A stretch of 45,596 nt of DNA from Eubacterium sp. GTDB taxonomy: Bacteria; Bacillota; Clostridia; Oscillospirales; Ruminococcaceae. Made by a program: the position numbers and the translations under genes. Positions 1 to 45,596 of the stretch are shown here, one piece after another (position 1 is the stretch's first letter; the number at the start of each line of letters is the position of its first letter). The notes beneath the pieces are model-generated. The model had not been told where the DNA came from. It was given only the letters and a program-made list of their open reading frames with translations, and did no database searches. The stretch is taken from positions 1 through 45,596 of the forward strand of contig JAISVH010000048.1 in the NCBI GenBank assembly GCA_031271685.1, read 5' to 3'.

Positions 1-608
1 GCCTGACGGCGCAAAATGTCATAATAATAATCACGCGGTATATCTATCTCCGTGAAAACCTCCAGGTCCGGCTTCCATTTAATATGCGTCCCGCTCCTTC
101 CGCCGGATTTGGTCCTCACGAAGCCTTTTCCCTCGCTATCCTTGGTAACGTTAAAGCCCTTTTCAAAACGCAAAGTATGTCGCCAGACCCCGTTATCAGA
201 CTCAACCTCCATATACTCCGACGAAAACTGGGTGGCGCAAAGTCCCAGTCCGTTCAAACCCAATGCGAAAGTATAGCTTTCGCCGCTGTTGTTGTCATAT
301 TTACCCCCGGCGTAAAGCGTGCAGAACGCCAGTTCCCAATTATATTTCTCCTCGTTTTTGTTATAATCTATAGGTATCCCGCGCCCATGGTCAACGATTT
401 CGACAGTGCCGTCAAGATAACGGGTGATGGTTATTTCAGAGCCGAAACCCTCCCTCGCTTCATCAATAGAGTTTGATAATATTTCAAACACAGAGTGCTG
501 ACAGCCTTCAATTCCGTCTGAGCCAAAAATAACCGCCGGCCTTTTGCGAACTTGATCAGGTCCTTTTAATGCTTTGAGACTGTGATCCCCATAGTTTTTT
601 TTAGACAT
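1..608 (-). CDS. Divergent type IIA topoisomerase ATPase subunit (GyrB/ParE-like), 3'-truncated
   Basis: This gene runs off the left edge; 202 N-terminal residues are visible. They form the GHKL ATPase fold of GyrB/ParE, which binds ATP and clamps DNA. RKRP lies at 21-24, the Bergerat motif FEILSNSIDEA at 41-51 (E42, N46, D49), DHGRGIP at 73-79 and AGGKYD at 100-105. The spacing matches E. coli GyrB, so the catalytic Glu and Mg-binding Asn are kept, but the usual VDN is LSN (Asp to Ser) and the usual GGLHGVG lid motif reads ALGLNGLG. This points to a divergent paralogue rather than housekeeping gyrase. The ATG at 608 has AGAGGAT upstream. The P-loop kinase gene ends 39 bp upstream on the same strand, so the two are probably cotranscribed. 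A TOPRIM domain would lie outside the window. Family assignment is firm; the paralogue status is inference. Confidence 0.85.
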   Translation of the reverse strand, partial: MSKKNYGDHSLKALKGPDQVRKRPAVIFGSDGIEGCQHSVFEILSNSIDEAREGFGSEITITRYLDGTVEIVDHGRGIPIDYNKNEEKYNWELAFCTLYAGGKYDNNSGESYTFALGLNGLGLCATQFSSEYMEVESDNGVWRHTLRFEKGFNVTKDSEGKGFVRTKSGGRSGTHIKWKPDLEVFTEIDIPRDYYYDILRRQ

Positions 609-647
609 ATAATTAAATCCTCTTTCAAATAAGCGTGCGGTGTTGCC

Positions 648-1586
648 CTAAGTCTTTATCAAAACGCTTTCACCAATAAACTCCCTCACCGGCGAATCGT
701 CGGGAACATCTGCCGTTTGCACGGGAACGGATTCAAGCGCGATCTCCAAAAGCTTGTCAAGTTCGCCCGACACGCCCACTAGCTTTACAAGCGCCTCCAA
801 GTCTTCAAGCATCAGTTCGCGATACACGCATATTTCATACGGCAAAAAAGCGTCTATATCAAAGCTTGCGTTTTTTTTAAACGGCATTATGTATTTCTCT
901 TCGCCCCGTTCGACATCTTTAAAAAAACCAAAGGTTTCAAAAAAGCTCCTCCCTCGAAAAAGACGGTCGCGAACAAATCTGCGCGCCAAACGGATCTTAG
1001 ACGGATGGAGCAGATCCCCGTTTTGCGATTGCAACCTGGTCCTTACTGAAACATAAATGCCGACGGAATGCTCCGATACCGTCCCGGTGATCTCCGGATT
1101 AAGCGCATGTATTCCTTCCAGTATGATTATTTCATTTTTTTCGCGCCTAAAAAGATATCCTTTTTCACGCCCCTGCTGCTTAAAATTAAATGATGGGACC
1201 TCTATCTCACGGCATTCTATCAAATCATTTAAATGTTTAGAAAGGAGTTGAATATCTAGTCGGCGCGGAGACTCATAATCCATTTGCCCGTTTTCTTCAA
1301 GCCTGTTGCGCGTATCGTCCCCGGATAAAAAATAATTATCCATAGAAATAACCCGCGCCGAACGTTCGAATTTTTTAAGAGCCTCTTTAAGACGAAAAGC
1401 CGAACCCGTCTTGCTCGACCCGGACGGGCCTGACAACAGGATTATAGGACAACCGGCAAAATTATTTACTATACCGGCCGCAACATCAAGTATCTGAAAA
1501 GAGTATTCCTCTTCGCAAAAATTTATAAATTTTTTATAATCGCTAATAAGCCATTTGTTTACGCTATTTATATTGATTATTCTCAT
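648..1586 (-). CDS. Uridine kinase / phosphoribulokinase-family P-loop kinase
   Basis: About 312 residues resembling the uridine kinase/phosphoribulokinase family, which phosphorylates nucleosides or sugar phosphates with ATP. A P-loop-like GPSGSSKTG lies near residue 54, followed by a DNYF segment typical of uridine kinases, the substrate segment DYESPRRLD, and a strand IIILEGIHAL like the family's EGI motif. The P-loop is odd: its last glycine is serine (GPSGSSKT instead of GxxxxGKT). The substrate is unknown, since the region before the P-loop (about 50 residues) does not look like the TGS domain seen in some clostridial nucleoside kinases. I chose the ATG at 1586 because GAGGTG sits 5 bases upstream; a GTG at 1592 would overlap that site. 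It precedes the GyrB-like gene in the same direction. Confidence 0.8.
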   Translation of the reverse strand: MRIININSVNKWLISDYKKFINFCEEEYSFQILDVAAGIVNNFAGCPIILLSGPSGSSKTGSAFRLKEALKKFERSARVISMDNYFLSGDDTRNRLEENGQMDYESPRRLDIQLLSKHLNDLIECREIEVPSFNFKQQGREKGYLFRREKNEIIILEGIHALNPEITGTVSEHSVGIYVSVRTRLQSQNGDLLHPSKIRLARRFVRDRLFRGRSFFETFGFFKDVERGEEKYIMPFKKNASFDIDAFLPYEICVYRELMLEDLEALVKLVGVSGELDKLLEIALESVPVQTADVPDDSPVREFIGESVLIKT

Positions 1587-1751
1587 GTTCACCTCATGTG
1601 CAGGTTATGACATCTAAAAAATAACGCAGAAACCGCAGTAAACCTGAAAAACCGGTTTAACTGCATATCATGCGTCTTTTTGCAATATTTTTGAACTTGT
1701 TTCAAGTTGATCTGCTATACGCTAACAAATAATAAAAGCTTTCCGATTTTA

Positions 1752-1790
1752 TAGTTAAGAACCGCACAGCTCTGGCGTGCAAAGCACGCA
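1752..1790 (-). repeat. Family B repeat, partial copy (terminal segment)
   Basis: A 38 bp segment starting TTAAGAACCGCACAGCTCTG matches, in inverse orientation and with a short gap, the right end of the complete family B element near 36759-36925. Only one end is present. It sits in the 458 bp AT-rich spacer between the kinase gene and the 60-residue ORF; the rest of that spacer shows no gene. Confidence 0.65.
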
Positions 1791-1954
1791 TTATTCATCA
1801 CACAAAATAATGTTAGCATATTTTTAATATTTTGTCAATGACGAAAAATGAATTTTTATTGAATGCGGAATTGCCTTAGTAAATTTAGAGTTAAACGACT
1901 ATAAATAATATTATTTTACATCGACAAATTTTGACAAAAATAACATATATTGTG

Positions 1955-1963
1955 TGATATAAT
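1955..1963 (+). promoter_or_regulatory. Extended -10 promoter of the 60-aa gene
   Basis: TGATATAAT is a perfect extended -10 (TGnTATAAT). A TTGACA at 1931-1936 is 21 bases upstream of the TATAAT, too far for a normal -35, so the extended element probably carries recognition. It lies about 80 bp before the ATG at 2045. Confidence 0.5.
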
Positions 1964-2044
1964 TCAATATAGCAATAGATATGCTACATTACTACTTTCT
2001 ATCGCAAAATAATATAATTTTTTATATGAAAGGAAGAACATAAA

Positions 2045-2227
2045 ATGAATTCAGCATTTGAGACAAAAAATGCGACACCCGCCGTTCAGAGAACAGAGTT
2101 GAGTAAAGGATATAAAGTTCTGTTTAACGGAGTGAGCGACACAATAAAAGACCTTGAGTCGATTATAGGTCGTTTGGCGGTTTATCAGCAGATTGCAGAA
2201 GACATGTATATGGACGAGACATTGTGA
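2045..2227 (+). CDS. Small protein of unknown function (60 aa)
   Basis: I do not recognise this 60-residue protein. A gene call is supported by AAAGGAAGAAC just upstream of the ATG, an extended -10 promoter about 80 bp upstream, and a sequence of ordinary composition. The C-terminal half (VSDTIKDLESIIGRLAVYQQIAEDMYMDE) looks like one amphipathic helix with hydrophobic residues at 3-4 spacing, suggesting a helical hairpin or oligomer. There is no signal peptide or transmembrane segment and no cysteine. It stands alone between repeat-rich spacers, with no co-oriented neighbour nearby. It could be a short regulator or a structural small protein. Confidence 0.55.
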   Translation: MNSAFETKNATPAVQRTELSKGYKVLFNGVSDTIKDLESIIGRLAVYQQIAEDMYMDETL

Positions 2228-2433
2228 TATTAACTTGAAAACAAGCAAAAATAATTTCCGCAAAACCGCATGATATTTTGCATAAAATCTTATTGTGCAG
2301 ATTATAATCATTTACCTTTAAATTTATCAAATTTAAAATTGCGCTGTTTGCGAACATCGCCCACAACGCGCACGTTGTGGAATCCCTTTAAATACAGATT
2401 TCGCGTTATTATTCTTGATATTTTCTAAGTAAT

Positions 2434-2477
2434 TATAGCATTTGGACTTTTTATTGACTATAAGTCAAACTGCTATA
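2434..2477. repeat. Family D hairpin (TATAGCA ... TGCTATA)
   Basis: Inverted repeat TATAGCA/TGCTATA with an inner near-match pair TTGGACTT/AAGTCAAA. Similar hairpins occur near 9903, 19553 and 37447. As at the first two of those, the hairpin abuts another palindromic element (here the family C copy). Confidence 0.55.
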
Positions 2478-2557
2478 ACACCGCGCGAAGCGCGGTGAGC
2501 CGCCATCGGCGGCGAGCGTTTTTGTGGGATTAATTTCCATAAAAACGCAATTTGCTA
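2471..2557 (+). repeat. Family C palindromic repeat, copy 1
   Basis: GCTATAA at each end encloses two G+C-rich hairpins (CACCGCGC/GCGCGGTG and GCCGCC/GGCGGC) and an inverted AAACGC-type arm, ending ACGCAATTTGCTATAA. The copy near 19588-19682 has the same order of parts. The preceding stretch 2320-2385 carries an ATTGCGCTGTTTGCGAA motif shared with the family A copy at 4820. No gene is seen in 2228-2665 apart from these repeats. Confidence 0.65.
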
Positions 2558-2622
2558 TAACTATAGCAATGCCTAGGCACTGTTAAATATCTAATTGACG
2601 GCAACGTCGTTCGCTAAAAAAT

Positions 2623-2656
2623 AAAAAAAGAAACCGTTAAAACGGCTTCTTTTTTT
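2623..2656 (-). terminator. Rho-independent terminator after the acidic surface protein
   Basis: Read on the minus strand, GAAGCCGTT and AACGGTTTC pair and are followed by a run of seven T. It lies 10 bp past the stop of the NPGTG protein. Confidence 0.85.
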
Positions 2657-2665
2657 CTGCGTTAA

Positions 2666-3007
2666 TTACTTCCTTTTACGCGAAGCAACTAAGCCGGCGC
2701 CGGCGATAAGTGCAGGAATAACTGCAAGAGCAACGCCGGTTCCCGGGTTAGTCTCTTCTTGAACAGCTTCTTCTTCACCTACGTCCTCGGTTTCGTCAAC
2801 GAATTCGATATCATCTTCTTCAACATCGCCTTCTTCAATGATTACTTCGCCTTCATCTTCGATATCCGCTTCATCTACGATTTCTTCTTCGCCTTCTTCA
2901 ATGATGAGTTCCGGTTCTTCTTCGGGATCAGCGCTTACTGTTGCAACCATTGCGGTTACCGCTACTGCAAATGCAGCCATTGCGGCCAGTAATTTCTTTA
3001 ATTTCAT
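2666..3007 (-). CDS. Secreted Glu/Asp-rich protein with NPGTG C-terminal sorting-like tail
   Basis: 113 residues in three parts. Residues 1-26 are a Sec signal peptide (MKLKK, then an alanine/valine core, cleavage likely after VSA). Residues 27-85 are almost all Glu, Asp, Val and Ile in irregular repeats such as IIEEGE and IIEEGD. The end reads NPGTG, an 18-residue hydrophobic helix, then SRKRK. The NPxTG-helix-RKRK layout resembles sortase-type sorting signals, so surface anchoring is likely, but the variant is not classical LPXTG. The acidic stretch could bind Ca2+ or act as a charged spacer. The gene has its own strong promoter (TTGAAA-17-TATAAT), a GGAGGA site and a terminator, so it is a monocistronic and probably well expressed unit. 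The exact function is unknown. Confidence 0.8.
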   Translation of the reverse strand: MKLKKLLAAMAAFAVAVTAMVATVSADPEEEPELIIEEGEEEIVDEADIEDEGEVIIEEGDVEEDDIEFVDETEDVGEEEAVQEETNPGTGVALAVIPALIAGAGLVASRKRK

Positions 3008-3060
3008 TACTATTGTCCTCCAAGTTTAGGTTTGTCTTAAATAGCAAAGCTATTTATTAT

Positions 3061-3089
3061 ATTATAACCATTTTAATAATAAATTTCAA
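3061..3089 (-). promoter_or_regulatory. Promoter of the acidic surface protein
   Basis: On the minus strand, TTGAAA (3084-3089), a 17-base spacer and TATAAT (3061-3066). The leader then carries a small hairpin, AAATAGC/GCTATTT, near 3040-3056 before the GGAGGA site. Confidence 0.8.
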
Positions 3090-3231
3090 TAGCTTTATTA
3101 AAATAATTTAAATAATTTAACATATTTATTCAATTTTCTTACATTTAGTCCGTATTTTATCAACAAGCGGAGCTAAATACTGTCAAAACGCTAAAAAAGC
3201 ATATGTTTTTTAATTAAACAAATATATTATT

Positions 3232-4779
3232 TCACAACTCCATCACAAACCAATCAAAATCTGCGTTGACAAATGTATGTATCGGGTTATACGAGTATAT
3301 TCCAACCATGGTTCCTGTGTGATGTTTTCCTTTTTCCACCCCCTCGTCGCAAAGGAAAGTGCAATCTTGCTCTTCTCCCGCTAATTTCCAGTTTTTATTG
3401 TCAAGGCTAAAATAAAAAGAGCGTGTTTGTCGCCTTGTTTCTACTTTTAAATATATAAATCCGCTATCAAAAGGAACATCGTGTCCTTCGAATGCTTTTA
3501 TCACTCCATTGCGATTTTCTATGACGTTTATTTTTATTCTGTCATTATAGCATTTACAAAATTTAATATAATTATTCACACCGTAATAGCAGACTAGGCC
3601 TGCTTCCTGTCCGTTATGGTCGGGATTGTAATCAAGCTTTATCGTAGCCGTATAAAAATGTTCGGGCTCGCGCCGGACCAATACGTTATAAGCGCGACGA
3701 TCGCAAAGATCATATTTTGATCCCTTAAGCCTAAGAAAACACGGTCTTTCTTCAAGGCTAAAATTATCCATTCTGGGGTTTCTCACCCATTCCCAAATTG
3801 GTGAAAGTTTTTCAGAGCCAAAATCATCTGAAAGAAGCTCTTTATAAATCTTTTCAGGAATAGAAGGTGCCAACTGAACCGCGCTGGGTCCGTTTGACCC
3901 GTTTATCACCGGCCAGCCGTCATCTGTCCAAACAACAGGATCAAGAGCGGTTTCCCGGCCTATAGTTGAGTAATTGCCTTCGTTTCTGCGAACACAAAGA
4001 TACATTACCCACCAGTCGCCATTTTGGGTTTGCACAAATTTTCCATGTCCCGCCCTTTGTATTTCGGCTTCAGGATATTTTTGAGTCATAACAGGATTAT
4101 GCGGACATTCCTCATACGGGCCATAAATATTTTTGGCGCGCGCAACGCTTATCCGGTGTCCGTAGCCGGTTCCTCCCTCTGCAAGTACGGCATAATACCA
4201 ACCGTCTTTTTTAAATATATGAGGTCCTTCAGGACAGCGAGCGGTCCCTTCCCATGCACAGACCGACGGTTTTATAACTTCAGTGCAGCTATCGTTTAAA
4301 ACCGAGATTGATACGCCCGGGGCGGTAATCAGATAATGGGTCCCATCATCGTCGATAAAGTGAGACGGATCAATGGAATCCACTTTTAATGTCCATGGTT
4401 TCGAATATGGTCCTTCAGGCTTGTCAGAAGTCATAACAAGCTGAATCCTCAACATTCCGGAGCCATTCCCGTCATCAGGGTTATTAAGTCTCAAAGGAGC
4501 AAAGATATAATACTTTCCGTCATGATAAGAGATATCGGGTGCCCAAATGCCATGGCTGTCAGCGATATCGCTCAAATCAAGGTGCTCGTTTTGGGTTATC
4601 GCATGCCCAATAAGTTCCCAATGTACTAAATCCCTCGAGTGATGAATAGGAATAGCAGGGAAATACTGAAAGCTGGAATTTATGAGATAAAAGTCCTCTC
4701 CCGCCCTTATTACTGACGGATCGGGGAAAAACCCACGTACAACCGGGTTTTTATAAAATTTTTTTTCTTTATTAACCAA
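3232..4779 (-). CDS. Glycoside hydrolase family 43 (beta-xylosidase / arabinofuranosidase type)
   Basis: 515 residues with the GH43 five-bladed propeller at about 10-310. The three acidic residues are visible: base D20 in FFPDPSV, pKa modulator D137 in SIDPSH, and general acid E184 in CPEGPHIF. A C-terminal beta-sandwich (about 325-515) follows, as in GH43 beta-xylosidases. The likely role is removal of xylose or arabinose from short xylan-derived oligosaccharides. There is no signal peptide, so it probably acts in the cytoplasm on imported oligosaccharides. Translation appears to start at TTG (4779), preceded by GGGAGGG; no ATG is available in this frame near the conserved N-terminus. No transporter or regulator lies beside it. 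It is separated from ychF upstream by a repeat-filled spacer. Confidence 0.9.
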   Translation of the reverse strand: MVNKEKKFYKNPVVRGFFPDPSVIRAGEDFYLINSSFQYFPAIPIHHSRDLVHWELIGHAITQNEHLDLSDIADSHGIWAPDISYHDGKYYIFAPLRLNNPDDGNGSGMLRIQLVMTSDKPEGPYSKPWTLKVDSIDPSHFIDDDGTHYLITAPGVSISVLNDSCTEVIKPSVCAWEGTARCPEGPHIFKKDGWYYAVLAEGGTGYGHRISVARAKNIYGPYEECPHNPVMTQKYPEAEIQRAGHGKFVQTQNGDWWVMYLCVRRNEGNYSTIGRETALDPVVWTDDGWPVINGSNGPSAVQLAPSIPEKIYKELLSDDFGSEKLSPIWEWVRNPRMDNFSLEERPCFLRLKGSKYDLCDRRAYNVLVRREPEHFYTATIKLDYNPDHNGQEAGLVCYYGVNNYIKFCKCYNDRIKINVIENRNGVIKAFEGHDVPFDSGFIYLKVETRRQTRSFYFSLDNKNWKLAGEEQDCTFLCDEGVEKGKHHTGTMVGIYSYNPIHTFVNADFDWFVMEL

Positions 4780-4819
4780 TATACCCTCCCATATCGCCTT
4801 AACGTTTCACTTAAACTCT

Positions 4820-4978
4820 TTCAAACATCTGCGGATTTGCCGCTTCCCGTGTTCTATAATCGTTTAACTTTAAATTTAAAGTTAAACGATGATTGCGCTG
4901 TTTGCGAATAGTGCCCGCCGCTGGCGCAGTCAGCACGGAACCCTCCGCCTAGAGGCTGTGGACATGAACGCGGTTATA
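4820..4978 (+). repeat. Family A palindromic repeat, copy 1 (long form)
   Basis: Begins TTCAAACATCTGCGG and ends GACATGAACGCGGTTATAT, with an inner perfect hairpin of CGTTTAACTTTAAA and its complement and a GCTGTTTGCGAA motif. It fills nearly the whole ychF-GH43 spacer and ends 2 bp from the ychF stop. Confidence 0.8.
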
Positions 4979-4979
4979 T

Positions 4980-6074
4980 TTATACGTTAAACCTGAAAAG
5001 CACTACATCTCCGTCCTGCATTACATACTCCTTGCCTTCAAGGCGAACCAATCCCTTTTCCTTTGCGGCGGCCATAGATCCTGAAGCTATAAGGTCGTTA
5101 TAAGCTACGACTTCGGCACGGATAAAGCCTTTTTCAAAGTCGGTGTGAATTTTTCCGGCGGCCTGTGGGGCTTTTGTTCCCCTTTTTATCGTCCAAGCGC
5201 GGACTTCTGGCTTGCCCGCCGTCAAATAAGATATAAGTCCTAATTGACTGTATCCCTGCTTTATTATTCGATTAAGCCCGCTTTCAGAAAGATTAAGTTC
5301 AGCCAAAAACAATCGCTTGTCCTCCGCATCCATGCCGGCTATATCCGCTTCTATCGAAGCGCAAATAGGAAATATCTCACTGTTTTCTTCGGCCGCAAGT
5401 TTTCTAATCGCCGACAAATTCATATTATTTTCAACACCGGAAACAAAATCTTTTTCATTAAGATTTGCCGCATAGATAACCGGTTTGTTTGAAAGCAGCG
5501 GGGTATCGGCAATAATCTCCCTCTCATTTGCGGAAAACTCAAAACCACGGGCGGATTTACCGTTTTCGAGATGAAAAGCTAGCCTTTCTAAAAAATCTAG
5601 CTCAGCTTGGTAGGATTTATCTCCTTTAAGCAGTTTTTTTGTTTTGTCAATTCGGCGCGAAAGAATCTCTATATCTGAAAAAATAAGTTCTAGATTGATC
5701 GTCTCTATATCCCTAAGCGCATTGATTTCTCCGTTGACATGAATCACATTAGGGTCTTCAAAACAGCGCACGACATGGATTATCGCATCGACTTCGCGGA
5801 TATTTGAGAGAAACTTATTGCCCAACCCTTCTCCCTTCGAAGCACCTTTTACCAATCCCGCGATATCGACGAATTCTAACGCCGCGGGCGTTAATTTGTC
5901 CGGACTGTGCATTGCCGCAAGTTTGTCAAGGCGCTCATCCGGCACGGAAACTATCCCTACGTTAGGTTCAATAGTGCAAAAAGGGTAGTTTGCCGATTCG
6001 GCCCCGGCATTGGTCAGCGCGTTGAACAATGTGCTTTTGCCGACGTTAGGCAACCCCACCATTCCAAGTTTCAT
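4980..6074 (-). CDS. ychF: YchF/OLA1-type P-loop ATPase
   Basis: 364 residues, the usual length for YchF, an Obg-family ATPase that associates with ribosomes and influences translation and stress responses. G1 is GLPNVGKST at 7-15, the switch II region is [20 protein letters not shown], and the G4 position reads NLNE rather than NKxD, which is why the family prefers ATP over GTP. A helical insert follows the G domain, and a TGS domain occupies the C-terminus (about 280-364). The start is supported by AAGGAGCGGCAAATG and by a promoter TTGAAA-17-TATACT. It is divergent from the hrcA operon, with both promoters in the 241 bp spacer. Confidence 0.96.
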
Positions 6075-6104
6075 TTGCCGCTCCTTTTCATTTCATTAGC
6101 TTAT

Positions 6105-6133
6105 AGTATAACATCAAATCCTTATTTTTTCAA
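6105..6133 (-). promoter_or_regulatory. Promoter of ychF
   Basis: Minus strand TTGAAA (6128-6133), 17-base spacer, TATACT (6105-6110), about 30 bp upstream of the ychF ATG. Confidence 0.75.
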
Positions 6134-6193
6134 GACAAAATAAACAATATAAGGTATTATTTTTAATAAATAATCAAAATTTATAAAAAATAC

Positions 6194-6222
6194 TTGACAA
6201 CGGCATAAAAACATGTTAAACT
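6194..6222 (+). promoter_or_regulatory. Sigma-A promoter of the hrcA operon
   Basis: TTGACA (6194-6199), 17-base spacer, TAAACT (6217-6222). The CIRCE operator begins 5 bases after the -10, so repressor binding would cover the transcription start. Confidence 0.8.
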
Positions 6223-6226
6223 ACAA

Positions 6227-6253
6227 TTAGCACTCAAAGCCAAAGAGTGCTAA
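6227..6253 (+). promoter_or_regulatory. CIRCE operator (HrcA binding site)
   Basis: TTAGCACTC, nine bases, GAGTGCTAA: an exact match to the CIRCE consensus. HrcA, encoded just downstream, binds this inverted repeat and represses the chaperone operon until heat shock; GroE normally helps HrcA fold. Confidence 0.97.
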
Positions 6254-6315
6254 CACTCAAAAGGCGCAAGTGCTATTTTGTCATTTTTATTATTTTACCG
6301 GGAGGAGTGTTTTTC

Positions 6316-7374
6316 ATGGAGCGTATATATAAGGTGCTTGACGCTATAGTTGACGAGTATATACGAACCGGCGAACCGGTAGGCTCAAAAGCGCTTCAAG
6401 AAAAAATTGACGTTAAAGTATCTTCGGCAACCATAAGAAACGACATGGCATCGCTTGAGGCATTGGGTTTTTTAGACCATCCGCACACCTCGGCAGGCAG
6501 GATCCCGACTATACGCGGTTATAAGCTTTATATTGAGCGAATACGGGAAAAAGAGGCCATATCAACAGGTGAAAAAGAAAAAATAGACGAATTTTTTAAG
6601 GGGATTTCGGATGAAAGCGACGGAGCGGTAATTGAAAACGCTTCGAAGGCCCTTTCTGAAATCACAAAATGCGCTATAGTTTCAACAAACATGATAAGTA
6701 AGTTTTCAATAATCACAAAGGTTAATATAATTCCGACCGGCAAGCGAATGTATGTTCTGCTGCTGATCACCTCATCGGGAGATATTAAAAATAGGGTTTG
6801 CCGCCTTTCATTCGACCTGACTGACGATGAAATGGATTTTTTTATAAAGTTCATCAACCAAAACCTTGAGGGGCTTAACGCCGACAATTTAAGCGAAGAA
6901 TTTATTGAAAAACTGACCGCTTCTTTAGGAAGCTATATGCTGTCACTCTCCCCTCTTTTAAAGGCGGTAACCGAGCTTTCGCTTGAAATGAGGAAAAAAC
7001 AAGTGCTTTTAGAGGGCGAGACAAAGCTTATCGCTAGCAACGAGCTTGAAAAAGACGAGATAATAGCCCTTATCGAAAGCAAAAACCAACTTACGGAATT
7101 ACTGGACGCGGCTTTTTCGGGGATAAACGTTATTTTCGGAAAGGAAACAGATACTTTTGTGGTGCAAAACGCGGGAATGATAACCGGAGGCTTTCAAAAA
7201 GACCACAAACCCGCGGGGAGTTTTGGGGTTATCGGGCCAATGAGGCTTGATTATAAAAGGATAATACCTTATATAGAATATTTCAGCGAGAAAGTGACAA
7301 ATATACTTTCTTCCAAAGCAGAGGAGGATCCAGTCACAATCGAGAAGGAGGAAAAAGGCATTGATGAAAAATAG
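6316..7374 (+). CDS. hrcA: Heat-inducible transcription repressor HrcA
   Basis: 352 residues. An N-terminal winged helix (about 1-70: YKVLDAIVDEYIRTGEPVGSKAL, then SSATIRNDMASLEALGFL and HTSAGRIPT) binds DNA; a GAF-like dimerisation domain follows, with the family's GPMRLDYKR-like segment near the end. I place the start at the ATG at 6316 behind GGGAGGAG; the reading frame is open for 23 further codons, but those cross the CIRCE operator and have no ribosome site. It is the first gene of hrcA-grpE-dnaK-dnaJ and is autoregulated through CIRCE. Its last codons overlap the start of grpE. Confidence 0.96.
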   Translation: MERIYKVLDAIVDEYIRTGEPVGSKALQEKIDVKVSSATIRNDMASLEALGFLDHPHTSAGRIPTIRGYKLYIERIREKEAISTGEKEKIDEFFKGISDESDGAVIENASKALSEITKCAIVSTNMISKFSIITKVNIIPTGKRMYVLLLITSSGDIKNRVCRLSFDLTDDEMDFFIKFINQNLEGLNADNLSEEFIEKLTASLGSYMLSLSPLLKAVTELSLEMRKKQVLLEGETKLIASNELEKDEIIALIESKNQLTELLDAAFSGINVIFGKETDTFVVQNAGMITGGFQKDHKPAGSFGVIGPMRLDYKRIIPYIEYFSEKVTNILSSKAEEDPVTIEKEEKGIDEK

Positions 7375-7942
7375 CCAAAGCGAAACGGCGGAGCAAGCGA
7401 AAGCAGAAGAAAATCAAACGGAAGAGTCTGTCATCACTAAAAAAGAAACAGAAGAAATCCCCGGGAAAAATGAACGCGTAACAGAAGAAATAAAAATAGA
7501 AGAACAGGAGAAAGACCCAAAAGAAGCAGAAATTGAAAAGCTTAACGACCGCCTTTTAAGGCAAGCGGCGGAATACGATAACTACCGAAAACGCACAGCA
7601 AAAGAACGCGTGGAGCTTGAATCCGAAATTACCGGCAAAATAATATCTAAGCTTTTGTCGGTGTTGGACAACTTAGACCGGGCTATCTCTTTTGAATGCT
7701 CTGACGGAGCTTTTAAAAAAGGCGTTGAGTTAATAAATGAGAGCTTTCTGTCAACGCTTGCCGAGCTTGGCGTGGAAGAAATAAGGGCCTTGGGTGAAGA
7801 TTTCGACCCGAATCTGCATCAAGCGGTCGGACAGGTAGAAAATCCTGATTTTGAAAGCGGCCAAGTTGCGGAAGTATTTCAAAAAGGGTATAAAATAGGC
7901 GAAAAGGTAATTCGATTCGCAATGGTAAGCGTAGTTAGTTAA
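7364..7942 (+). CDS. grpE: Nucleotide exchange factor GrpE
   Basis: 192 residues. GrpE speeds ADP release from DnaK. The first 55 residues are Glu/Lys-rich and probably disordered, then comes the long dimeric coiled coil containing RQAAEYDNYRKRTAKE, and then the small beta domain ending GEKVIRFAMVSVV. The ATG at 7364 lies inside the end of hrcA, so translation is coupled; AAGGAGG is 12 bases upstream. A TTG at 7361 would sit closer to that site and adds a single Met. Second gene of the chaperone operon. Confidence 0.95.
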   Translation: MKNSQSETAEQAKAEENQTEESVITKKETEEIPGKNERVTEEIKIEEQEKDPKEAEIEKLNDRLLRQAAEYDNYRKRTAKERVELESEITGKIISKLLSVLDNLDRAISFECSDGAFKKGVELINESFLSTLAELGVEEIRALGEDFDPNLHQAVGQVENPDFESGQVAEVFQKGYKIGEKVIRFAMVSVVS

Positions 7943-8062
7943 TTGACCATGAACAACTATTGCGGCCGCTTTGCAGGCAGACTATAGCGGTTTAACTAAT
8001 AAACAATAAAAAGTCTAACTGCTATAATTGTCAGTTGAAAATATGAAAGGAGATAAAAAAAC

Positions 8063-9889
8063 ATGGCAAAAATTATAGGAATAGATTTAGGAACGACTAA
8101 TTCGTGTGTCAGCGTTATTGAAGGCGGTGAAGCGACCGTCATCACCAACAGCGAAGGAAACAGAACCACCCCTTCAGTGGTAGCTTTTACGAGAGATGGA
8201 GAGCGTTTGGTTGGCCAGCTTGCTAAAAACCAGTCGGTAACCAACCCGGATAATACCGTTATGTCAATAAAAAGACATATGGGAAGCGACCACAAAGAAG
8301 AGCTAAACGGTAAAAAATTTACGCCGCAGGAAATTTCGGCAATGATTTTGCAAAAGCTTAAGAGCGATGCCGAAAGCTATCTCGGCGAAAAGGTTTACAG
8401 TGCGGTAATTACCGTTCCCGCCTATTTCACCGACTCGCAGAGACAGGCGACAAAAGACGCCGGGCAAATTGCCGGGCTAAAGGTAGAGCGTATTATAAAC
8501 GAGCCTACCGCGGCGGCCCTGGCATATGGAATAGATAAGGAAAACGAACAGAAAATTTTAGTATATGATTTAGGCGGCGGCACATTCGACGTATCTATCA
8601 TTGAAATAGGAGACGGCGTTCAGGAAGTTTTGGCGACCGCCGGAAACAACCATTTAGGAGGCGACGACTTCGACCAAAGAGTAATCGACTTCCTCATAAC
8701 AGAATTCAAAAAATCAGACGGGGTAGACTTATCAAAAGATAAATTTGCGTTGCAACGCCTTAAAGACGAGGCGGAAAAGGCAAAAATCGCTCTTTCAGGC
8801 TCGACTTCGGTCAATGTGAATATCCCTTATATCACAGCCGACGCAAGCGGGCCCAAGCATATGAATCTGTCACTAACAAGGGCAAAATTCAACGAGCTGA
8901 CCGCGGACCTTATTGAAGCCACCATGAGCCCGTTAAAACAGGCGCTGTCCGACTCAGGTCTCAAAGCATCAGAAATAGATAAAGTATTGTTGGTGGGCGG
9001 CTCCACCAGAATCCCGGCAGTTCAGGACGGCGTTAAAAATTATATTGGAAAAGACCCATTCAAAGGAATCAACCCCGATGAATGCGTAGCGATGGGCGCG
9101 GCAATACAGGGCGGCGTTTTGAATAAAGAAATCACCGATATTTTGCTGCTAGACGTTACCCCTCTGTCATTGGGGATAGAGACCGCAGGCGGAGTATGCA
9201 CCCGTATGATAGAGCGCAACACCACTATTCCAACATCAAAATCTCAAATTTTCTCGACTTATTCGGATAATCAGCCCAGTGTTGACATAAATATCCTTCA
9301 AGGCGAGCGTGATTTTGCGGCGGACAACAAATCTTTGGGCTTGTTTAGACTGGACGGTATTGCCCCGGCGCCAAGAGGTATTCCCCAAATCGAGGTAACT
9401 TTTGACATAGACCGCAACGGTATCGTCAGCGTCACCGCCAAAGATTTAGGAACCGGAAAGTCGCAGAACATTTCTATTACTTCGTCAACAAACATGTCAA
9501 AAGAGGATATCGACAAAGCTGTAAAAGAGGCCGAAGCGTTTGCCGAAGCTGACAAAAAGCGCAAAAACGAGGTAGACGCTCGCAACGAAGCGGAGCAGTT
9601 AGTGTATCAGATAGAAAAATCAATAACTGATTTCGGAGATAAATTCACCGAAGACGATAAAACCAAAGTCAATCCAAAATTAGACGCACTTAAGGAATCT
9701 CTTAAAGGGACGGATATCGAAAAAATTAAATCCGATAGAGAAACGCTTCAAAAAGAATTTTATGAAGTGGCGGGGCGGATTTATCAGGCGCAAGGTGCGC
9801 ATCAGTCTGAAGTAGTGAATGACGGCGCGGAAAACGTTTCGGATTCGTCAGCCGGCGACAACGTGGTAGACGCTGATTTTAAAGAGTAG
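8063..9889 (+). CDS. dnaK: Molecular chaperone DnaK (Hsp70)
   Basis: 608 residues, normal for clostridial DnaK. The ATPase domain (1-about 360) begins [13 protein letters not shown] and contains [13 protein letters not shown] and [11 protein letters not shown]. The interdomain linker is near [13 protein letters not shown], followed by the substrate-binding beta domain and helical lid. The C-terminus [10 protein letters not shown] is the typical acidic tail. AAAGGAG precedes the ATG. The 120 bp spacer after grpE carries an imperfect TATAGCGGTT/AACTGCTATA inverted repeat (about 7982-8031) related to the dispersed hairpins; I see no clear separate promoter. Expression should follow the CIRCE promoter. 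Confidence 0.98.
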
Positions 9890-9902
9890 TATTTAAAGTT
9901 TT

Positions 9903-9945
9903 TATAGCATTTTGATAAAATATTTACGTTTTTAAGTATGTTATA
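9903..9945. repeat. Family D hairpin, copy 2
   Basis: TATAGCATTTTGATAAAA, then TTTACGTTTTT and a return arm GTTATA. It closely resembles the hairpins at 19553-19594 and 37447-37489, and runs directly into an inverted family A element. Confidence 0.5.
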
Positions 9946-10033
9946 ACCGCATTTATGTCCCCGCCTCTTAGGCGGCGGGTTCCATGCTGACGCTTGTTAA
10001 AACACTGGAAGCGGCTATGCCGCAGATGTTTGA
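9941..10033 (-). repeat. Family A palindromic repeat, inverted copy
   Basis: Reads TTATAACCGCATTTATGTCC, CCGCCTCTTAGGCGG, TGACGCTTGTTAAAACACTG, then GCGGC and CGCAGATGTTTGA: the reverse complement of the family A order. It lies within the dnaK-dnaJ spacer, inside the operon's transcript. Confidence 0.8.
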
Positions 10034-10043
10034 AAAGAAGTCC

Positions 10044-10074
10044 TCGAGAACGCCGATATCATCGGCGTTCTCGA
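10044..10074. repeat. Perfect 14-bp inverted repeat between dnaK and dnaJ
   Basis: TCGAGAACGCCGAT, loop ATC, ATCGGCGTTCTCGA. No T-run follows, so it is not a typical intrinsic terminator. It lies 57 bp before the dnaJ ATG, followed by a second near-palindrome (GCAAACCGC/GCGGTGTGC). It may act as an mRNA stabiliser or processing site between dnaK and dnaJ. Confidence 0.7.
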
Positions 10075-10131
10075 AAGCCGCCTCTCGCAAACCGCGCGGT
10101 GTGCGGCGATGGCATATAGGGGGCTACCTAA

Positions 10132-11304
10132 ATGGCAGATAAGAGAGATTATTACGAAGTTTTGGGGCTGAAGAAAGGCGCGAGCGAAGACGAAATAAAA
10201 AAAGCATACCGCAAGCTTGCGAAGCAGCACCATCCTGATTTAAATCAAAACGATCCAAAAGCCGAAGAGAAATTTAAGGAGATCAACGAAGCAAACGACG
10301 TGCTTTCAGACCCTTCGAAACGCCAACGTTACGACCAGTTCGGCCACGCCGGGATTGACCCCAGTTATGGCGGAGGGGGCGGATTCGGCGGGTTTAGCGG
10401 AGGATTCGGCGGGTTTGGCGGATTCGGCGGAGAAGGTATCGATTTAGGCGACATATTCGATTCAATTTTCGGATCGGGGGGGATGGGAAGCGCGCGTTCA
10501 TCGGCGGGTGCGGCAAACTCACCTCGCCGCGGCTCGGATATAGCGGTGGGACTCGATATAAGCTTTATGGAAGCCTGCAAAGGAGTTTCACACGAAATCG
10601 ATATTAACCGCGCCGAAACCTGCGATACCTGTAACGGAAATGGCGCCAGACCGGGAACCTCTCCCAAAACCTGTCCGGAATGCAGCGGAGCCGGTAAGGT
10701 TAGAATCCAGCAAAGGACTATTTTAGGCACGATGTCTTCTGCACAAACCTGCACAAAATGCCAGGGAAAGGGAAAAATAATCGAAACTCCCTGCACCACC
10801 TGCAATGGTGCGGGCCGAGTGCAAAAGCGCAAGAAAGTGTTTGTCGAAGTCCCCGCCGGCATAGACGATGGGCAAATCCTAGCAGTGCGCGGCGAAGGAA
10901 ACATCGGCGTTAACGGCGGAGCGAAGGGAGACCTTAACGTGCGTATCATGGTGCGAAAGGATCCGTTCTTCGAACGTAGAGGCTTTGATATACATTGCGA
11001 CGTCCCGGTTTCGTTCGCTCAAGCGGCGTTAGGCTCTGAAATAGAAGTACCCACCATTGACGGTAATATAAAACTGTCCGTTCCGGAAGGCACGCAGCCC
11101 GAAACGGTGCTGCGTCTCCGCTCTAAAGGAGTAAAGCGCTTACAGCGCGAAGGACGCGGAGACCAGTTCGTAAGAATTATAGTTGAAGTTCCGCGAAATC
11201 TTAACAAAAAGCAAAAAGAACTTTTTATGCAGCTTGAAAGCGAGCTTAATGATAAAAATTTTGAAAAACGAAAAAGTTTTTTTGAAAAGCTAAGAAAAAA
11301 GTAA
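10132..11304 (+). CDS. dnaJ: Co-chaperone DnaJ (Hsp40)
   Basis: 390 residues. The J domain (1-70) contains the HPD motif (HHPDLNQ) that triggers DnaK ATP hydrolysis. A Gly/Phe-rich linker follows (about 78-120). Four zinc-binding repeats come next: [24 protein letters not shown] and CTTCNGAG. The C-terminal substrate-binding domains end in a Lys-rich tail. This is a complete type I DnaJ. The ribosome site AGGGGGC is off-consensus and lies about 9 bases from the ATG, so its translation may be weaker than that of dnaK. The spacer from dnaK is 242 bp and packed with hairpins. Confidence 0.97.
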
Positions 11305-11316
11305 TAAAGAAATTTA

Positions 11317-11351
11317 TTCAAACATCTGCGGCGTAGCCGCAGATGTTTGAA
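11317..11351. repeat. Family A left-end palindrome (perfect hairpin)
   Basis: TTCAAACATCTGCGGC, loop GTA, then the exact complement: a 16-bp perfect inverted repeat made of two facing copies of the family A left end. It lies 13 bp past the dnaJ stop. No T-run follows, but it could stabilise the 3' end of the chaperone mRNA. Confidence 0.8.
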
Positions 11352-11429
11352 CGTTAATCGCTGCTATTTAAAAAAATTATTTTTTACAATTTTGGAATAG
11401 ATTATAAAGTTATAATATGGCAATAAAAC

Positions 11430-11458
11430 TTGATTAATCTTTTTAAATGGTGTATAAT
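11430..11458 (+). promoter_or_regulatory. Promoter of the activase-fusion gene
   Basis: TTGATT (11430-11435), 17-base spacer, TATAAT (11453-11458). It predicts a leader of about 300 nt before the ATG at 11766. Confidence 0.65.
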
Positions 11459-11464
11459 GTATTT

Positions 11465-11765
11465 GCAATTAATTGCTATATTAAATTATAGCGGATCAGC
11501 ATGAAAACAAACCCTAAAAATTTTAATAAAACCGCTTGTTATCAAGTTTTTAGCCATTTTTAGAATGTTTTTTTGATTTTTTGACTATGACTTAAAGTGT
11601 AGTCAATCAATTTAAAAAACCTAAAGGGTTTTTAAATAGCGGAAATGTCAACTGTCAACCTTAGGGTGCTCGACTGACTATGTAGGCGCACGCCGCGCCT
11701 TAAAAACGCATCTAGCTTTTTAAAACTGACCAACTATAAACCAATTTTAAAGGAAAATTTAATTA
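11465..11765 (+). other. Long 5' leader of the activase-fusion gene
   Basis: About 300 nt between the predicted start and the ORF. It contains short inverted repeats (TTGACTA ... TAGTCAA near 11579-11610; AAAAAACC/GGGTTTTT near 11613-11635) and a G+C-rich patch CGCACGCCGCGCC. I do not recognise a riboswitch class. The final AAAGGAAAA is the ribosome site. Confidence 0.35.
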
Positions 11766-14700
11766 ATGAAGTATATTGGTCTTGACGTAGGCTCAACTAC
11801 TGTCAAAATTGTTGTCATAAACGATGAAAGCCGACTTTTTTACAGCAAATACCAAAGACATTATTCCGATATTAAAAAAACGCTTGCCGAGCTGCTGTCG
11901 CAGGGGTTGGACTCGGTCACCGACAATAGCGTTTATATTGCGGTTACCGGTTCGGGCGGCATCAGCGCGGCAAGGTGGCTTGATATTCCATTTGTTCAGG
12001 AAGTAAGCGCAGGGGCGAACGCTACCGAAAAGTTAATACCGGAAACCGATGTTGCTATCGAGCTTGGCGGCGAGGATGCGAAGATCACATATCTCTCAGG
12101 AGGACTTGAACAGCGCATGAACGGCACCTGTGCCGGGGGCACGGGCGCGTTCATAGACCAAATGGCGTCCCTTTTAAATACTGATATCATCGGACTTAAC
12201 GAGTTGGCTAAGGATTTTGAAACGCTTTATCCTATAGCCTCACGCTGCGGCGTGTTTGCGAAATCCGACATACAACCGTTGCTTAATGACGGCGCGCGAA
12301 AGGCGGATATTGCCGCATCAATTTTTCAATCTGTGGTAAACCAAACTATAAGCGGTCTGGCCTGCGGCAAACCTATCCGCGGAAAAGTCGCATTTTTGGG
12401 CGGACCGTTGCACTATCTGTCTGAGCTTAGGAAAAGATTTGTTGAAACACTAAATCTTTCCCCTGAAAATATAATAATTCCTGAAAATGCCAATCTATTT
12501 GTCGCGATCGGATGCGCTTTGTCGGAAAACCGACAAGAGCAGGATGTCAGCGCGCTTAAGGAAAAAATCGCAAAACTATCAAGTGTTGCCGTGCATGAGG
12601 TAGAACGCTTGAAGCCGCTGTTTGAGAGCGAAAAAGATCTAAAAGAGTTTATAAGGCGCCACTCGAATGAAATAATTGCAAAATCGGAATTAAAAAACCA
12701 TGCGGGTCCCTGCTATTTGGGCGTGGATATGGGGAGCACAACCACTAAGGCGGTCCTTATAAATAATAAGGGTGAAATTTTATATTCGCACTATGACAAT
12801 AATATGGGAGACCCGCTTAAGGCGGTCATAGCTATTTTAAATGAAATATATAAAATCATGCCGGACGGAGCTTTTATAGCAAAGTCTACTGCAACCGGAT
12901 ACGGGGAGCATCTTGTAAAGGCGGCCTTGGGAATAGATTTTGGTGAGATCGAGACAATGGCTCACTATAAAGCGGCGGAAAAACTGCTTCCCGGCGTGGA
13001 ATTCATCCTTGATATCGGCGGACAGGACATGAAATGCATTCGCATCAAAGACGGAGAGATCGAGAGCATTTTGCTTAACGAGGCCTGTTCAAGCGGTTGC
13101 GGCTCGTTTATCGAAAATTTTGCCAACGCATTAGGTATGAACGCGTCGGAATTCGCCGAAAAAGGTCTTGAATCTAAGGAGCCGGTAGATTTGGGTTCGC
13201 GCTGTACCGTTTTTATGAATTCAAGGGTCAAGCAAGCGCAGAAAGAAGGCGCAGACATCTCTGACATTTCATCAGGACTAAGTTATTCGGTAGTTAAAAA
13301 CGCGCTATTCAAAGTAATAAAAATCCGAGACCCGGACCAGATGGGCAAAAAGATCATCGTTCAAGGAGGAACCTTTTTAAACCGGTCAGTTCTGCGGGCG
13401 TTTGAGCTTGTAGCCGGACGTCAGGTCTTTAGGCCCGATGCGGCGGGCCTTATGGGGGCGTACGGCGGAGCTCTTATTTCCCTTGAGCGCGATGACGGAG
13501 CCCAATCGACAATTGCGGATAAAGATAAGCTTAAAGATTTTAAAGTTAAAAAATCTACAGCGCGGTGCGGGCTGTGTGAAAACAACTGCCTTCTTACAAT
13601 CAGCAAATTCCCTGACGGATCAAAATACATAACCAATAATCGATGCGAAAGAGGGGCGGGGAATCAAAATCTCTACAAAAACTCCGCTAAGTTGCCAAAT
13701 CTTTATGCCTGGAAATATAAACGCGTTTTTGATTATCAGCCTTTGCCGCCTGAAACGGCAAAGCGCGGAATAGTCGGGATACCCAGAGTTTTGGGGCTGT
13801 ATGAAAATTATCCGTTTTGGTTCAGTTTTTTTTCCGAGTTGGGTTATAGCGTTAAATTGTCGCCAAATTCCTCTCGTGAAATATATGATATGGGTATTGA
13901 GACCATGCCCAGTGAATCAGTATGTTATCCGGCAAAATTAGCTCACGGACATATTACGTCGCTGCTTAACGACGGCGTGAAGTTTATATTCTATCCTTCA
14001 CTGCCATATGAAATGAACGAAGGCGGCGGAGATAACCATTATAACTGCCCTGTTGTGGCAACCTATAGCGAGGTTATAAAAAATTCGGTCCCCGAGCTGC
14101 GCGACCGTAAAGTTCTATTTATGAACCCGTTTTTGCCGCTTTATGACCATGAGCGAATGGCAGGCCGTCTGGTTGAAGAATTTTTGCCGCTTGGAGTTTC
14201 GGGGGAAGAGATAGGCAGAGCTCTCGCAAAGGCGTATAACGAAGATAAAAAATTTAAAGACGACGTTAAATCAAAGGGCAAAGAAGTTTTAGACATGCTT
14301 GGACAAACCGGGCAAAAAGGCATCGTTTTGGCGGGCAGACCTTATCATATAGACCCGGAAATAAACCATGGGATTCCTGAAATGATAAATGGTTGTGGAT
14401 TTGCCGTGCTGACGGAAGATTCGGTTTCACATTTGGGAGAGATCATAAGACCGCTTCGCATTGTAGACCAATGGATGTATCATACGAGACTTTATGCTGC
14501 GGCGACCACAGTGGGGCAAAACCCTAATTTAGAGCTAGTCCAGCTCAACTCATTCGGGTGCGGGCTAGATGCCATTACCACTGATGAGGTGAGCGAAATA
14601 CTTTCGAGCTATGGCAGGATGTATACCGTGCTTAAAATAGACGAGGTTAACAACTTAGGCGCGGCAAGGATAAGGCTACGTTCGCTTATATCGGTAATCG

Positions 14701-16049
14701 AAGAGCGTGAGCGCGCTAAAAAAAATGCTTATAAAGGCTTTGAAACTTATAAGAAGCCTCCTCTTTTCACTGAAGAAATGCGTGGACGGCACACTATACT
14801 CGGACCCCAAATGTCGCCCATACATTTTGATTTGATTGAAGCGGCGTTTGGACTATGCGGATATAACCTTGCGGTGCTAAAGGATACCTCAAAAAAAGTT
14901 GTTGACACCGGCTTAAAATATGTGAACAATGACGCGTGCTATCCGGCAATTTTAGTGATAGGGCAGCTTATACAAGCCTTGGAAAGCGGAAAGTATGATT
15001 TAAACAACACTTCGGTGCTTATCACCCAAACCGGAGGCGCATGCCGTGCAACAAACTATGTTTCAATGCTGAAAAAAGCGCTTTCTGACGGTGGTTTTAA
15101 AGATATTCCTCTTATATCGCTTAATTTTGTAGGTATGGAAAAAAATCCGGGATTTAAAATTACTTGGGATTTGGCGGTGCGCGGGTTTATGGCGGTGATT
15201 TACGGTGATTTGCTGTCGCGATGCCTTTATAAAGTAAGGCCTTATGAAATCGAAAAAGGAGCCGCAAACCGGTTATATCAAAAATGGAACGGCATATTCA
15301 AGGAAAGTTTAAAATCTTTAAACCTTTTAAAATTCAGCAGAAACTGCCGTAAAGCTATCCGTGAATTTGACGCTATCCCTGTATACGATATAAAAAAACC
15401 GCGTGTCGGAATAGTAGGTGAAATATTGGTAAAATACCATCCCGTCGCCAATAATAACGTTATAGACTTAGTAGAGGCCGAAGGGGCCGAAGCGGTAGTC
15501 CCCGACTTGATGGGCTTTATTTACTATATATGCGACCACGTCAACACTAGAAAAGAGTTTTTAACCGTAACCGGCAAGCGATATTTTCTCTCAAATTTAG
15601 CGATAAAATTTATTGAATGGCTTTCTAAAGCTTATATTGAAGAATGCAGAAACACTAAATTCGGTGCGCCGATGAAGATAGCCGATATGCGCAGATTAGT
15701 GGACGGTATAGTTTCTACCGGAAACATAGCGGGTGAAGGTTGGTTTTTGTCCGCCGAAATGATCGAGCTTATGCGCGACGGTGTAAATAATATCATATGC
15801 ATGCAACCGTTTGCCTGTCTGCCCAATCATGTTACCGGCAAAGGCGTTATCGGCGAGCTCAAGCGCGTTAATCCATTTTCTAATATAATCGCGGTAGACT
15901 ATGATCCCGGTGCTAGCGAAGTAAATCAAGTCAATCGTATTAAACTTATGCTTACCCAGGCGTTTAAAAATCTTTATCTGCCTGCAAAAGAAATTAAGCG
16001 TGAGGAAATCACGCTTGAAGATAAATATGATTTAGTCATTAATAATTAA
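11766..16049 (+). CDS. 2-hydroxyacyl-CoA dehydratase activase fusion protein (two activase domains plus dehydratase-like C-terminus)
   Basis: 1427 residues. Two BcrAD/BadFG-type ASKHA ATPase domains lie in tandem: the first (1-about 260) has [22 protein letters not shown] and [10 protein letters not shown]; the second (about 317-585) has [22 protein letters not shown] and [11 protein letters not shown]. In HgdC-type activases the paired cysteines bridge a [4Fe-4S] cluster between two subunits, so the tandem could form an internal dimer. Next is a cysteine cluster CGLCENNC with a later CERGAG (about 600-630), then a DUF2229-like region and an HgdB-like C-terminal half with VNNDACYPA and [11 protein letters not shown]. 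Large fusions of this layout are known in anaerobes, but the substrate is not established. No HgdA/HgdB-type subunits or CoA-transferase lie nearby, so a classic hydroxyacyl-CoA role is uncertain. It is followed 19 bp later by the Band 7 gene. Confidence 0.85.
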
Positions 16050-16068
16050 TTGAAAGGAATGGAACATC

Positions 16069-16986
16069 ATGAGCGAAATTAAGTTCACTACCGACGGGGG
16101 ATCACAAAACCAATTTAAGAAAGCCGGCAAACTTATCACTGCCGCCATAATAGTTATATTTGCGCTTATCGTGATTTTTAATTCGTTTAATATTGTCAAT
16201 GAAGGATTTATCGGAGTAAAATACCGGTTCGGAAAGATCGTTAATGAGAATATGGAGCCCGGGCTTAATTTTCATCTGCCGTTTATAGAATTGATAAGCA
16301 GCGTGGATATCCGCAACCAAATGTATGAGGTAACTACCGACGCTTATACCAGCGATACCCAAACGGTAAATGAGCTTAAGCTTAAGCTAACCTATTGCTA
16401 TGACCAAAGCAGGCTTTCCGGCATAATCCGCGAAACGGGCATTTCAAACATTGAACAGCGGATACTTGTCCCTAACGTCGCAAAAATAGCCAAAAACGAA
16501 ATAGGCAAAGTAAGAGCGGAGATGTTGGTGCAGTCACGAGATGAGATCCAGTCGGCTATACAAGAAAAACTTTCGGAAGCGTTGGTGCCCCATGGGGTGG
16601 TGGTAACCCAGTTCGCCCTTGAAAATATAAACTTTGACGACGCTTTTGAAGCGTCGATCCAAGCAAAGGTTATTGCCGAGCAAGACGCGCTGCGCATGCA
16701 GAACAAAACCCGCGAACGGGAAGAAGAAGCCAAGCAGGTAGTTATAAAGGCACAGGCTGACGCTGACAGCGTAGAGATAGCCGCCGAGGCTCAAGCGCGC
16801 GCGATAGAGCTTCTACAGCAGCAATTGGCCGCTAATCCTAACTACATCGAGTATCTTAAAATTAATAATTGGAACGGCACGCTTCCGCAAGTCATCGGAG
16901 ACGGTGTTAATCCTTTCGTAGTTCTTGAAGGCGGAACAGTAAGCAATACGACCTCAAACAGACAGACACAAAGCGCGGGCGCATAA
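16069..16986 (+). CDS. Prohibitin/SPFH (Band 7) membrane protein
   Basis: 305 residues. One N-terminal transmembrane helix (about 22-44) is followed by the SPFH domain, starting VNEGFIGVKYRFGKI and MEPGLNFHLPF. A long Glu/Ala-rich coiled coil (about 175-260: ALRMQNKTREREEEAKQ) follows, then a short C-terminal region with NWNGTLPQVI as in prohibitins. Such proteins form membrane microdomain rings and often support proteases. AAAGGAA precedes the ATG, 19 bp behind the activase-fusion stop, so the two are probably cotranscribed. No NfeD partner is adjacent. The family is clear, the exact role is not. Confidence 0.92.
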   Translation: MSEIKFTTDGGSQNQFKKAGKLITAAIIVIFALIVIFNSFNIVNEGFIGVKYRFGKIVNENMEPGLNFHLPFIELISSVDIRNQMYEVTTDAYTSDTQTVNELKLKLTYCYDQSRLSGIIRETGISNIEQRILVPNVAKIAKNEIGKVRAEMLVQSRDEIQSAIQEKLSEALVPHGVVVTQFALENINFDDAFEASIQAKVIAEQDALRMQNKTREREEEAKQVVIKAQADADSVEIAAEAQARAIELLQQQLAANPNYIEYLKINNWNGTLPQVIGDGVNPFVVLEGGTVSNTTSNRQTQSAGA

Positions 16987-16998
16987 AAATTGGGTTAT

Positions 16999-17105
16999 TT
17001 CAAATATCCGCGGCAGAGCCGTTTTCATTGTTTTAACAAGCGTCAGCGGGGGATTTTCAATCCCCCACGCCGCCTAAGAGGCGAGAGACATAAACGCGGT
17101 TATAA
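16999..17105 (+). repeat. Family A palindromic repeat, standard form
   Basis: TTCAAATATCCGCGGC at the left, TTTTAACAAGCGTCAGCGGG, an internal GGGGGATT/AATCCCCC hairpin, CGCCTAAGAGGCG, then GACATAAACGCGGTTATA. It occupies the spacer before pcrA and ends about 20 bp from its ATG. Confidence 0.85.
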
Positions 17106-17125
17106 TTGATTGCGCAGGAGTTTTA

Positions 17126-19342
17126 ATGAATCAACAAAACATAACTTTTGAAGGCTTTATAAGCGGCTTTAATCCCGTGCAAAAGCAGGCGGTTTTGCAC
17201 AGCGAAGGTCCGTTGCTGATTATAGCGGGGGCCGGGAGCGGCAAAACGACCGTGCTTTGCGGTCGAATAGCTAACTTGTTGTCGTCGGGAGTTTGCCCGT
17301 GGCAGGTTTTAGCCGTTACTTTCACAAATAAAGCGGCGATGGAATTAAAAGAACGGCTTAACAAAATGGGCGCGAACGCGAATGACGTTTGGGCCCTTAC
17401 TTTCCATTCCTGTTGTGTTAAAATGCTTCGGCGCGGTATTGAACGCTTAGGCTATAAAAATAGCTTTGCTATTTATGACACCGATGATTCAGCGCGGGTC
17501 ATAAAACAGTGCATGGTCGATTTGGGGATAACCGATAAGGCTTTCAGCCAGAAAATGATACAAAACATTATTTCACGCGCCAAAGACAAGCTTATTTCTC
17601 CCGAAAAATTTGAAGATAACGATGAATATGCCGCAAAAATGGTAAAGTCAGTTTATAAAGAGTATCAAAAGCGATTAAAGCAGCAAAACGCTTTGGATTT
17701 TGACGATATTATATTTAAAACCGTGGAGATGCTTCGGGAAAATCCCGACATACTTGATAAATGGCAGACCCAATTCAAATATATAATGGTAGATGAATAT
17801 CAAGATACCAACATGGCGCAGTTCGAGCTGATTTCTTTATTGGCCGGGAAATATGGCAACCTTTGCGTGGTGGGTGACGAAGATCAAAGTATCTACCGAT
17901 TCAGGGGCGCGACAATTGAAAATATACTTTCTTTTGAGAGACAGTTCTCAGCAAAGGTAATAAAACTTGAGCAAAATTATCGCTCGACCGAGATGATTTT
18001 AAAGGCGGCCAACGCCGTTATAAGTAAAAACACCCAAAGAAAGGAAAAAGAACTTTGGACCGATTTAGGAAAAGGATCTAAAATAAAGGTCGTTACCCTT
18101 TCTGACGAGCAAAGTGAAGCTATGTTCGTTGCCAACTCAATAATGGACGGCAGAGAAAACGGCGAAAGATTTTCAGACAACACTATACTTTACCGTACAA
18201 ACGCACAGTCGCGCAATTTTGAGCTTGCCCTTTCACGGATGGGTATCCCGTATGTGATAATCGGTGGCACAAAATTCTATGACCGCAAAGAAATAAAAGA
18301 CATTTTAGCTTATCTTAGCATAATAGACAATCCATTTGATATGGTCAGGCTGCGGAGAATTATAAACGTTCCTAAACGAAGCATAGGAGAATCCACCCAA
18401 AATGAAATCGAGCGTTTATCACTAGAAAGCGGCTTGTCTCCAATCGATATAATAGAAAAATCCGAATATTATCCGAGTCTATTAAAAAAATCAAAGCCTT
18501 TAAGTCAATTTTCAGTCTTTTACAAAAAGGTGAGCATAAACTCCGGCGGGGAGTTAAACGCGCTGATTGACGATATTATAGATCAATCAGGATATCGCGA
18601 AATGCTTATGGCGGAAGGAGATGAGGGGCAAAGCCGACTGCAAAATATTGAGGAGCTTAAATCATCGGCCGTTAGCTTTTTAGAAGAAAATGAAGAGTCA
18701 GGTTTATCTGAATTTTTAGGACAGATCGCCCTGATCTCCGATATCGACAGTTATGATCCTGAAGGCGACCATGTGTCGCTGATGACGATACATTCAGCTA
18801 AAGGCACAGAGTTTGAAAATGTATATCTTGCCGGAGCGGAAGAAAATATCTTTCCTTCGTTCCGCTCCCTTTCTGAGCCCTTAGGGCTAGAGGAAGAACG
18901 CAGGCTAGCCTACGTAGCGATAACTCGCGCAAAGAAAAACCTATGTATAACTCATACAAAACAGCGACTTTTATTTGGAGCGACCCAACGAAATAATCTG
19001 TCTAGATTTGTGGCGGACATTCCTAAGGAATGTTTAGAATTAACGGATAAAACCATATCATCGAAAGAATATGCCGTATCAGAAATCGGAAGGAATAAGC
19101 TTCGCGCCGAATTTCAAGAAGGTTATCTGCAAAGCCAATATCAAAAACGCGCTGTTATGCCGGAATTTACCATTAAAACAAATGACTTTTCAGCCGGCGA
19201 CCGGGTGAATCATAGAGTTTTCGGCGACGGCATAGTTTTAGGCACCACCCCCATGGGAGATGACTCGCTGTTAGAAATTGCTTTTGACAGAATAGGTACA
19301 AAAAAAATTGCGGCAAATTTTGCTAAAATAAAAAAAATATAG
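17126..19342 (+). CDS. pcrA: UvrD/PcrA-family DNA helicase
   Basis: 738 residues, typical of PcrA, a 3'-5' superfamily 1A helicase used in replication, repair and clearing of RecA filaments. The Q-motif is FNPVQKQAV, motif I GAGSGKT at 35-41, motif Ia AVTFTNKAA, motif II DEYQDTN near 222, motif III GDEDQSIYRFRGA, motif IV LEQNYRS, motif V SLMTIHSAKGTEF and motif VI LAYVAITRAKK. The tail contains GDRVNHRVFGDGIV, the PcrA C-terminal Tudor-like domain that contacts RNA polymerase in relatives. The ATG has CAGGAG upstream. A hairpin follows the stop. Confidence 0.95.
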   Translation: MNQQNITFEGFISGFNPVQKQAVLHSEGPLLIIAGAGSGKTTVLCGRIANLLSSGVCPWQVLAVTFTNKAAMELKERLNKMGANANDVWALTFHSCCVKMLRRGIERLGYKNSFAIYDTDDSARVIKQCMVDLGITDKAFSQKMIQNIISRAKDKLISPEKFEDNDEYAAKMVKSVYKEYQKRLKQQNALDFDDIIFKTVEMLRENPDILDKWQTQFKYIMVDEYQDTNMAQFELISLLAGKYGNLCVVGDEDQSIYRFRGATIENILSFERQFSAKVIKLEQNYRSTEMILKAANAVISKNTQRKEKELWTDLGKGSKIKVVTLSDEQSEAMFVANSIMDGRENGERFSDNTILYRTNAQSRNFELALSRMGIPYVIIGGTKFYDRKEIKDILAYLSIIDNPFDMVRLRRIINVPKRSIGESTQNEIERLSLESGLSPIDIIEKSEYYPSLLKKSKPLSQFSVFYKKVSINSGGELNALIDDIIDQSGYREMLMAEGDEGQSRLQNIEELKSSAVSFLEENEESGLSEFLGQIALISDIDSYDPEGDHVSLMTIHSAKGTEFENVYLAGAEENIFPSFRSLSEPLGLEEERRLAYVAITRAKKNLCITHTKQRLLFGATQRNNLSRFVADIPKECLELTDKTISSKEYAVSEIGRNKLRAEFQEGYLQSQYQKRAVMPEFTIKTNDFSAGDRVNHRVFGDGIVLGTTPMGDDSLLEIAFDRIGTKKIAANFAKIKKI

Positions 19343-19347
19343 AAAAA

Positions 19348-19371
19348 GAAACCGCCCTTTTAGGCGGTTTC
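19348..19371 (+). terminator. Terminator hairpin after pcrA
   Basis: GAAACCGCC, loop CTTTTA, GGCGGTTTC, just 5 bases past the pcrA stop. The following T-tract is interrupted (TCGCTTTG), so termination may be partial. Confidence 0.65.
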
Positions 19372-19552
19372 TCGCTTTGTAGATATATATATCAAGCAGG
19401 CAATAAGGTGATCAGTCTTATTTTATAGTAGTCAACTCACTATATAAAACATCTGAAAAATGATGCGCAGCAATTATATCAAATTGCGTTTTTAAACCGA
19501 CTAGCTATAATTACAAAATCATACGATTACGCAATTTTTTTCAGACTTGTTT

Positions 19553-19594
19553 TATAGCATTTTTAAAAAACGTTTACGGTTTTAAAATGCTATA
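19553..19594. repeat. Family D hairpin, copy 3
   Basis: TATAGCATTTT and AAAATGCTATA form a perfect 11-bp stem around AAAAAACGTTTACGGTTTT. It abuts the family C copy that follows. Confidence 0.65.
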
Positions 19595-19682
19595 AATGCC
19601 GCGGCTTTGCCGCAGTACGCCGCTTTCAGCGGCGAGTATAAACATGAAAGTGAATTCCATGCTTACGCAATTTGCTATAAAG
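19588..19682 (+). repeat. Family C palindromic repeat, copy 2
   Basis: GCTATAA, a CCGCGGC/GCCGC hairpin, a CGCCGCTTTCAGCGGCG hairpin, then ATTCCATGCTTACGCAATTTGCTATAA. The order matches the copy at 2471-2557. The rest of the 473 bp pcrA-downstream spacer shows no credible gene. Confidence 0.65.
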
Positions 19683-19730
19683 TTAATTTTTCATACTATT
19701 TAAGCCCGCTGTTTATTTTATGCCCTAAAA

Positions 19731-19764
19731 GTAAAAACGGCCACATAAAAGCGACCGTTTTTAC
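19731..19764 (-). terminator. Terminator of the 257-aa gene
   Basis: GTAAAAACGG with its complement CCGTTTTTAC, inner mismatched arms, followed on the minus strand by TTTTAGGG. It lies about 50 bp past the stop of the minus-strand gene. Confidence 0.7.
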
Positions 19765-19815
19765 CGGAAATATAACTATGAAAATACTTGTTTGTCTTTT
19801 CTTTATATTATATAG

Positions 19816-20589
19816 TCATCTGGACTTGCTATAGTACCTGCCGTTGCTAGTTCCGTTATCTCTGTTATGATTATAAGCCTTAGCGTCGTTTTCGATAAAC
19901 CCGTCTTTTTTGCCGCCAACATTGGCCCATGCATTATCATTGGTATTAACGGCAAAACCATCTTTGCTTTTATTCTCGGCTTTTCCGTCAATTATACTCT
20001 TTATCCTCTCGACCAAAGCCTCGATAGTATTTGCCTTTACTGTTAGTTCAACCTTTTCTTTTCCCCGGTCGGGATGAATTTTATCGTTTTCTTTTTCCGC
20101 CGCCCTCTTTTCAGCTATTTTTTCATTGCTCTGATTTATTTTCGCAAAAGTTTCTTTTAAAATTGCGTAATAGCTGACATCACCCTTGTCGTTTACCGAA
20201 ACGCCATAAGTTTTAACCATCTCCGCGTCTTCGCCAAGCTGCTGCTTCATAGAATCAAACTTTTCGCCCGCACCGGAAAGTATTGCTTCATATTTTGCGG
20301 CCGTTTCTTCATCGGTTGCCATCTTTTCTAAAAGCGAAGAAGTTATTACGCAGTTATATTCGCCCGGACCGTCAACGCCGGAAAGATGGCGGGCGGCCTC
20401 CTCGTCGGTGTTATAATCTTGAATGGTAAAGTTTATATTGCCATATTTTTTCTTTAAACTATCAAGATATTTTTGCGCGGTATCACTTAAAGCCGTAGTT
20501 TTTTTCTCTTCTGTCTTAGCGGTTTTAGTTATGCTCATAGCCGACTGGCTCTTGTAGGTCTGCGACGTGTAAGTATTGTGTATTGCCAT
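19816..20589 (-). CDS. Uncharacterised protein, DUF6033-like
   Basis: 257 residues with no signal peptide or transmembrane helix. The core (about 35-165) runs LSDTAQKYLDSLKKKYGNINF, then CVITSSLLEKMA and GVSVNDKGDVSYYAILKETF, which resembles the uncharacterised Firmicutes family I know as DUF6033. A Lys/Glu-rich helix follows (about 160-190), and the last 40 residues are Asn/Gly/Lys-rich and probably disordered. The N-terminus (MAIHNTYTSQTYKSQSA) is Ser/Thr-rich; no secretion signal is visible, although such starts also occur in flagellar or export-linked proteins. AAGGAGG precedes the ATG. It stands alone between repeat-containing spacers. Function unknown; the family name is from memory. 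Confidence 0.7.
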   Translation of the reverse strand: MAIHNTYTSQTYKSQSAMSITKTAKTEEKKTTALSDTAQKYLDSLKKKYGNINFTIQDYNTDEEAARHLSGVDGPGEYNCVITSSLLEKMATDEETAAKYEAILSGAGEKFDSMKQQLGEDAEMVKTYGVSVNDKGDVSYYAILKETFAKINQSNEKIAEKRAAEKENDKIHPDRGKEKVELTVKANTIEALVERIKSIIDGKAENKSKDGFAVNTNDNAWANVGGKKDGFIENDAKAYNHNRDNGTSNGRYYSKSR

Positions 20590-20616
20590 AACTGCCTCCT
20601 TAGTTTAAAAAATAAA

Positions 20617-20764
20617 TTCAAACATCTGCGGCTGAGCCGCTTCCAGTGTTTTAACAAGCATCAGCGGGGGATTGAAAATCACCCGCCGCTGACGTATAGT
20701 TAATTAACTAATAGTCAGCATGGAACCCACCGCCTAAGAGACGGGGACATAAACGCGGTTATAT
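20617..20764 (+). repeat. Family A palindromic repeat, long form with insert
   Basis: TTCAAACATCTGCGGC, GCTTCCAGTGTTTTAACAAG, then a palindrome GCTGAC ... TTAATTAA ... GTCAGC absent from shorter copies, CCGCCTAAGAGACGG, and GACATAAACGCGGTTATAT. It lies between two minus-strand genes. Confidence 0.85.
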
Positions 20765-20856
20765 TTTATAAATGCGACTGTTAACTTCTATAATTTTATT
20801 ATCGGCAGCTATAGACAAAACTTGAATAAAGTTTAAATAAAATTTATTGTGAAAGC

Positions 20857-22431
20857 CTAAAAATCTATCAGTTCATCCAACGCTATGGTCAATTCATGGT
20901 TATAAACATATTCCAAACGGTCTTTTAAATTATAGGCGCTAGCATGCAGTCCATTATCCCCCACCAGATAATCTCCCTTATATAATCCGAAAAAAAGCCA
21001 CATGGCGTTGTCCCGATATAAAATATCGGGATTTGGCAAAAGTCCGCATTCAGTCATGGACACAAGTTTGCCGTTTGCGGCATATTCGGCGGCTTTGTCG
21101 AACCTTATTGCGTTTGAAGAGTCGGTAAGATTATAACAATCCACTCCCACTATATCTACATAACCATTGCCCGGGTAATATAGCTCATTCTCACCCGACC
21201 AAACCCATATAAGGTTGTCAAGCCCATGATATCGACTAAATCTGTCAAACATTAAGCGCCACACATAAATATAGCTTGCCGGCTTGCCGGCTCCCCACCA
21301 ATACCACTTAAGCTCCGGCTCTTTAAGCGGACGCCAAAGCAGTGGGATGTTCTGCTCTGCAAGGACTTTTAAATTATTCGCCATATCGTCGATATCACGG
21401 GTTAGCTCAAGGGTTTCGTCACTTATCAGGCCCGCCTCGTTCATAGCGGTCATTCTTTCTAAATCCATCAGCGTTATGTCGTGTTCACTCACGGCATTAT
21501 CTATATTAAAATCAGTATTAGACATATAATAATGGCTGCCGCCAGCCGGAAGGGGGGAATACCATGTCCAGCTAAGCATAGCCAGTCCGCCGTAATCTGT
21601 CCATCTCTTAGTTAGCTCAATCTCTTTGTTATCTTTTTTATCACCTCCGCCATAACACCGCGAATAATTGATCATATCCCCCGCGCGTATCGCCGGATAT
21701 CTTCCGGTAGCCTCATAAATAGCGTTTATTTCAACGTTTGTGTTAACCGTACAGTGCTGCATGGTTAATGTATTCTTACCATAAACTCCCGCGAGGTATT
21801 CAAGCGCCGCCTTTGCTTTTTCAGTGGCGTTGGGATTTGCGGGCCTTATCTCTGTGCTGTAGCCTTCTCCCGCGGGAGGAAGCCCAATTTCGGCTAAGTC
21901 AATATTATTGATCTCTACCGATCGCAGATAAACATCTCCGCGCAGGGCGGCAAGCGTTATCGTATTTTTACCTTCCCTTAGATAAACAGGCTTTAAAACA
22001 TATCTATTAAAACTGTCCGCCACTCCGGCATAAAACGCGCCGTGCTCTGTTTCTCCGGAATAAATCCCCAGCGCCGACCCGTTTGCGAAAATTTCAGCAT
22101 CAAAAACATAGTGCTGAGATGAGGGAGAATCGACATCAAAAGAAATATCCGAACCATCAGAAAGCTTAATATATTTTTCTTCCTCAATTTCATAAAGGTC
22201 GGCTGATTCTTTTTCCGGAAACTCTTCTGCCGCATTTAATACATATTCAAATAGACGGCTTGTTAGCCCATAGTCCAGTCTGCGGCGTTCGGAAAAAACC
22301 GGGTGTTCTACCACGGGTTTTCCCCCGCTGTCATCAGAATATACCGGCGGCACATCCGGATATTCTATATCCTTAGCACAGCCGGCAATCAATAAATTAA
22401 AAGATATTAAAAATAATAGAACTTTTTTCAT
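20857..22431 (-). CDS. GH26-type mannanase-like lipoprotein
   Basis: 524 residues. A lipoprotein signal peptide ends in LIAGC (C18), so the protein should be anchored outside the membrane. Residues about 95-190 form a beta-sandwich resembling a CBM35-type module (YVLKPVYLREGKNTITL). The GH26-like barrel follows (about 205-524): MQHCT, GGLAMLSWTWYSP, the acid/base segment WRPLKEPELKWYWWG (E371) and the nucleophile segment SMTECG (E461). In characterised GH26 mannanases a His directly precedes the acid/base Glu; here it is Lys (K370), so activity or specificity may differ. Its ATG overlaps the stop of the upstream FtsA-like gene by 4 bp (ATGA), giving translational coupling. That partnership is unusual for a polysaccharide hydrolase. 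Other cell-wall or mannan-like glycans are possible substrates. Confidence 0.85.
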   Translation of the reverse strand: MKKVLLFLISFNLLIAGCAKDIEYPDVPPVYSDDSGGKPVVEHPVFSERRRLDYGLTSRLFEYVLNAAEEFPEKESADLYEIEEEKYIKLSDGSDISFDVDSPSSQHYVFDAEIFANGSALGIYSGETEHGAFYAGVADSFNRYVLKPVYLREGKNTITLAALRGDVYLRSVEINNIDLAEIGLPPAGEGYSTEIRPANPNATEKAKAALEYLAGVYGKNTLTMQHCTVNTNVEINAIYEATGRYPAIRAGDMINYSRCYGGGDKKDNKEIELTKRWTDYGGLAMLSWTWYSPLPAGGSHYYMSNTDFNIDNAVSEHDITLMDLERMTAMNEAGLISDETLELTRDIDDMANNLKVLAEQNIPLLWRPLKEPELKWYWWGAGKPASYIYVWRLMFDRFSRYHGLDNLIWVWSGENELYYPGNGYVDIVGVDCYNLTDSSNAIRFDKAAEYAANGKLVSMTECGLLPNPDILYRDNAMWLFFGLYKGDYLVGDNGLHASAYNLKDRLEYVYNHELTIALDELIDF

Positions 22432-24473
22432 TTTAATTCTATCTCTACTTCATCGCCGGATTTTATTTGGCTGTTAAACCCGGCTTCGTTTTTGTTTATA
22501 AGCATTGTATACCCGCTTATTCCGTTTTGATCGTAATCGATAAAATTGAGCAGCTCCAACAGCAAATGACGCGTATGATCGGGAGTCGCGGGCAAAGTTC
22601 GTGATTCTCCGTTAAGTGTGAGCGTTATTTCCCCATACTCCTCCGGGGGCACATCGGATTCAAAATTATTCTGAGAGACTTGCTCTGACGTTAAATTTCC
22701 GCCGGTAAGCGCTGCTTCATAATCTATTATATCTCCGTCCTGCAAGATAACCGTTGTCGGCTCTACTTCTCCGTTAACTGTAAAAGATGTTCCGTGTGAG
22801 TCTATTTCAACACTGCTCAGCAAGTCGCCAAGAGTGAGTATTCCCTGCGTTTCGATCTCGTCATACGGTTGAATTTTATAGTCATCGTCAACCGGCTTTC
22901 CTTTTACCGTAAAGCTCACCCCGATTTTTATCCTTTCTCCCGCGAAGATAACATAACTGTTATCGTTTGTCTTAAAATCATAAATATCTGACAGCCTTGC
23001 GCTACCGTTTTCGCCGCAAACGGCAGGCTTAAAATCCACTTTATCTCCTTGGGTAACATGAGCGTTAAGATTTGTAGGCAGCCCGTTTACGGTTATTTCA
23101 GGCGGTATGAAATTGCCGCCCTTTATAATCTTTCTTCTTCCGGCAAACGTAAACGTAAGGCTCCTGCCGGAACGCCCTATAATATCATTTGCCCGGTAGC
23201 CAGCCATTGTGAGCAGATCGAATATCGTGATTTGCTTCGTGTCGAAAATTCTGATCTTTTCACCGTTAAGTTCAATGGTAGAAAAGTCATAGCCCTTGTT
23301 TAATATCTCGGTAACGGCAATCCCTAACGGCGTGGCAAATTCGGCGCCTGGCTCAAAAGCGCCTATATCTACCGTTCTAAAATTACCTGAAGTTCCGATA
23401 GCCACGCGCATAGGGTCAAGCTTTAAAATATCGGATACCTTTTCGGAAAGCCCTGTTATAAGAGATCCTCCGCCCACTAAGAATACTGCCGCCACTGGCC
23501 CGCCGTTCGCCTCAACAATATGACCGCAGATAGTTTTAGCAAGGGTTTCAACGGCTCCGTCAAGTTTTTTTACAAATTCATCCGTTTTTATCGTTTGGTT
23601 TAAACCAAAAATATCGCGAAACTCAATTTCCTGCTTACCGCCCGTGCTGTCATGCTTCATCTGTTCAGCTGTTTTAAAATCCACAAAAAAGGTTTTAATT
23701 ATTTCCTCGGTAATTTCGTCGCCCGCCAATGTCGCCATAGAATAAGCTACGATACTGCCGTCTTTTGAAATTGCTATATCCGATGTCCCCGCTCCAATGT
23801 CGGCAAGGGCAATATTTATAAGCCTTATTTCCTGGGGAATGATCACGTTCATCGCGGCGATAGGCTCCAGCGTAAGGCTGGTGACTTCAAGTCCGCAAAG
23901 ATCCATGACCGAATAAAGGCCCTCTACCACTAAGTTGGGCAAAAAAGTGGCGATAAGCTCAACTTTGGCGGTTATCCCCTTATGTCCCTCAAGATTTATA
24001 ATCTTATATCCGTCAAGGCAGTATTTTACAATCGAATGACCCACACAATAAAACAAAACCGGGTCTCCCCTGTGTTCCTCGTCTAACTGCGACTGCGCGC
24101 GCTGAACCGTTTCAATTTCCATAGACTTAATCATATCGCCCGTTATTATGTCCTGTTCGCCGATATCAAATTCCATTGACACATGCCGGGTTTTAAGCGC
24201 GCGGCCCGCCGCCGCTATTGAAACGCGCGTAAATTTTATTCCGTTTCTTTCTTCAAGCGTTTCTTTTACCTTGGAGACAACCTTGGCCACCTGTTTTATA
24301 TCCTCTATCTGTCCGTCTATCATCGCCCGCTTGGGATGCTCCTCAACCACGTAGTCTTTAAGTGCAAACATCTCATCCGCCGCCTCTCCATATATACCAA
24401 CCACAGTGCGGGTCCCGATATCCAAAGAAAAGATAGCGTCGCCTTGTCCTTTTAAATCCGAAATTTTTCCCAT
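22428..24473 (-). CDS. FtsA-like actin-fold protein with C-terminal repeated domains
   Basis: 681 residues from ATG 24473 (CGGAG about 10 bases upstream); the open frame extends 19 codons further but into repeat DNA. Residues 1-about 390 are an FtsA/PilM-type actin-fold domain: AIFSLDIGTRTVVGIYG, an SHS2-like insert, NIALADIGAGTSDIAI and VFLVGGGSLITGL. The remaining 290 residues carry about four repeats with a V-NG ... GD pattern (ITVNGLP/QGDKVDF, FTVKGKP/PYDEIE, FTVNGEV/DGDIIDY, LTLNGES ... SGDEVEI), like small beta-grasp domains. True FtsA is about 420 residues and lacks these, and no ftsZ is nearby, so this is a paralogue, perhaps in envelope assembly. It lies downstream of rpoD and is coupled to the GH26 lipoprotein. 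The membrane-targeting helix of FtsA is not seen. Confidence 0.85.
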   Translation of the reverse strand: MGKISDLKGQGDAIFSLDIGTRTVVGIYGEAADEMFALKDYVVEEHPKRAMIDGQIEDIKQVAKVVSKVKETLEERNGIKFTRVSIAAAGRALKTRHVSMEFDIGEQDIITGDMIKSMEIETVQRAQSQLDEEHRGDPVLFYCVGHSIVKYCLDGYKIINLEGHKGITAKVELIATFLPNLVVEGLYSVMDLCGLEVTSLTLEPIAAMNVIIPQEIRLINIALADIGAGTSDIAISKDGSIVAYSMATLAGDEITEEIIKTFFVDFKTAEQMKHDSTGGKQEIEFRDIFGLNQTIKTDEFVKKLDGAVETLAKTICGHIVEANGGPVAAVFLVGGGSLITGLSEKVSDILKLDPMRVAIGTSGNFRTVDIGAFEPGAEFATPLGIAVTEILNKGYDFSTIELNGEKIRIFDTKQITIFDLLTMAGYRANDIIGRSGRSLTFTFAGRRKIIKGGNFIPPEITVNGLPTNLNAHVTQGDKVDFKPAVCGENGSARLSDIYDFKTNDNSYVIFAGERIKIGVSFTVKGKPVDDDYKIQPYDEIETQGILTLGDLLSSVEIDSHGTSFTVNGEVEPTTVILQDGDIIDYEAALTGGNLTSEQVSQNNFESDVPPEEYGEITLTLNGESRTLPATPDHTRHLLLELLNFIDYDQNGISGYTMLINKNEAGFNSQIKSGDEVEIELK

Positions 24474-24489
24474 TGATATTATTCTCCGT

Positions 24490-24594
24490 TTCAAACATCT
24501 GCGGCGGAGCAGCTTCCCGTGTTTTAACAAGCGTTAGCTGGCAATTGAAAATCACCCGCCGCCTAAAAGCCGGGGGGACACGAACGCGGTTATG
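24490..24594 (+). repeat. Family A palindromic repeat
   Basis: TTCAAACATCTGCGGC, TTTTAACAAGCGTTAGCTGG, CCCGCCGCCTAAAAGCCGGG and ACACGAACGCGGTTAT. It fills the rpoD to FtsA-like spacer. Confidence 0.85.
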
Positions 24595-24640
24595 TACACT
24601 AAGACTAAACGCTGATTCCGCCCGAAATCCTTAATAAAAA

Positions 24641-25726
24641 TCAGTCCAGGAAATCCTTTAGCTTTTTACTGCGAGAAGGATGACGAAGCTTTCTCAGCGC
24701 TTTCGCCTCGATCTGCCGTATGCGTTCACGGGTCACGTTAAAAACCTTTCCCACTTCTTCAAGGGTGCGCTGTCTGCCGTCAATCAGCCCAAAACGAAGG
24801 CGCAACACCTTTTCCTCCCTATCCGTAAGGGTGGAGAGCACATCAGACAACTGCTCTTTTAAAAGCGAAAGCGAAGCGGCCTCGGCTGGCGCCGGCGCAT
24901 CATCATCCGGAATAAAATCGCCTAAATGGCTGTCCTCTTCCTCTCCTATCGGCGTTTCAAGCGAAACGGGATCCTGGGCAATGCGAATGATCTCTCTAAC
25001 CCTCTCGACCGGTAAAGCAAGTTCATCGGCTATCTCTTCAGCCGACGGTTCGTGCCCATTTTTATGAAGAAGCTGGCTAGAAATTTTTTTAACTTTGGTT
25101 ATAGTTTCAACCATATGAACCGGTATGCGGATAGTTCGCGCCTGATCGGCTATCGCACGGGTTATCGCCTGCCGTATCCACCAAGTGGCATAGGTAGAAA
25201 ATTTATATCCCTTTGTATAATCAAATTTTTCAACAGCTTTTATAAGACCCAAATTTCCTTCTTGGATCAAATCAAGAAACTGCATCCCACGACCCACATA
25301 TTTTTTCGCAATGCTGACCACCAAGCGCAAATTAGCTTCAGCAAGCCGCTTTCTCGCCGCAACGTCCCCAAGACCCATGCGAGTGGCAAGCTCTATCTCT
25401 TCTTCCGCCGTCAAAAGGGGGACTCTACCTATTTCCTTAAGGTAGATCTTAACCGGGTCGTCGATAGCTATCCCGTCGGTGGAAAGGGCAATGTCAAGGT
25501 CGTCTTCAGAGGTAAAATCAAAAGCCGCTTCTAAATCTTCGTCCGCCGTATAATCGTCAACAATCTCTATGCTAAAATTCTCAAAGTCCTCATAGAGCTT
25601 GTCTATCTGCTCAACATTAAAGTCGAGGTCTTCCAACACATCGGTGATTTCTTTTGTTGTGAGCTTCCCTTTGGCTTTCCCTTGATCCAACAGCTCATTC
25701 AATAGGTTTTTTGTGTTATCAGCCAT
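24641..25726 (-). CDS. rpoD: Primary sigma factor RpoD (sigma-A)
   Basis: 361 residues, the length of low-G+C Gram-positive sigma-A. Region 1.1 is short and acidic (1-75); 1.2 begins [17 protein letters not shown]; region 2 contains [20 protein letters not shown] and the -10 recognising [17 protein letters not shown]; region 3 follows from [10 protein letters not shown]; region 4.2 is [20 protein letters not shown]. It directs RNA polymerase to TTGACA/TATAAT promoters like those seen here. AAGGAAAG precedes the ATG. It follows dnaG on the same strand after a 162 bp spacer holding a family A fragment, part of the conserved macromolecular-synthesis order dgt-dnaG-rpoD. Confidence 0.98.
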
Positions 25727-25791
25727 GTTTTATCTTTCCTTATCTATAGTAAATTATTTGAAAATCGAGCCAAAAAAATTTGTAAAACCGC

Positions 25792-25850
25792 TTCAAACAT
25801 CTGCTGCGGAACCGCTTCCGGTGTTTTATAATCGCTTAACTTTAAATTTA
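25792..25850 (+). repeat. Family A repeat, left-end fragment
   Basis: TTCAAACATCTGCTGCGG, CCGCTTCCGGTGTTTTATAA and CGCTTAACTTTAAATTTATT. It matches the left half of the 4820 copy and lacks the right end. Confidence 0.7.
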
Positions 25851-25888
25851 TTAAATTTTTTGCGTCATTTTTCGGTTATTTTCTAAAA

Positions 25889-27661
25889 TTAATTAACTAT
25901 ATTTCTTAGTTTTTGTCCAAGTTTTTCGGTATATCTCAAAAGCTCATCAGCGGACATGCTGCCCGGGCTTTTTTGATTTTTTACTTCCTTATGTTTTTTT
26001 AGGGTATCAATATATTCTAAAAGAAGCTCTTTAGTAGGATTCAAAATCATGAGCTCTCGCTTTATTTTCTCTATTCTGCCCATTTCGCCCGTTGAAAATT
26101 CGCTTCCTAACGAAGATATATCGATGGATTGAAAGTTTTTTATTTTAATTATAAGGGTTTCAAACAAAGTTCGGTTAAAAGAAGTGGGAAAATAATCAGG
26201 AGTTATATGTTTTAAAATCAGCGGAAGAAAATCAGGAGAATGAAGCAAAAACGCTATTATTCCACGCTCAGCGTTTGATTCGCTTTTAAAACTTGATTCC
26301 TCAAGGTCTATTTTATCCTTAGCGTTCGCGCCGCCGGCTTCTCTGATAAGCTTTTTGCGCATGGTTTTTTCTTCTGTCCGGCGTTTTTGCTTTATTCTGC
26401 CAGCTACGCTTAGTTCAATATTGCTTACAGATATATCCGTTGCTTTAGATACTTCGGAGATATAGACCATCCTGTCAATAGGACTGCTTACGTCAGCTAA
26501 TAAAGAAACCGCCTTTTTTAAGTATTCAGATCGCCCTTCGGGAGTTTCGATATTCACGCTGTTTCGAACTTTTTTCAACTCAAAGGAAATGGCGGACCCG
26601 CTTTTATTTATAAGTTCCAAAAAAGACTCGCGGCCATATTTCAACAAATATTCGTCCGGATCCTTCGCCCCCCTCATTTCAAGAACTCTCGCGCTCAAAC
26701 CCACCGCGGACAATAAATTTATCGCTTTTACCGTGGCTTTTTGTCCGGCTTCGTCAGAGTCATAGGCGATAACCACCTTTTCACAATAATTTTGAAGAAC
26801 CCGCGCCTGCTCGGAAGTAATAGCTGTGCCTAAAGTCGCCACAGCGTTATCAAACCCCGCTTGATAAAGGGCAATTACATCCATATTCCCCTCACACAGG
26901 ATTATATGCTTTTCTTTGGTGTTCTTTGCAAAGTTAATTGCGAACAAATTGCTTCTTTTATGAAATACTGGGGTTTCAGAAGAATTAAGGTATTTCGGGT
27001 TATCATCAGAATTTAGCGCCCTTCCGCCAAACCCGACGACATTTCCACGCCGGTCAATTATCGGGAACATTATCCTGTTTCTGAATTTATCATATGTATT
27101 ATTTCCCGCGCCGCGAGTGATAAGGCTTGCTTCCAACAGCTCGTCTTCGCTATAGCCTTGATTAAAAAGATATCCCTTAATAGCGTTCCAACTATCCGCA
27201 GCATATCCTAATCCAAATTTTTTTATAATATTATCCGAAAGCCCGCGTTTATGCAGATAATCTCGCGCTATAGCACTTGAAAGCAATGTGTCGCGAAAAA
27301 AAACGGCTGCCTTTCGGTTAATTTCAAAAATTTTTACACGCCCTTCAAGCTCGCGATCGCTTACACCTTCCTCAGGAACCCGCAGTCCCGCTTTAGCGGC
27401 TAAAAACCTGATCGCTTCAATATAATCAAGGTTTTCAGCCATACGTATAAAAGTTATATTGTCACCGCCCGCCCCGCATCCAAAACAATAAAAGCTGTTG
27501 CTTTCCGTATAAATATGGCAGGAAGGCGTTTTTTCAGAATGGAATGGACAAAGGCAGACATAATCTCGGCTAGCTTTTTTTAACTGGACATAAGGTGCAA
27601 CCGTTTCCACAATATCTATTGTCTCACGAAGCCTCAACAAAAATTCTTCAGGTATTGGCAA
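25889..27661 (-). CDS. dnaG: DNA primase DnaG
   Basis: 590 residues. The CHC2 zinc finger has C38, H41, C59 and C62 (CPFH ... CFGC). The catalytic core includes FRNRIMFPIIDRRGNVVGFGG and the TOPRIM signature ILCEGNMDVIALYQ, with AYDSDEAGQKA completing the metal site. The C-terminal helical region would bind the DnaB/DnaC helicase. It makes RNA primers at the fork. The only sensible start is TTG at 27661 with GAGGTGA upstream; an in-frame TGA lies three codons before it, which fixes the N-terminus as MPIPEEF. It starts 6 bp after the dgt stop, so the two are coupled. Confidence 0.96.
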   Translation of the reverse strand: MPIPEEFLLRLRETIDIVETVAPYVQLKKASRDYVCLCPFHSEKTPSCHIYTESNSFYCFGCGAGGDNITFIRMAENLDYIEAIRFLAAKAGLRVPEEGVSDRELEGRVKIFEINRKAAVFFRDTLLSSAIARDYLHKRGLSDNIIKKFGLGYAADSWNAIKGYLFNQGYSEDELLEASLITRGAGNNTYDKFRNRIMFPIIDRRGNVVGFGGRALNSDDNPKYLNSSETPVFHKRSNLFAINFAKNTKEKHIILCEGNMDVIALYQAGFDNAVATLGTAITSEQARVLQNYCEKVVIAYDSDEAGQKATVKAINLLSAVGLSARVLEMRGAKDPDEYLLKYGRESFLELINKSGSAISFELKKVRNSVNIETPEGRSEYLKKAVSLLADVSSPIDRMVYISEVSKATDISVSNIELSVAGRIKQKRRTEEKTMRKKLIREAGGANAKDKIDLEESSFKSESNAERGIIAFLLHSPDFLPLILKHITPDYFPTSFNRTLFETLIIKIKNFQSIDISSLGSEFSTGEMGRIEKIKRELMILNPTKELLLEYIDTLKKHKEVKNQKSPGSMSADELLRYTEKLGQKLRNIVN

Positions 27662-27667
27662 TACATA

Positions 27668-28663
27668 TCACCTCTTCCAACTTTTCGGAAAGTATAAATC
27701 TTTAAAAATATCCATTGCGTAATTATCTGACATCCCAGAAATAAAGTCGCAAACAGCCCGGCCTTTGTCAAAAACGTCGGCTAGTCGAAGGTAAAAAGTC
27801 GGCATTTTATCGGGATTTTTTAAATAATATTCATATAAACGACCAATAATGAACTCTGATTTGCGCTTTTCGGAGTTTATTATCTCCGCTCCATAAACGT
27901 TTTGGAATAGAAAGCCACGAAGTTCGTCGTGCGCTTTCAAGATCTTGTCATCATATTTGATGTCCTCAACGCTGTTTTTGATAATTGAGCTAACAAGCGA
28001 CGTTATCCGCTGACTTTTAGTTTTGCCCAGTATTTCCACCGCGTTGCGGGGCAAATCTTCGGGAAACAATATACCGGCACGTATGGCGTCTTCTATGTCA
28101 TGATTTATATACGCTATCTTGTCCGCCATTCGGACCACCCTTCCCTCAAGCGTTTGAGCTCTGCCTTCTCCGCGGTGGTTCAAAATGCCGTCACACACCT
28201 CGCAGGTAAGGTTAAGCCCCTTTCCGTCCTTTTCGATGACTTCGATCACCCTGAGACTTTGTCGATTATGTTTAAACCCTCCGTCAACCAACCTGTCCAA
28301 CGCTCGCTCTCCATCGTGGCCAAAAGGAGTATGTCCCAAATCATGCCCCAAAGCGATAGCCTCGGTCAAATCTTCGTTGAGCCTGAGCGCCCGCGAAATA
28401 GTTCGAGCTATCTGTGATACCTCTAAGGTATGGGTCAATCTTGTTCTATAATGCTCAGACACGGGGTTTAAAAACACTTGCGTTTTTCGTTTAAGTCTCC
28501 TGAAAGACTCGGAGTGTATAATACGATCTCGGTCACGCTGAAATTCCGTACGGAAATCACAGGGAGATTCCGGTCTTTTGCGCCCTGCTGAATTCCCGCT
28601 TTTGACCGCCATTTCACTCAAAAAACTGTTTTCGGTGAAAACGATCATCTCTCTGGGGAGCAT
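27668..28663 (-). CDS. dgt: Deoxyguanosinetriphosphate triphosphohydrolase-like HD protein
   Basis: 331 residues from the ATG at 28663, which has AAGGAGAG upstream; the frame is open for 22 more codons without a ribosome site. The HD-domain metal ligands appear as RLTHTLEVSQIAR, then GHDLGHTPFGHDGE. The preceding FRTEFQRDRDRIIHSESFRRL and KTQVF are typical of Dgt-like proteins. These hydrolyse dNTPs to nucleoside and triphosphate; the substrate preference of this short Gram-positive form is not fixed by sequence. It heads the dgt-dnaG-rpoD run. Confidence 0.93.
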   Translation of the reverse strand: MLPREMIVFTENSFLSEMAVKSGNSAGRKRPESPCDFRTEFQRDRDRIIHSESFRRLKRKTQVFLNPVSEHYRTRLTHTLEVSQIARTISRALRLNEDLTEAIALGHDLGHTPFGHDGERALDRLVDGGFKHNRQSLRVIEVIEKDGKGLNLTCEVCDGILNHRGEGRAQTLEGRVVRMADKIAYINHDIEDAIRAGILFPEDLPRNAVEILGKTKSQRITSLVSSIIKNSVEDIKYDDKILKAHDELRGFLFQNVYGAEIINSEKRKSEFIIGRLYEYYLKNPDKMPTFYLRLADVFDKGRAVCDFISGMSDNYAMDIFKDLYFPKSWKR

Positions 28664-28715
28664 ACAACTTCTCTCCTTAATATATACTATTTTTTTTAAT
28701 CTTTCACCTTTATTT

Positions 28716-29342
28716 TTAGCTAAAATCAAAAAAACGTTCGCCGGTTTTTTGTATTACTACGCTTCCGTTGGTTACATCAATAAGTCTGGCCGATAACTCT
28801 GCGGACAAAGACTCTTTAACATACAAAAAAATATCAATCTTATCTGAAAATTGCTCAGATTCTAAACGCACACAAAATCCGGGGTCGTTCAACACGCCAC
28901 CAATAAGTCCGTATAACGGATAAGCAGCCTCAATGTGCAACCGAGACGCAAGTGCCATAAGCTTTACTTTAGCCGCCGCAACCGCTATTGCGGCGCCATG
29001 TGAATAAGCGCGAGCCAACCCGGCCGCGCCGAGCAATATCCCTCCGTAATAACGAGTGACCACTATAGCGGCATCAACAATCCCTGTCTTTACGAGTACC
29101 TCGTGAATAGGAACCCCAGCGGTGCCTCCTGGTTCTCCGTCGTCAGAATGCCGTGCCGTATTGTTATTGCGCAGAATATATGCGTAACAGTTATGGGCAG
29201 CCTTGCGATGATCGGCCTTCACCCCATTTATAAAGTCGGTTGCCTGCTCATCGGTTTCCGCTGGGGCAACAACACCGATAAATTCAGATTTTTTAACGAT
29301 AAAACGCGATTCGGCACGACTTTCAACAGTTTTGTATTCCAT
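28716..29342 (-). CDS. yigZ: YigZ/IMPACT-family protein
   Basis: 208 residues. The IMPACT (UPF0029) N-terminal domain has KKSEFIGVVAPAETDEQA, HNCYAYILR, SDDGEPGGTAGVP and VVTRYYGGILLGAAGLARAY, all hallmark segments. A C-terminal DUF1949-like ferredoxin fold follows (about 140-208). Relatives interact with translation elongation or proline-peptidase systems, but the bacterial role is not settled. It ends 53 bp before the dgt ATG on the same strand, so the two may be cotranscribed. The start is the first ATG; no strong SD is obvious (ACTTAAAAGGTG lies upstream). Confidence 0.92.
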   Translation of the reverse strand: MEYKTVESRAESRFIVKKSEFIGVVAPAETDEQATDFINGVKADHRKAAHNCYAYILRNNNTARHSDDGEPGGTAGVPIHEVLVKTGIVDAAIVVTRYYGGILLGAAGLARAYSHGAAIAVAAAKVKLMALASRLHIEAAYPLYGLIGGVLNDPGFCVRLESEQFSDKIDIFLYVKESLSAELSARLIDVTNGSVVIQKTGERFFDFS

Positions 29343-29364
29343 TTTACACCTTTTAAGTACAACA

Positions 29365-29386
29365 AAGCCGCCTTTTACGGCGGCTT
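29365..29386 (-). terminator. Terminator hairpin after rpmE
   Basis: AAGCCGCC and GGCGGCTT with a 6-base loop. On the minus strand a TTTGTTGTACTT tract follows. It lies between rpmE and yigZ. Confidence 0.7.
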
Positions 29387-29411
29387 ATGCGCTAAATAAA
29401 ATTGCCATTAG

Positions 29412-29618
29412 TTATTTTTGAGTTATATTATACTTTTTGTTAAACTTGGACACGCGCCCACCGGAATCGACCAGTTTTTGTTTTCCGGTAAAAAACGGAT
29501 GACATTTCGAGCAGATTTCAACACGAATATCGCTTTTAGTGGAGCGAGTCTCGATTATTTCACCGCAAGCGCACTTAATTGTAGTATTTTCATATTTTGG
29601 ATGGATTCCCTCTTTCAT
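29412..29618 (-). CDS. rpmE: 50S ribosomal protein L31, zinc-binding form
   Basis: 68 residues. [33 protein letters not shown] and [11 protein letters not shown] are L31 signatures. The cysteines (CAC ... CSKC) show the zinc-containing C+ type, which organisms often pair with a zinc-free paralogue used in zinc starvation. The ATG is preceded by a short AAGG-type site in GGCGGTGACTGC; no strong SD is visible. It lies between rpmB and a terminator. Confidence 0.96.
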
Positions 29619-29720
29619 GCAGTCACCGCCTTAATAAAATATTGTAGAGTTAAACGGGGCGCAACCCGCCAAACATAATTTAAAAAAGTAATAATTCAAA
29701 AAGTTATGCGTTTATGCGGA

Positions 29721-30023
29721 TTATTCCACCGCTTCAGCCATTCCCGCGCCTTCATCGATTTCAAACGCGTTAGCGGCAATTTCTCCCGCCGCTATCTCAT
29801 TTGCCATTATCACCACATCCTCAACTTTCGGGGAGCGGATATTGCGCTCGACTTTGGCGGATCGCAGACAGCGGGTGCACGCATGAACGCGGCACGGGGT
29901 TCCGTTTACGATTGCCTTAACTTTTTGAACGTTTGGCTTAAAGCTCCTGTTAGTGCGCCTATGCGAGTGAGAAAGCTTTATTCCGAAAGTGACGCCCTTT
30001 CCGCAGATATCACATTTTGCCAT
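29721..30023 (-). CDS. rpmB: 50S ribosomal protein L28 with C-terminal extension
   Basis: 100 residues against about 62 in the usual family. Residues 1-65 are canonical L28: MAKCDICGKGVTFG, LSHSHRRTNRSFKPNVQKVK and VHACTRCLRSAKV, with four zinc-type cysteines (C4, C7 and CTRC). Residues about 66-100 form an Ala/Glu-rich acidic tail not found in standard L28. A consensus promoter (TTGACA-17-TATAAT) and AAAGGAGGTG give strong expression. The tail is in frame and uninterrupted, so it is not an obvious frameshift product. Confidence 0.95.
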   Translation of the reverse strand: MAKCDICGKGVTFGIKLSHSHRRTNRSFKPNVQKVKAIVNGTPCRVHACTRCLRSAKVERNIRSPKVEDVVIMANEIAAGEIAANAFEIDEGAGMAEAVE

Positions 30024-30069
30024 AGGGATACACCTCCTTTTTTCTGATAATTTGTAAAGATACTTTAAT

Positions 30070-30098
30070 ATTATATCAAATTTTTAAAAACTTGTCAA
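30070..30098 (-). promoter_or_regulatory. Consensus promoter of rpmB
   Basis: Minus strand TTGACA (30093-30098), exactly 17 bases, TATAAT (30070-30075): a perfect sigma-A promoter. Confidence 0.92.
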
Positions 30099-30145
30099 TA
30101 CTTAATATAAATTTAGTTTAATATATATGTTTTAACAAATTTCTA

Positions 30146-30174
30146 TTGACCTTTTATCCATAAACTGGTAAAAT
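30146..30174 (+). promoter_or_regulatory. Promoter of the acyl ligase-ACP-GNAT-M20 cluster
   Basis: TTGACC (30146-30151), 17-base spacer, TAAAAT (30169-30174). No other convincing promoter is seen before the later genes of the cluster. Confidence 0.75.
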
Positions 30175-30182
30175 AATAAATA

Positions 30183-30214
30183 TAATCGCGTTTATGTCCG
30201 CCGCAGATGTTTAA
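30183..30214 (-). repeat. Family A repeat, collapsed copy
   Basis: TATAATCGCGTTTATGTCCG followed at once by CCGCAGATGTTTAAA: the two ends of the inverted family A element with the middle missing. It forms most of the 5' leader of the acyl-ligase mRNA. Confidence 0.65.
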
Positions 30215-30235
30215 ATCGAAGGGAGCATGCAAAGC

Positions 30236-31822
30236 ATGGCTTTTAACACGTTAAAAGGATTGTTGGAAAAAATAAAGGAATACGGAGAAACACCGGCATT
30301 CAGGCTTAAATCCGGCAAAAACACAACAATTGACATTAGCTATAGCCGATTTTATGACGAAGCGTCGGCTCTTGGCGCGGCGCTTTTAAAACTTGGGCTT
30401 AAGGGAAAACATGTCGCCATATTAAGCGGAAACCGATATGAATGGATAGTAAGTTATCTCGCTATTGCCGCAGGAACAGGCGTAGTCGTTCCAATTGACC
30501 GAGATTTGCCCGATGAGGCAATCATATATCTGCTGAAAGCAGGGGATGTGAGCGCCGTATTATATTCCGACGCTTACGATGAGCTCATCAAAAATGCCGA
30601 TTTGCCCTGCCTTGAATACTGCATATGTTTTGATGGAGAAGGAGATGAAAACCATAAGTTTTTGTTTTATCAGAAAATCCTAGAAACCGGGCAAACGATT
30701 TTAAAATCCTGTGACAATTATTATGATGAAATTAAAATATCCGAAACCGACACTGCCGCGATTTTATTTACTTCGGGGACGACCGGATTTTTAAAGGGTG
30801 TCGTGCTCACTCAAAAAAATATTGTGAGCAACCTTAAAAATGCCACCTGCTTTGAACCTTATAGAGAAAGAGAAATAATGTTTTCGATATTGCCGTATCA
30901 CCACGCTTTCGAGTGCACCGTCGGTCTGCTGGCCTCGCTAGCCAATAGGGCGACTATTTGTATTAACGACAGCCTTAAATATTTGGCACAAAATTTTCTG
31001 CTGTTTAAGCCTACCGGAATGTTTTTGGTTCCCGCAGTAATATATGCGATGTATAAAAGGATAACGGACGCTGAAAAAAAGCTTGGACGACCGCTTACTC
31101 CCGAAGAAGGCAAGGGTGTTTTCGGCGGGCGTCTAACCCGTATATTCAGCGGCAGCGCCCCGCTAAATCCCGAAATGATACTGCTGTTAAAAACCTATGG
31201 AATTTCTCTTTGTCAGGGATATGGACTCACTGAAACTTCTCCCGTAGTCACCAGCTTTAAGTATGATCTGCTGGATGAAAAAAACATTGCCAGTGTGGGA
31301 CAAGCCATTGTCGGCTGCGAGGTCAAGATATCAGACGGCGAGATTTGGGTAAAAGGCGATAACGTTATGGCCGGATACTATAAAAACCCTGAAGCTGACT
31401 CCGAGTCCTTTGAAGGCGAATGGTTCAAAACCGGGGATTTGGGATATATTGATATAGACGGCTTTGTCTATGTAAACGGACGCAAAAAAAACGTTATAAT
31501 CGCAAGCGGGGGCGAAAATGTATATCCTGAGGAAATAGAACAGTTTTTGTTGGGTATCCCCATGTTCTCCGACTCGCTTGTTTACGGAGGCGACAACGGC
31601 GCAAACGACACCGTTACAGCAGTTATATTCCCAAATTACGAGCTGCTTGAGGGGAAAAGCGAAAGCGAAATATCAGCGGCGGTGAATGCGGAAATTGACG
31701 CGCTTAATGATAAACTTCCAATATACAAGCAGATACTGGCGGTAAAAATCAGAAAAACGCCATTTGAAAAAACTACCTCTAATAAAATAAAAAGAAACGC
31801 GGAAAACATAAAGGCCATATAG
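30236..31822 (+). CDS. AMP-forming acyl-CoA/acyl-ACP synthetase
   Basis: 528 residues of the adenylate-forming ANL superfamily. The P-loop-like A3 motif is FTSGTTGFLKG near 178, A5 is YGLTETSP near 327, A7 is FKTGDLGYIDIDGFVYVNGRKKNVII near 400 and the A10 lysine lies in KTTSNKIKRN at the C-terminus. It would activate a carboxylic acid, probably a fatty acid, as acyl-AMP and pass it to a thiol. The next gene encodes an acyl carrier protein, so an acyl-ACP product is likely. I prefer the ATG at 30236, 10 bases after GAAGGGAG; an ATG at 30227 is too close to that site. First gene of a four-gene cluster. Confidence 0.9.
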   Translation: MAFNTLKGLLEKIKEYGETPAFRLKSGKNTTIDISYSRFYDEASALGAALLKLGLKGKHVAILSGNRYEWIVSYLAIAAGTGVVVPIDRDLPDEAIIYLLKAGDVSAVLYSDAYDELIKNADLPCLEYCICFDGEGDENHKFLFYQKILETGQTILKSCDNYYDEIKISETDTAAILFTSGTTGFLKGVVLTQKNIVSNLKNATCFEPYREREIMFSILPYHHAFECTVGLLASLANRATICINDSLKYLAQNFLLFKPTGMFLVPAVIYAMYKRITDAEKKLGRPLTPEEGKGVFGGRLTRIFSGSAPLNPEMILLLKTYGISLCQGYGLTETSPVVTSFKYDLLDEKNIASVGQAIVGCEVKISDGEIWVKGDNVMAGYYKNPEADSESFEGEWFKTGDLGYIDIDGFVYVNGRKKNVIIASGGENVYPEEIEQFLLGIPMFSDSLVYGGDNGANDTVTAVIFPNYELLEGKSESEISAAVNAEIDALNDKLPIYKQILAVKIRKTPFEKTTSNKIKRNAENIKAI

Positions 31823-31835
31823 GAGGAGCGCGTAA

Positions 31836-32057
31836 ATGTTTGAAAAAGTAGTTGAAATAATAAGCAATTATACGGACGTTCCCAAAAAAGAAATAACCGA
31901 AAACACCAATATGTTGACAGATTTGGGGCTTCAATCGATAGATTTTATCGACATGATCTGCGATTTTGAGGAGGAGTTCGGCAAAGTGGTTCCCGAAAGG
32001 GATTTCAGAAAACTGACCACCGTAAGAAAGATAATTGACTATATCGAAGGGAAATGA
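31836..32057 (+). CDS. Discrete acyl carrier protein
   Basis: 73 residues. The phosphopantetheine attachment serine is S34 in DLGLQSIDF, compared with DSL in the fatty-acid ACP; the four-helix ACP layout and acidic helix II (DMICDFEEEFG) are present. TAGGAGGAG overlaps the stop of the ligase gene, so the genes are coupled. The LQS variant and the genetic context suggest a dedicated carrier for the pathway here rather than the general fatty-acid ACP. No phosphopantetheinyl transferase is in the window. Confidence 0.92.
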   Translation: MFEKVVEIISNYTDVPKKEITENTNMLTDLGLQSIDFIDMICDFEEEFGKVVPERDFRKLTTVRKIIDYIEGK

Positions 32058-32184
32058 CATTGGCGCGCCATGCTATAACCGCGTTTAAATTAGAAAATAT
32101 CAAGGGAAACACCGCACAAGAATAATTTTCGCATATTTCACAAATTGTATTTTTTCAGAACCACGAAAGGTTAAGCGTGTCATA
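32058..32184 (+). other. Spacer within the acyl cluster with repeat fragments
   Basis: Contains a family A right-end scrap GCTATAACCGCGTTTAAAT near 32072-32090 and a GAAACACCGCACAA scrap of family B near 32105. No promoter or terminator is clear, so read-through from ACP to the next gene is likely. Confidence 0.4.
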
Positions 32185-34521
32185 ATGCGTATATTGAAAG
32201 AATATTCGGCCTTATCGCAAAACGCTGTTTTAAGTGAGCAAAACAGCGTTGAGCTTTTGCTTTTACCCGAAAAAAGCGACGCTGCGCTTAAGTATATTTT
32301 AGATACGACAGACGCTACCGCGATCAGCCATAAAACCCTTGAACCACTTAAAGTGGCCGTACAGGATGTTTTCGGAATATTGGCAGAAAATGCCGGTGTT
32401 GGCGAAACGGTTAAAATCGCCTGCTCTTATCATAAATATTATTATATGGTCGTTTTTGAATTTTCAGAGGCGGCTTTGCCTCTCCATACACTTAATAAGT
32501 CGGTAAAGGTTTTAGGATTCGAAAAAGGCAAGCGTGAAGATGAAATAGGATTTATGAACGCCGTGCATTTGGTAAACCGGATCTCTCTTTCGGTGGACAA
32601 AATTACCGAAAAAATGCGTATTACTATTATAAAAGAAAAAAATTATTCTCGTCCGAAACTCAAAGACGGTATTGAACAACTTTCTCTTCCTCCGTTTGAG
32701 CTTTGCGGTTATGGCGACAGCTCTGATTTGGCGGCGAATTTTTCTGAAAAGATCTATTGCCAGTTCGGCGACAGCGCCGACAAATTTTTGATAACTCCCG
32801 AACTGTTTATTGATAATCTTGAAGCCTGTGAGCTATCGGCAATTTTTTTGCGCGATAAAAGCGGCCTTTGCGCGGGAGGAGCGGTTTGGCATGAAACCCA
32901 TGGAATTATAGTTTTGATGATTTTTTCGATATTTGTTGAGGGATCGAATATCATAAGCGCAAAAAATTTGTTGCTAGACGGATTTAAAGCCGCCGTTTCC
33001 TCATCTTCCGCCGGATTTATAGTCGCAAAAAAAATACACAGCGAAAGACTTGCAGACTATTTTGATTCCTGCGATGATATGTACCGCTATAAACCTACCG
33101 GCGTGGAGATACGGCAAAGGCAAACCTCTTATATCAAACCCGATTTGATGCCGCTTATTAAAAAAGCATATAAAAACTTTGAGGTAACCCGAAATATACA
33201 CGAAGTTAACTACATCCACCGCTTTTACGAGCCTTATTCCGTTATAAGCGCGGTGATAGATACGCAAGGATCTGAAGCTCTTCTTTCGGTGCTTTGGTTT
33301 GGCGACGATTTAAAGGCAAATATTATACGGCATGTTATAGCATTAAATAAAATAGGAATAGAAAAAATATATTTCAGGCTTGATTTAGGCTCTCCCGAAG
33401 AGGCGGCGGTATCCGGCCTTATAAGTTCATGTGGGTTTGAGGCTCAGTATCTTTGGCCTTACAGCGGAGACAAAGGCGACATCGTTGTCTTTACTTACTC
33501 TGAAAATATGGTATATGAGCTAAAACCCTGTAAAATCTCACCTATAAATAAAGATAACATTAATAAAACCCCGCAGTTGGTTACAAAAGTATATGACAAC
33601 AAATATCCATCACAATATCTTTATGAGCCGCAAATGTTATGGGATAAAATACGAAAGAGACAAATATATCCCTTTATCGCTATTGATGATGATCAAAACG
33701 CGGTCGGCATGATTTCGTTTATTAAGCTGGAAAGTAACCCATACTTATTTGAGATAGGGCAGCTTATGGTAGATCCCTCTCACAGAGGAACCAATATCGC
33801 AAGCCAACTTATTGAATATATTCATGATTCGGCTATTCAAAATCTTGATTTTGACGCCGTATTGTCTGAGAGTGTGACCAATCACAAATTCTCTCAGCGC
33901 TCCTGTATCAGCAGCGGATTTTGTGATACAGCCCTTAAGCTAAACATCATGTCCGGGACGGCTTTTGCGTTGGAAGAACAGCGGAGGCGGATTGTAAGGA
34001 TGAGCTGCGTCGTCTCCTGCATAGAGCGCGCAGACGAAACTTTTACCGTTTACCTGCCTAAAATATATGCGAAACAGATAAAATACTGCTTTTTAGGACT
34101 TAAGCCGCGCAAATATGAAGACGCTTTAACCGACGACGCGCCCGAAGAAGGCGGTATAACTGAATATCACATAGACGAGGGCGAAACGGCCGTCTCAAAA
34201 CTTTTAAATATAACGATATTTAAAATTGGTTCAGATATTGAATCCGCTATTGAACGCTGCGAAAAATTCGCTGTTTCAAAAGAAATAAAGTGCCTGCTCA
34301 TTAATATCCCATTGAGTGACCCGCATAATTATGCCGCCGTTAATGCACTTAAAACGCGAAGTTTTTTCTTCGGCGGAGTTATTCCTTATTGGCTGCCGGA
34401 GTCGGATGCTCTGCTAATGCAAAAGCTTTATGATAATGAGCCTGATTGGGACTCAATAAAACTCTTCAGCAAAAAGATAAAAGAAATTGCAATAATGATA
34501 AGAAACGAGATAAAAAGTTAG
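32185..34521 (+). CDS. 778-aa GNAT acetyltransferase fusion with regulatory-ATPase-like N-terminus
   Basis: A large multi-domain protein I cannot match to a named family. Residues about 20-150 (LKVAVQDVFGILAENAGVGETVKIAC, then YYYMVVFEF) resemble the RsbW-type HATPase fold, but no clear Bergerat residues beyond the NA pair are visible. Residues about 155-470 look like two GNAT-like or beta-rich units of unclear identity. A recognisable GNAT domain lies at about 480-610: EIGQLMVDPSHRGTNIASQLI carries the acyl-CoA binding R/G-x-x-G/A loop near 528-540. The last 150 residues are unassigned. In context it could transfer the ACP-bound acyl group to an amine. The ribosome site is weak (AAAGG 16 bases upstream). 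It is soluble, with no signal peptide. It ends 2 bp before the M20 gene. Confidence 0.7.
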   Translation: MRILKEYSALSQNAVLSEQNSVELLLLPEKSDAALKYILDTTDATAISHKTLEPLKVAVQDVFGILAENAGVGETVKIACSYHKYYYMVVFEFSEAALPLHTLNKSVKVLGFEKGKREDEIGFMNAVHLVNRISLSVDKITEKMRITIIKEKNYSRPKLKDGIEQLSLPPFELCGYGDSSDLAANFSEKIYCQFGDSADKFLITPELFIDNLEACELSAIFLRDKSGLCAGGAVWHETHGIIVLMIFSIFVEGSNIISAKNLLLDGFKAAVSSSSAGFIVAKKIHSERLADYFDSCDDMYRYKPTGVEIRQRQTSYIKPDLMPLIKKAYKNFEVTRNIHEVNYIHRFYEPYSVISAVIDTQGSEALLSVLWFGDDLKANIIRHVIALNKIGIEKIYFRLDLGSPEEAAVSGLISSCGFEAQYLWPYSGDKGDIVVFTYSENMVYELKPCKISPINKDNINKTPQLVTKVYDNKYPSQYLYEPQMLWDKIRKRQIYPFIAIDDDQNAVGMISFIKLESNPYLFEIGQLMVDPSHRGTNIASQLIEYIHDSAIQNLDFDAVLSESVTNHKFSQRSCISSGFCDTALKLNIMSGTAFALEEQRRRIVRMSCVVSCIERADETFTVYLPKIYAKQIKYCFLGLKPRKYEDALTDDAPEEGGITEYHIDEGETAVSKLLNITIFKIGSDIESAIERCEKFAVSKEIKCLLINIPLSDPHNYAAVNALKTRSFFFGGVIPYWLPESDALLMQKLYDNEPDWDSIKLFSKKIKEIAIMIRNEIKS

Positions 34522-34523
34522 CC

Positions 34524-35843
34524 ATGCTTTCTAGGCAAATAAAAATAAAAAAACAGCGAGCTCTCGAAAATTTCAGCAGGATGATACAGTGTTCTACAGT
34601 AGATGGTTGTGAAGACGAATTTATCCGGTTCCGAAATACTCTATCCGAGCTTTATCCCAATATAGAAAAAATATGTGAACGCGAGTTTTTTGGAAAAGGG
34701 ATAGTATATCGTTGGAAAGGAATGAATTCAAATAAAAGCATCATCTTAATGTCTCATTATGATGTCGTCCCTGCGAAAAGCGGCGAATGGACATACGAGC
34801 CTTTTTCCGGCACAATTGCCAACGGCCGCGTTTGGGGCCGCGGGGCGTTGGACACTAAATGCACCCTTGCCGCTATAATGGAAAGCGTTGAGTCTCTTAT
34901 TCAATTGCAATTTATTCCAAAAACCGACATATATTTATGTTTTGGCGGCGATGAGGAAACCACCGGTGAGAGCGCCCGCCAAATTGCGAAAGCACTTAAC
35001 TCCAGAGGGGTTAGACCCTTTTTAATTTTAGATGAAGGCGGCGCCATAGTAGACGCAAATCCTTATGGAATATCAAAGCCCTGCGCTTTGGTAGGCATTG
35101 CGGAAAAAGGCTATATGGACGTTGAATTTATTATAAGAGGCAAGGGAGGGCATACTTCACTGCCCTCTGTATTTTGCCCTTTGAGCGAGATGGGCGAACT
35201 GATACGCAGAATTAGCAAGAATCCTTTTGGATTCAAGCTTTGCAAACCAGTCAGCGTTATGATAAAACATGCCCTAAAATACATGAATTTTAAACACCGC
35301 GCGTTAATACGCGCCTATAGCTTTTGGGGACGCTGGTTTTTTAAACGTCTTGTCGCTGAAAAATTTCCGGAAATTAAAGCGCTTTCCGGCACTATAGGCG
35401 CTATAACCCAAATAAACGGCGGAACTGCCGCAAACGTTATCCCCGAACAAGTAAGGGCGACAGGAAACTTTAGGCTAATCTCGGGTGAAAGCGTGGAATA
35501 TACTTTAAACAGAATAAAAAAATCGCTAAAGGGGTTGTCTGTAGAAATAAACTTGATAGAAGGACTGGACCCGTCAAAAGCTTCCCCCACGGAAGGCGAA
35601 GGTTGGGACGCTCTTAAAAACGCCATAACCTCCTCGTGGGGAGAGAGCGCGATCGTGCCGTATCTCATGCTGGCCGGCAGCGATTCGAGGTATTACAGTC
35701 TTTTATCAGACAGTATTTATCGGTTTTCTCCCTGCGCTTTCACAAGGACGGACCTGGAGAGTATACACGGCGTAAACGAAAGTATTGATATTGATAGTTT
35801 TTTCAGGACTATTTATTTTTATATCAATTTGATTGTTGGCTGA
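34524..35843 (+). CDS. M20-family metallopeptidase, CPS1/PM20D1-like
   Basis: 439 residues from the ATG at 34524, which lies 2 bases after the upstream stop; the longer open frame would overlap the GNAT gene. The di-zinc site is complete: H78 and D80 in SHYDVVP, bridging D110 in GRGALD, base E144 and ligand E145 in DEE, an acidic ligand pair in DEGG (D170/E171) and H415 in SIHGVNE. A dimerisation domain is inserted after about 195. The segments SHYDVVP, GRGALDTK and DEETTG closely follow yeast CPS1 and mammalian PM20D1, which cleave (and for PM20D1 also form) N-acyl amino acids. It has no signal peptide. I infer it acts on the N-acyl product of this cluster; a plain dipeptidase is the alternative. 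Confidence 0.85.
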   Translation: MLSRQIKIKKQRALENFSRMIQCSTVDGCEDEFIRFRNTLSELYPNIEKICEREFFGKGIVYRWKGMNSNKSIILMSHYDVVPAKSGEWTYEPFSGTIANGRVWGRGALDTKCTLAAIMESVESLIQLQFIPKTDIYLCFGGDEETTGESARQIAKALNSRGVRPFLILDEGGAIVDANPYGISKPCALVGIAEKGYMDVEFIIRGKGGHTSLPSVFCPLSEMGELIRRISKNPFGFKLCKPVSVMIKHALKYMNFKHRALIRAYSFWGRWFFKRLVAEKFPEIKALSGTIGAITQINGGTAANVIPEQVRATGNFRLISGESVEYTLNRIKKSLKGLSVEINLIEGLDPSKASPTEGEGWDALKNAITSSWGESAIVPYLMLAGSDSRYYSLLSDSIYRFSPCAFTRTDLESIHGVNESIDIDSFFRTIYFYINLIVG

Positions 35844-35853
35844 AGAAAACTGA

Positions 35854-35883
35854 TTGACTTTAAGCCGTCTCATATGATATACT
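35854..35883 (+). promoter_or_regulatory. Promoter of the candidate small RNA
   Basis: TTGACT (35854-35859), 18-base spacer, TGATATACT with an extended -10 (TATACT at 35878-35883). No ORF follows for about 1 kb on this strand. Confidence 0.65.
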
Positions 35884-35889
35884 ATTTCT

Positions 35890-36013
35890 TTAAGCGGAAA
35901 CGGGTTTTTTAGTCCTCTGTCGGTTACAAGAGCCAGGGGCTGCTGCAGATAAAGGAAAATAGTTTATTTACTATAAATCATAATCGGCATTGAGCATACA
36001 ATGCCGATTTTTT
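35890..36013 (+). ncRNA. Candidate small RNA, about 124 nt, unknown class
   Basis: A promoter with an extended -10 sits just upstream and a strong terminator ends the unit, with no ORF or ribosome site between. The body contains AGTCCT pairing with GGGGCT (with G-U pairs) around TGTCGGTTACAAGAGCCA, then an A/T-rich single-stranded stretch. It lacks the SRP RNA GGAA-tetraloop motif, and its length is short for 6S RNA. It lies between the M20 gene and smpB. The unit could instead be a transcribed remnant or an attenuated leader. Confidence 0.45.
35982..36013 (+). terminator. Rho-independent terminator of the candidate small RNA
   Basis: AATCGGCATTG, 6-base loop AGCATA, CAATGCCGATT, then a T-run. 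The T-run merges into the left end of a family A repeat. Confidence 0.88.
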
Positions 36014-36166
36014 CAAACGTCTGAAGATGAGCCGTTTCCGGTGTTTTATCGCTGGTCAGATTAAAAACGCTAAATGCGTTTTTAAAACACGATGTGCTTG
36101 TATTGCGGGCGTTGTTCGCAAACAGCCAATCCTCGTTAAAGATGCGGAGTACATGAACGCGGTTCT
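36012..36166 (+). repeat. Family A repeat, degenerate long form
   Basis: TTCAAACGTCTGAAGATGAG, CCGTTTCCGGTGTTTTATCG, an AAAAACGC/GCGTTTTT hairpin, GCGTTGTTCGCAAACAGCC, and ACATGAACGCGGTTCT. Ends are conserved, the middle differs. Confidence 0.7.
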
Positions 36167-36644
36167 ATTGGAATTTTGGTTTAATTTTGTTAACCATTTT
36201 AATATTCAAGTAGAATGAATTTATTTCTTATATTATAATAAAAATAACACAATATATATTGGTATCTTTATATATACACAACAATTATATTTATATTATA
36301 ATTATTTATTTTATATAGCCTATAAATAAATTAAATTGACTTTAATTTTTAAAAAACAAATATTTTTAACAAAACTATTTTCTATTAAAATTTATCAAAT
36401 AATTGTGTTAAAGTTACATTATTTTACAAATAAGCCAATGCTAATAAAAATCAAAGCCTATCAATAATATGATCATATTTAATTTATTGTGATAAAGTTA
36501 GTTTTTTCGAGCTAAATCGTCATCTTTCCCCATGGTTATCGAATGTTTATTATATTATTATTTATGTGACGGTTTTGTGAAAAACAAAATGTATTTATTT
36601 TTTATAAAAAAAATAATAATATATCATCATTTTTATTAAATTTT
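36167..36644. other. AT-rich gene-free stretch
   Basis: Almost 480 bp of strongly A+T-rich DNA with no ORF, terminator or familiar RNA. Several TTTATT/AATAAA runs occur. I see no DnaA-box cluster or iteron pattern, so no origin is called. Confidence 0.5.
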
Positions 36645-36709
36645 TTCAAACATCTGCTAAGGAGCCGCTTCCAGTGTTTTAACAAGCGGCGGAGGATATG
36701 AACGCAGCT
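36645..36709 (+). repeat. Family A repeat, short form
   Basis: TTCAAACATCTGCTAAGGAG, CCGCTTCCAGTGTTTTAACA, AGCGGCGGAGG, ATATGAACGCAG: both ends with the middle shortened. Confidence 0.75.
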
Positions 36710-36758
36710 TTTTCTGTTTTTCGCTTGCTAAATTCATGACAAAGATGTATAATATTTA

Positions 36759-36925
36759 TTAAGTAAACACCGCACAACTCTTGCGCACAAATCACTTGAG
36801 TATTTTTTGCCAAACTTCATTAATTTTGCCTTAAATATCAACGGATATTCGCGGCAAAATTGCCTAGTTTTACGAAAAATCCGGCTGCGTGCTTTGCACA
36901 CCAGAGCTGTGCGGTGTTTACTTAA
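36759..36925. repeat. Family B element, complete copy with terminal inverted repeats
   Basis: 167 bp. TTAAGTAAACACCGCACAAC on the left faces GAGCTGTGCGGTGTTTACTTAA on the right: about 22 bp of near-perfect terminal inverted repeat. The core contains TAAATATCAACGGATATTCG and inverted arms of GGCAAAATT, shared with the copies near 37571 and 44235. It carries no ORF of its own, so it looks like a non-autonomous, MITE-like element. It ends 43 bp before smpB. Confidence 0.8.
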
Positions 36926-36968
36926 GAGTTTTAAAAATAAGATTAAAGATATATATGAAAGGCAAAAA

Positions 36969-37430
36969 ATGTCAAATACTATAAAACGTATTGCTGAAAA
37001 CCGCGCAGCTCGCCACGAATATTTTATACTTGAAAGATACGAAGCGGGTATCGAGCTTTTCGGCACAGAAGTAAAATCTATCCGCAAGGGAAGTGTTAAT
37101 TTAAAAGACGCATGGATAGGGGTAGAGAAAGGCGAAGCTTTCGTTAATCAAATGCATGTTTCGCCATATGAACAGGGAAATATTTTTAACCGAGATCCTC
37201 TTAGAAAGAGAAAGCTGCTGCTTCACAAAAAAGAAATCCTGAACCTGTATTCAGAGGTTAAAAAAGGAGGATTGACCCTTATTCCTTTGCAGCTTTACTT
37301 TAAGGGAAGCCGGGTTAAAGTGGAAATCGGTCTTTGCAAGGGAAAGCAGCAGCATGACAAGCGAAAATCTATCGCAGACAGAGAATCAAAGAGGACTTTG
37401 GATAGAGCGATGAAAGAAAGGAACATGTAA
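36969..37430 (+). CDS. smpB: SsrA-binding protein SmpB
   Basis: 153 residues, the usual SmpB size. [44 protein letters not shown], then [23 protein letters not shown] and the lysine-rich C-terminal tail [19 protein letters not shown] are diagnostic. It binds tmRNA for trans-translation rescue of stalled ribosomes. The ATG at 36969 follows GAAAGGCAAAAA; the frame is open 54 codons upstream, but that part is the family B repeat, not coding. No ssrA (tmRNA) gene was found in this window. A terminator follows. Confidence 0.97.
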
Positions 37431-37446
37431 TTCTCACTTAAGTGTT

Positions 37447-37489
37447 TATATCATTTTGAAAAACCTAAACGTTTTATCAAAATGATATA
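37447..37489. repeat. Family D hairpin, copy 4
   Basis: TATATCATTTTGA and TCAAAATGATATA form a perfect 13-bp stem, extended by AAAAC/GTTTT around CTAAAC. It resembles the copies at 9903 and 19553. Confidence 0.65.
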
Positions 37490-37507
37490 ATAATGGTAAC
37501 GCAAATA

Positions 37508-37546
37508 AGCCCGGTTTTTATTGTAAAAACCGGGCTGTAATTTTTT
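37508..37546 (+). terminator. Terminator after smpB
   Basis: AGCCCGGTTTTTA, loop TTG, TAAAAACCGGGCT, GTAATTTTTT. The 13-bp stem is perfect. It serves smpB and separates it from convergent fba. Confidence 0.9.
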
Positions 37547-37570
37547 AACAAAACCGGACCGGGTCCAGTT

Positions 37571-37677
37571 GGCCGCGAATATCCGTTGATATTTAAGGAA
37601 AAATTAACGAAGTTTGGCAAAAAATACGCAAGTGATTGCGCTAAGTCGTTAAGCGTGAGTTGTGCGGTATCTCCTTA
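37571..37677 (+). repeat. Family B element, right half only
   Basis: GCCGCGAATATCCGTTGATATTTAAGG, GAAGTTTGGCAAAAAATACG and GTGAGTTGTGCGGTATCTCC match the core and right end of the copy at 44235-44420. The left arm is missing, and the element ends next to the fba stop. Confidence 0.7.
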
Positions 37678-37681
37678 AATT

Positions 37682-38545
37682 TTAAGCTTTATCATTTGAT
37701 CCAAACAGCTCTATTTTCTCCTTTACGACCGCCTTTATCGCCTCAAAGCCGGGTGCCAGCAGTTTTCTGGGGTCAAAACCCTTGCCCTGCAAATCTTTGC
37801 CCTCTAAAATATAAGCGCGGGTGGCTTTTTGGAACGCCCACTGACATTCAGTGTTCACGTTGATTTTAGCAACGCCTAGCGAAATGGCCTTTTTGATCAT
37901 TTCTTCAGGTATCCCGGTCCCGCCGTGGAGCACCAACGGCATATTTCCCACCTCTTTTTTCACCTGCTCTAGCGTTTCAAAGCTAAGACCCGGCCAATCT
38001 GAGGGATAAGCTCCATGAATATTACCTATACCGGCAGCAAGCATCGTTACGCCAAGTTTGGCAATTTCGCCACATTCTTTGGGGTCGGCGCACTCGCCCC
38101 TTCCAATCACTCCGTCCTCTTCGCCACCAATCGAGCCCACCTCAGCCTCGAGCGACAGCCCTTTGCTCTTGCATATACTCACTAATTCCTTGGTGTTTTT
38201 TATGTTTTCAGCGATCGGCGCATGCGATCCGTCATACATAACTGAAGAAAACCCCGCCTCAATGCATGACTTTGCCCCTTCATAACCGCCATGGTCAAGG
38301 TGCAAGCAGACCGGAACCGTCGTCTTAAGGCTTTCAAGCATACCGTTAACCATGCCGACAACGGTTTTATATCCGGCCATATATCTGCCGGCTCCCTCTG
38401 ACACTCCCAGTATAACAGGTGATCGGCATTCCTCGGCTGTAATAAGAATTGCCTTTGTCCATTCAAGATTATTGATATTAAATTGCCCAACCGCATATTT
38501 GCCATCTAACGCCTTTTTTAGCATTTCATTTGCCGATACTAACAT
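37682..38545 (-). CDS. fba: Class II fructose-bisphosphate aldolase
   Basis: 287 residues. The zinc-binding class II aldolase pattern is present: VCLHLDHGG, YDGSHAPIAENI, LEAEVGSIGGEEDG, GNIHGAYP, LHGGTGIP and KINVNTECQ. It interconverts fructose 1,6-bisphosphate with dihydroxyacetone phosphate and glyceraldehyde 3-phosphate; relatives acting on tagatose bisphosphate cannot be excluded from sequence alone. Strong site AAGGGAAGGGAAATT precedes the ATG, and a TTGATT-17-TATAAT promoter lies just upstream. It is divergent from yihY and convergent with smpB. Confidence 0.94.
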   Translation of the reverse strand: MLVSANEMLKKALDGKYAVGQFNINNLEWTKAILITAEECRSPVILGVSEGAGRYMAGYKTVVGMVNGMLESLKTTVPVCLHLDHGGYEGAKSCIEAGFSSVMYDGSHAPIAENIKNTKELVSICKSKGLSLEAEVGSIGGEEDGVIGRGECADPKECGEIAKLGVTMLAAGIGNIHGAYPSDWPGLSFETLEQVKKEVGNMPLVLHGGTGIPEEMIKKAISLGVAKINVNTECQWAFQKATRAYILEGKDLQGKGFDPRKLLAPGFEAIKAVVKEKIELFGSNDKA

Positions 38546-38583
38546 AATTTCCCTTCCCTTTCCTGTTTTTTTCTATATTAATG

Positions 38584-38612
38584 ATTATAGCATAAATATT
38601 TTATAAAATCAA
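38584..38612 (-). promoter_or_regulatory. Promoter of fba
   Basis: Minus strand TTGATT (38607-38612), 17-base spacer, TATAAT (38584-38589). It lies beside the likely yihY -10 on the other strand. Confidence 0.8.
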
Positions 38613-38616
38613 GCGA

Positions 38617-38622
38617 TATACT
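38617..38622 (+). promoter_or_regulatory. Probable -10 for a leaderless yihY transcript
   Basis: TATACT ends only 6 bases before the yihY ATG, and there is no ribosome site between. The -35 position is poor, so this is a weak call. Confidence 0.35.
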
Positions 38623-38628
38623 ATATAT

Positions 38629-39468
38629 ATGAAACTGAATAAAATCTTAAGATTAGCGCTTTTATTTAAAGAAAAATTTCCTCTGGACGTGACTTCGGCA
38701 TATGCGGCCCACGCCTCATTTTTTATTTTTCTTTCAATTTTCCCTTTTACCCTGTTTCTTTTAAATCTTTTGCGTTATCTTCCGATCGATATAAATTCCA
38801 TCATTGACGACAAGATATACTTTCTGTCTCAGGATATTTCTGTTTTAGTTAACTCTATCATCAATGAAATTTATCTAAAATCATCGGGCACTATTATGTC
38901 AATTGCTTCGTTTGCGGCGTTTTGGAGCGCGTCAAAAGGGTTTTTAGGAGTGATAAACGGGCTTAATGTCATTTACTCTGTCAGTGAAAAAAGGGGATAT
39001 ATAAAGCTCAGGCTTACATCTATCCTTTATACCCTTGTTATGGTTACAACTCTTGCGGCAGCGCTAGGTTTTTTAGTTTTCGGAGAAAAAATCGGCAATC
39101 GTCTAAAACTGCGCGGCTTTGAATTTGGAATAACACCTGCATTTCGTTGGTTAGCCGGCATTATAATACTGATTTTATTTTTTATGTTTATCTATACGGT
39201 TGTTCCGGAAAGAAAGACAAGATTTTTAAACGAGCTTCCGGGCGCGGTTATAAGCGCGCTGGGGTGGGTTGTTTTTTCATTGGTCTTCTCGTTTTATATA
39301 AATAATTTTGCCGATTTCAATTATCTATACGGTAACCTTGCATCAATAGTTTTGTTGCTGCTCTGGCTATATTTTTGCATGTCAATACTGTTTTTTGGTG
39401 CGGGTGTGAACTGCATGCTGCGAAAGAAAAAAGCAAATTTAAAATGTATAACTTTTCCAAAAGGCTAA
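38629..39468 (+). CDS. yihY: YihY/BrkB-family membrane protein
   Basis: 279 residues with about six transmembrane helices (roughly 28-50, 90-110, 133-155, 175-195, 208-230 and 240-265). The family features DVTSAYAAHASFFIFLSIFPF near the start, LPGAVISALGWVVFSLVFSFYI and YGNLASIVLLLLWLYF near the end identify YihY/BrkB (once called RNase BN). The biochemical role is unknown; it is not a nuclease. Translation seems to begin at the first ATG, with no SD and a possible -10 very near, so the mRNA may be leaderless. Confidence 0.9.
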   Translation: MKLNKILRLALLFKEKFPLDVTSAYAAHASFFIFLSIFPFTLFLLNLLRYLPIDINSIIDDKIYFLSQDISVLVNSIINEIYLKSSGTIMSIASFAAFWSASKGFLGVINGLNVIYSVSEKRGYIKLRLTSILYTLVMVTTLAAALGFLVFGEKIGNRLKLRGFEFGITPAFRWLAGIIILILFFMFIYTVVPERKTRFLNELPGAVISALGWVVFSLVFSFYINNFADFNYLYGNLASIVLLLLWLYFCMSILFFGAGVNCMLRKKKANLKCITFPKG

Positions 39469-39499
39469 AACTATTGGTGTACGAATATTTCAATATCGC

Positions 39500-39572
39500 A
39501 AATTGCGTTTTTATGGAAGTGAACCCCACAAAAACGCCCGCCGCCCGGTGCCTAATTTAGGTGCCGGGCGGC
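39500..39572 (+). repeat. Family C arm plus strong G+C hairpin
   Basis: AAATTGCGTTTTTATGGAAG, CCCCACAAAAACGC (inverted arms shared with 2515-2555), then GCCGCCCGGTGCCTAA and TTAGGTGCCGGGCGGC at 39540-39572. The hairpin follows yihY by about 70 bp and may end its transcript, although it lacks a T-run. The rest of the 39469-39928 spacer holds only the next promoter and leader. Confidence 0.6.
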
Positions 39573-39816
39573 AGATGATTTTCAGTCCGCCACAGATATT
39601 TTAAATATCACTTTAAATAAATATTTTCACATAAAAACCCGCTCTCTCTTGGCTAACGGTTTTCGGTCAATCTGACAAAATTGTCTCGTAATTATTACCA
39701 AAAAAAATCAATAACTCAGCCTCAAGTAATCTCTTTCGACAATTTATCTTGTCCAATCGCTTGGGGAAAAATAGATGTTTTGTATATTATTAACAATTAT
39801 CAACGCCTATTTTTAT

Positions 39817-39845
39817 TTGACATTGACTAATTTTTAAGTTATAAT
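39817..39845 (+). promoter_or_regulatory. Consensus promoter of the 3D-domain protein
   Basis: TTGACA (39817-39822), 17 bases, TATAAT (39840-39845): perfect sigma-A elements. The leader is about 75 nt. Confidence 0.92.
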
Positions 39846-39928
39846 GACACTATACCTTAAAACCACATGTTTGAAGCAACGTTTAAAGTATTCTGTAAAA
39901 AATTAAAACTATTTAGGAGGATTGTGTT

Positions 39929-41203
39929 TTGATAGGAGACTCGTGGTGTAAAATCCACAAAATAAAACAGATTATTTTAAGCAAGAAAAACATTTTAAAA
40001 AATCATTTTTCACTTTCTATAGCGACAATATTTTCCACTATTTGTGTGATTTTTTTAATGACCGGAGCACTGTATTTCAGAAATGAAATCACAATTTATG
40101 ATAACGGGAAAGTCCTTCGTGCCTATACCATGGAGGATACAGCCGAAGGAATTTTAAAAGAACAAAAAATCGAACTCTCTGGACTTGACTATTATATCTT
40201 TGACGGCTTTAATGATTCGCGTGGCGAATTGAGGATAATGAGAGCCGTTGACGTTACGGTTACGGATGGTAAAACTAAAATCCCAGTGAAAATCAGGCGG
40301 CTTGACAGCGCCGAAAACGCCGCGGAAGCTGCCGGGCTTGATTTGGGCGAATATGACAGCGCAAATTTTTCCTTAGACTATCAGTGCACAGGCGGTGAAA
40401 ATATCGTTATTAACCGTGCATTTGATGTTAAGGTATTTTACGACGGAAAAACTAAAACGTTAAAAGCTTCAAACAATACTGTAAAGGCGCTGCTTCAGCG
40501 CGAGGGTATAGATTTTTCCCCCACCGACGTTGTGACCCCTTCAATCGACACGCAAGTTTATAAGGATATGGAAATAACCATAAATCGCGTGGAATATCGA
40601 AAAAACTCGTCTGTTGAAATCGTACCTTTCAAAACAATCGAAAAGGCGTCTAATTTACAGGTTTTAGGGCATAAACAGGTGATTTCGAAAGGATCTGACG
40701 GCAAAGCCAGAGTAATTTCAAAAGAAAAATATGTTGACGGCAAGCTTATTTCTCGAGAAATCCTCGAAACCACCCAATTAATCAAACCAAAAGACGAGAT
40801 AGTCGCCTTGGGAAAAGCGTTGGCTACTCCATACAGCAAGCGAGAGTTTAATGAAATAATATTAGAAAACGGAATCCCAAAGAACTATAAATATAAATTA
40901 TCTGGGAAATCCTGCGCTTACACCGCGCGTTCCGGTTCAGGCACTGCAAGCGGGCGTGAGCTTCAAATTGGCACAGTCGCCGTCGATCCCAAAATCATCC
41001 CATATGGGTCGCTGCTTTATATAGTGACTCAAGACGGTCGCAGCGTGTATGGTGCGGCAGTCGCGGCGGATACCGGTTACTTTATTTACACTGATGTTTT
41101 AGTGGATCTATATATGGGCACGACCGCCGAGCACTATGACGACGCTTGTGATTGGGGTGCCCGATTTGTAGACATTTATGTAATAAATACGGGAAAGTAT
41201 TAA
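39929..41203 (+). CDS. G5 and 3D domain cell-wall protein (YabE-like)
   Basis: 424 residues. A membrane anchor or uncleaved signal lies at about 32-50. DUF348-like repeats follow (about 58-200; ITIYDNGKVLRAYTM and VKVFYDGKTKTLKAS), then a G5 domain (about 215-290; RVEYRKNSSVEIVPFKTIE), then the C-terminal 3D domain (about 325-424) with AVDPKIIPYGSLLYI, AADTGYFIYTDVLVDLYMG and the final VDIYVI. The three Asp residues of the 3D fold match the lytic domain of Rpf/YabE/MltA-type proteins, so a peptidoglycan-cleaving role outside the membrane is likely. Translation starts at TTG 39929 behind GGAGG. It is convergent with the HtrA gene. Confidence 0.9.
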   Translation: MIGDSWCKIHKIKQIILSKKNILKNHFSLSIATIFSTICVIFLMTGALYFRNEITIYDNGKVLRAYTMEDTAEGILKEQKIELSGLDYYIFDGFNDSRGELRIMRAVDVTVTDGKTKIPVKIRRLDSAENAAEAAGLDLGEYDSANFSLDYQCTGGENIVINRAFDVKVFYDGKTKTLKASNNTVKALLQREGIDFSPTDVVTPSIDTQVYKDMEITINRVEYRKNSSVEIVPFKTIEKASNLQVLGHKQVISKGSDGKARVISKEKYVDGKLISREILETTQLIKPKDEIVALGKALATPYSKREFNEIILENGIPKNYKYKLSGKSCAYTARSGSGTASGRELQIGTVAVDPKIIPYGSLLYIVTQDGRSVYGAAVAADTGYFIYTDVLVDLYMGTTAEHYDDACDWGARFVDIYVINTGKY

Positions 41204-41204
41204 T

Positions 41205-41237
41205 AAAAAAACGGCCCCTTTCGGGGCCGTTTTTTTA
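41205..41237. terminator. Bidirectional terminator between the 3D protein and HtrA genes
   Basis: AAAAAACGGCCCC, loop TTTC, GGGGCCGTTTTTTT. A- and T-runs on both sides let it end both convergent transcripts. Confidence 0.95.
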
Positions 41238-41244
41238 TTACTTG

Positions 41245-42474
41245 CTATCCCGTCGAGCCTATCAGAGTTACTTCGATGTCATGATTTCTTATCCTTCCAT
41301 TTGAATCAATCCTCGCGATAGTCAATGTTACTTTATCCCCAATCTTAAGGTTTTTTATCTCGGCCTGAACATCCACGGACTCAATAACATCCTTGCCGTT
41401 AACCTTAGTTAAAATATCCCCCGCCGCCACACCATTTTTAGCAGCCGGGCTGTTTTCTTGAACGCTGGTTATCATAAGGCCTTCACGAATACCTGTTATC
41501 CCGAAAACCCTGAAAGCGGTATATTCGTTAATAGGCATAATCGTAATCCCGAGCATAGGACGCGACACAACCTCTCCGTGCGTAATAAGGTCGTTTATAA
41601 TCGGCTTTGCCTCATTTATTGTTATCGCAAACGATATGTTTTCAATGGTGTTATCATAAACTAAAGAAACTAACTTCATGTTAACGATACCAACGACATT
41701 GCCTTGCATATCGAAAAGCGGACCGCCTGAGTTACCCGAATTGATTGCGGCATCAAATTGAATAGAACTCAACTCATAGCTGCTTTCCCTATTTAACCCC
41801 GACACTATGCCCATAGTCATAGACTTTGACAACCCCATGGGATTGCCTATAGGACAAACGAACTGGCCGATTTTTAATTTGTCGCTATCTCCAATAGAAG
41901 CAGCTTTAAAAGGTTCCTTACGCTCAATTTTAAGTATGGCGAGGTCACTTTGCTTATCGCTTCCCACTAACTCCGCTTTATATTCGTTTACCTTTGACTC
42001 GTCTTTATAATCATTCAGCAACACCGCGATATTATTTGCGCCCTCAACCACGTGGTGGTTAGTCAGTAAATAACCGTCAGAGGTAAATATAACTCCGCTC
42101 CCCACAACGCTCCCGACTTCCTCAAAGGTTCGCGGGTTTATATAGTACAGCTTGATCGCCACCACTGTGTCTTTAACCTCTTCATAAAGCTCGGATGCGG
42201 TATACTCCGCTCCGACTTTTTTCGGTTCTGAAAAAACAGCCGCCGTGTTTTCTTCAGCCGCTACATCTTCGACAGGCAGCTGCAACGGCCTTCTTTCTTC
42301 AGCATGGCCCGGATAGCCAAAAGCGTTGACAATTGGCTGAGACAACCCGACTCCAACCGCCCCGCCAATAAATATAACCGCCAGGATTCCCGCTATAGTA
42401 TAGATGAGTTTAATCCTTTTCGATTTCTTTTTTTCAAAAACTACAATATTATTTTGATCATAATTGCTATACAT
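41245..42474 (-). CDS. htrA: HtrA/DegP-like membrane-anchored serine protease
   Basis: 409 residues. A short cytoplasmic head is followed by one transmembrane helix (about 22-45). The trypsin-like domain has the full triad: H141 in LLTNHHVVEG, D177 in SDLAILKI and S249 in NSGNSGGPL. A single PDZ domain (about 305-400; ITSVQENSPAAKNGVAAGDILTKVNGKDV) follows. It degrades or refolds misfolded envelope proteins. AAAGGGGC precedes the ATG. Single-PDZ, N-anchored HtrA is typical of Firmicutes. It shares a bidirectional terminator with the 3D-domain gene. Confidence 0.96.
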   Translation of the reverse strand: MYSNYDQNNIVVFEKKKSKRIKLIYTIAGILAVIFIGGAVGVGLSQPIVNAFGYPGHAEERRPLQLPVEDVAAEENTAAVFSEPKKVGAEYTASELYEEVKDTVVAIKLYYINPRTFEEVGSVVGSGVIFTSDGYLLTNHHVVEGANNIAVLLNDYKDESKVNEYKAELVGSDKQSDLAILKIERKEPFKAASIGDSDKLKIGQFVCPIGNPMGLSKSMTMGIVSGLNRESSYELSSIQFDAAINSGNSGGPLFDMQGNVVGIVNMKLVSLVYDNTIENISFAITINEAKPIINDLITHGEVVSRPMLGITIMPINEYTAFRVFGITGIREGLMITSVQENSPAAKNGVAAGDILTKVNGKDVIESVDVQAEIKNLKIGDKVTLTIARIDSNGRIRNHDIEVTLIGSTG

Positions 42475-42616
42475 AAAAAAGCCCCTTTCACCATTGATTT
42501 GATTGCAAAATAAGTATATCTCATAATTGTGTAAAATATGTGATTATTATTAATTCCATTTTTGAAATATATGAAAAAAATCAGTAAAGTGTTTTAGTTT
42601 AAAATATACAGGATCC

Positions 42617-44011
42617 TTACGCTTCCGTGATCCATGCGGCTTCATCTTGAAGCGAACGCGAAACATAAAGCGCTATCGCACATTCTATGCGCTTTTTCAT
42701 AAGCTCGCATGAAAGCTTATGAGGGATTTTAATGTCGCCGCAATAAATAAATGACGTTGCGTTGCATCCACCGCTGCAATAAAATCTCGCCCAACATTCG
42801 ACACACCCGTCTTTACTGTATATATGAGTGTTTTGAAGCCGCTTTTTTATTTTGGGATCAAGACGACAGTCACTTTTTATATTGCCCATTTTCCATTGAT
42901 CAATACCCACAAATTGATGACAGGGATAAATATCGCCTTTGGGAGTAACAGCCGCGTATTCGCTGCCGTTCCCACATCCGCGCAGTCTTTTTATAACGCA
43001 TGGACCCTGCTTCAGGTCTATATTAAAATGGAAAAAATTAAAACCGTACCTAGATTTCTTCATAATATTATAAAGACGGTCATATTCGTCTTTTATACGA
43101 GGAATATCCTTTTCGGTTATCGCAAACGGCAATTTTTCGTTGACTATTACAGGTTCAAGCGAGATTTCTTTAAAGCCCGCATCATTAATAGCCAAGATAT
43201 CCTTGCAAAAATCAAGGTTATTCTTTGTGTAAGTGCCTCTTATGTAATATTCGGTTCGGCCGGGCTTTTTTCTGTTCTCAACAAGCTTTTTATATTTAGG
43301 CTCAATAAGATCATAACTGCCGCCGCCGCTTATAGTCTTTCTCATGAGATCGTTTACTTTTTGTCTTCCGTCCATTGATAGCACGACATTAGTCATTTCG
43401 TTATTTATATATTCAATTTTTTTGTCGTCTAACAACAATCCGTTCGTAGTGATGGTAAAGCTAAACCTTTTTCCGCTTTTCCCCTCAAGTCCTCGAGCAT
43501 ATTCAACGGCAGCCGTAACGGTGTCCCACGCCATAAGTGGCTCTCCGCCAAAAAAATCGATTTCAAGCAATTCGCGCGAACCCGAATTTTCAACCAAAAA
43601 ATCTATAGCTTTTTTCGCGGTTTCGGGTTCCATAACCGAACGCTCGCCGCCAAAGTCTCCGGTGCCGGCAAAGCAGTATTCACACTTTAGGTTGCAATCA
43701 TGCGCAACATGCAGACAGAGCGCCTTAAGCGGAACATCCGGATCCGCTTTAGCATAGCGCTCATAGTCATCGTCTGCAAACAGTGCTCCCTCAAGAAAAA
43801 GCTGATAAATTTCGTTATAACAATCTTTTATTTCAAGCCGGCCAAAGTCAGGAAAAAGCTTAAATATACTATCCGGGCAGGTATCAGAAAGAGGTAATGA
43901 CAGATAATCTATCATCTCAAAAGTCAACTTATCCGCCAAATGTATCCCTCCGGAATTTATATCAAGGAGAATATTATTATCGTCATAGACAAATTTATGG
44001 ATATTCCGCAA
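42617..44011 (-). CDS. scfB: Radical SAM SCIFF-peptide maturase (thioether cross-linking)
   Basis: 464 residues. The radical SAM cluster is C106, C110, C113 in CNLKCEYC, followed by DFFGGEPLMAW. An N-terminal RRE-like domain (1-90, with VYDDNNILLDINSGGIHL) would bind the precursor. A C-terminal SPASM region with CGNG, YPCHQF, CVECWARFYCSGGCN and C in LSCELM holds auxiliary clusters. This matches the SCIFF maturase family, which makes Cys-to-alpha-carbon thioether links in the adjacent six-cysteine peptide. The TTG at 44011 follows AAAGGAGAT by about 10 bases; no ATG is available near the conserved start. The peptide gene lies 39 bp upstream on the same strand. Confidence 0.95.
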   Translation of the reverse strand: MRNIHKFVYDDNNILLDINSGGIHLADKLTFEMIDYLSLPLSDTCPDSIFKLFPDFGRLEIKDCYNEIYQLFLEGALFADDDYERYAKADPDVPLKALCLHVAHDCNLKCEYCFAGTGDFGGERSVMEPETAKKAIDFLVENSGSRELLEIDFFGGEPLMAWDTVTAAVEYARGLEGKSGKRFSFTITTNGLLLDDKKIEYINNEMTNVVLSMDGRQKVNDLMRKTISGGGSYDLIEPKYKKLVENRKKPGRTEYYIRGTYTKNNLDFCKDILAINDAGFKEISLEPVIVNEKLPFAITEKDIPRIKDEYDRLYNIMKKSRYGFNFFHFNIDLKQGPCVIKRLRGCGNGSEYAAVTPKGDIYPCHQFVGIDQWKMGNIKSDCRLDPKIKKRLQNTHIYSKDGCVECWARFYCSGGCNATSFIYCGDIKIPHKLSCELMKKRIECAIALYVSRSLQDEAAWITEA

Positions 44012-44050
44012 AAAACCTTATCTCCTTTCAGAGGGAACTCACCCAAACCT

Positions 44051-44203
44051 TTATTTTCCCACCCTTGATTTGCAGGATTGGTTGGCTACCGTGCAGCTTG
44101 TTTTGCAAGCCGATTGGCAGGACGACTGACATTTGCCGCATCCGCCTTTTTCCGCCGTATCTTTTAAATTCGCTTTGTTGATTGTTTTGATATGCTTTAA
44201 CAT
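44051..44203 (-). CDS. scfA: SCIFF ranthipeptide precursor (six-cysteine peptide)
   Basis: A 50-residue ORF translated here by hand: it begins MLKHIKTINKANLKDT and has six cysteines at 22, 25, 29, 33, 37 and 44, in the order CGKCQSSCQSACKTSCTVANQSC. This is the SCIFF pattern (six Cys in about 45 residues). GGAGGG lies 8 bases before the ATG. It is the substrate of the radical SAM maturase encoded 39 bp downstream. The mature product and its role are unknown even in well-studied relatives. The region upstream is a family B repeat, so its promoter may lie in or against that element. Confidence 0.95.
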   Translation of the reverse strand: MLKHIKTINKANLKDTAEKGGCGKCQSSCQSACKTSCTVANQSCKSRVGK

Positions 44204-44234
44204 TGTCTTACCCTCCATTTTTTGTTCAGATTTA

Positions 44235-44420
44235 TTATAAGGCTATACCGAACAGCTCTTGCATCCCAATCACTTGCGTATTTTTCGTCAAACTAGGCAA
44301 TTTTCCCGCGAATATCCGTTGATATTTAAGGCAAAATTAACGAAGTTTGGCAAAAAATACGCAAGTGATTGGTGAGCCAAGCCGTTAAGCGTGAGTTGTG
44401 CGGTGTTTCCTTAATTATAG
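44235..44420. repeat. Family B element, near-complete copy
   Basis: About 186 bp. The left end reads TATACCGAACAGCTCTTGC, the right end GTGAGTTGTGCGGTGTTTCC; the arms are imperfect inverted repeats. The core has TTTTCGTCAAACTAGGCAAT, CGCGAATATCCGTTGATATT and AAATTAACGAAGTTTGGC. A further scrap TCAAACAATGCAATTTTGCC lies near 44505. It occupies the scfA upstream spacer; the rest of 44421-44566 shows no gene. Confidence 0.75.
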
Positions 44421-44566
44421 CATGATTTATTTTGTTGTGCAAGGTGTTTTATTTTATTCCCCCTGCACCAAACAGCAGACAAAATATCACGTAGGATTTT
44501 TGTCGTCAAACAATGCAATTTTGCCGCTTGGTTCCAAAAGTTTATTTGCGGTTTAATAAATTAACG

Positions 44567-45596
44567 TCATACCCATCCGCATTTTCTTTGAATGATTTTT
44601 ACCGCTTCTACAAGGGGTATTATTGAAACCGACAGCCCAAGCGAAACTGCTAGTTCGCGAAAGTTAAGCGGCGCAAGTGAGAATATTCCCGCAAGGAAAG
44701 GGACATAAATAACCGCTAAAGTCAAAACAAGCGAAAGAGCCATTGCACCCAAAAGCACCTTATTATGCGTTTTCAGGGTGAAAATGCTCTGATTCTGCGA
44801 ACGCATATTATAAGCGTGAAAAATTTCACACATCGACATGGTAAGAAACGCGGCGGTCATGGCAACGTCGTGCCCATGCCAAACATCCACAATAAAATAT
44901 GAGGCGAGAGTCAACGCCGCAACAAAAATCCCCTGATATATGACCCCGATGCCTAACCCGCCTGAGAAAATGCCTTCGCTCTTGCCTCGCGGAGGCCGCT
45001 CCATAATTCCGGACTGAGCGTGCTCCATACCAAGCGCCACAGCGGGCAGACTGTCAGTTATAAGATTTATAAACAACAAGTGAACCGGTTTAAACAATAC
45101 AAATCCCATTATAGTCGCAATAAAAATTGAAATTACCTCGCTTAAATTTGACGAAAGCAAAAATTGTATAGTTTTCTTTATATTGTCATAAATACGTCGG
45201 CCTTCTTCTACCGCCGCTACTATAGTAGCGAAGTTGTCATCCGCCAAAACCCTGTCGGCGACATTTTTGGTTACATCCGTGCCGGTTATGCCCATGCCAA
45301 TGCCGATATCTCCAGACTTTATGGCGGGTGCGTCGTTCACCCCGTCGCCGGTCATGGCAGTCACATATCCTTTCAGCTTCCAGGTATTTACAATGCGCAC
45401 TTTATGCTCAGGCTGAACGCGCGCATAAACAAAAGTGTTTTCTATGCGTTTTACAAATTCTTTGTCCGAAAGATCGTCAAGCTCCCGTCCGGTTATGGCC
45501 TGATCGGGGCTTTTTATTATACCAAGCTCTTTTGCAATAGCCGCCGCCGTTTCCTTATGATCTCCGGTAATCATTACGACGCTTATCCCCGAGCTT
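44567..45596 (-). CDS. P-type Ca2+-transporting ATPase, C-terminal part
   Basis: The gene continues past the right edge; 343 C-terminal residues are visible. The segment MITGDHKETAAAIA is the P-domain TGD motif, followed by VYARVQPEHKVRIV and MTGDGVNDAPAIKSGDIGIGMG, the hinge signature. Membrane helices M5-M10 follow; M5 has LLSSNLSEVISIFIATIMG and M6 has LFINLITDSLPAVALGME, where N and D match SERCA/PMR1 calcium ligands. It would pump Ca2+ (or Mn2+) out of the cell using ATP. The DKTGT phosphorylation site lies outside the window. The stop is 363 bp beyond scfA, on the same strand. Confidence 0.93.
   Translation of the reverse strand, partial: SSGISVVMITGDHKETAAAIAKELGIIKSPDQAITGRELDDLSDKEFVKRIENTFVYARVQPEHKVRIVNTWKLKGYVTAMTGDGVNDAPAIKSGDIGIGMGITGTDVTKNVADRVLADDNFATIVAAVEEGRRIYDNIKKTIQFLLSSNLSEVISIFIATIMGFVLFKPVHLLFINLITDSLPAVALGMEHAQSGIMERPPRGKSEGIFSGGLGIGVIYQGIFVAALTLASYFIVDVWHGHDVAMTAAFLTMSMCEIFHAYNMRSQNQSIFTLKTHNKVLLGAMALSLVLTLAVIYVPFLAGIFSLAPLNFRELAVSLGLSVSIIPLVEAVKIIQRKCGWV

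Follow-up and report, generated by a model that had tools for sequence, protein, structure and literature searches.

What would an adenylate-forming ligase, a discrete acyl carrier protein (ACP), a GNAT protein and an M20 hydrolase, encoded one after another in a Eubacterium sp. of the Ruminococcaceae, accomplish together? The window analysed here, a stretch of 45,596 nucleotides, carries the four genes as a cassette, which the original prediction had read as making or recycling an N-acylated amine or amino acid, with a dedicated ACP as carrier of the acyl group. We consider it somewhat probable that the cassette encodes an acyl-ACP-dependent N-acyltransferase pathway together with a paired amidohydrolase.

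Layout and recurrence of the cassette

The features of the locus are the following.

30146..30174, + strand: promoter-like TTGACC-17-TAAAAT, 5' of the ligase gene (consensus scan only, 10/12 matches)
30236..31822, + strand: ligase gene, 528 aa (PF00501)
31836..32057, + strand: ACP gene, 73 aa (PF00550)
32185..34521, + strand: GNAT protein gene, 778 aa (Pfam GNAT matches)
34524..35843, + strand: M20 gene, 439 aa counted from the ATG (PF01546, PF07687)
35982..36009, + strand: inverted repeat trailed by a T run, putative cassette terminator (sequence reading)

The genes are co-oriented, and the gaps between them measure 13, 127 and 2 bp, in line with the original description. Alternative starts are available for the ligase (an in-frame ATG at 30227) and for the M20 protein (a TTG at 34446, which gives an overlap with the upstream gene). 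The single promoter of the original prediction is present at its site but constitutes no evidence by itself, because the scan yields 34 promoter-type sites in 29300-37000, versus 21.0 (sd 4.5) in shuffles. At the downstream repeat, the scan reports the opposite strand only. An origin as foreign DNA was rejected on composition, the G+C content of the four genes being 0.37-0.44 and that of the window 0.42, and no tRNA or tmRNA adjoining the cassette was found within the window.

The whole set of four, in unchanged order but with different flanks, is found again in a MAG locus (L005), and comparison of the cassette genes of the two loci gave low dN and saturated synonymous change. The order is also kept in a second genome, G326, where a ligase gene is followed by a gene for one 417-aa ACP-GNAT fusion protein and then by an M20 gene, with a 4-bp overlap and a 1-bp gap when each gene is read as its longest ORF. 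The association of the four genes is therefore beyond chance, its order recurring in L005 and, in fusion form, in G326, and the functional linkage that had been predicted is supported. The possibility that close relatives carry the genes in unrelated places is set aside because both close relatives found, L005 and G326, keep the set and its order together.

The cassette is rare, and occurs in gut-type Clostridia. Among the 396 family genomes searched, G326 was the only carrier besides the genome of the window itself (G000), and the cassette was absent from 13/13 listed congeners; these genome searches are nested, overlapping samples of one collection, and their counts are not additive. Weak matches (G106, G299, G313, G293, G769, G819, G081, G141, G975, G988 and G1085; E 3e-10 to 9e-4), each spanning part of the query, were left out of the cassette count, and the neighbourhoods of G299 and G313 gave no ligase, ACP or M20 match.

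The ligase and its carrier protein

The ligase belongs to the ANL superfamily, with an AMP-binding domain (PF00501, 222 bits, cut-off 29.9; also PF23562, 27.1 bits) and the predicted A3 (FTSGTTGFLK at 178), A5 (GYGLTE at 328) and A7 (FKTGDL at 397) motifs. Its nearest NCBIfam model, below cut-off, is PRK06187, a long-chain-fatty-acid--CoA ligase, which is also the best model for the ligase of L042, encoded beside a condensation domain with the motif DHxxxDS. Non-fatty-acid ANL models are matched as well, and the best PDB matches are oxalyl-CoA synthetases; the NCBIfam matches lie far below their curated cut-offs, and the substrate is therefore not readable from them. Homologues of the ligase are found in the family outside the cassette, too. 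The companion protein is an acyl carrier protein, having a PP-binding domain (PF00550, 47.1 bits, cut-off 20.8) and, as predicted, a phosphopantetheine site at S34 in LQS; its sequence identity is 84% with the ACP of L005 and 62% with the carrier domain of the fusion in G326. A PPTase-family match was found in each of G000 and G326, and G000 encodes further ACPs besides that of the cassette.

An ACP lies within 500 bp of the ligase, on the same strand, at 23/30 ligase loci examined (those of G000 and G326 included), and ligase-ACP pairing is therefore a general feature of the family. In a first batch of 17 other ligase loci, 11 had a stand-alone condensation domain with the pair, and eight of these 11 domains (Pfam match shown for one) contained DHxxxDS, the motif reported for the condensation enzymes of fatty-acid-amide (FAA) synthesis (PMC13142362). 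Twelve more ligase neighbourhoods formed a second batch, in which L091 had a stand-alone condensation match and L092 an NRPS-like one, and the same query had no condensation match in the remaining 10; the reads of L094 and L100 were incomplete, the expected ligase and ACP, respectively, not being among the picked ORFs.

Many ligase-ACP neighbourhoods in the family of the window are thus of the FAA type, for which PMC13142362, drawing on Chang et al. 2021, describes OaaA, OaaACP and OaaC of Coprococcus eutactus as a system of gut Clostridia. The cassette resembles it in having a free-standing adenylating enzyme beside a discrete ACP, in a clostridial host, and in its probable amide product, and the analogy with FAA ligase-ACP pairs supports the prediction that the acyl group would be carried on a dedicated ACP. 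It differs in adding an M20 hydrolase and in showing no condensation-domain match; a GNAT, fused to the ACP in G326, stands in that domain's place. No PF00668 match was found at E <= 0.001 in G326 or in G000, although in the latter a condensation domain may have been missed because the assembly is 93% complete and in 152 contigs. With this defining DHxxxDS domain found in neither genome, identification of the cassette as an FAA system was rejected.

The ligases themselves are a further point of difference. The window, L005 and G326 cassette ligases form one clade (support 100/100), and the cassette and FAA ligases fall into two separate supported clades in a tree with unsettled bootstrap (correlation 0.967). 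A joint clade of the two was neither rejected nor demonstrated by the AU test (p 0.328), and a sister relationship is not established. That the enzyme is an ordinary fatty-acid salvage ligase is countered by its recurring linkage to ACP, GNAT and M20 and by the G326 fusion.

The GNAT protein and the M20 hydrolase

The 778-aa protein is a member of the GNAT superfamily (Acetyltransf_1, PF00583, 34.6 bits, cut-off 20.7), as had been noted, but it contains more than the single domain recognised at first: a degenerate RsbW-like domain (~25-158), a degenerate tandem-GNAT unit (178-441) and a second tandem-GNAT unit (~464-774), within which lies the recognisable GNAT domain (~478-580). The two halves align with each other in hhalign (E 7.6e-10), and the N-terminal part shows remote similarity to domains of the RsbW-like kind (probability 82%, E 1e-5). 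Residues 1-172 gave no Pfam match, including to the HATPase_c_2 domain expected of an RsbW-type anti-sigma kinase, and a relative at L071 matches PF13581 at 8.3e-25. Homologues also occur split, as 436-442-aa and 331-339-aa proteins, and the G326 version is without the RsbW-like and first GNAT-like units, which in the 778-aa protein have the look of a degenerate half with an accessory or regulatory role. No RsbW-GNAT fusion was found in the literature among open-licence PMC papers.

Around the relatives of this GNAT at L068-L073, over 19.5 kb each, neither a ligase nor an ACP nor an M20 was matched, and the family is therefore not intrinsically ACP-dependent; in L068-L070 a HisC-like aminotransferase gene (family shown for L068) lies between the two GNAT genes. 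Canonical acyl-CoA-dependent GNATs carry an R/Q-x-x-G-x-G/A pyrophosphate loop. The three cassette GNATs depart from it, with RGTNIA, RGTNIA and RGTDVA, and the fourth residue in six relatives without the cassette is G in five and S in one. Loss of the loop glycine, seen in 3/3 cassette GNATs, was considered as a marker of ACP use, but the idea is weakened because an independent ligase-ACP-GNAT locus, L096, keeps the glycine.

There are precedents for such use. According to PMC6331615, the SB-203208 pathway of Streptomyces includes the acyl-transfer steps SbzL-SbzG-SbzI and SbzB-SbzG-SbzC, in which the GNATs SbzC and SbzI have been shown biochemically to draw the acyl group from a discrete ACP that an adenylating enzyme has charged. 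The likeness is one of gene content only, in that an adenylating enzyme, a discrete ACP and a GNAT are encoded together; the Sbz system differs in its host and in its acyl groups, which are amino-acid or sulfamoylacetate, and the passages on it mention neither an M20 enzyme nor an ACP-GNAT fusion. FeeM, related to the GNATs and reported to work with acyl-ACP (PMC6331615 and PMC8762209), is a further likeness, but the cassette GNAT scores 13.0 bits to the FeeM model PF21926 (cut-off 27) and was rejected as a FeeM.

The chemistry linking ligase, ACP and GNAT has a precedent in SbzL/G/I, and the cassette appears to resemble the FAA pathway with a different amide-forming enzyme. The original prediction stands as to gene linkage and, by analogy, as to an ACP-carried acyl group, but its statement that no named system has this composition is corrected by the FAA likeness of the ligase-ACP half (PMC13142362) and by the Sbz precedent (PMC6331615). 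Among open-licence PMC papers, none was found describing a set of M20, ACP and GNAT in an N-acyl cluster.

The fourth gene encodes an M20 metallohydrolase (Peptidase_M20, PF01546, 95.5 bits, cut-off 24.6; PF07687 also matched). Seven residues (H78, D80, D110, E144, E145, D170 and H415), which we take to be the metal ligands or catalytic residues, are invariant in 3/3 cassette M20s, in agreement with the predicted full set of ligands. The best NCBIfam models are PRK08262 (240-249 bits, below the cut-offs of 503-825), a group presumably close to PM20D1, with which the cassette M20 shares its family and site residues. It has no strong N-terminal hydrophobic stretch, and no secretion or membrane signal was found in it; 10/10 of its nearest non-cassette relatives have a membrane anchor, and PM20D1 itself differs in being described as extracellular (PMC7145423). 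We propose that the cassette M20 may be a cytosolic N-acyl amide hydrolase. Outside the cassette, too, M20 homologues are found in the family, 68/297 family genomes having one at E <= 1e-30 (G000 and G326 included), and the PDB relatives of the cassette M20 include peptidases.

The proposed pathway and its alternatives

We infer the catalytic steps, the acyl and amine partners and the action of the M20 on the cassette's own product as follows. A carboxylic acid, in all likelihood a fatty acid of medium or long chain, would be adenylated by the ligase and loaded onto the holo-form of the dedicated ACP. With this acyl-ACP, and not acyl-CoA, as its donor, the GNAT unit at the C-terminus would acylate the amino group of a small amine, such as an amino acid, and the cytosolic M20 would hydrolyse, or re-equilibrate, the resulting N-acyl amide and so set its level. 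The strongest evidence is the ACP-GNAT fusion of G326, which suggests that ACP-bound acyl groups feed the GNAT; moreover, because G000 and G326 are without a PF00668 match, the GNAT is the only amide-forming candidate apart from a reversed M20. Against this pathway, an operon encoding both the enzyme that makes an amide and the one that hydrolyses it would run a futile cycle unless regulated.

An unlikely alternative is a salvage or catabolic cassette, in which the M20 would cleave N-acyl amino acids imported from the gut, the ligase would feed the released acid into lipid metabolism by way of the ACP, and the GNAT would acetylate or otherwise cap the released amine with the help of acyl-CoA. 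The frequency of the M20 family outside the cassette and the GNATs of this type at L068-L073, with no linked ACP or ligase, are consistent with it, but the G326 fusion links the ACP with the GNAT rather than with lipid synthesis, further ACPs are encoded in G000, and the anchorless M20 fits an intracellular substrate. Still less likely, the ligase may activate an amino or aryl acid, from which the GNAT would make a dipeptide-like or aminoacylated small molecule, as in SbzB/SbzG/SbzC, with the M20 as a peptidase or deblocking enzyme. The Sbz precedent (PMC6331615), the non-fatty-acid ANL and oxalyl-CoA synthetase matches of the ligase and the peptidases among the relatives of the M20 point this way; the best NCBIfam model of the ligase, shared with L042, points instead to long-chain fatty acids, albeit with scores far below curated cut-offs.

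M20 deacylases of the ArgE/DapE type act in protecting-group cycles in arginine and lysine synthesis, and the cassette might by the same logic acylate an amine with the GNAT, leave its modification to an unlinked enzyme and deacylate the product with the M20. We regard such a cycle as very improbable: the aminotransferase gene between the GNAT genes of L068-L070 is consistent with it, but none of the three cassettes contains a modifying enzyme, and a ligase with a dedicated ACP would be unusual for a protecting group.

Returning to the acyl-ACP-dependent N-acyltransferase pathway, a tentative and rather doubtful extension is that in some gut-type Clostridia the FAA condensation domain has been replaced by a carrier-tethered GNAT, with a product class such as N-acyl amino acids, a PM20D1-like cytosolic hydrolase encoded in the same operon as the off-switch and, in the version found in the window, an RsbW-like pseudo-ATPase half, fused to the GNAT, that senses or gates the activity. 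Fatty-acid amides of gut Clostridia act on host GPCRs (PMC13142362), and the cassette suggests that such lipids can also be reached by another enzymatic route, one that genome mining based on condensation domains would overlook. The ACP-GNAT fusion is a compact enzyme open to direct testing, and the cassette offers a case, in bacteria, of a possible pairing between an enzyme for N-acylation and an M20 hydrolase.

Cassette structure and recurrence

Gene calls, Pfam and a motif check agreed with the original prediction on the number, sizes, motifs, orientation and gaps of the cassette genes. The promoter-like site proposed ahead of them is also present, but only as one of many consensus matches in that region.

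30236-31822, plus strand: ligase
31836-32057, plus strand: ACP
32185-34521, plus strand: 778-residue GNAT protein
34524-35843, plus strand: M20 hydrolase
35982-36009, 3' of the cassette: inverted repeat and T run, read from the sequence
30070-30098, minus strand: perfect consensus promoter, TTGACA-17-TATAAT with TG
42617-44011, minus strand: radical-SAM-like protein, Cys-rich at its C-terminus (ORF list, by eye)

The inverted repeat may mark the end of the cassette transcript. The flanking genes, named by eye, look unrelated to the cassette: a divergent L28-like ribosomal protein ORF upstream and an SmpB-like ORF beginning ~1 kb downstream. The minus-strand promoter points towards the L28-like ORF, and the weaker promoter-like site of the cassette lies back to back with it. 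Elsewhere in the window, the radical-SAM-like protein looks, by eye, like a SPASM-type peptide maturase.

Scanning the GTDB contig collection with the 778-residue protein returned one relative, L005 (the MAG Oscillospiraceae bacterium isolate Th196P3bin43, presumably of termite-gut origin), in which ligase, ACP, a 791-residue GNAT protein and M20 follow the window's order. Because this order is kept between flanks unlike those of the window (by eye, chemotaxis-like genes precede the L005 set and leucine-biosynthesis-like genes follow it), the cassette behaves as a unit. The two GNAT proteins are 72% identical over the best segment, and their halves (72% and 76%) exceed the ligases (60%); pairwise dN is 0.12-0.33 and synonymous sites are saturated or nearly so, the pattern expected under purifying selection. 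Whole-genome searches added G326, a genome of the same family, which retains the order with the ACP fused to the GNAT: the ligase is followed by a 417-residue ORF, comprising ACP and C-terminal GNAT unit in one chain, and then by M20. Taken at their longest, these ORFs show one overlap of 4 bp and one gap of 1 bp.

When a profile built from three rows was used to search for the C-terminal GNAT unit, it matched 7/396 family, 6/394 order and 5/398 phylum genomes, overlapping samples with the cassette's own genome counted in. The family and order matches besides that genome and G326 were weak, partial GNAT matches, and none of the 13 congeners listed matched; loci L068-L073, used below, come from four phylum genomes other than the cassette's own.

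Ligase and ACP relatives

An ACP adjoins a ligase homologue in 23 of 30 family loci examined, the cassette's own and G326 included. Among 17 further ligase loci (L040-L054, L057, L058; Pfam on the condensation domain for L042 only), a stand-alone condensation domain adjoins the ACP in 11, with the motif DHxxxDS in eight and HHxxxDS in three; the former is given for fatty-acid-amide condensation enzymes in passages of PMC13142362. An alpha/beta hydrolase match was found in 8/17. One of the 17 loci is set out here:

L041 (genome G284), 5867-11282: alpha/beta hydrolase of fatty-acid-amide type, condensation domain, ACP, ligase, then choloylglycine-hydrolase-family amide hydrolase

The amide hydrolase lies 69 bp 3' of the ligase, and L041 is therefore the single instance seen outside the cassette in which enzymes that would make and cleave an amide are neighbours. 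In a further 12 neighbourhoods, taken around additional ligase copies or around ligases elsewhere in the tree, the contexts varied: L091 gave a condensation match and L092 an NRPS-like one.

In a tree of 31 ligases, those of the window, L005 and G326 form a clade (support 100/100), and 14 others form a separate clade (100/96), 11 of them from loci with stand-alone condensation domains; an AU test neither rejected nor supported the two as sisters (p 0.328). The listed NCBIfam scores of the ligase fall below curated cut-offs, so that substrates are not legible from sequence.

Two other loci combine a ligase, an ACP and a GNAT. By eye, several radical-SAM-like ORFs follow the cluster in L096, which had no condensation match.

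L096 (G288), 6781-10663, minus strand: independent cluster of ligase, ACP, 362-residue GNAT and Acetyltransf_6 protein
L099 (G279), 7689-11420, minus strand: consecutive genes for a GNAT, a ligase, an ACP and a radical SAM enzyme

The GNAT protein and the M20 hydrolase

Pfam places a single GNAT domain at about residues 478-580 of the 778-residue protein. In profile comparison, the C-terminal unit proved to have a homologue in residues 178-441 (E 7.6e-10, probability 96.5%), and residues 25-158 showed similarity to RsbW-like HATPase domains (E 1e-5, probability 82%); a Pfam-level HATPase signal is absent from the latter stretch and is retained in the relative L071 (8.3e-25).

L068, 9393-13428, and likewise L069 and L070: RsbW-like/GNAT protein, aminotransferase, second GNAT protein
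L071, 8932-10410: RsbW-like domain fused to tandem GNAT in one protein (HATPase_c_2 match)
L072, 9387-10895: the same fusion (alignment)
L073, 8501-10045: the same fusion (alignment)

Since the two halves are separate genes in L068-L070 (436-442 and 331-339 residues, separated by an aminotransferase gene that in L068 is HisC-like), the window protein looks like two partners joined in one chain; G326 has only the C-terminal one, fused there to ACP. No ligase, ACP or M20 matches were found near L068-L070. The L068-type gene set suggests that this GNAT family is connected with partner switching. By eye, xanthine-dehydrogenase-like ORFs adjoin the set in L068-L070, and a STAS-like ORF lies next to it in L068.

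The pyrophosphate loop of the three cassette GNATs reads RGTNIA or RGTDVA, the N/D position being G in five of six relatives and S in one. This substitution would suit a non-CoA donor, a point given little weight because L096, an independent ligase-ACP-GNAT locus, retains G.

The best NCBIfam matches of the cassette M20 are three PRK08262 models (240-249 bits, below cut-off), and its site residues are invariant across the three cassette enzymes. M20 homologues also occur widely in the family where the cassette is absent (68/297 genomes reach E <= 1e-30, a count that covers the own genome and G326), with 28-41% identity among the matches listed, those two excluded. All of the ten nearest non-cassette enzymes (L105-L114) carry a strong hydrophobic segment N-terminal to the catalytic domain (highest 19-residue mean hydropathy 2.23-3.29), and the three cassette enzymes have none in their first 60 residues (-0.11, 0.69, 1.17); we accordingly read this as a probable change in which a membrane-anchored enzyme became cytosolic.

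A putative amide pathway

Related chemistry is known from other systems. In passages of PMC13142362, OaaA of the gut Clostridia fatty-acid-amide pathway loads oleic acid onto OaaACP, and OaaC produces oleoyl aminovaleric acid; the cassette would work likewise, but with a GNAT replacing the condensation domain. Membership in that system was ruled out, as a condensation domain was searched for and not found; the cassette's own genome, 93% complete, had no condensation-domain match. Sections of PMC6331615 describe reconstituted ligase-ACP-GNAT acyl transfer in the SB-203208 pathway (SbzL, SbzG or SbzK, SbzI) and, likewise, transfer by SbzB and SbzC, where replacing ACP by CoA yielded no product; the same paper cites FeeM as a further GNAT that accepts acyl groups from ACP, and a portion of PMC8762209 has N-acyl amino acid synthases using acyl-ACP. 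The cassette GNAT was rejected as a FeeM family member (PF21926), its score being below cut-off. Searches of open-licence PMC papers listed none that describes this four-gene set.

The own genome has a PPTase-family gene and further ACPs, so a general need for a carrier does not explain the dedicated one. The most economical reading is that the four genes encode an amide pathway resembling the Sbz acyl-transfer steps, plus a hydrolase: the ligase, with ATP, would load an acid onto holo-ACP, the C-terminal GNAT unit would pass the acyl group from ACP to an amine, and M20 would cleave or equilibrate the resulting amide.
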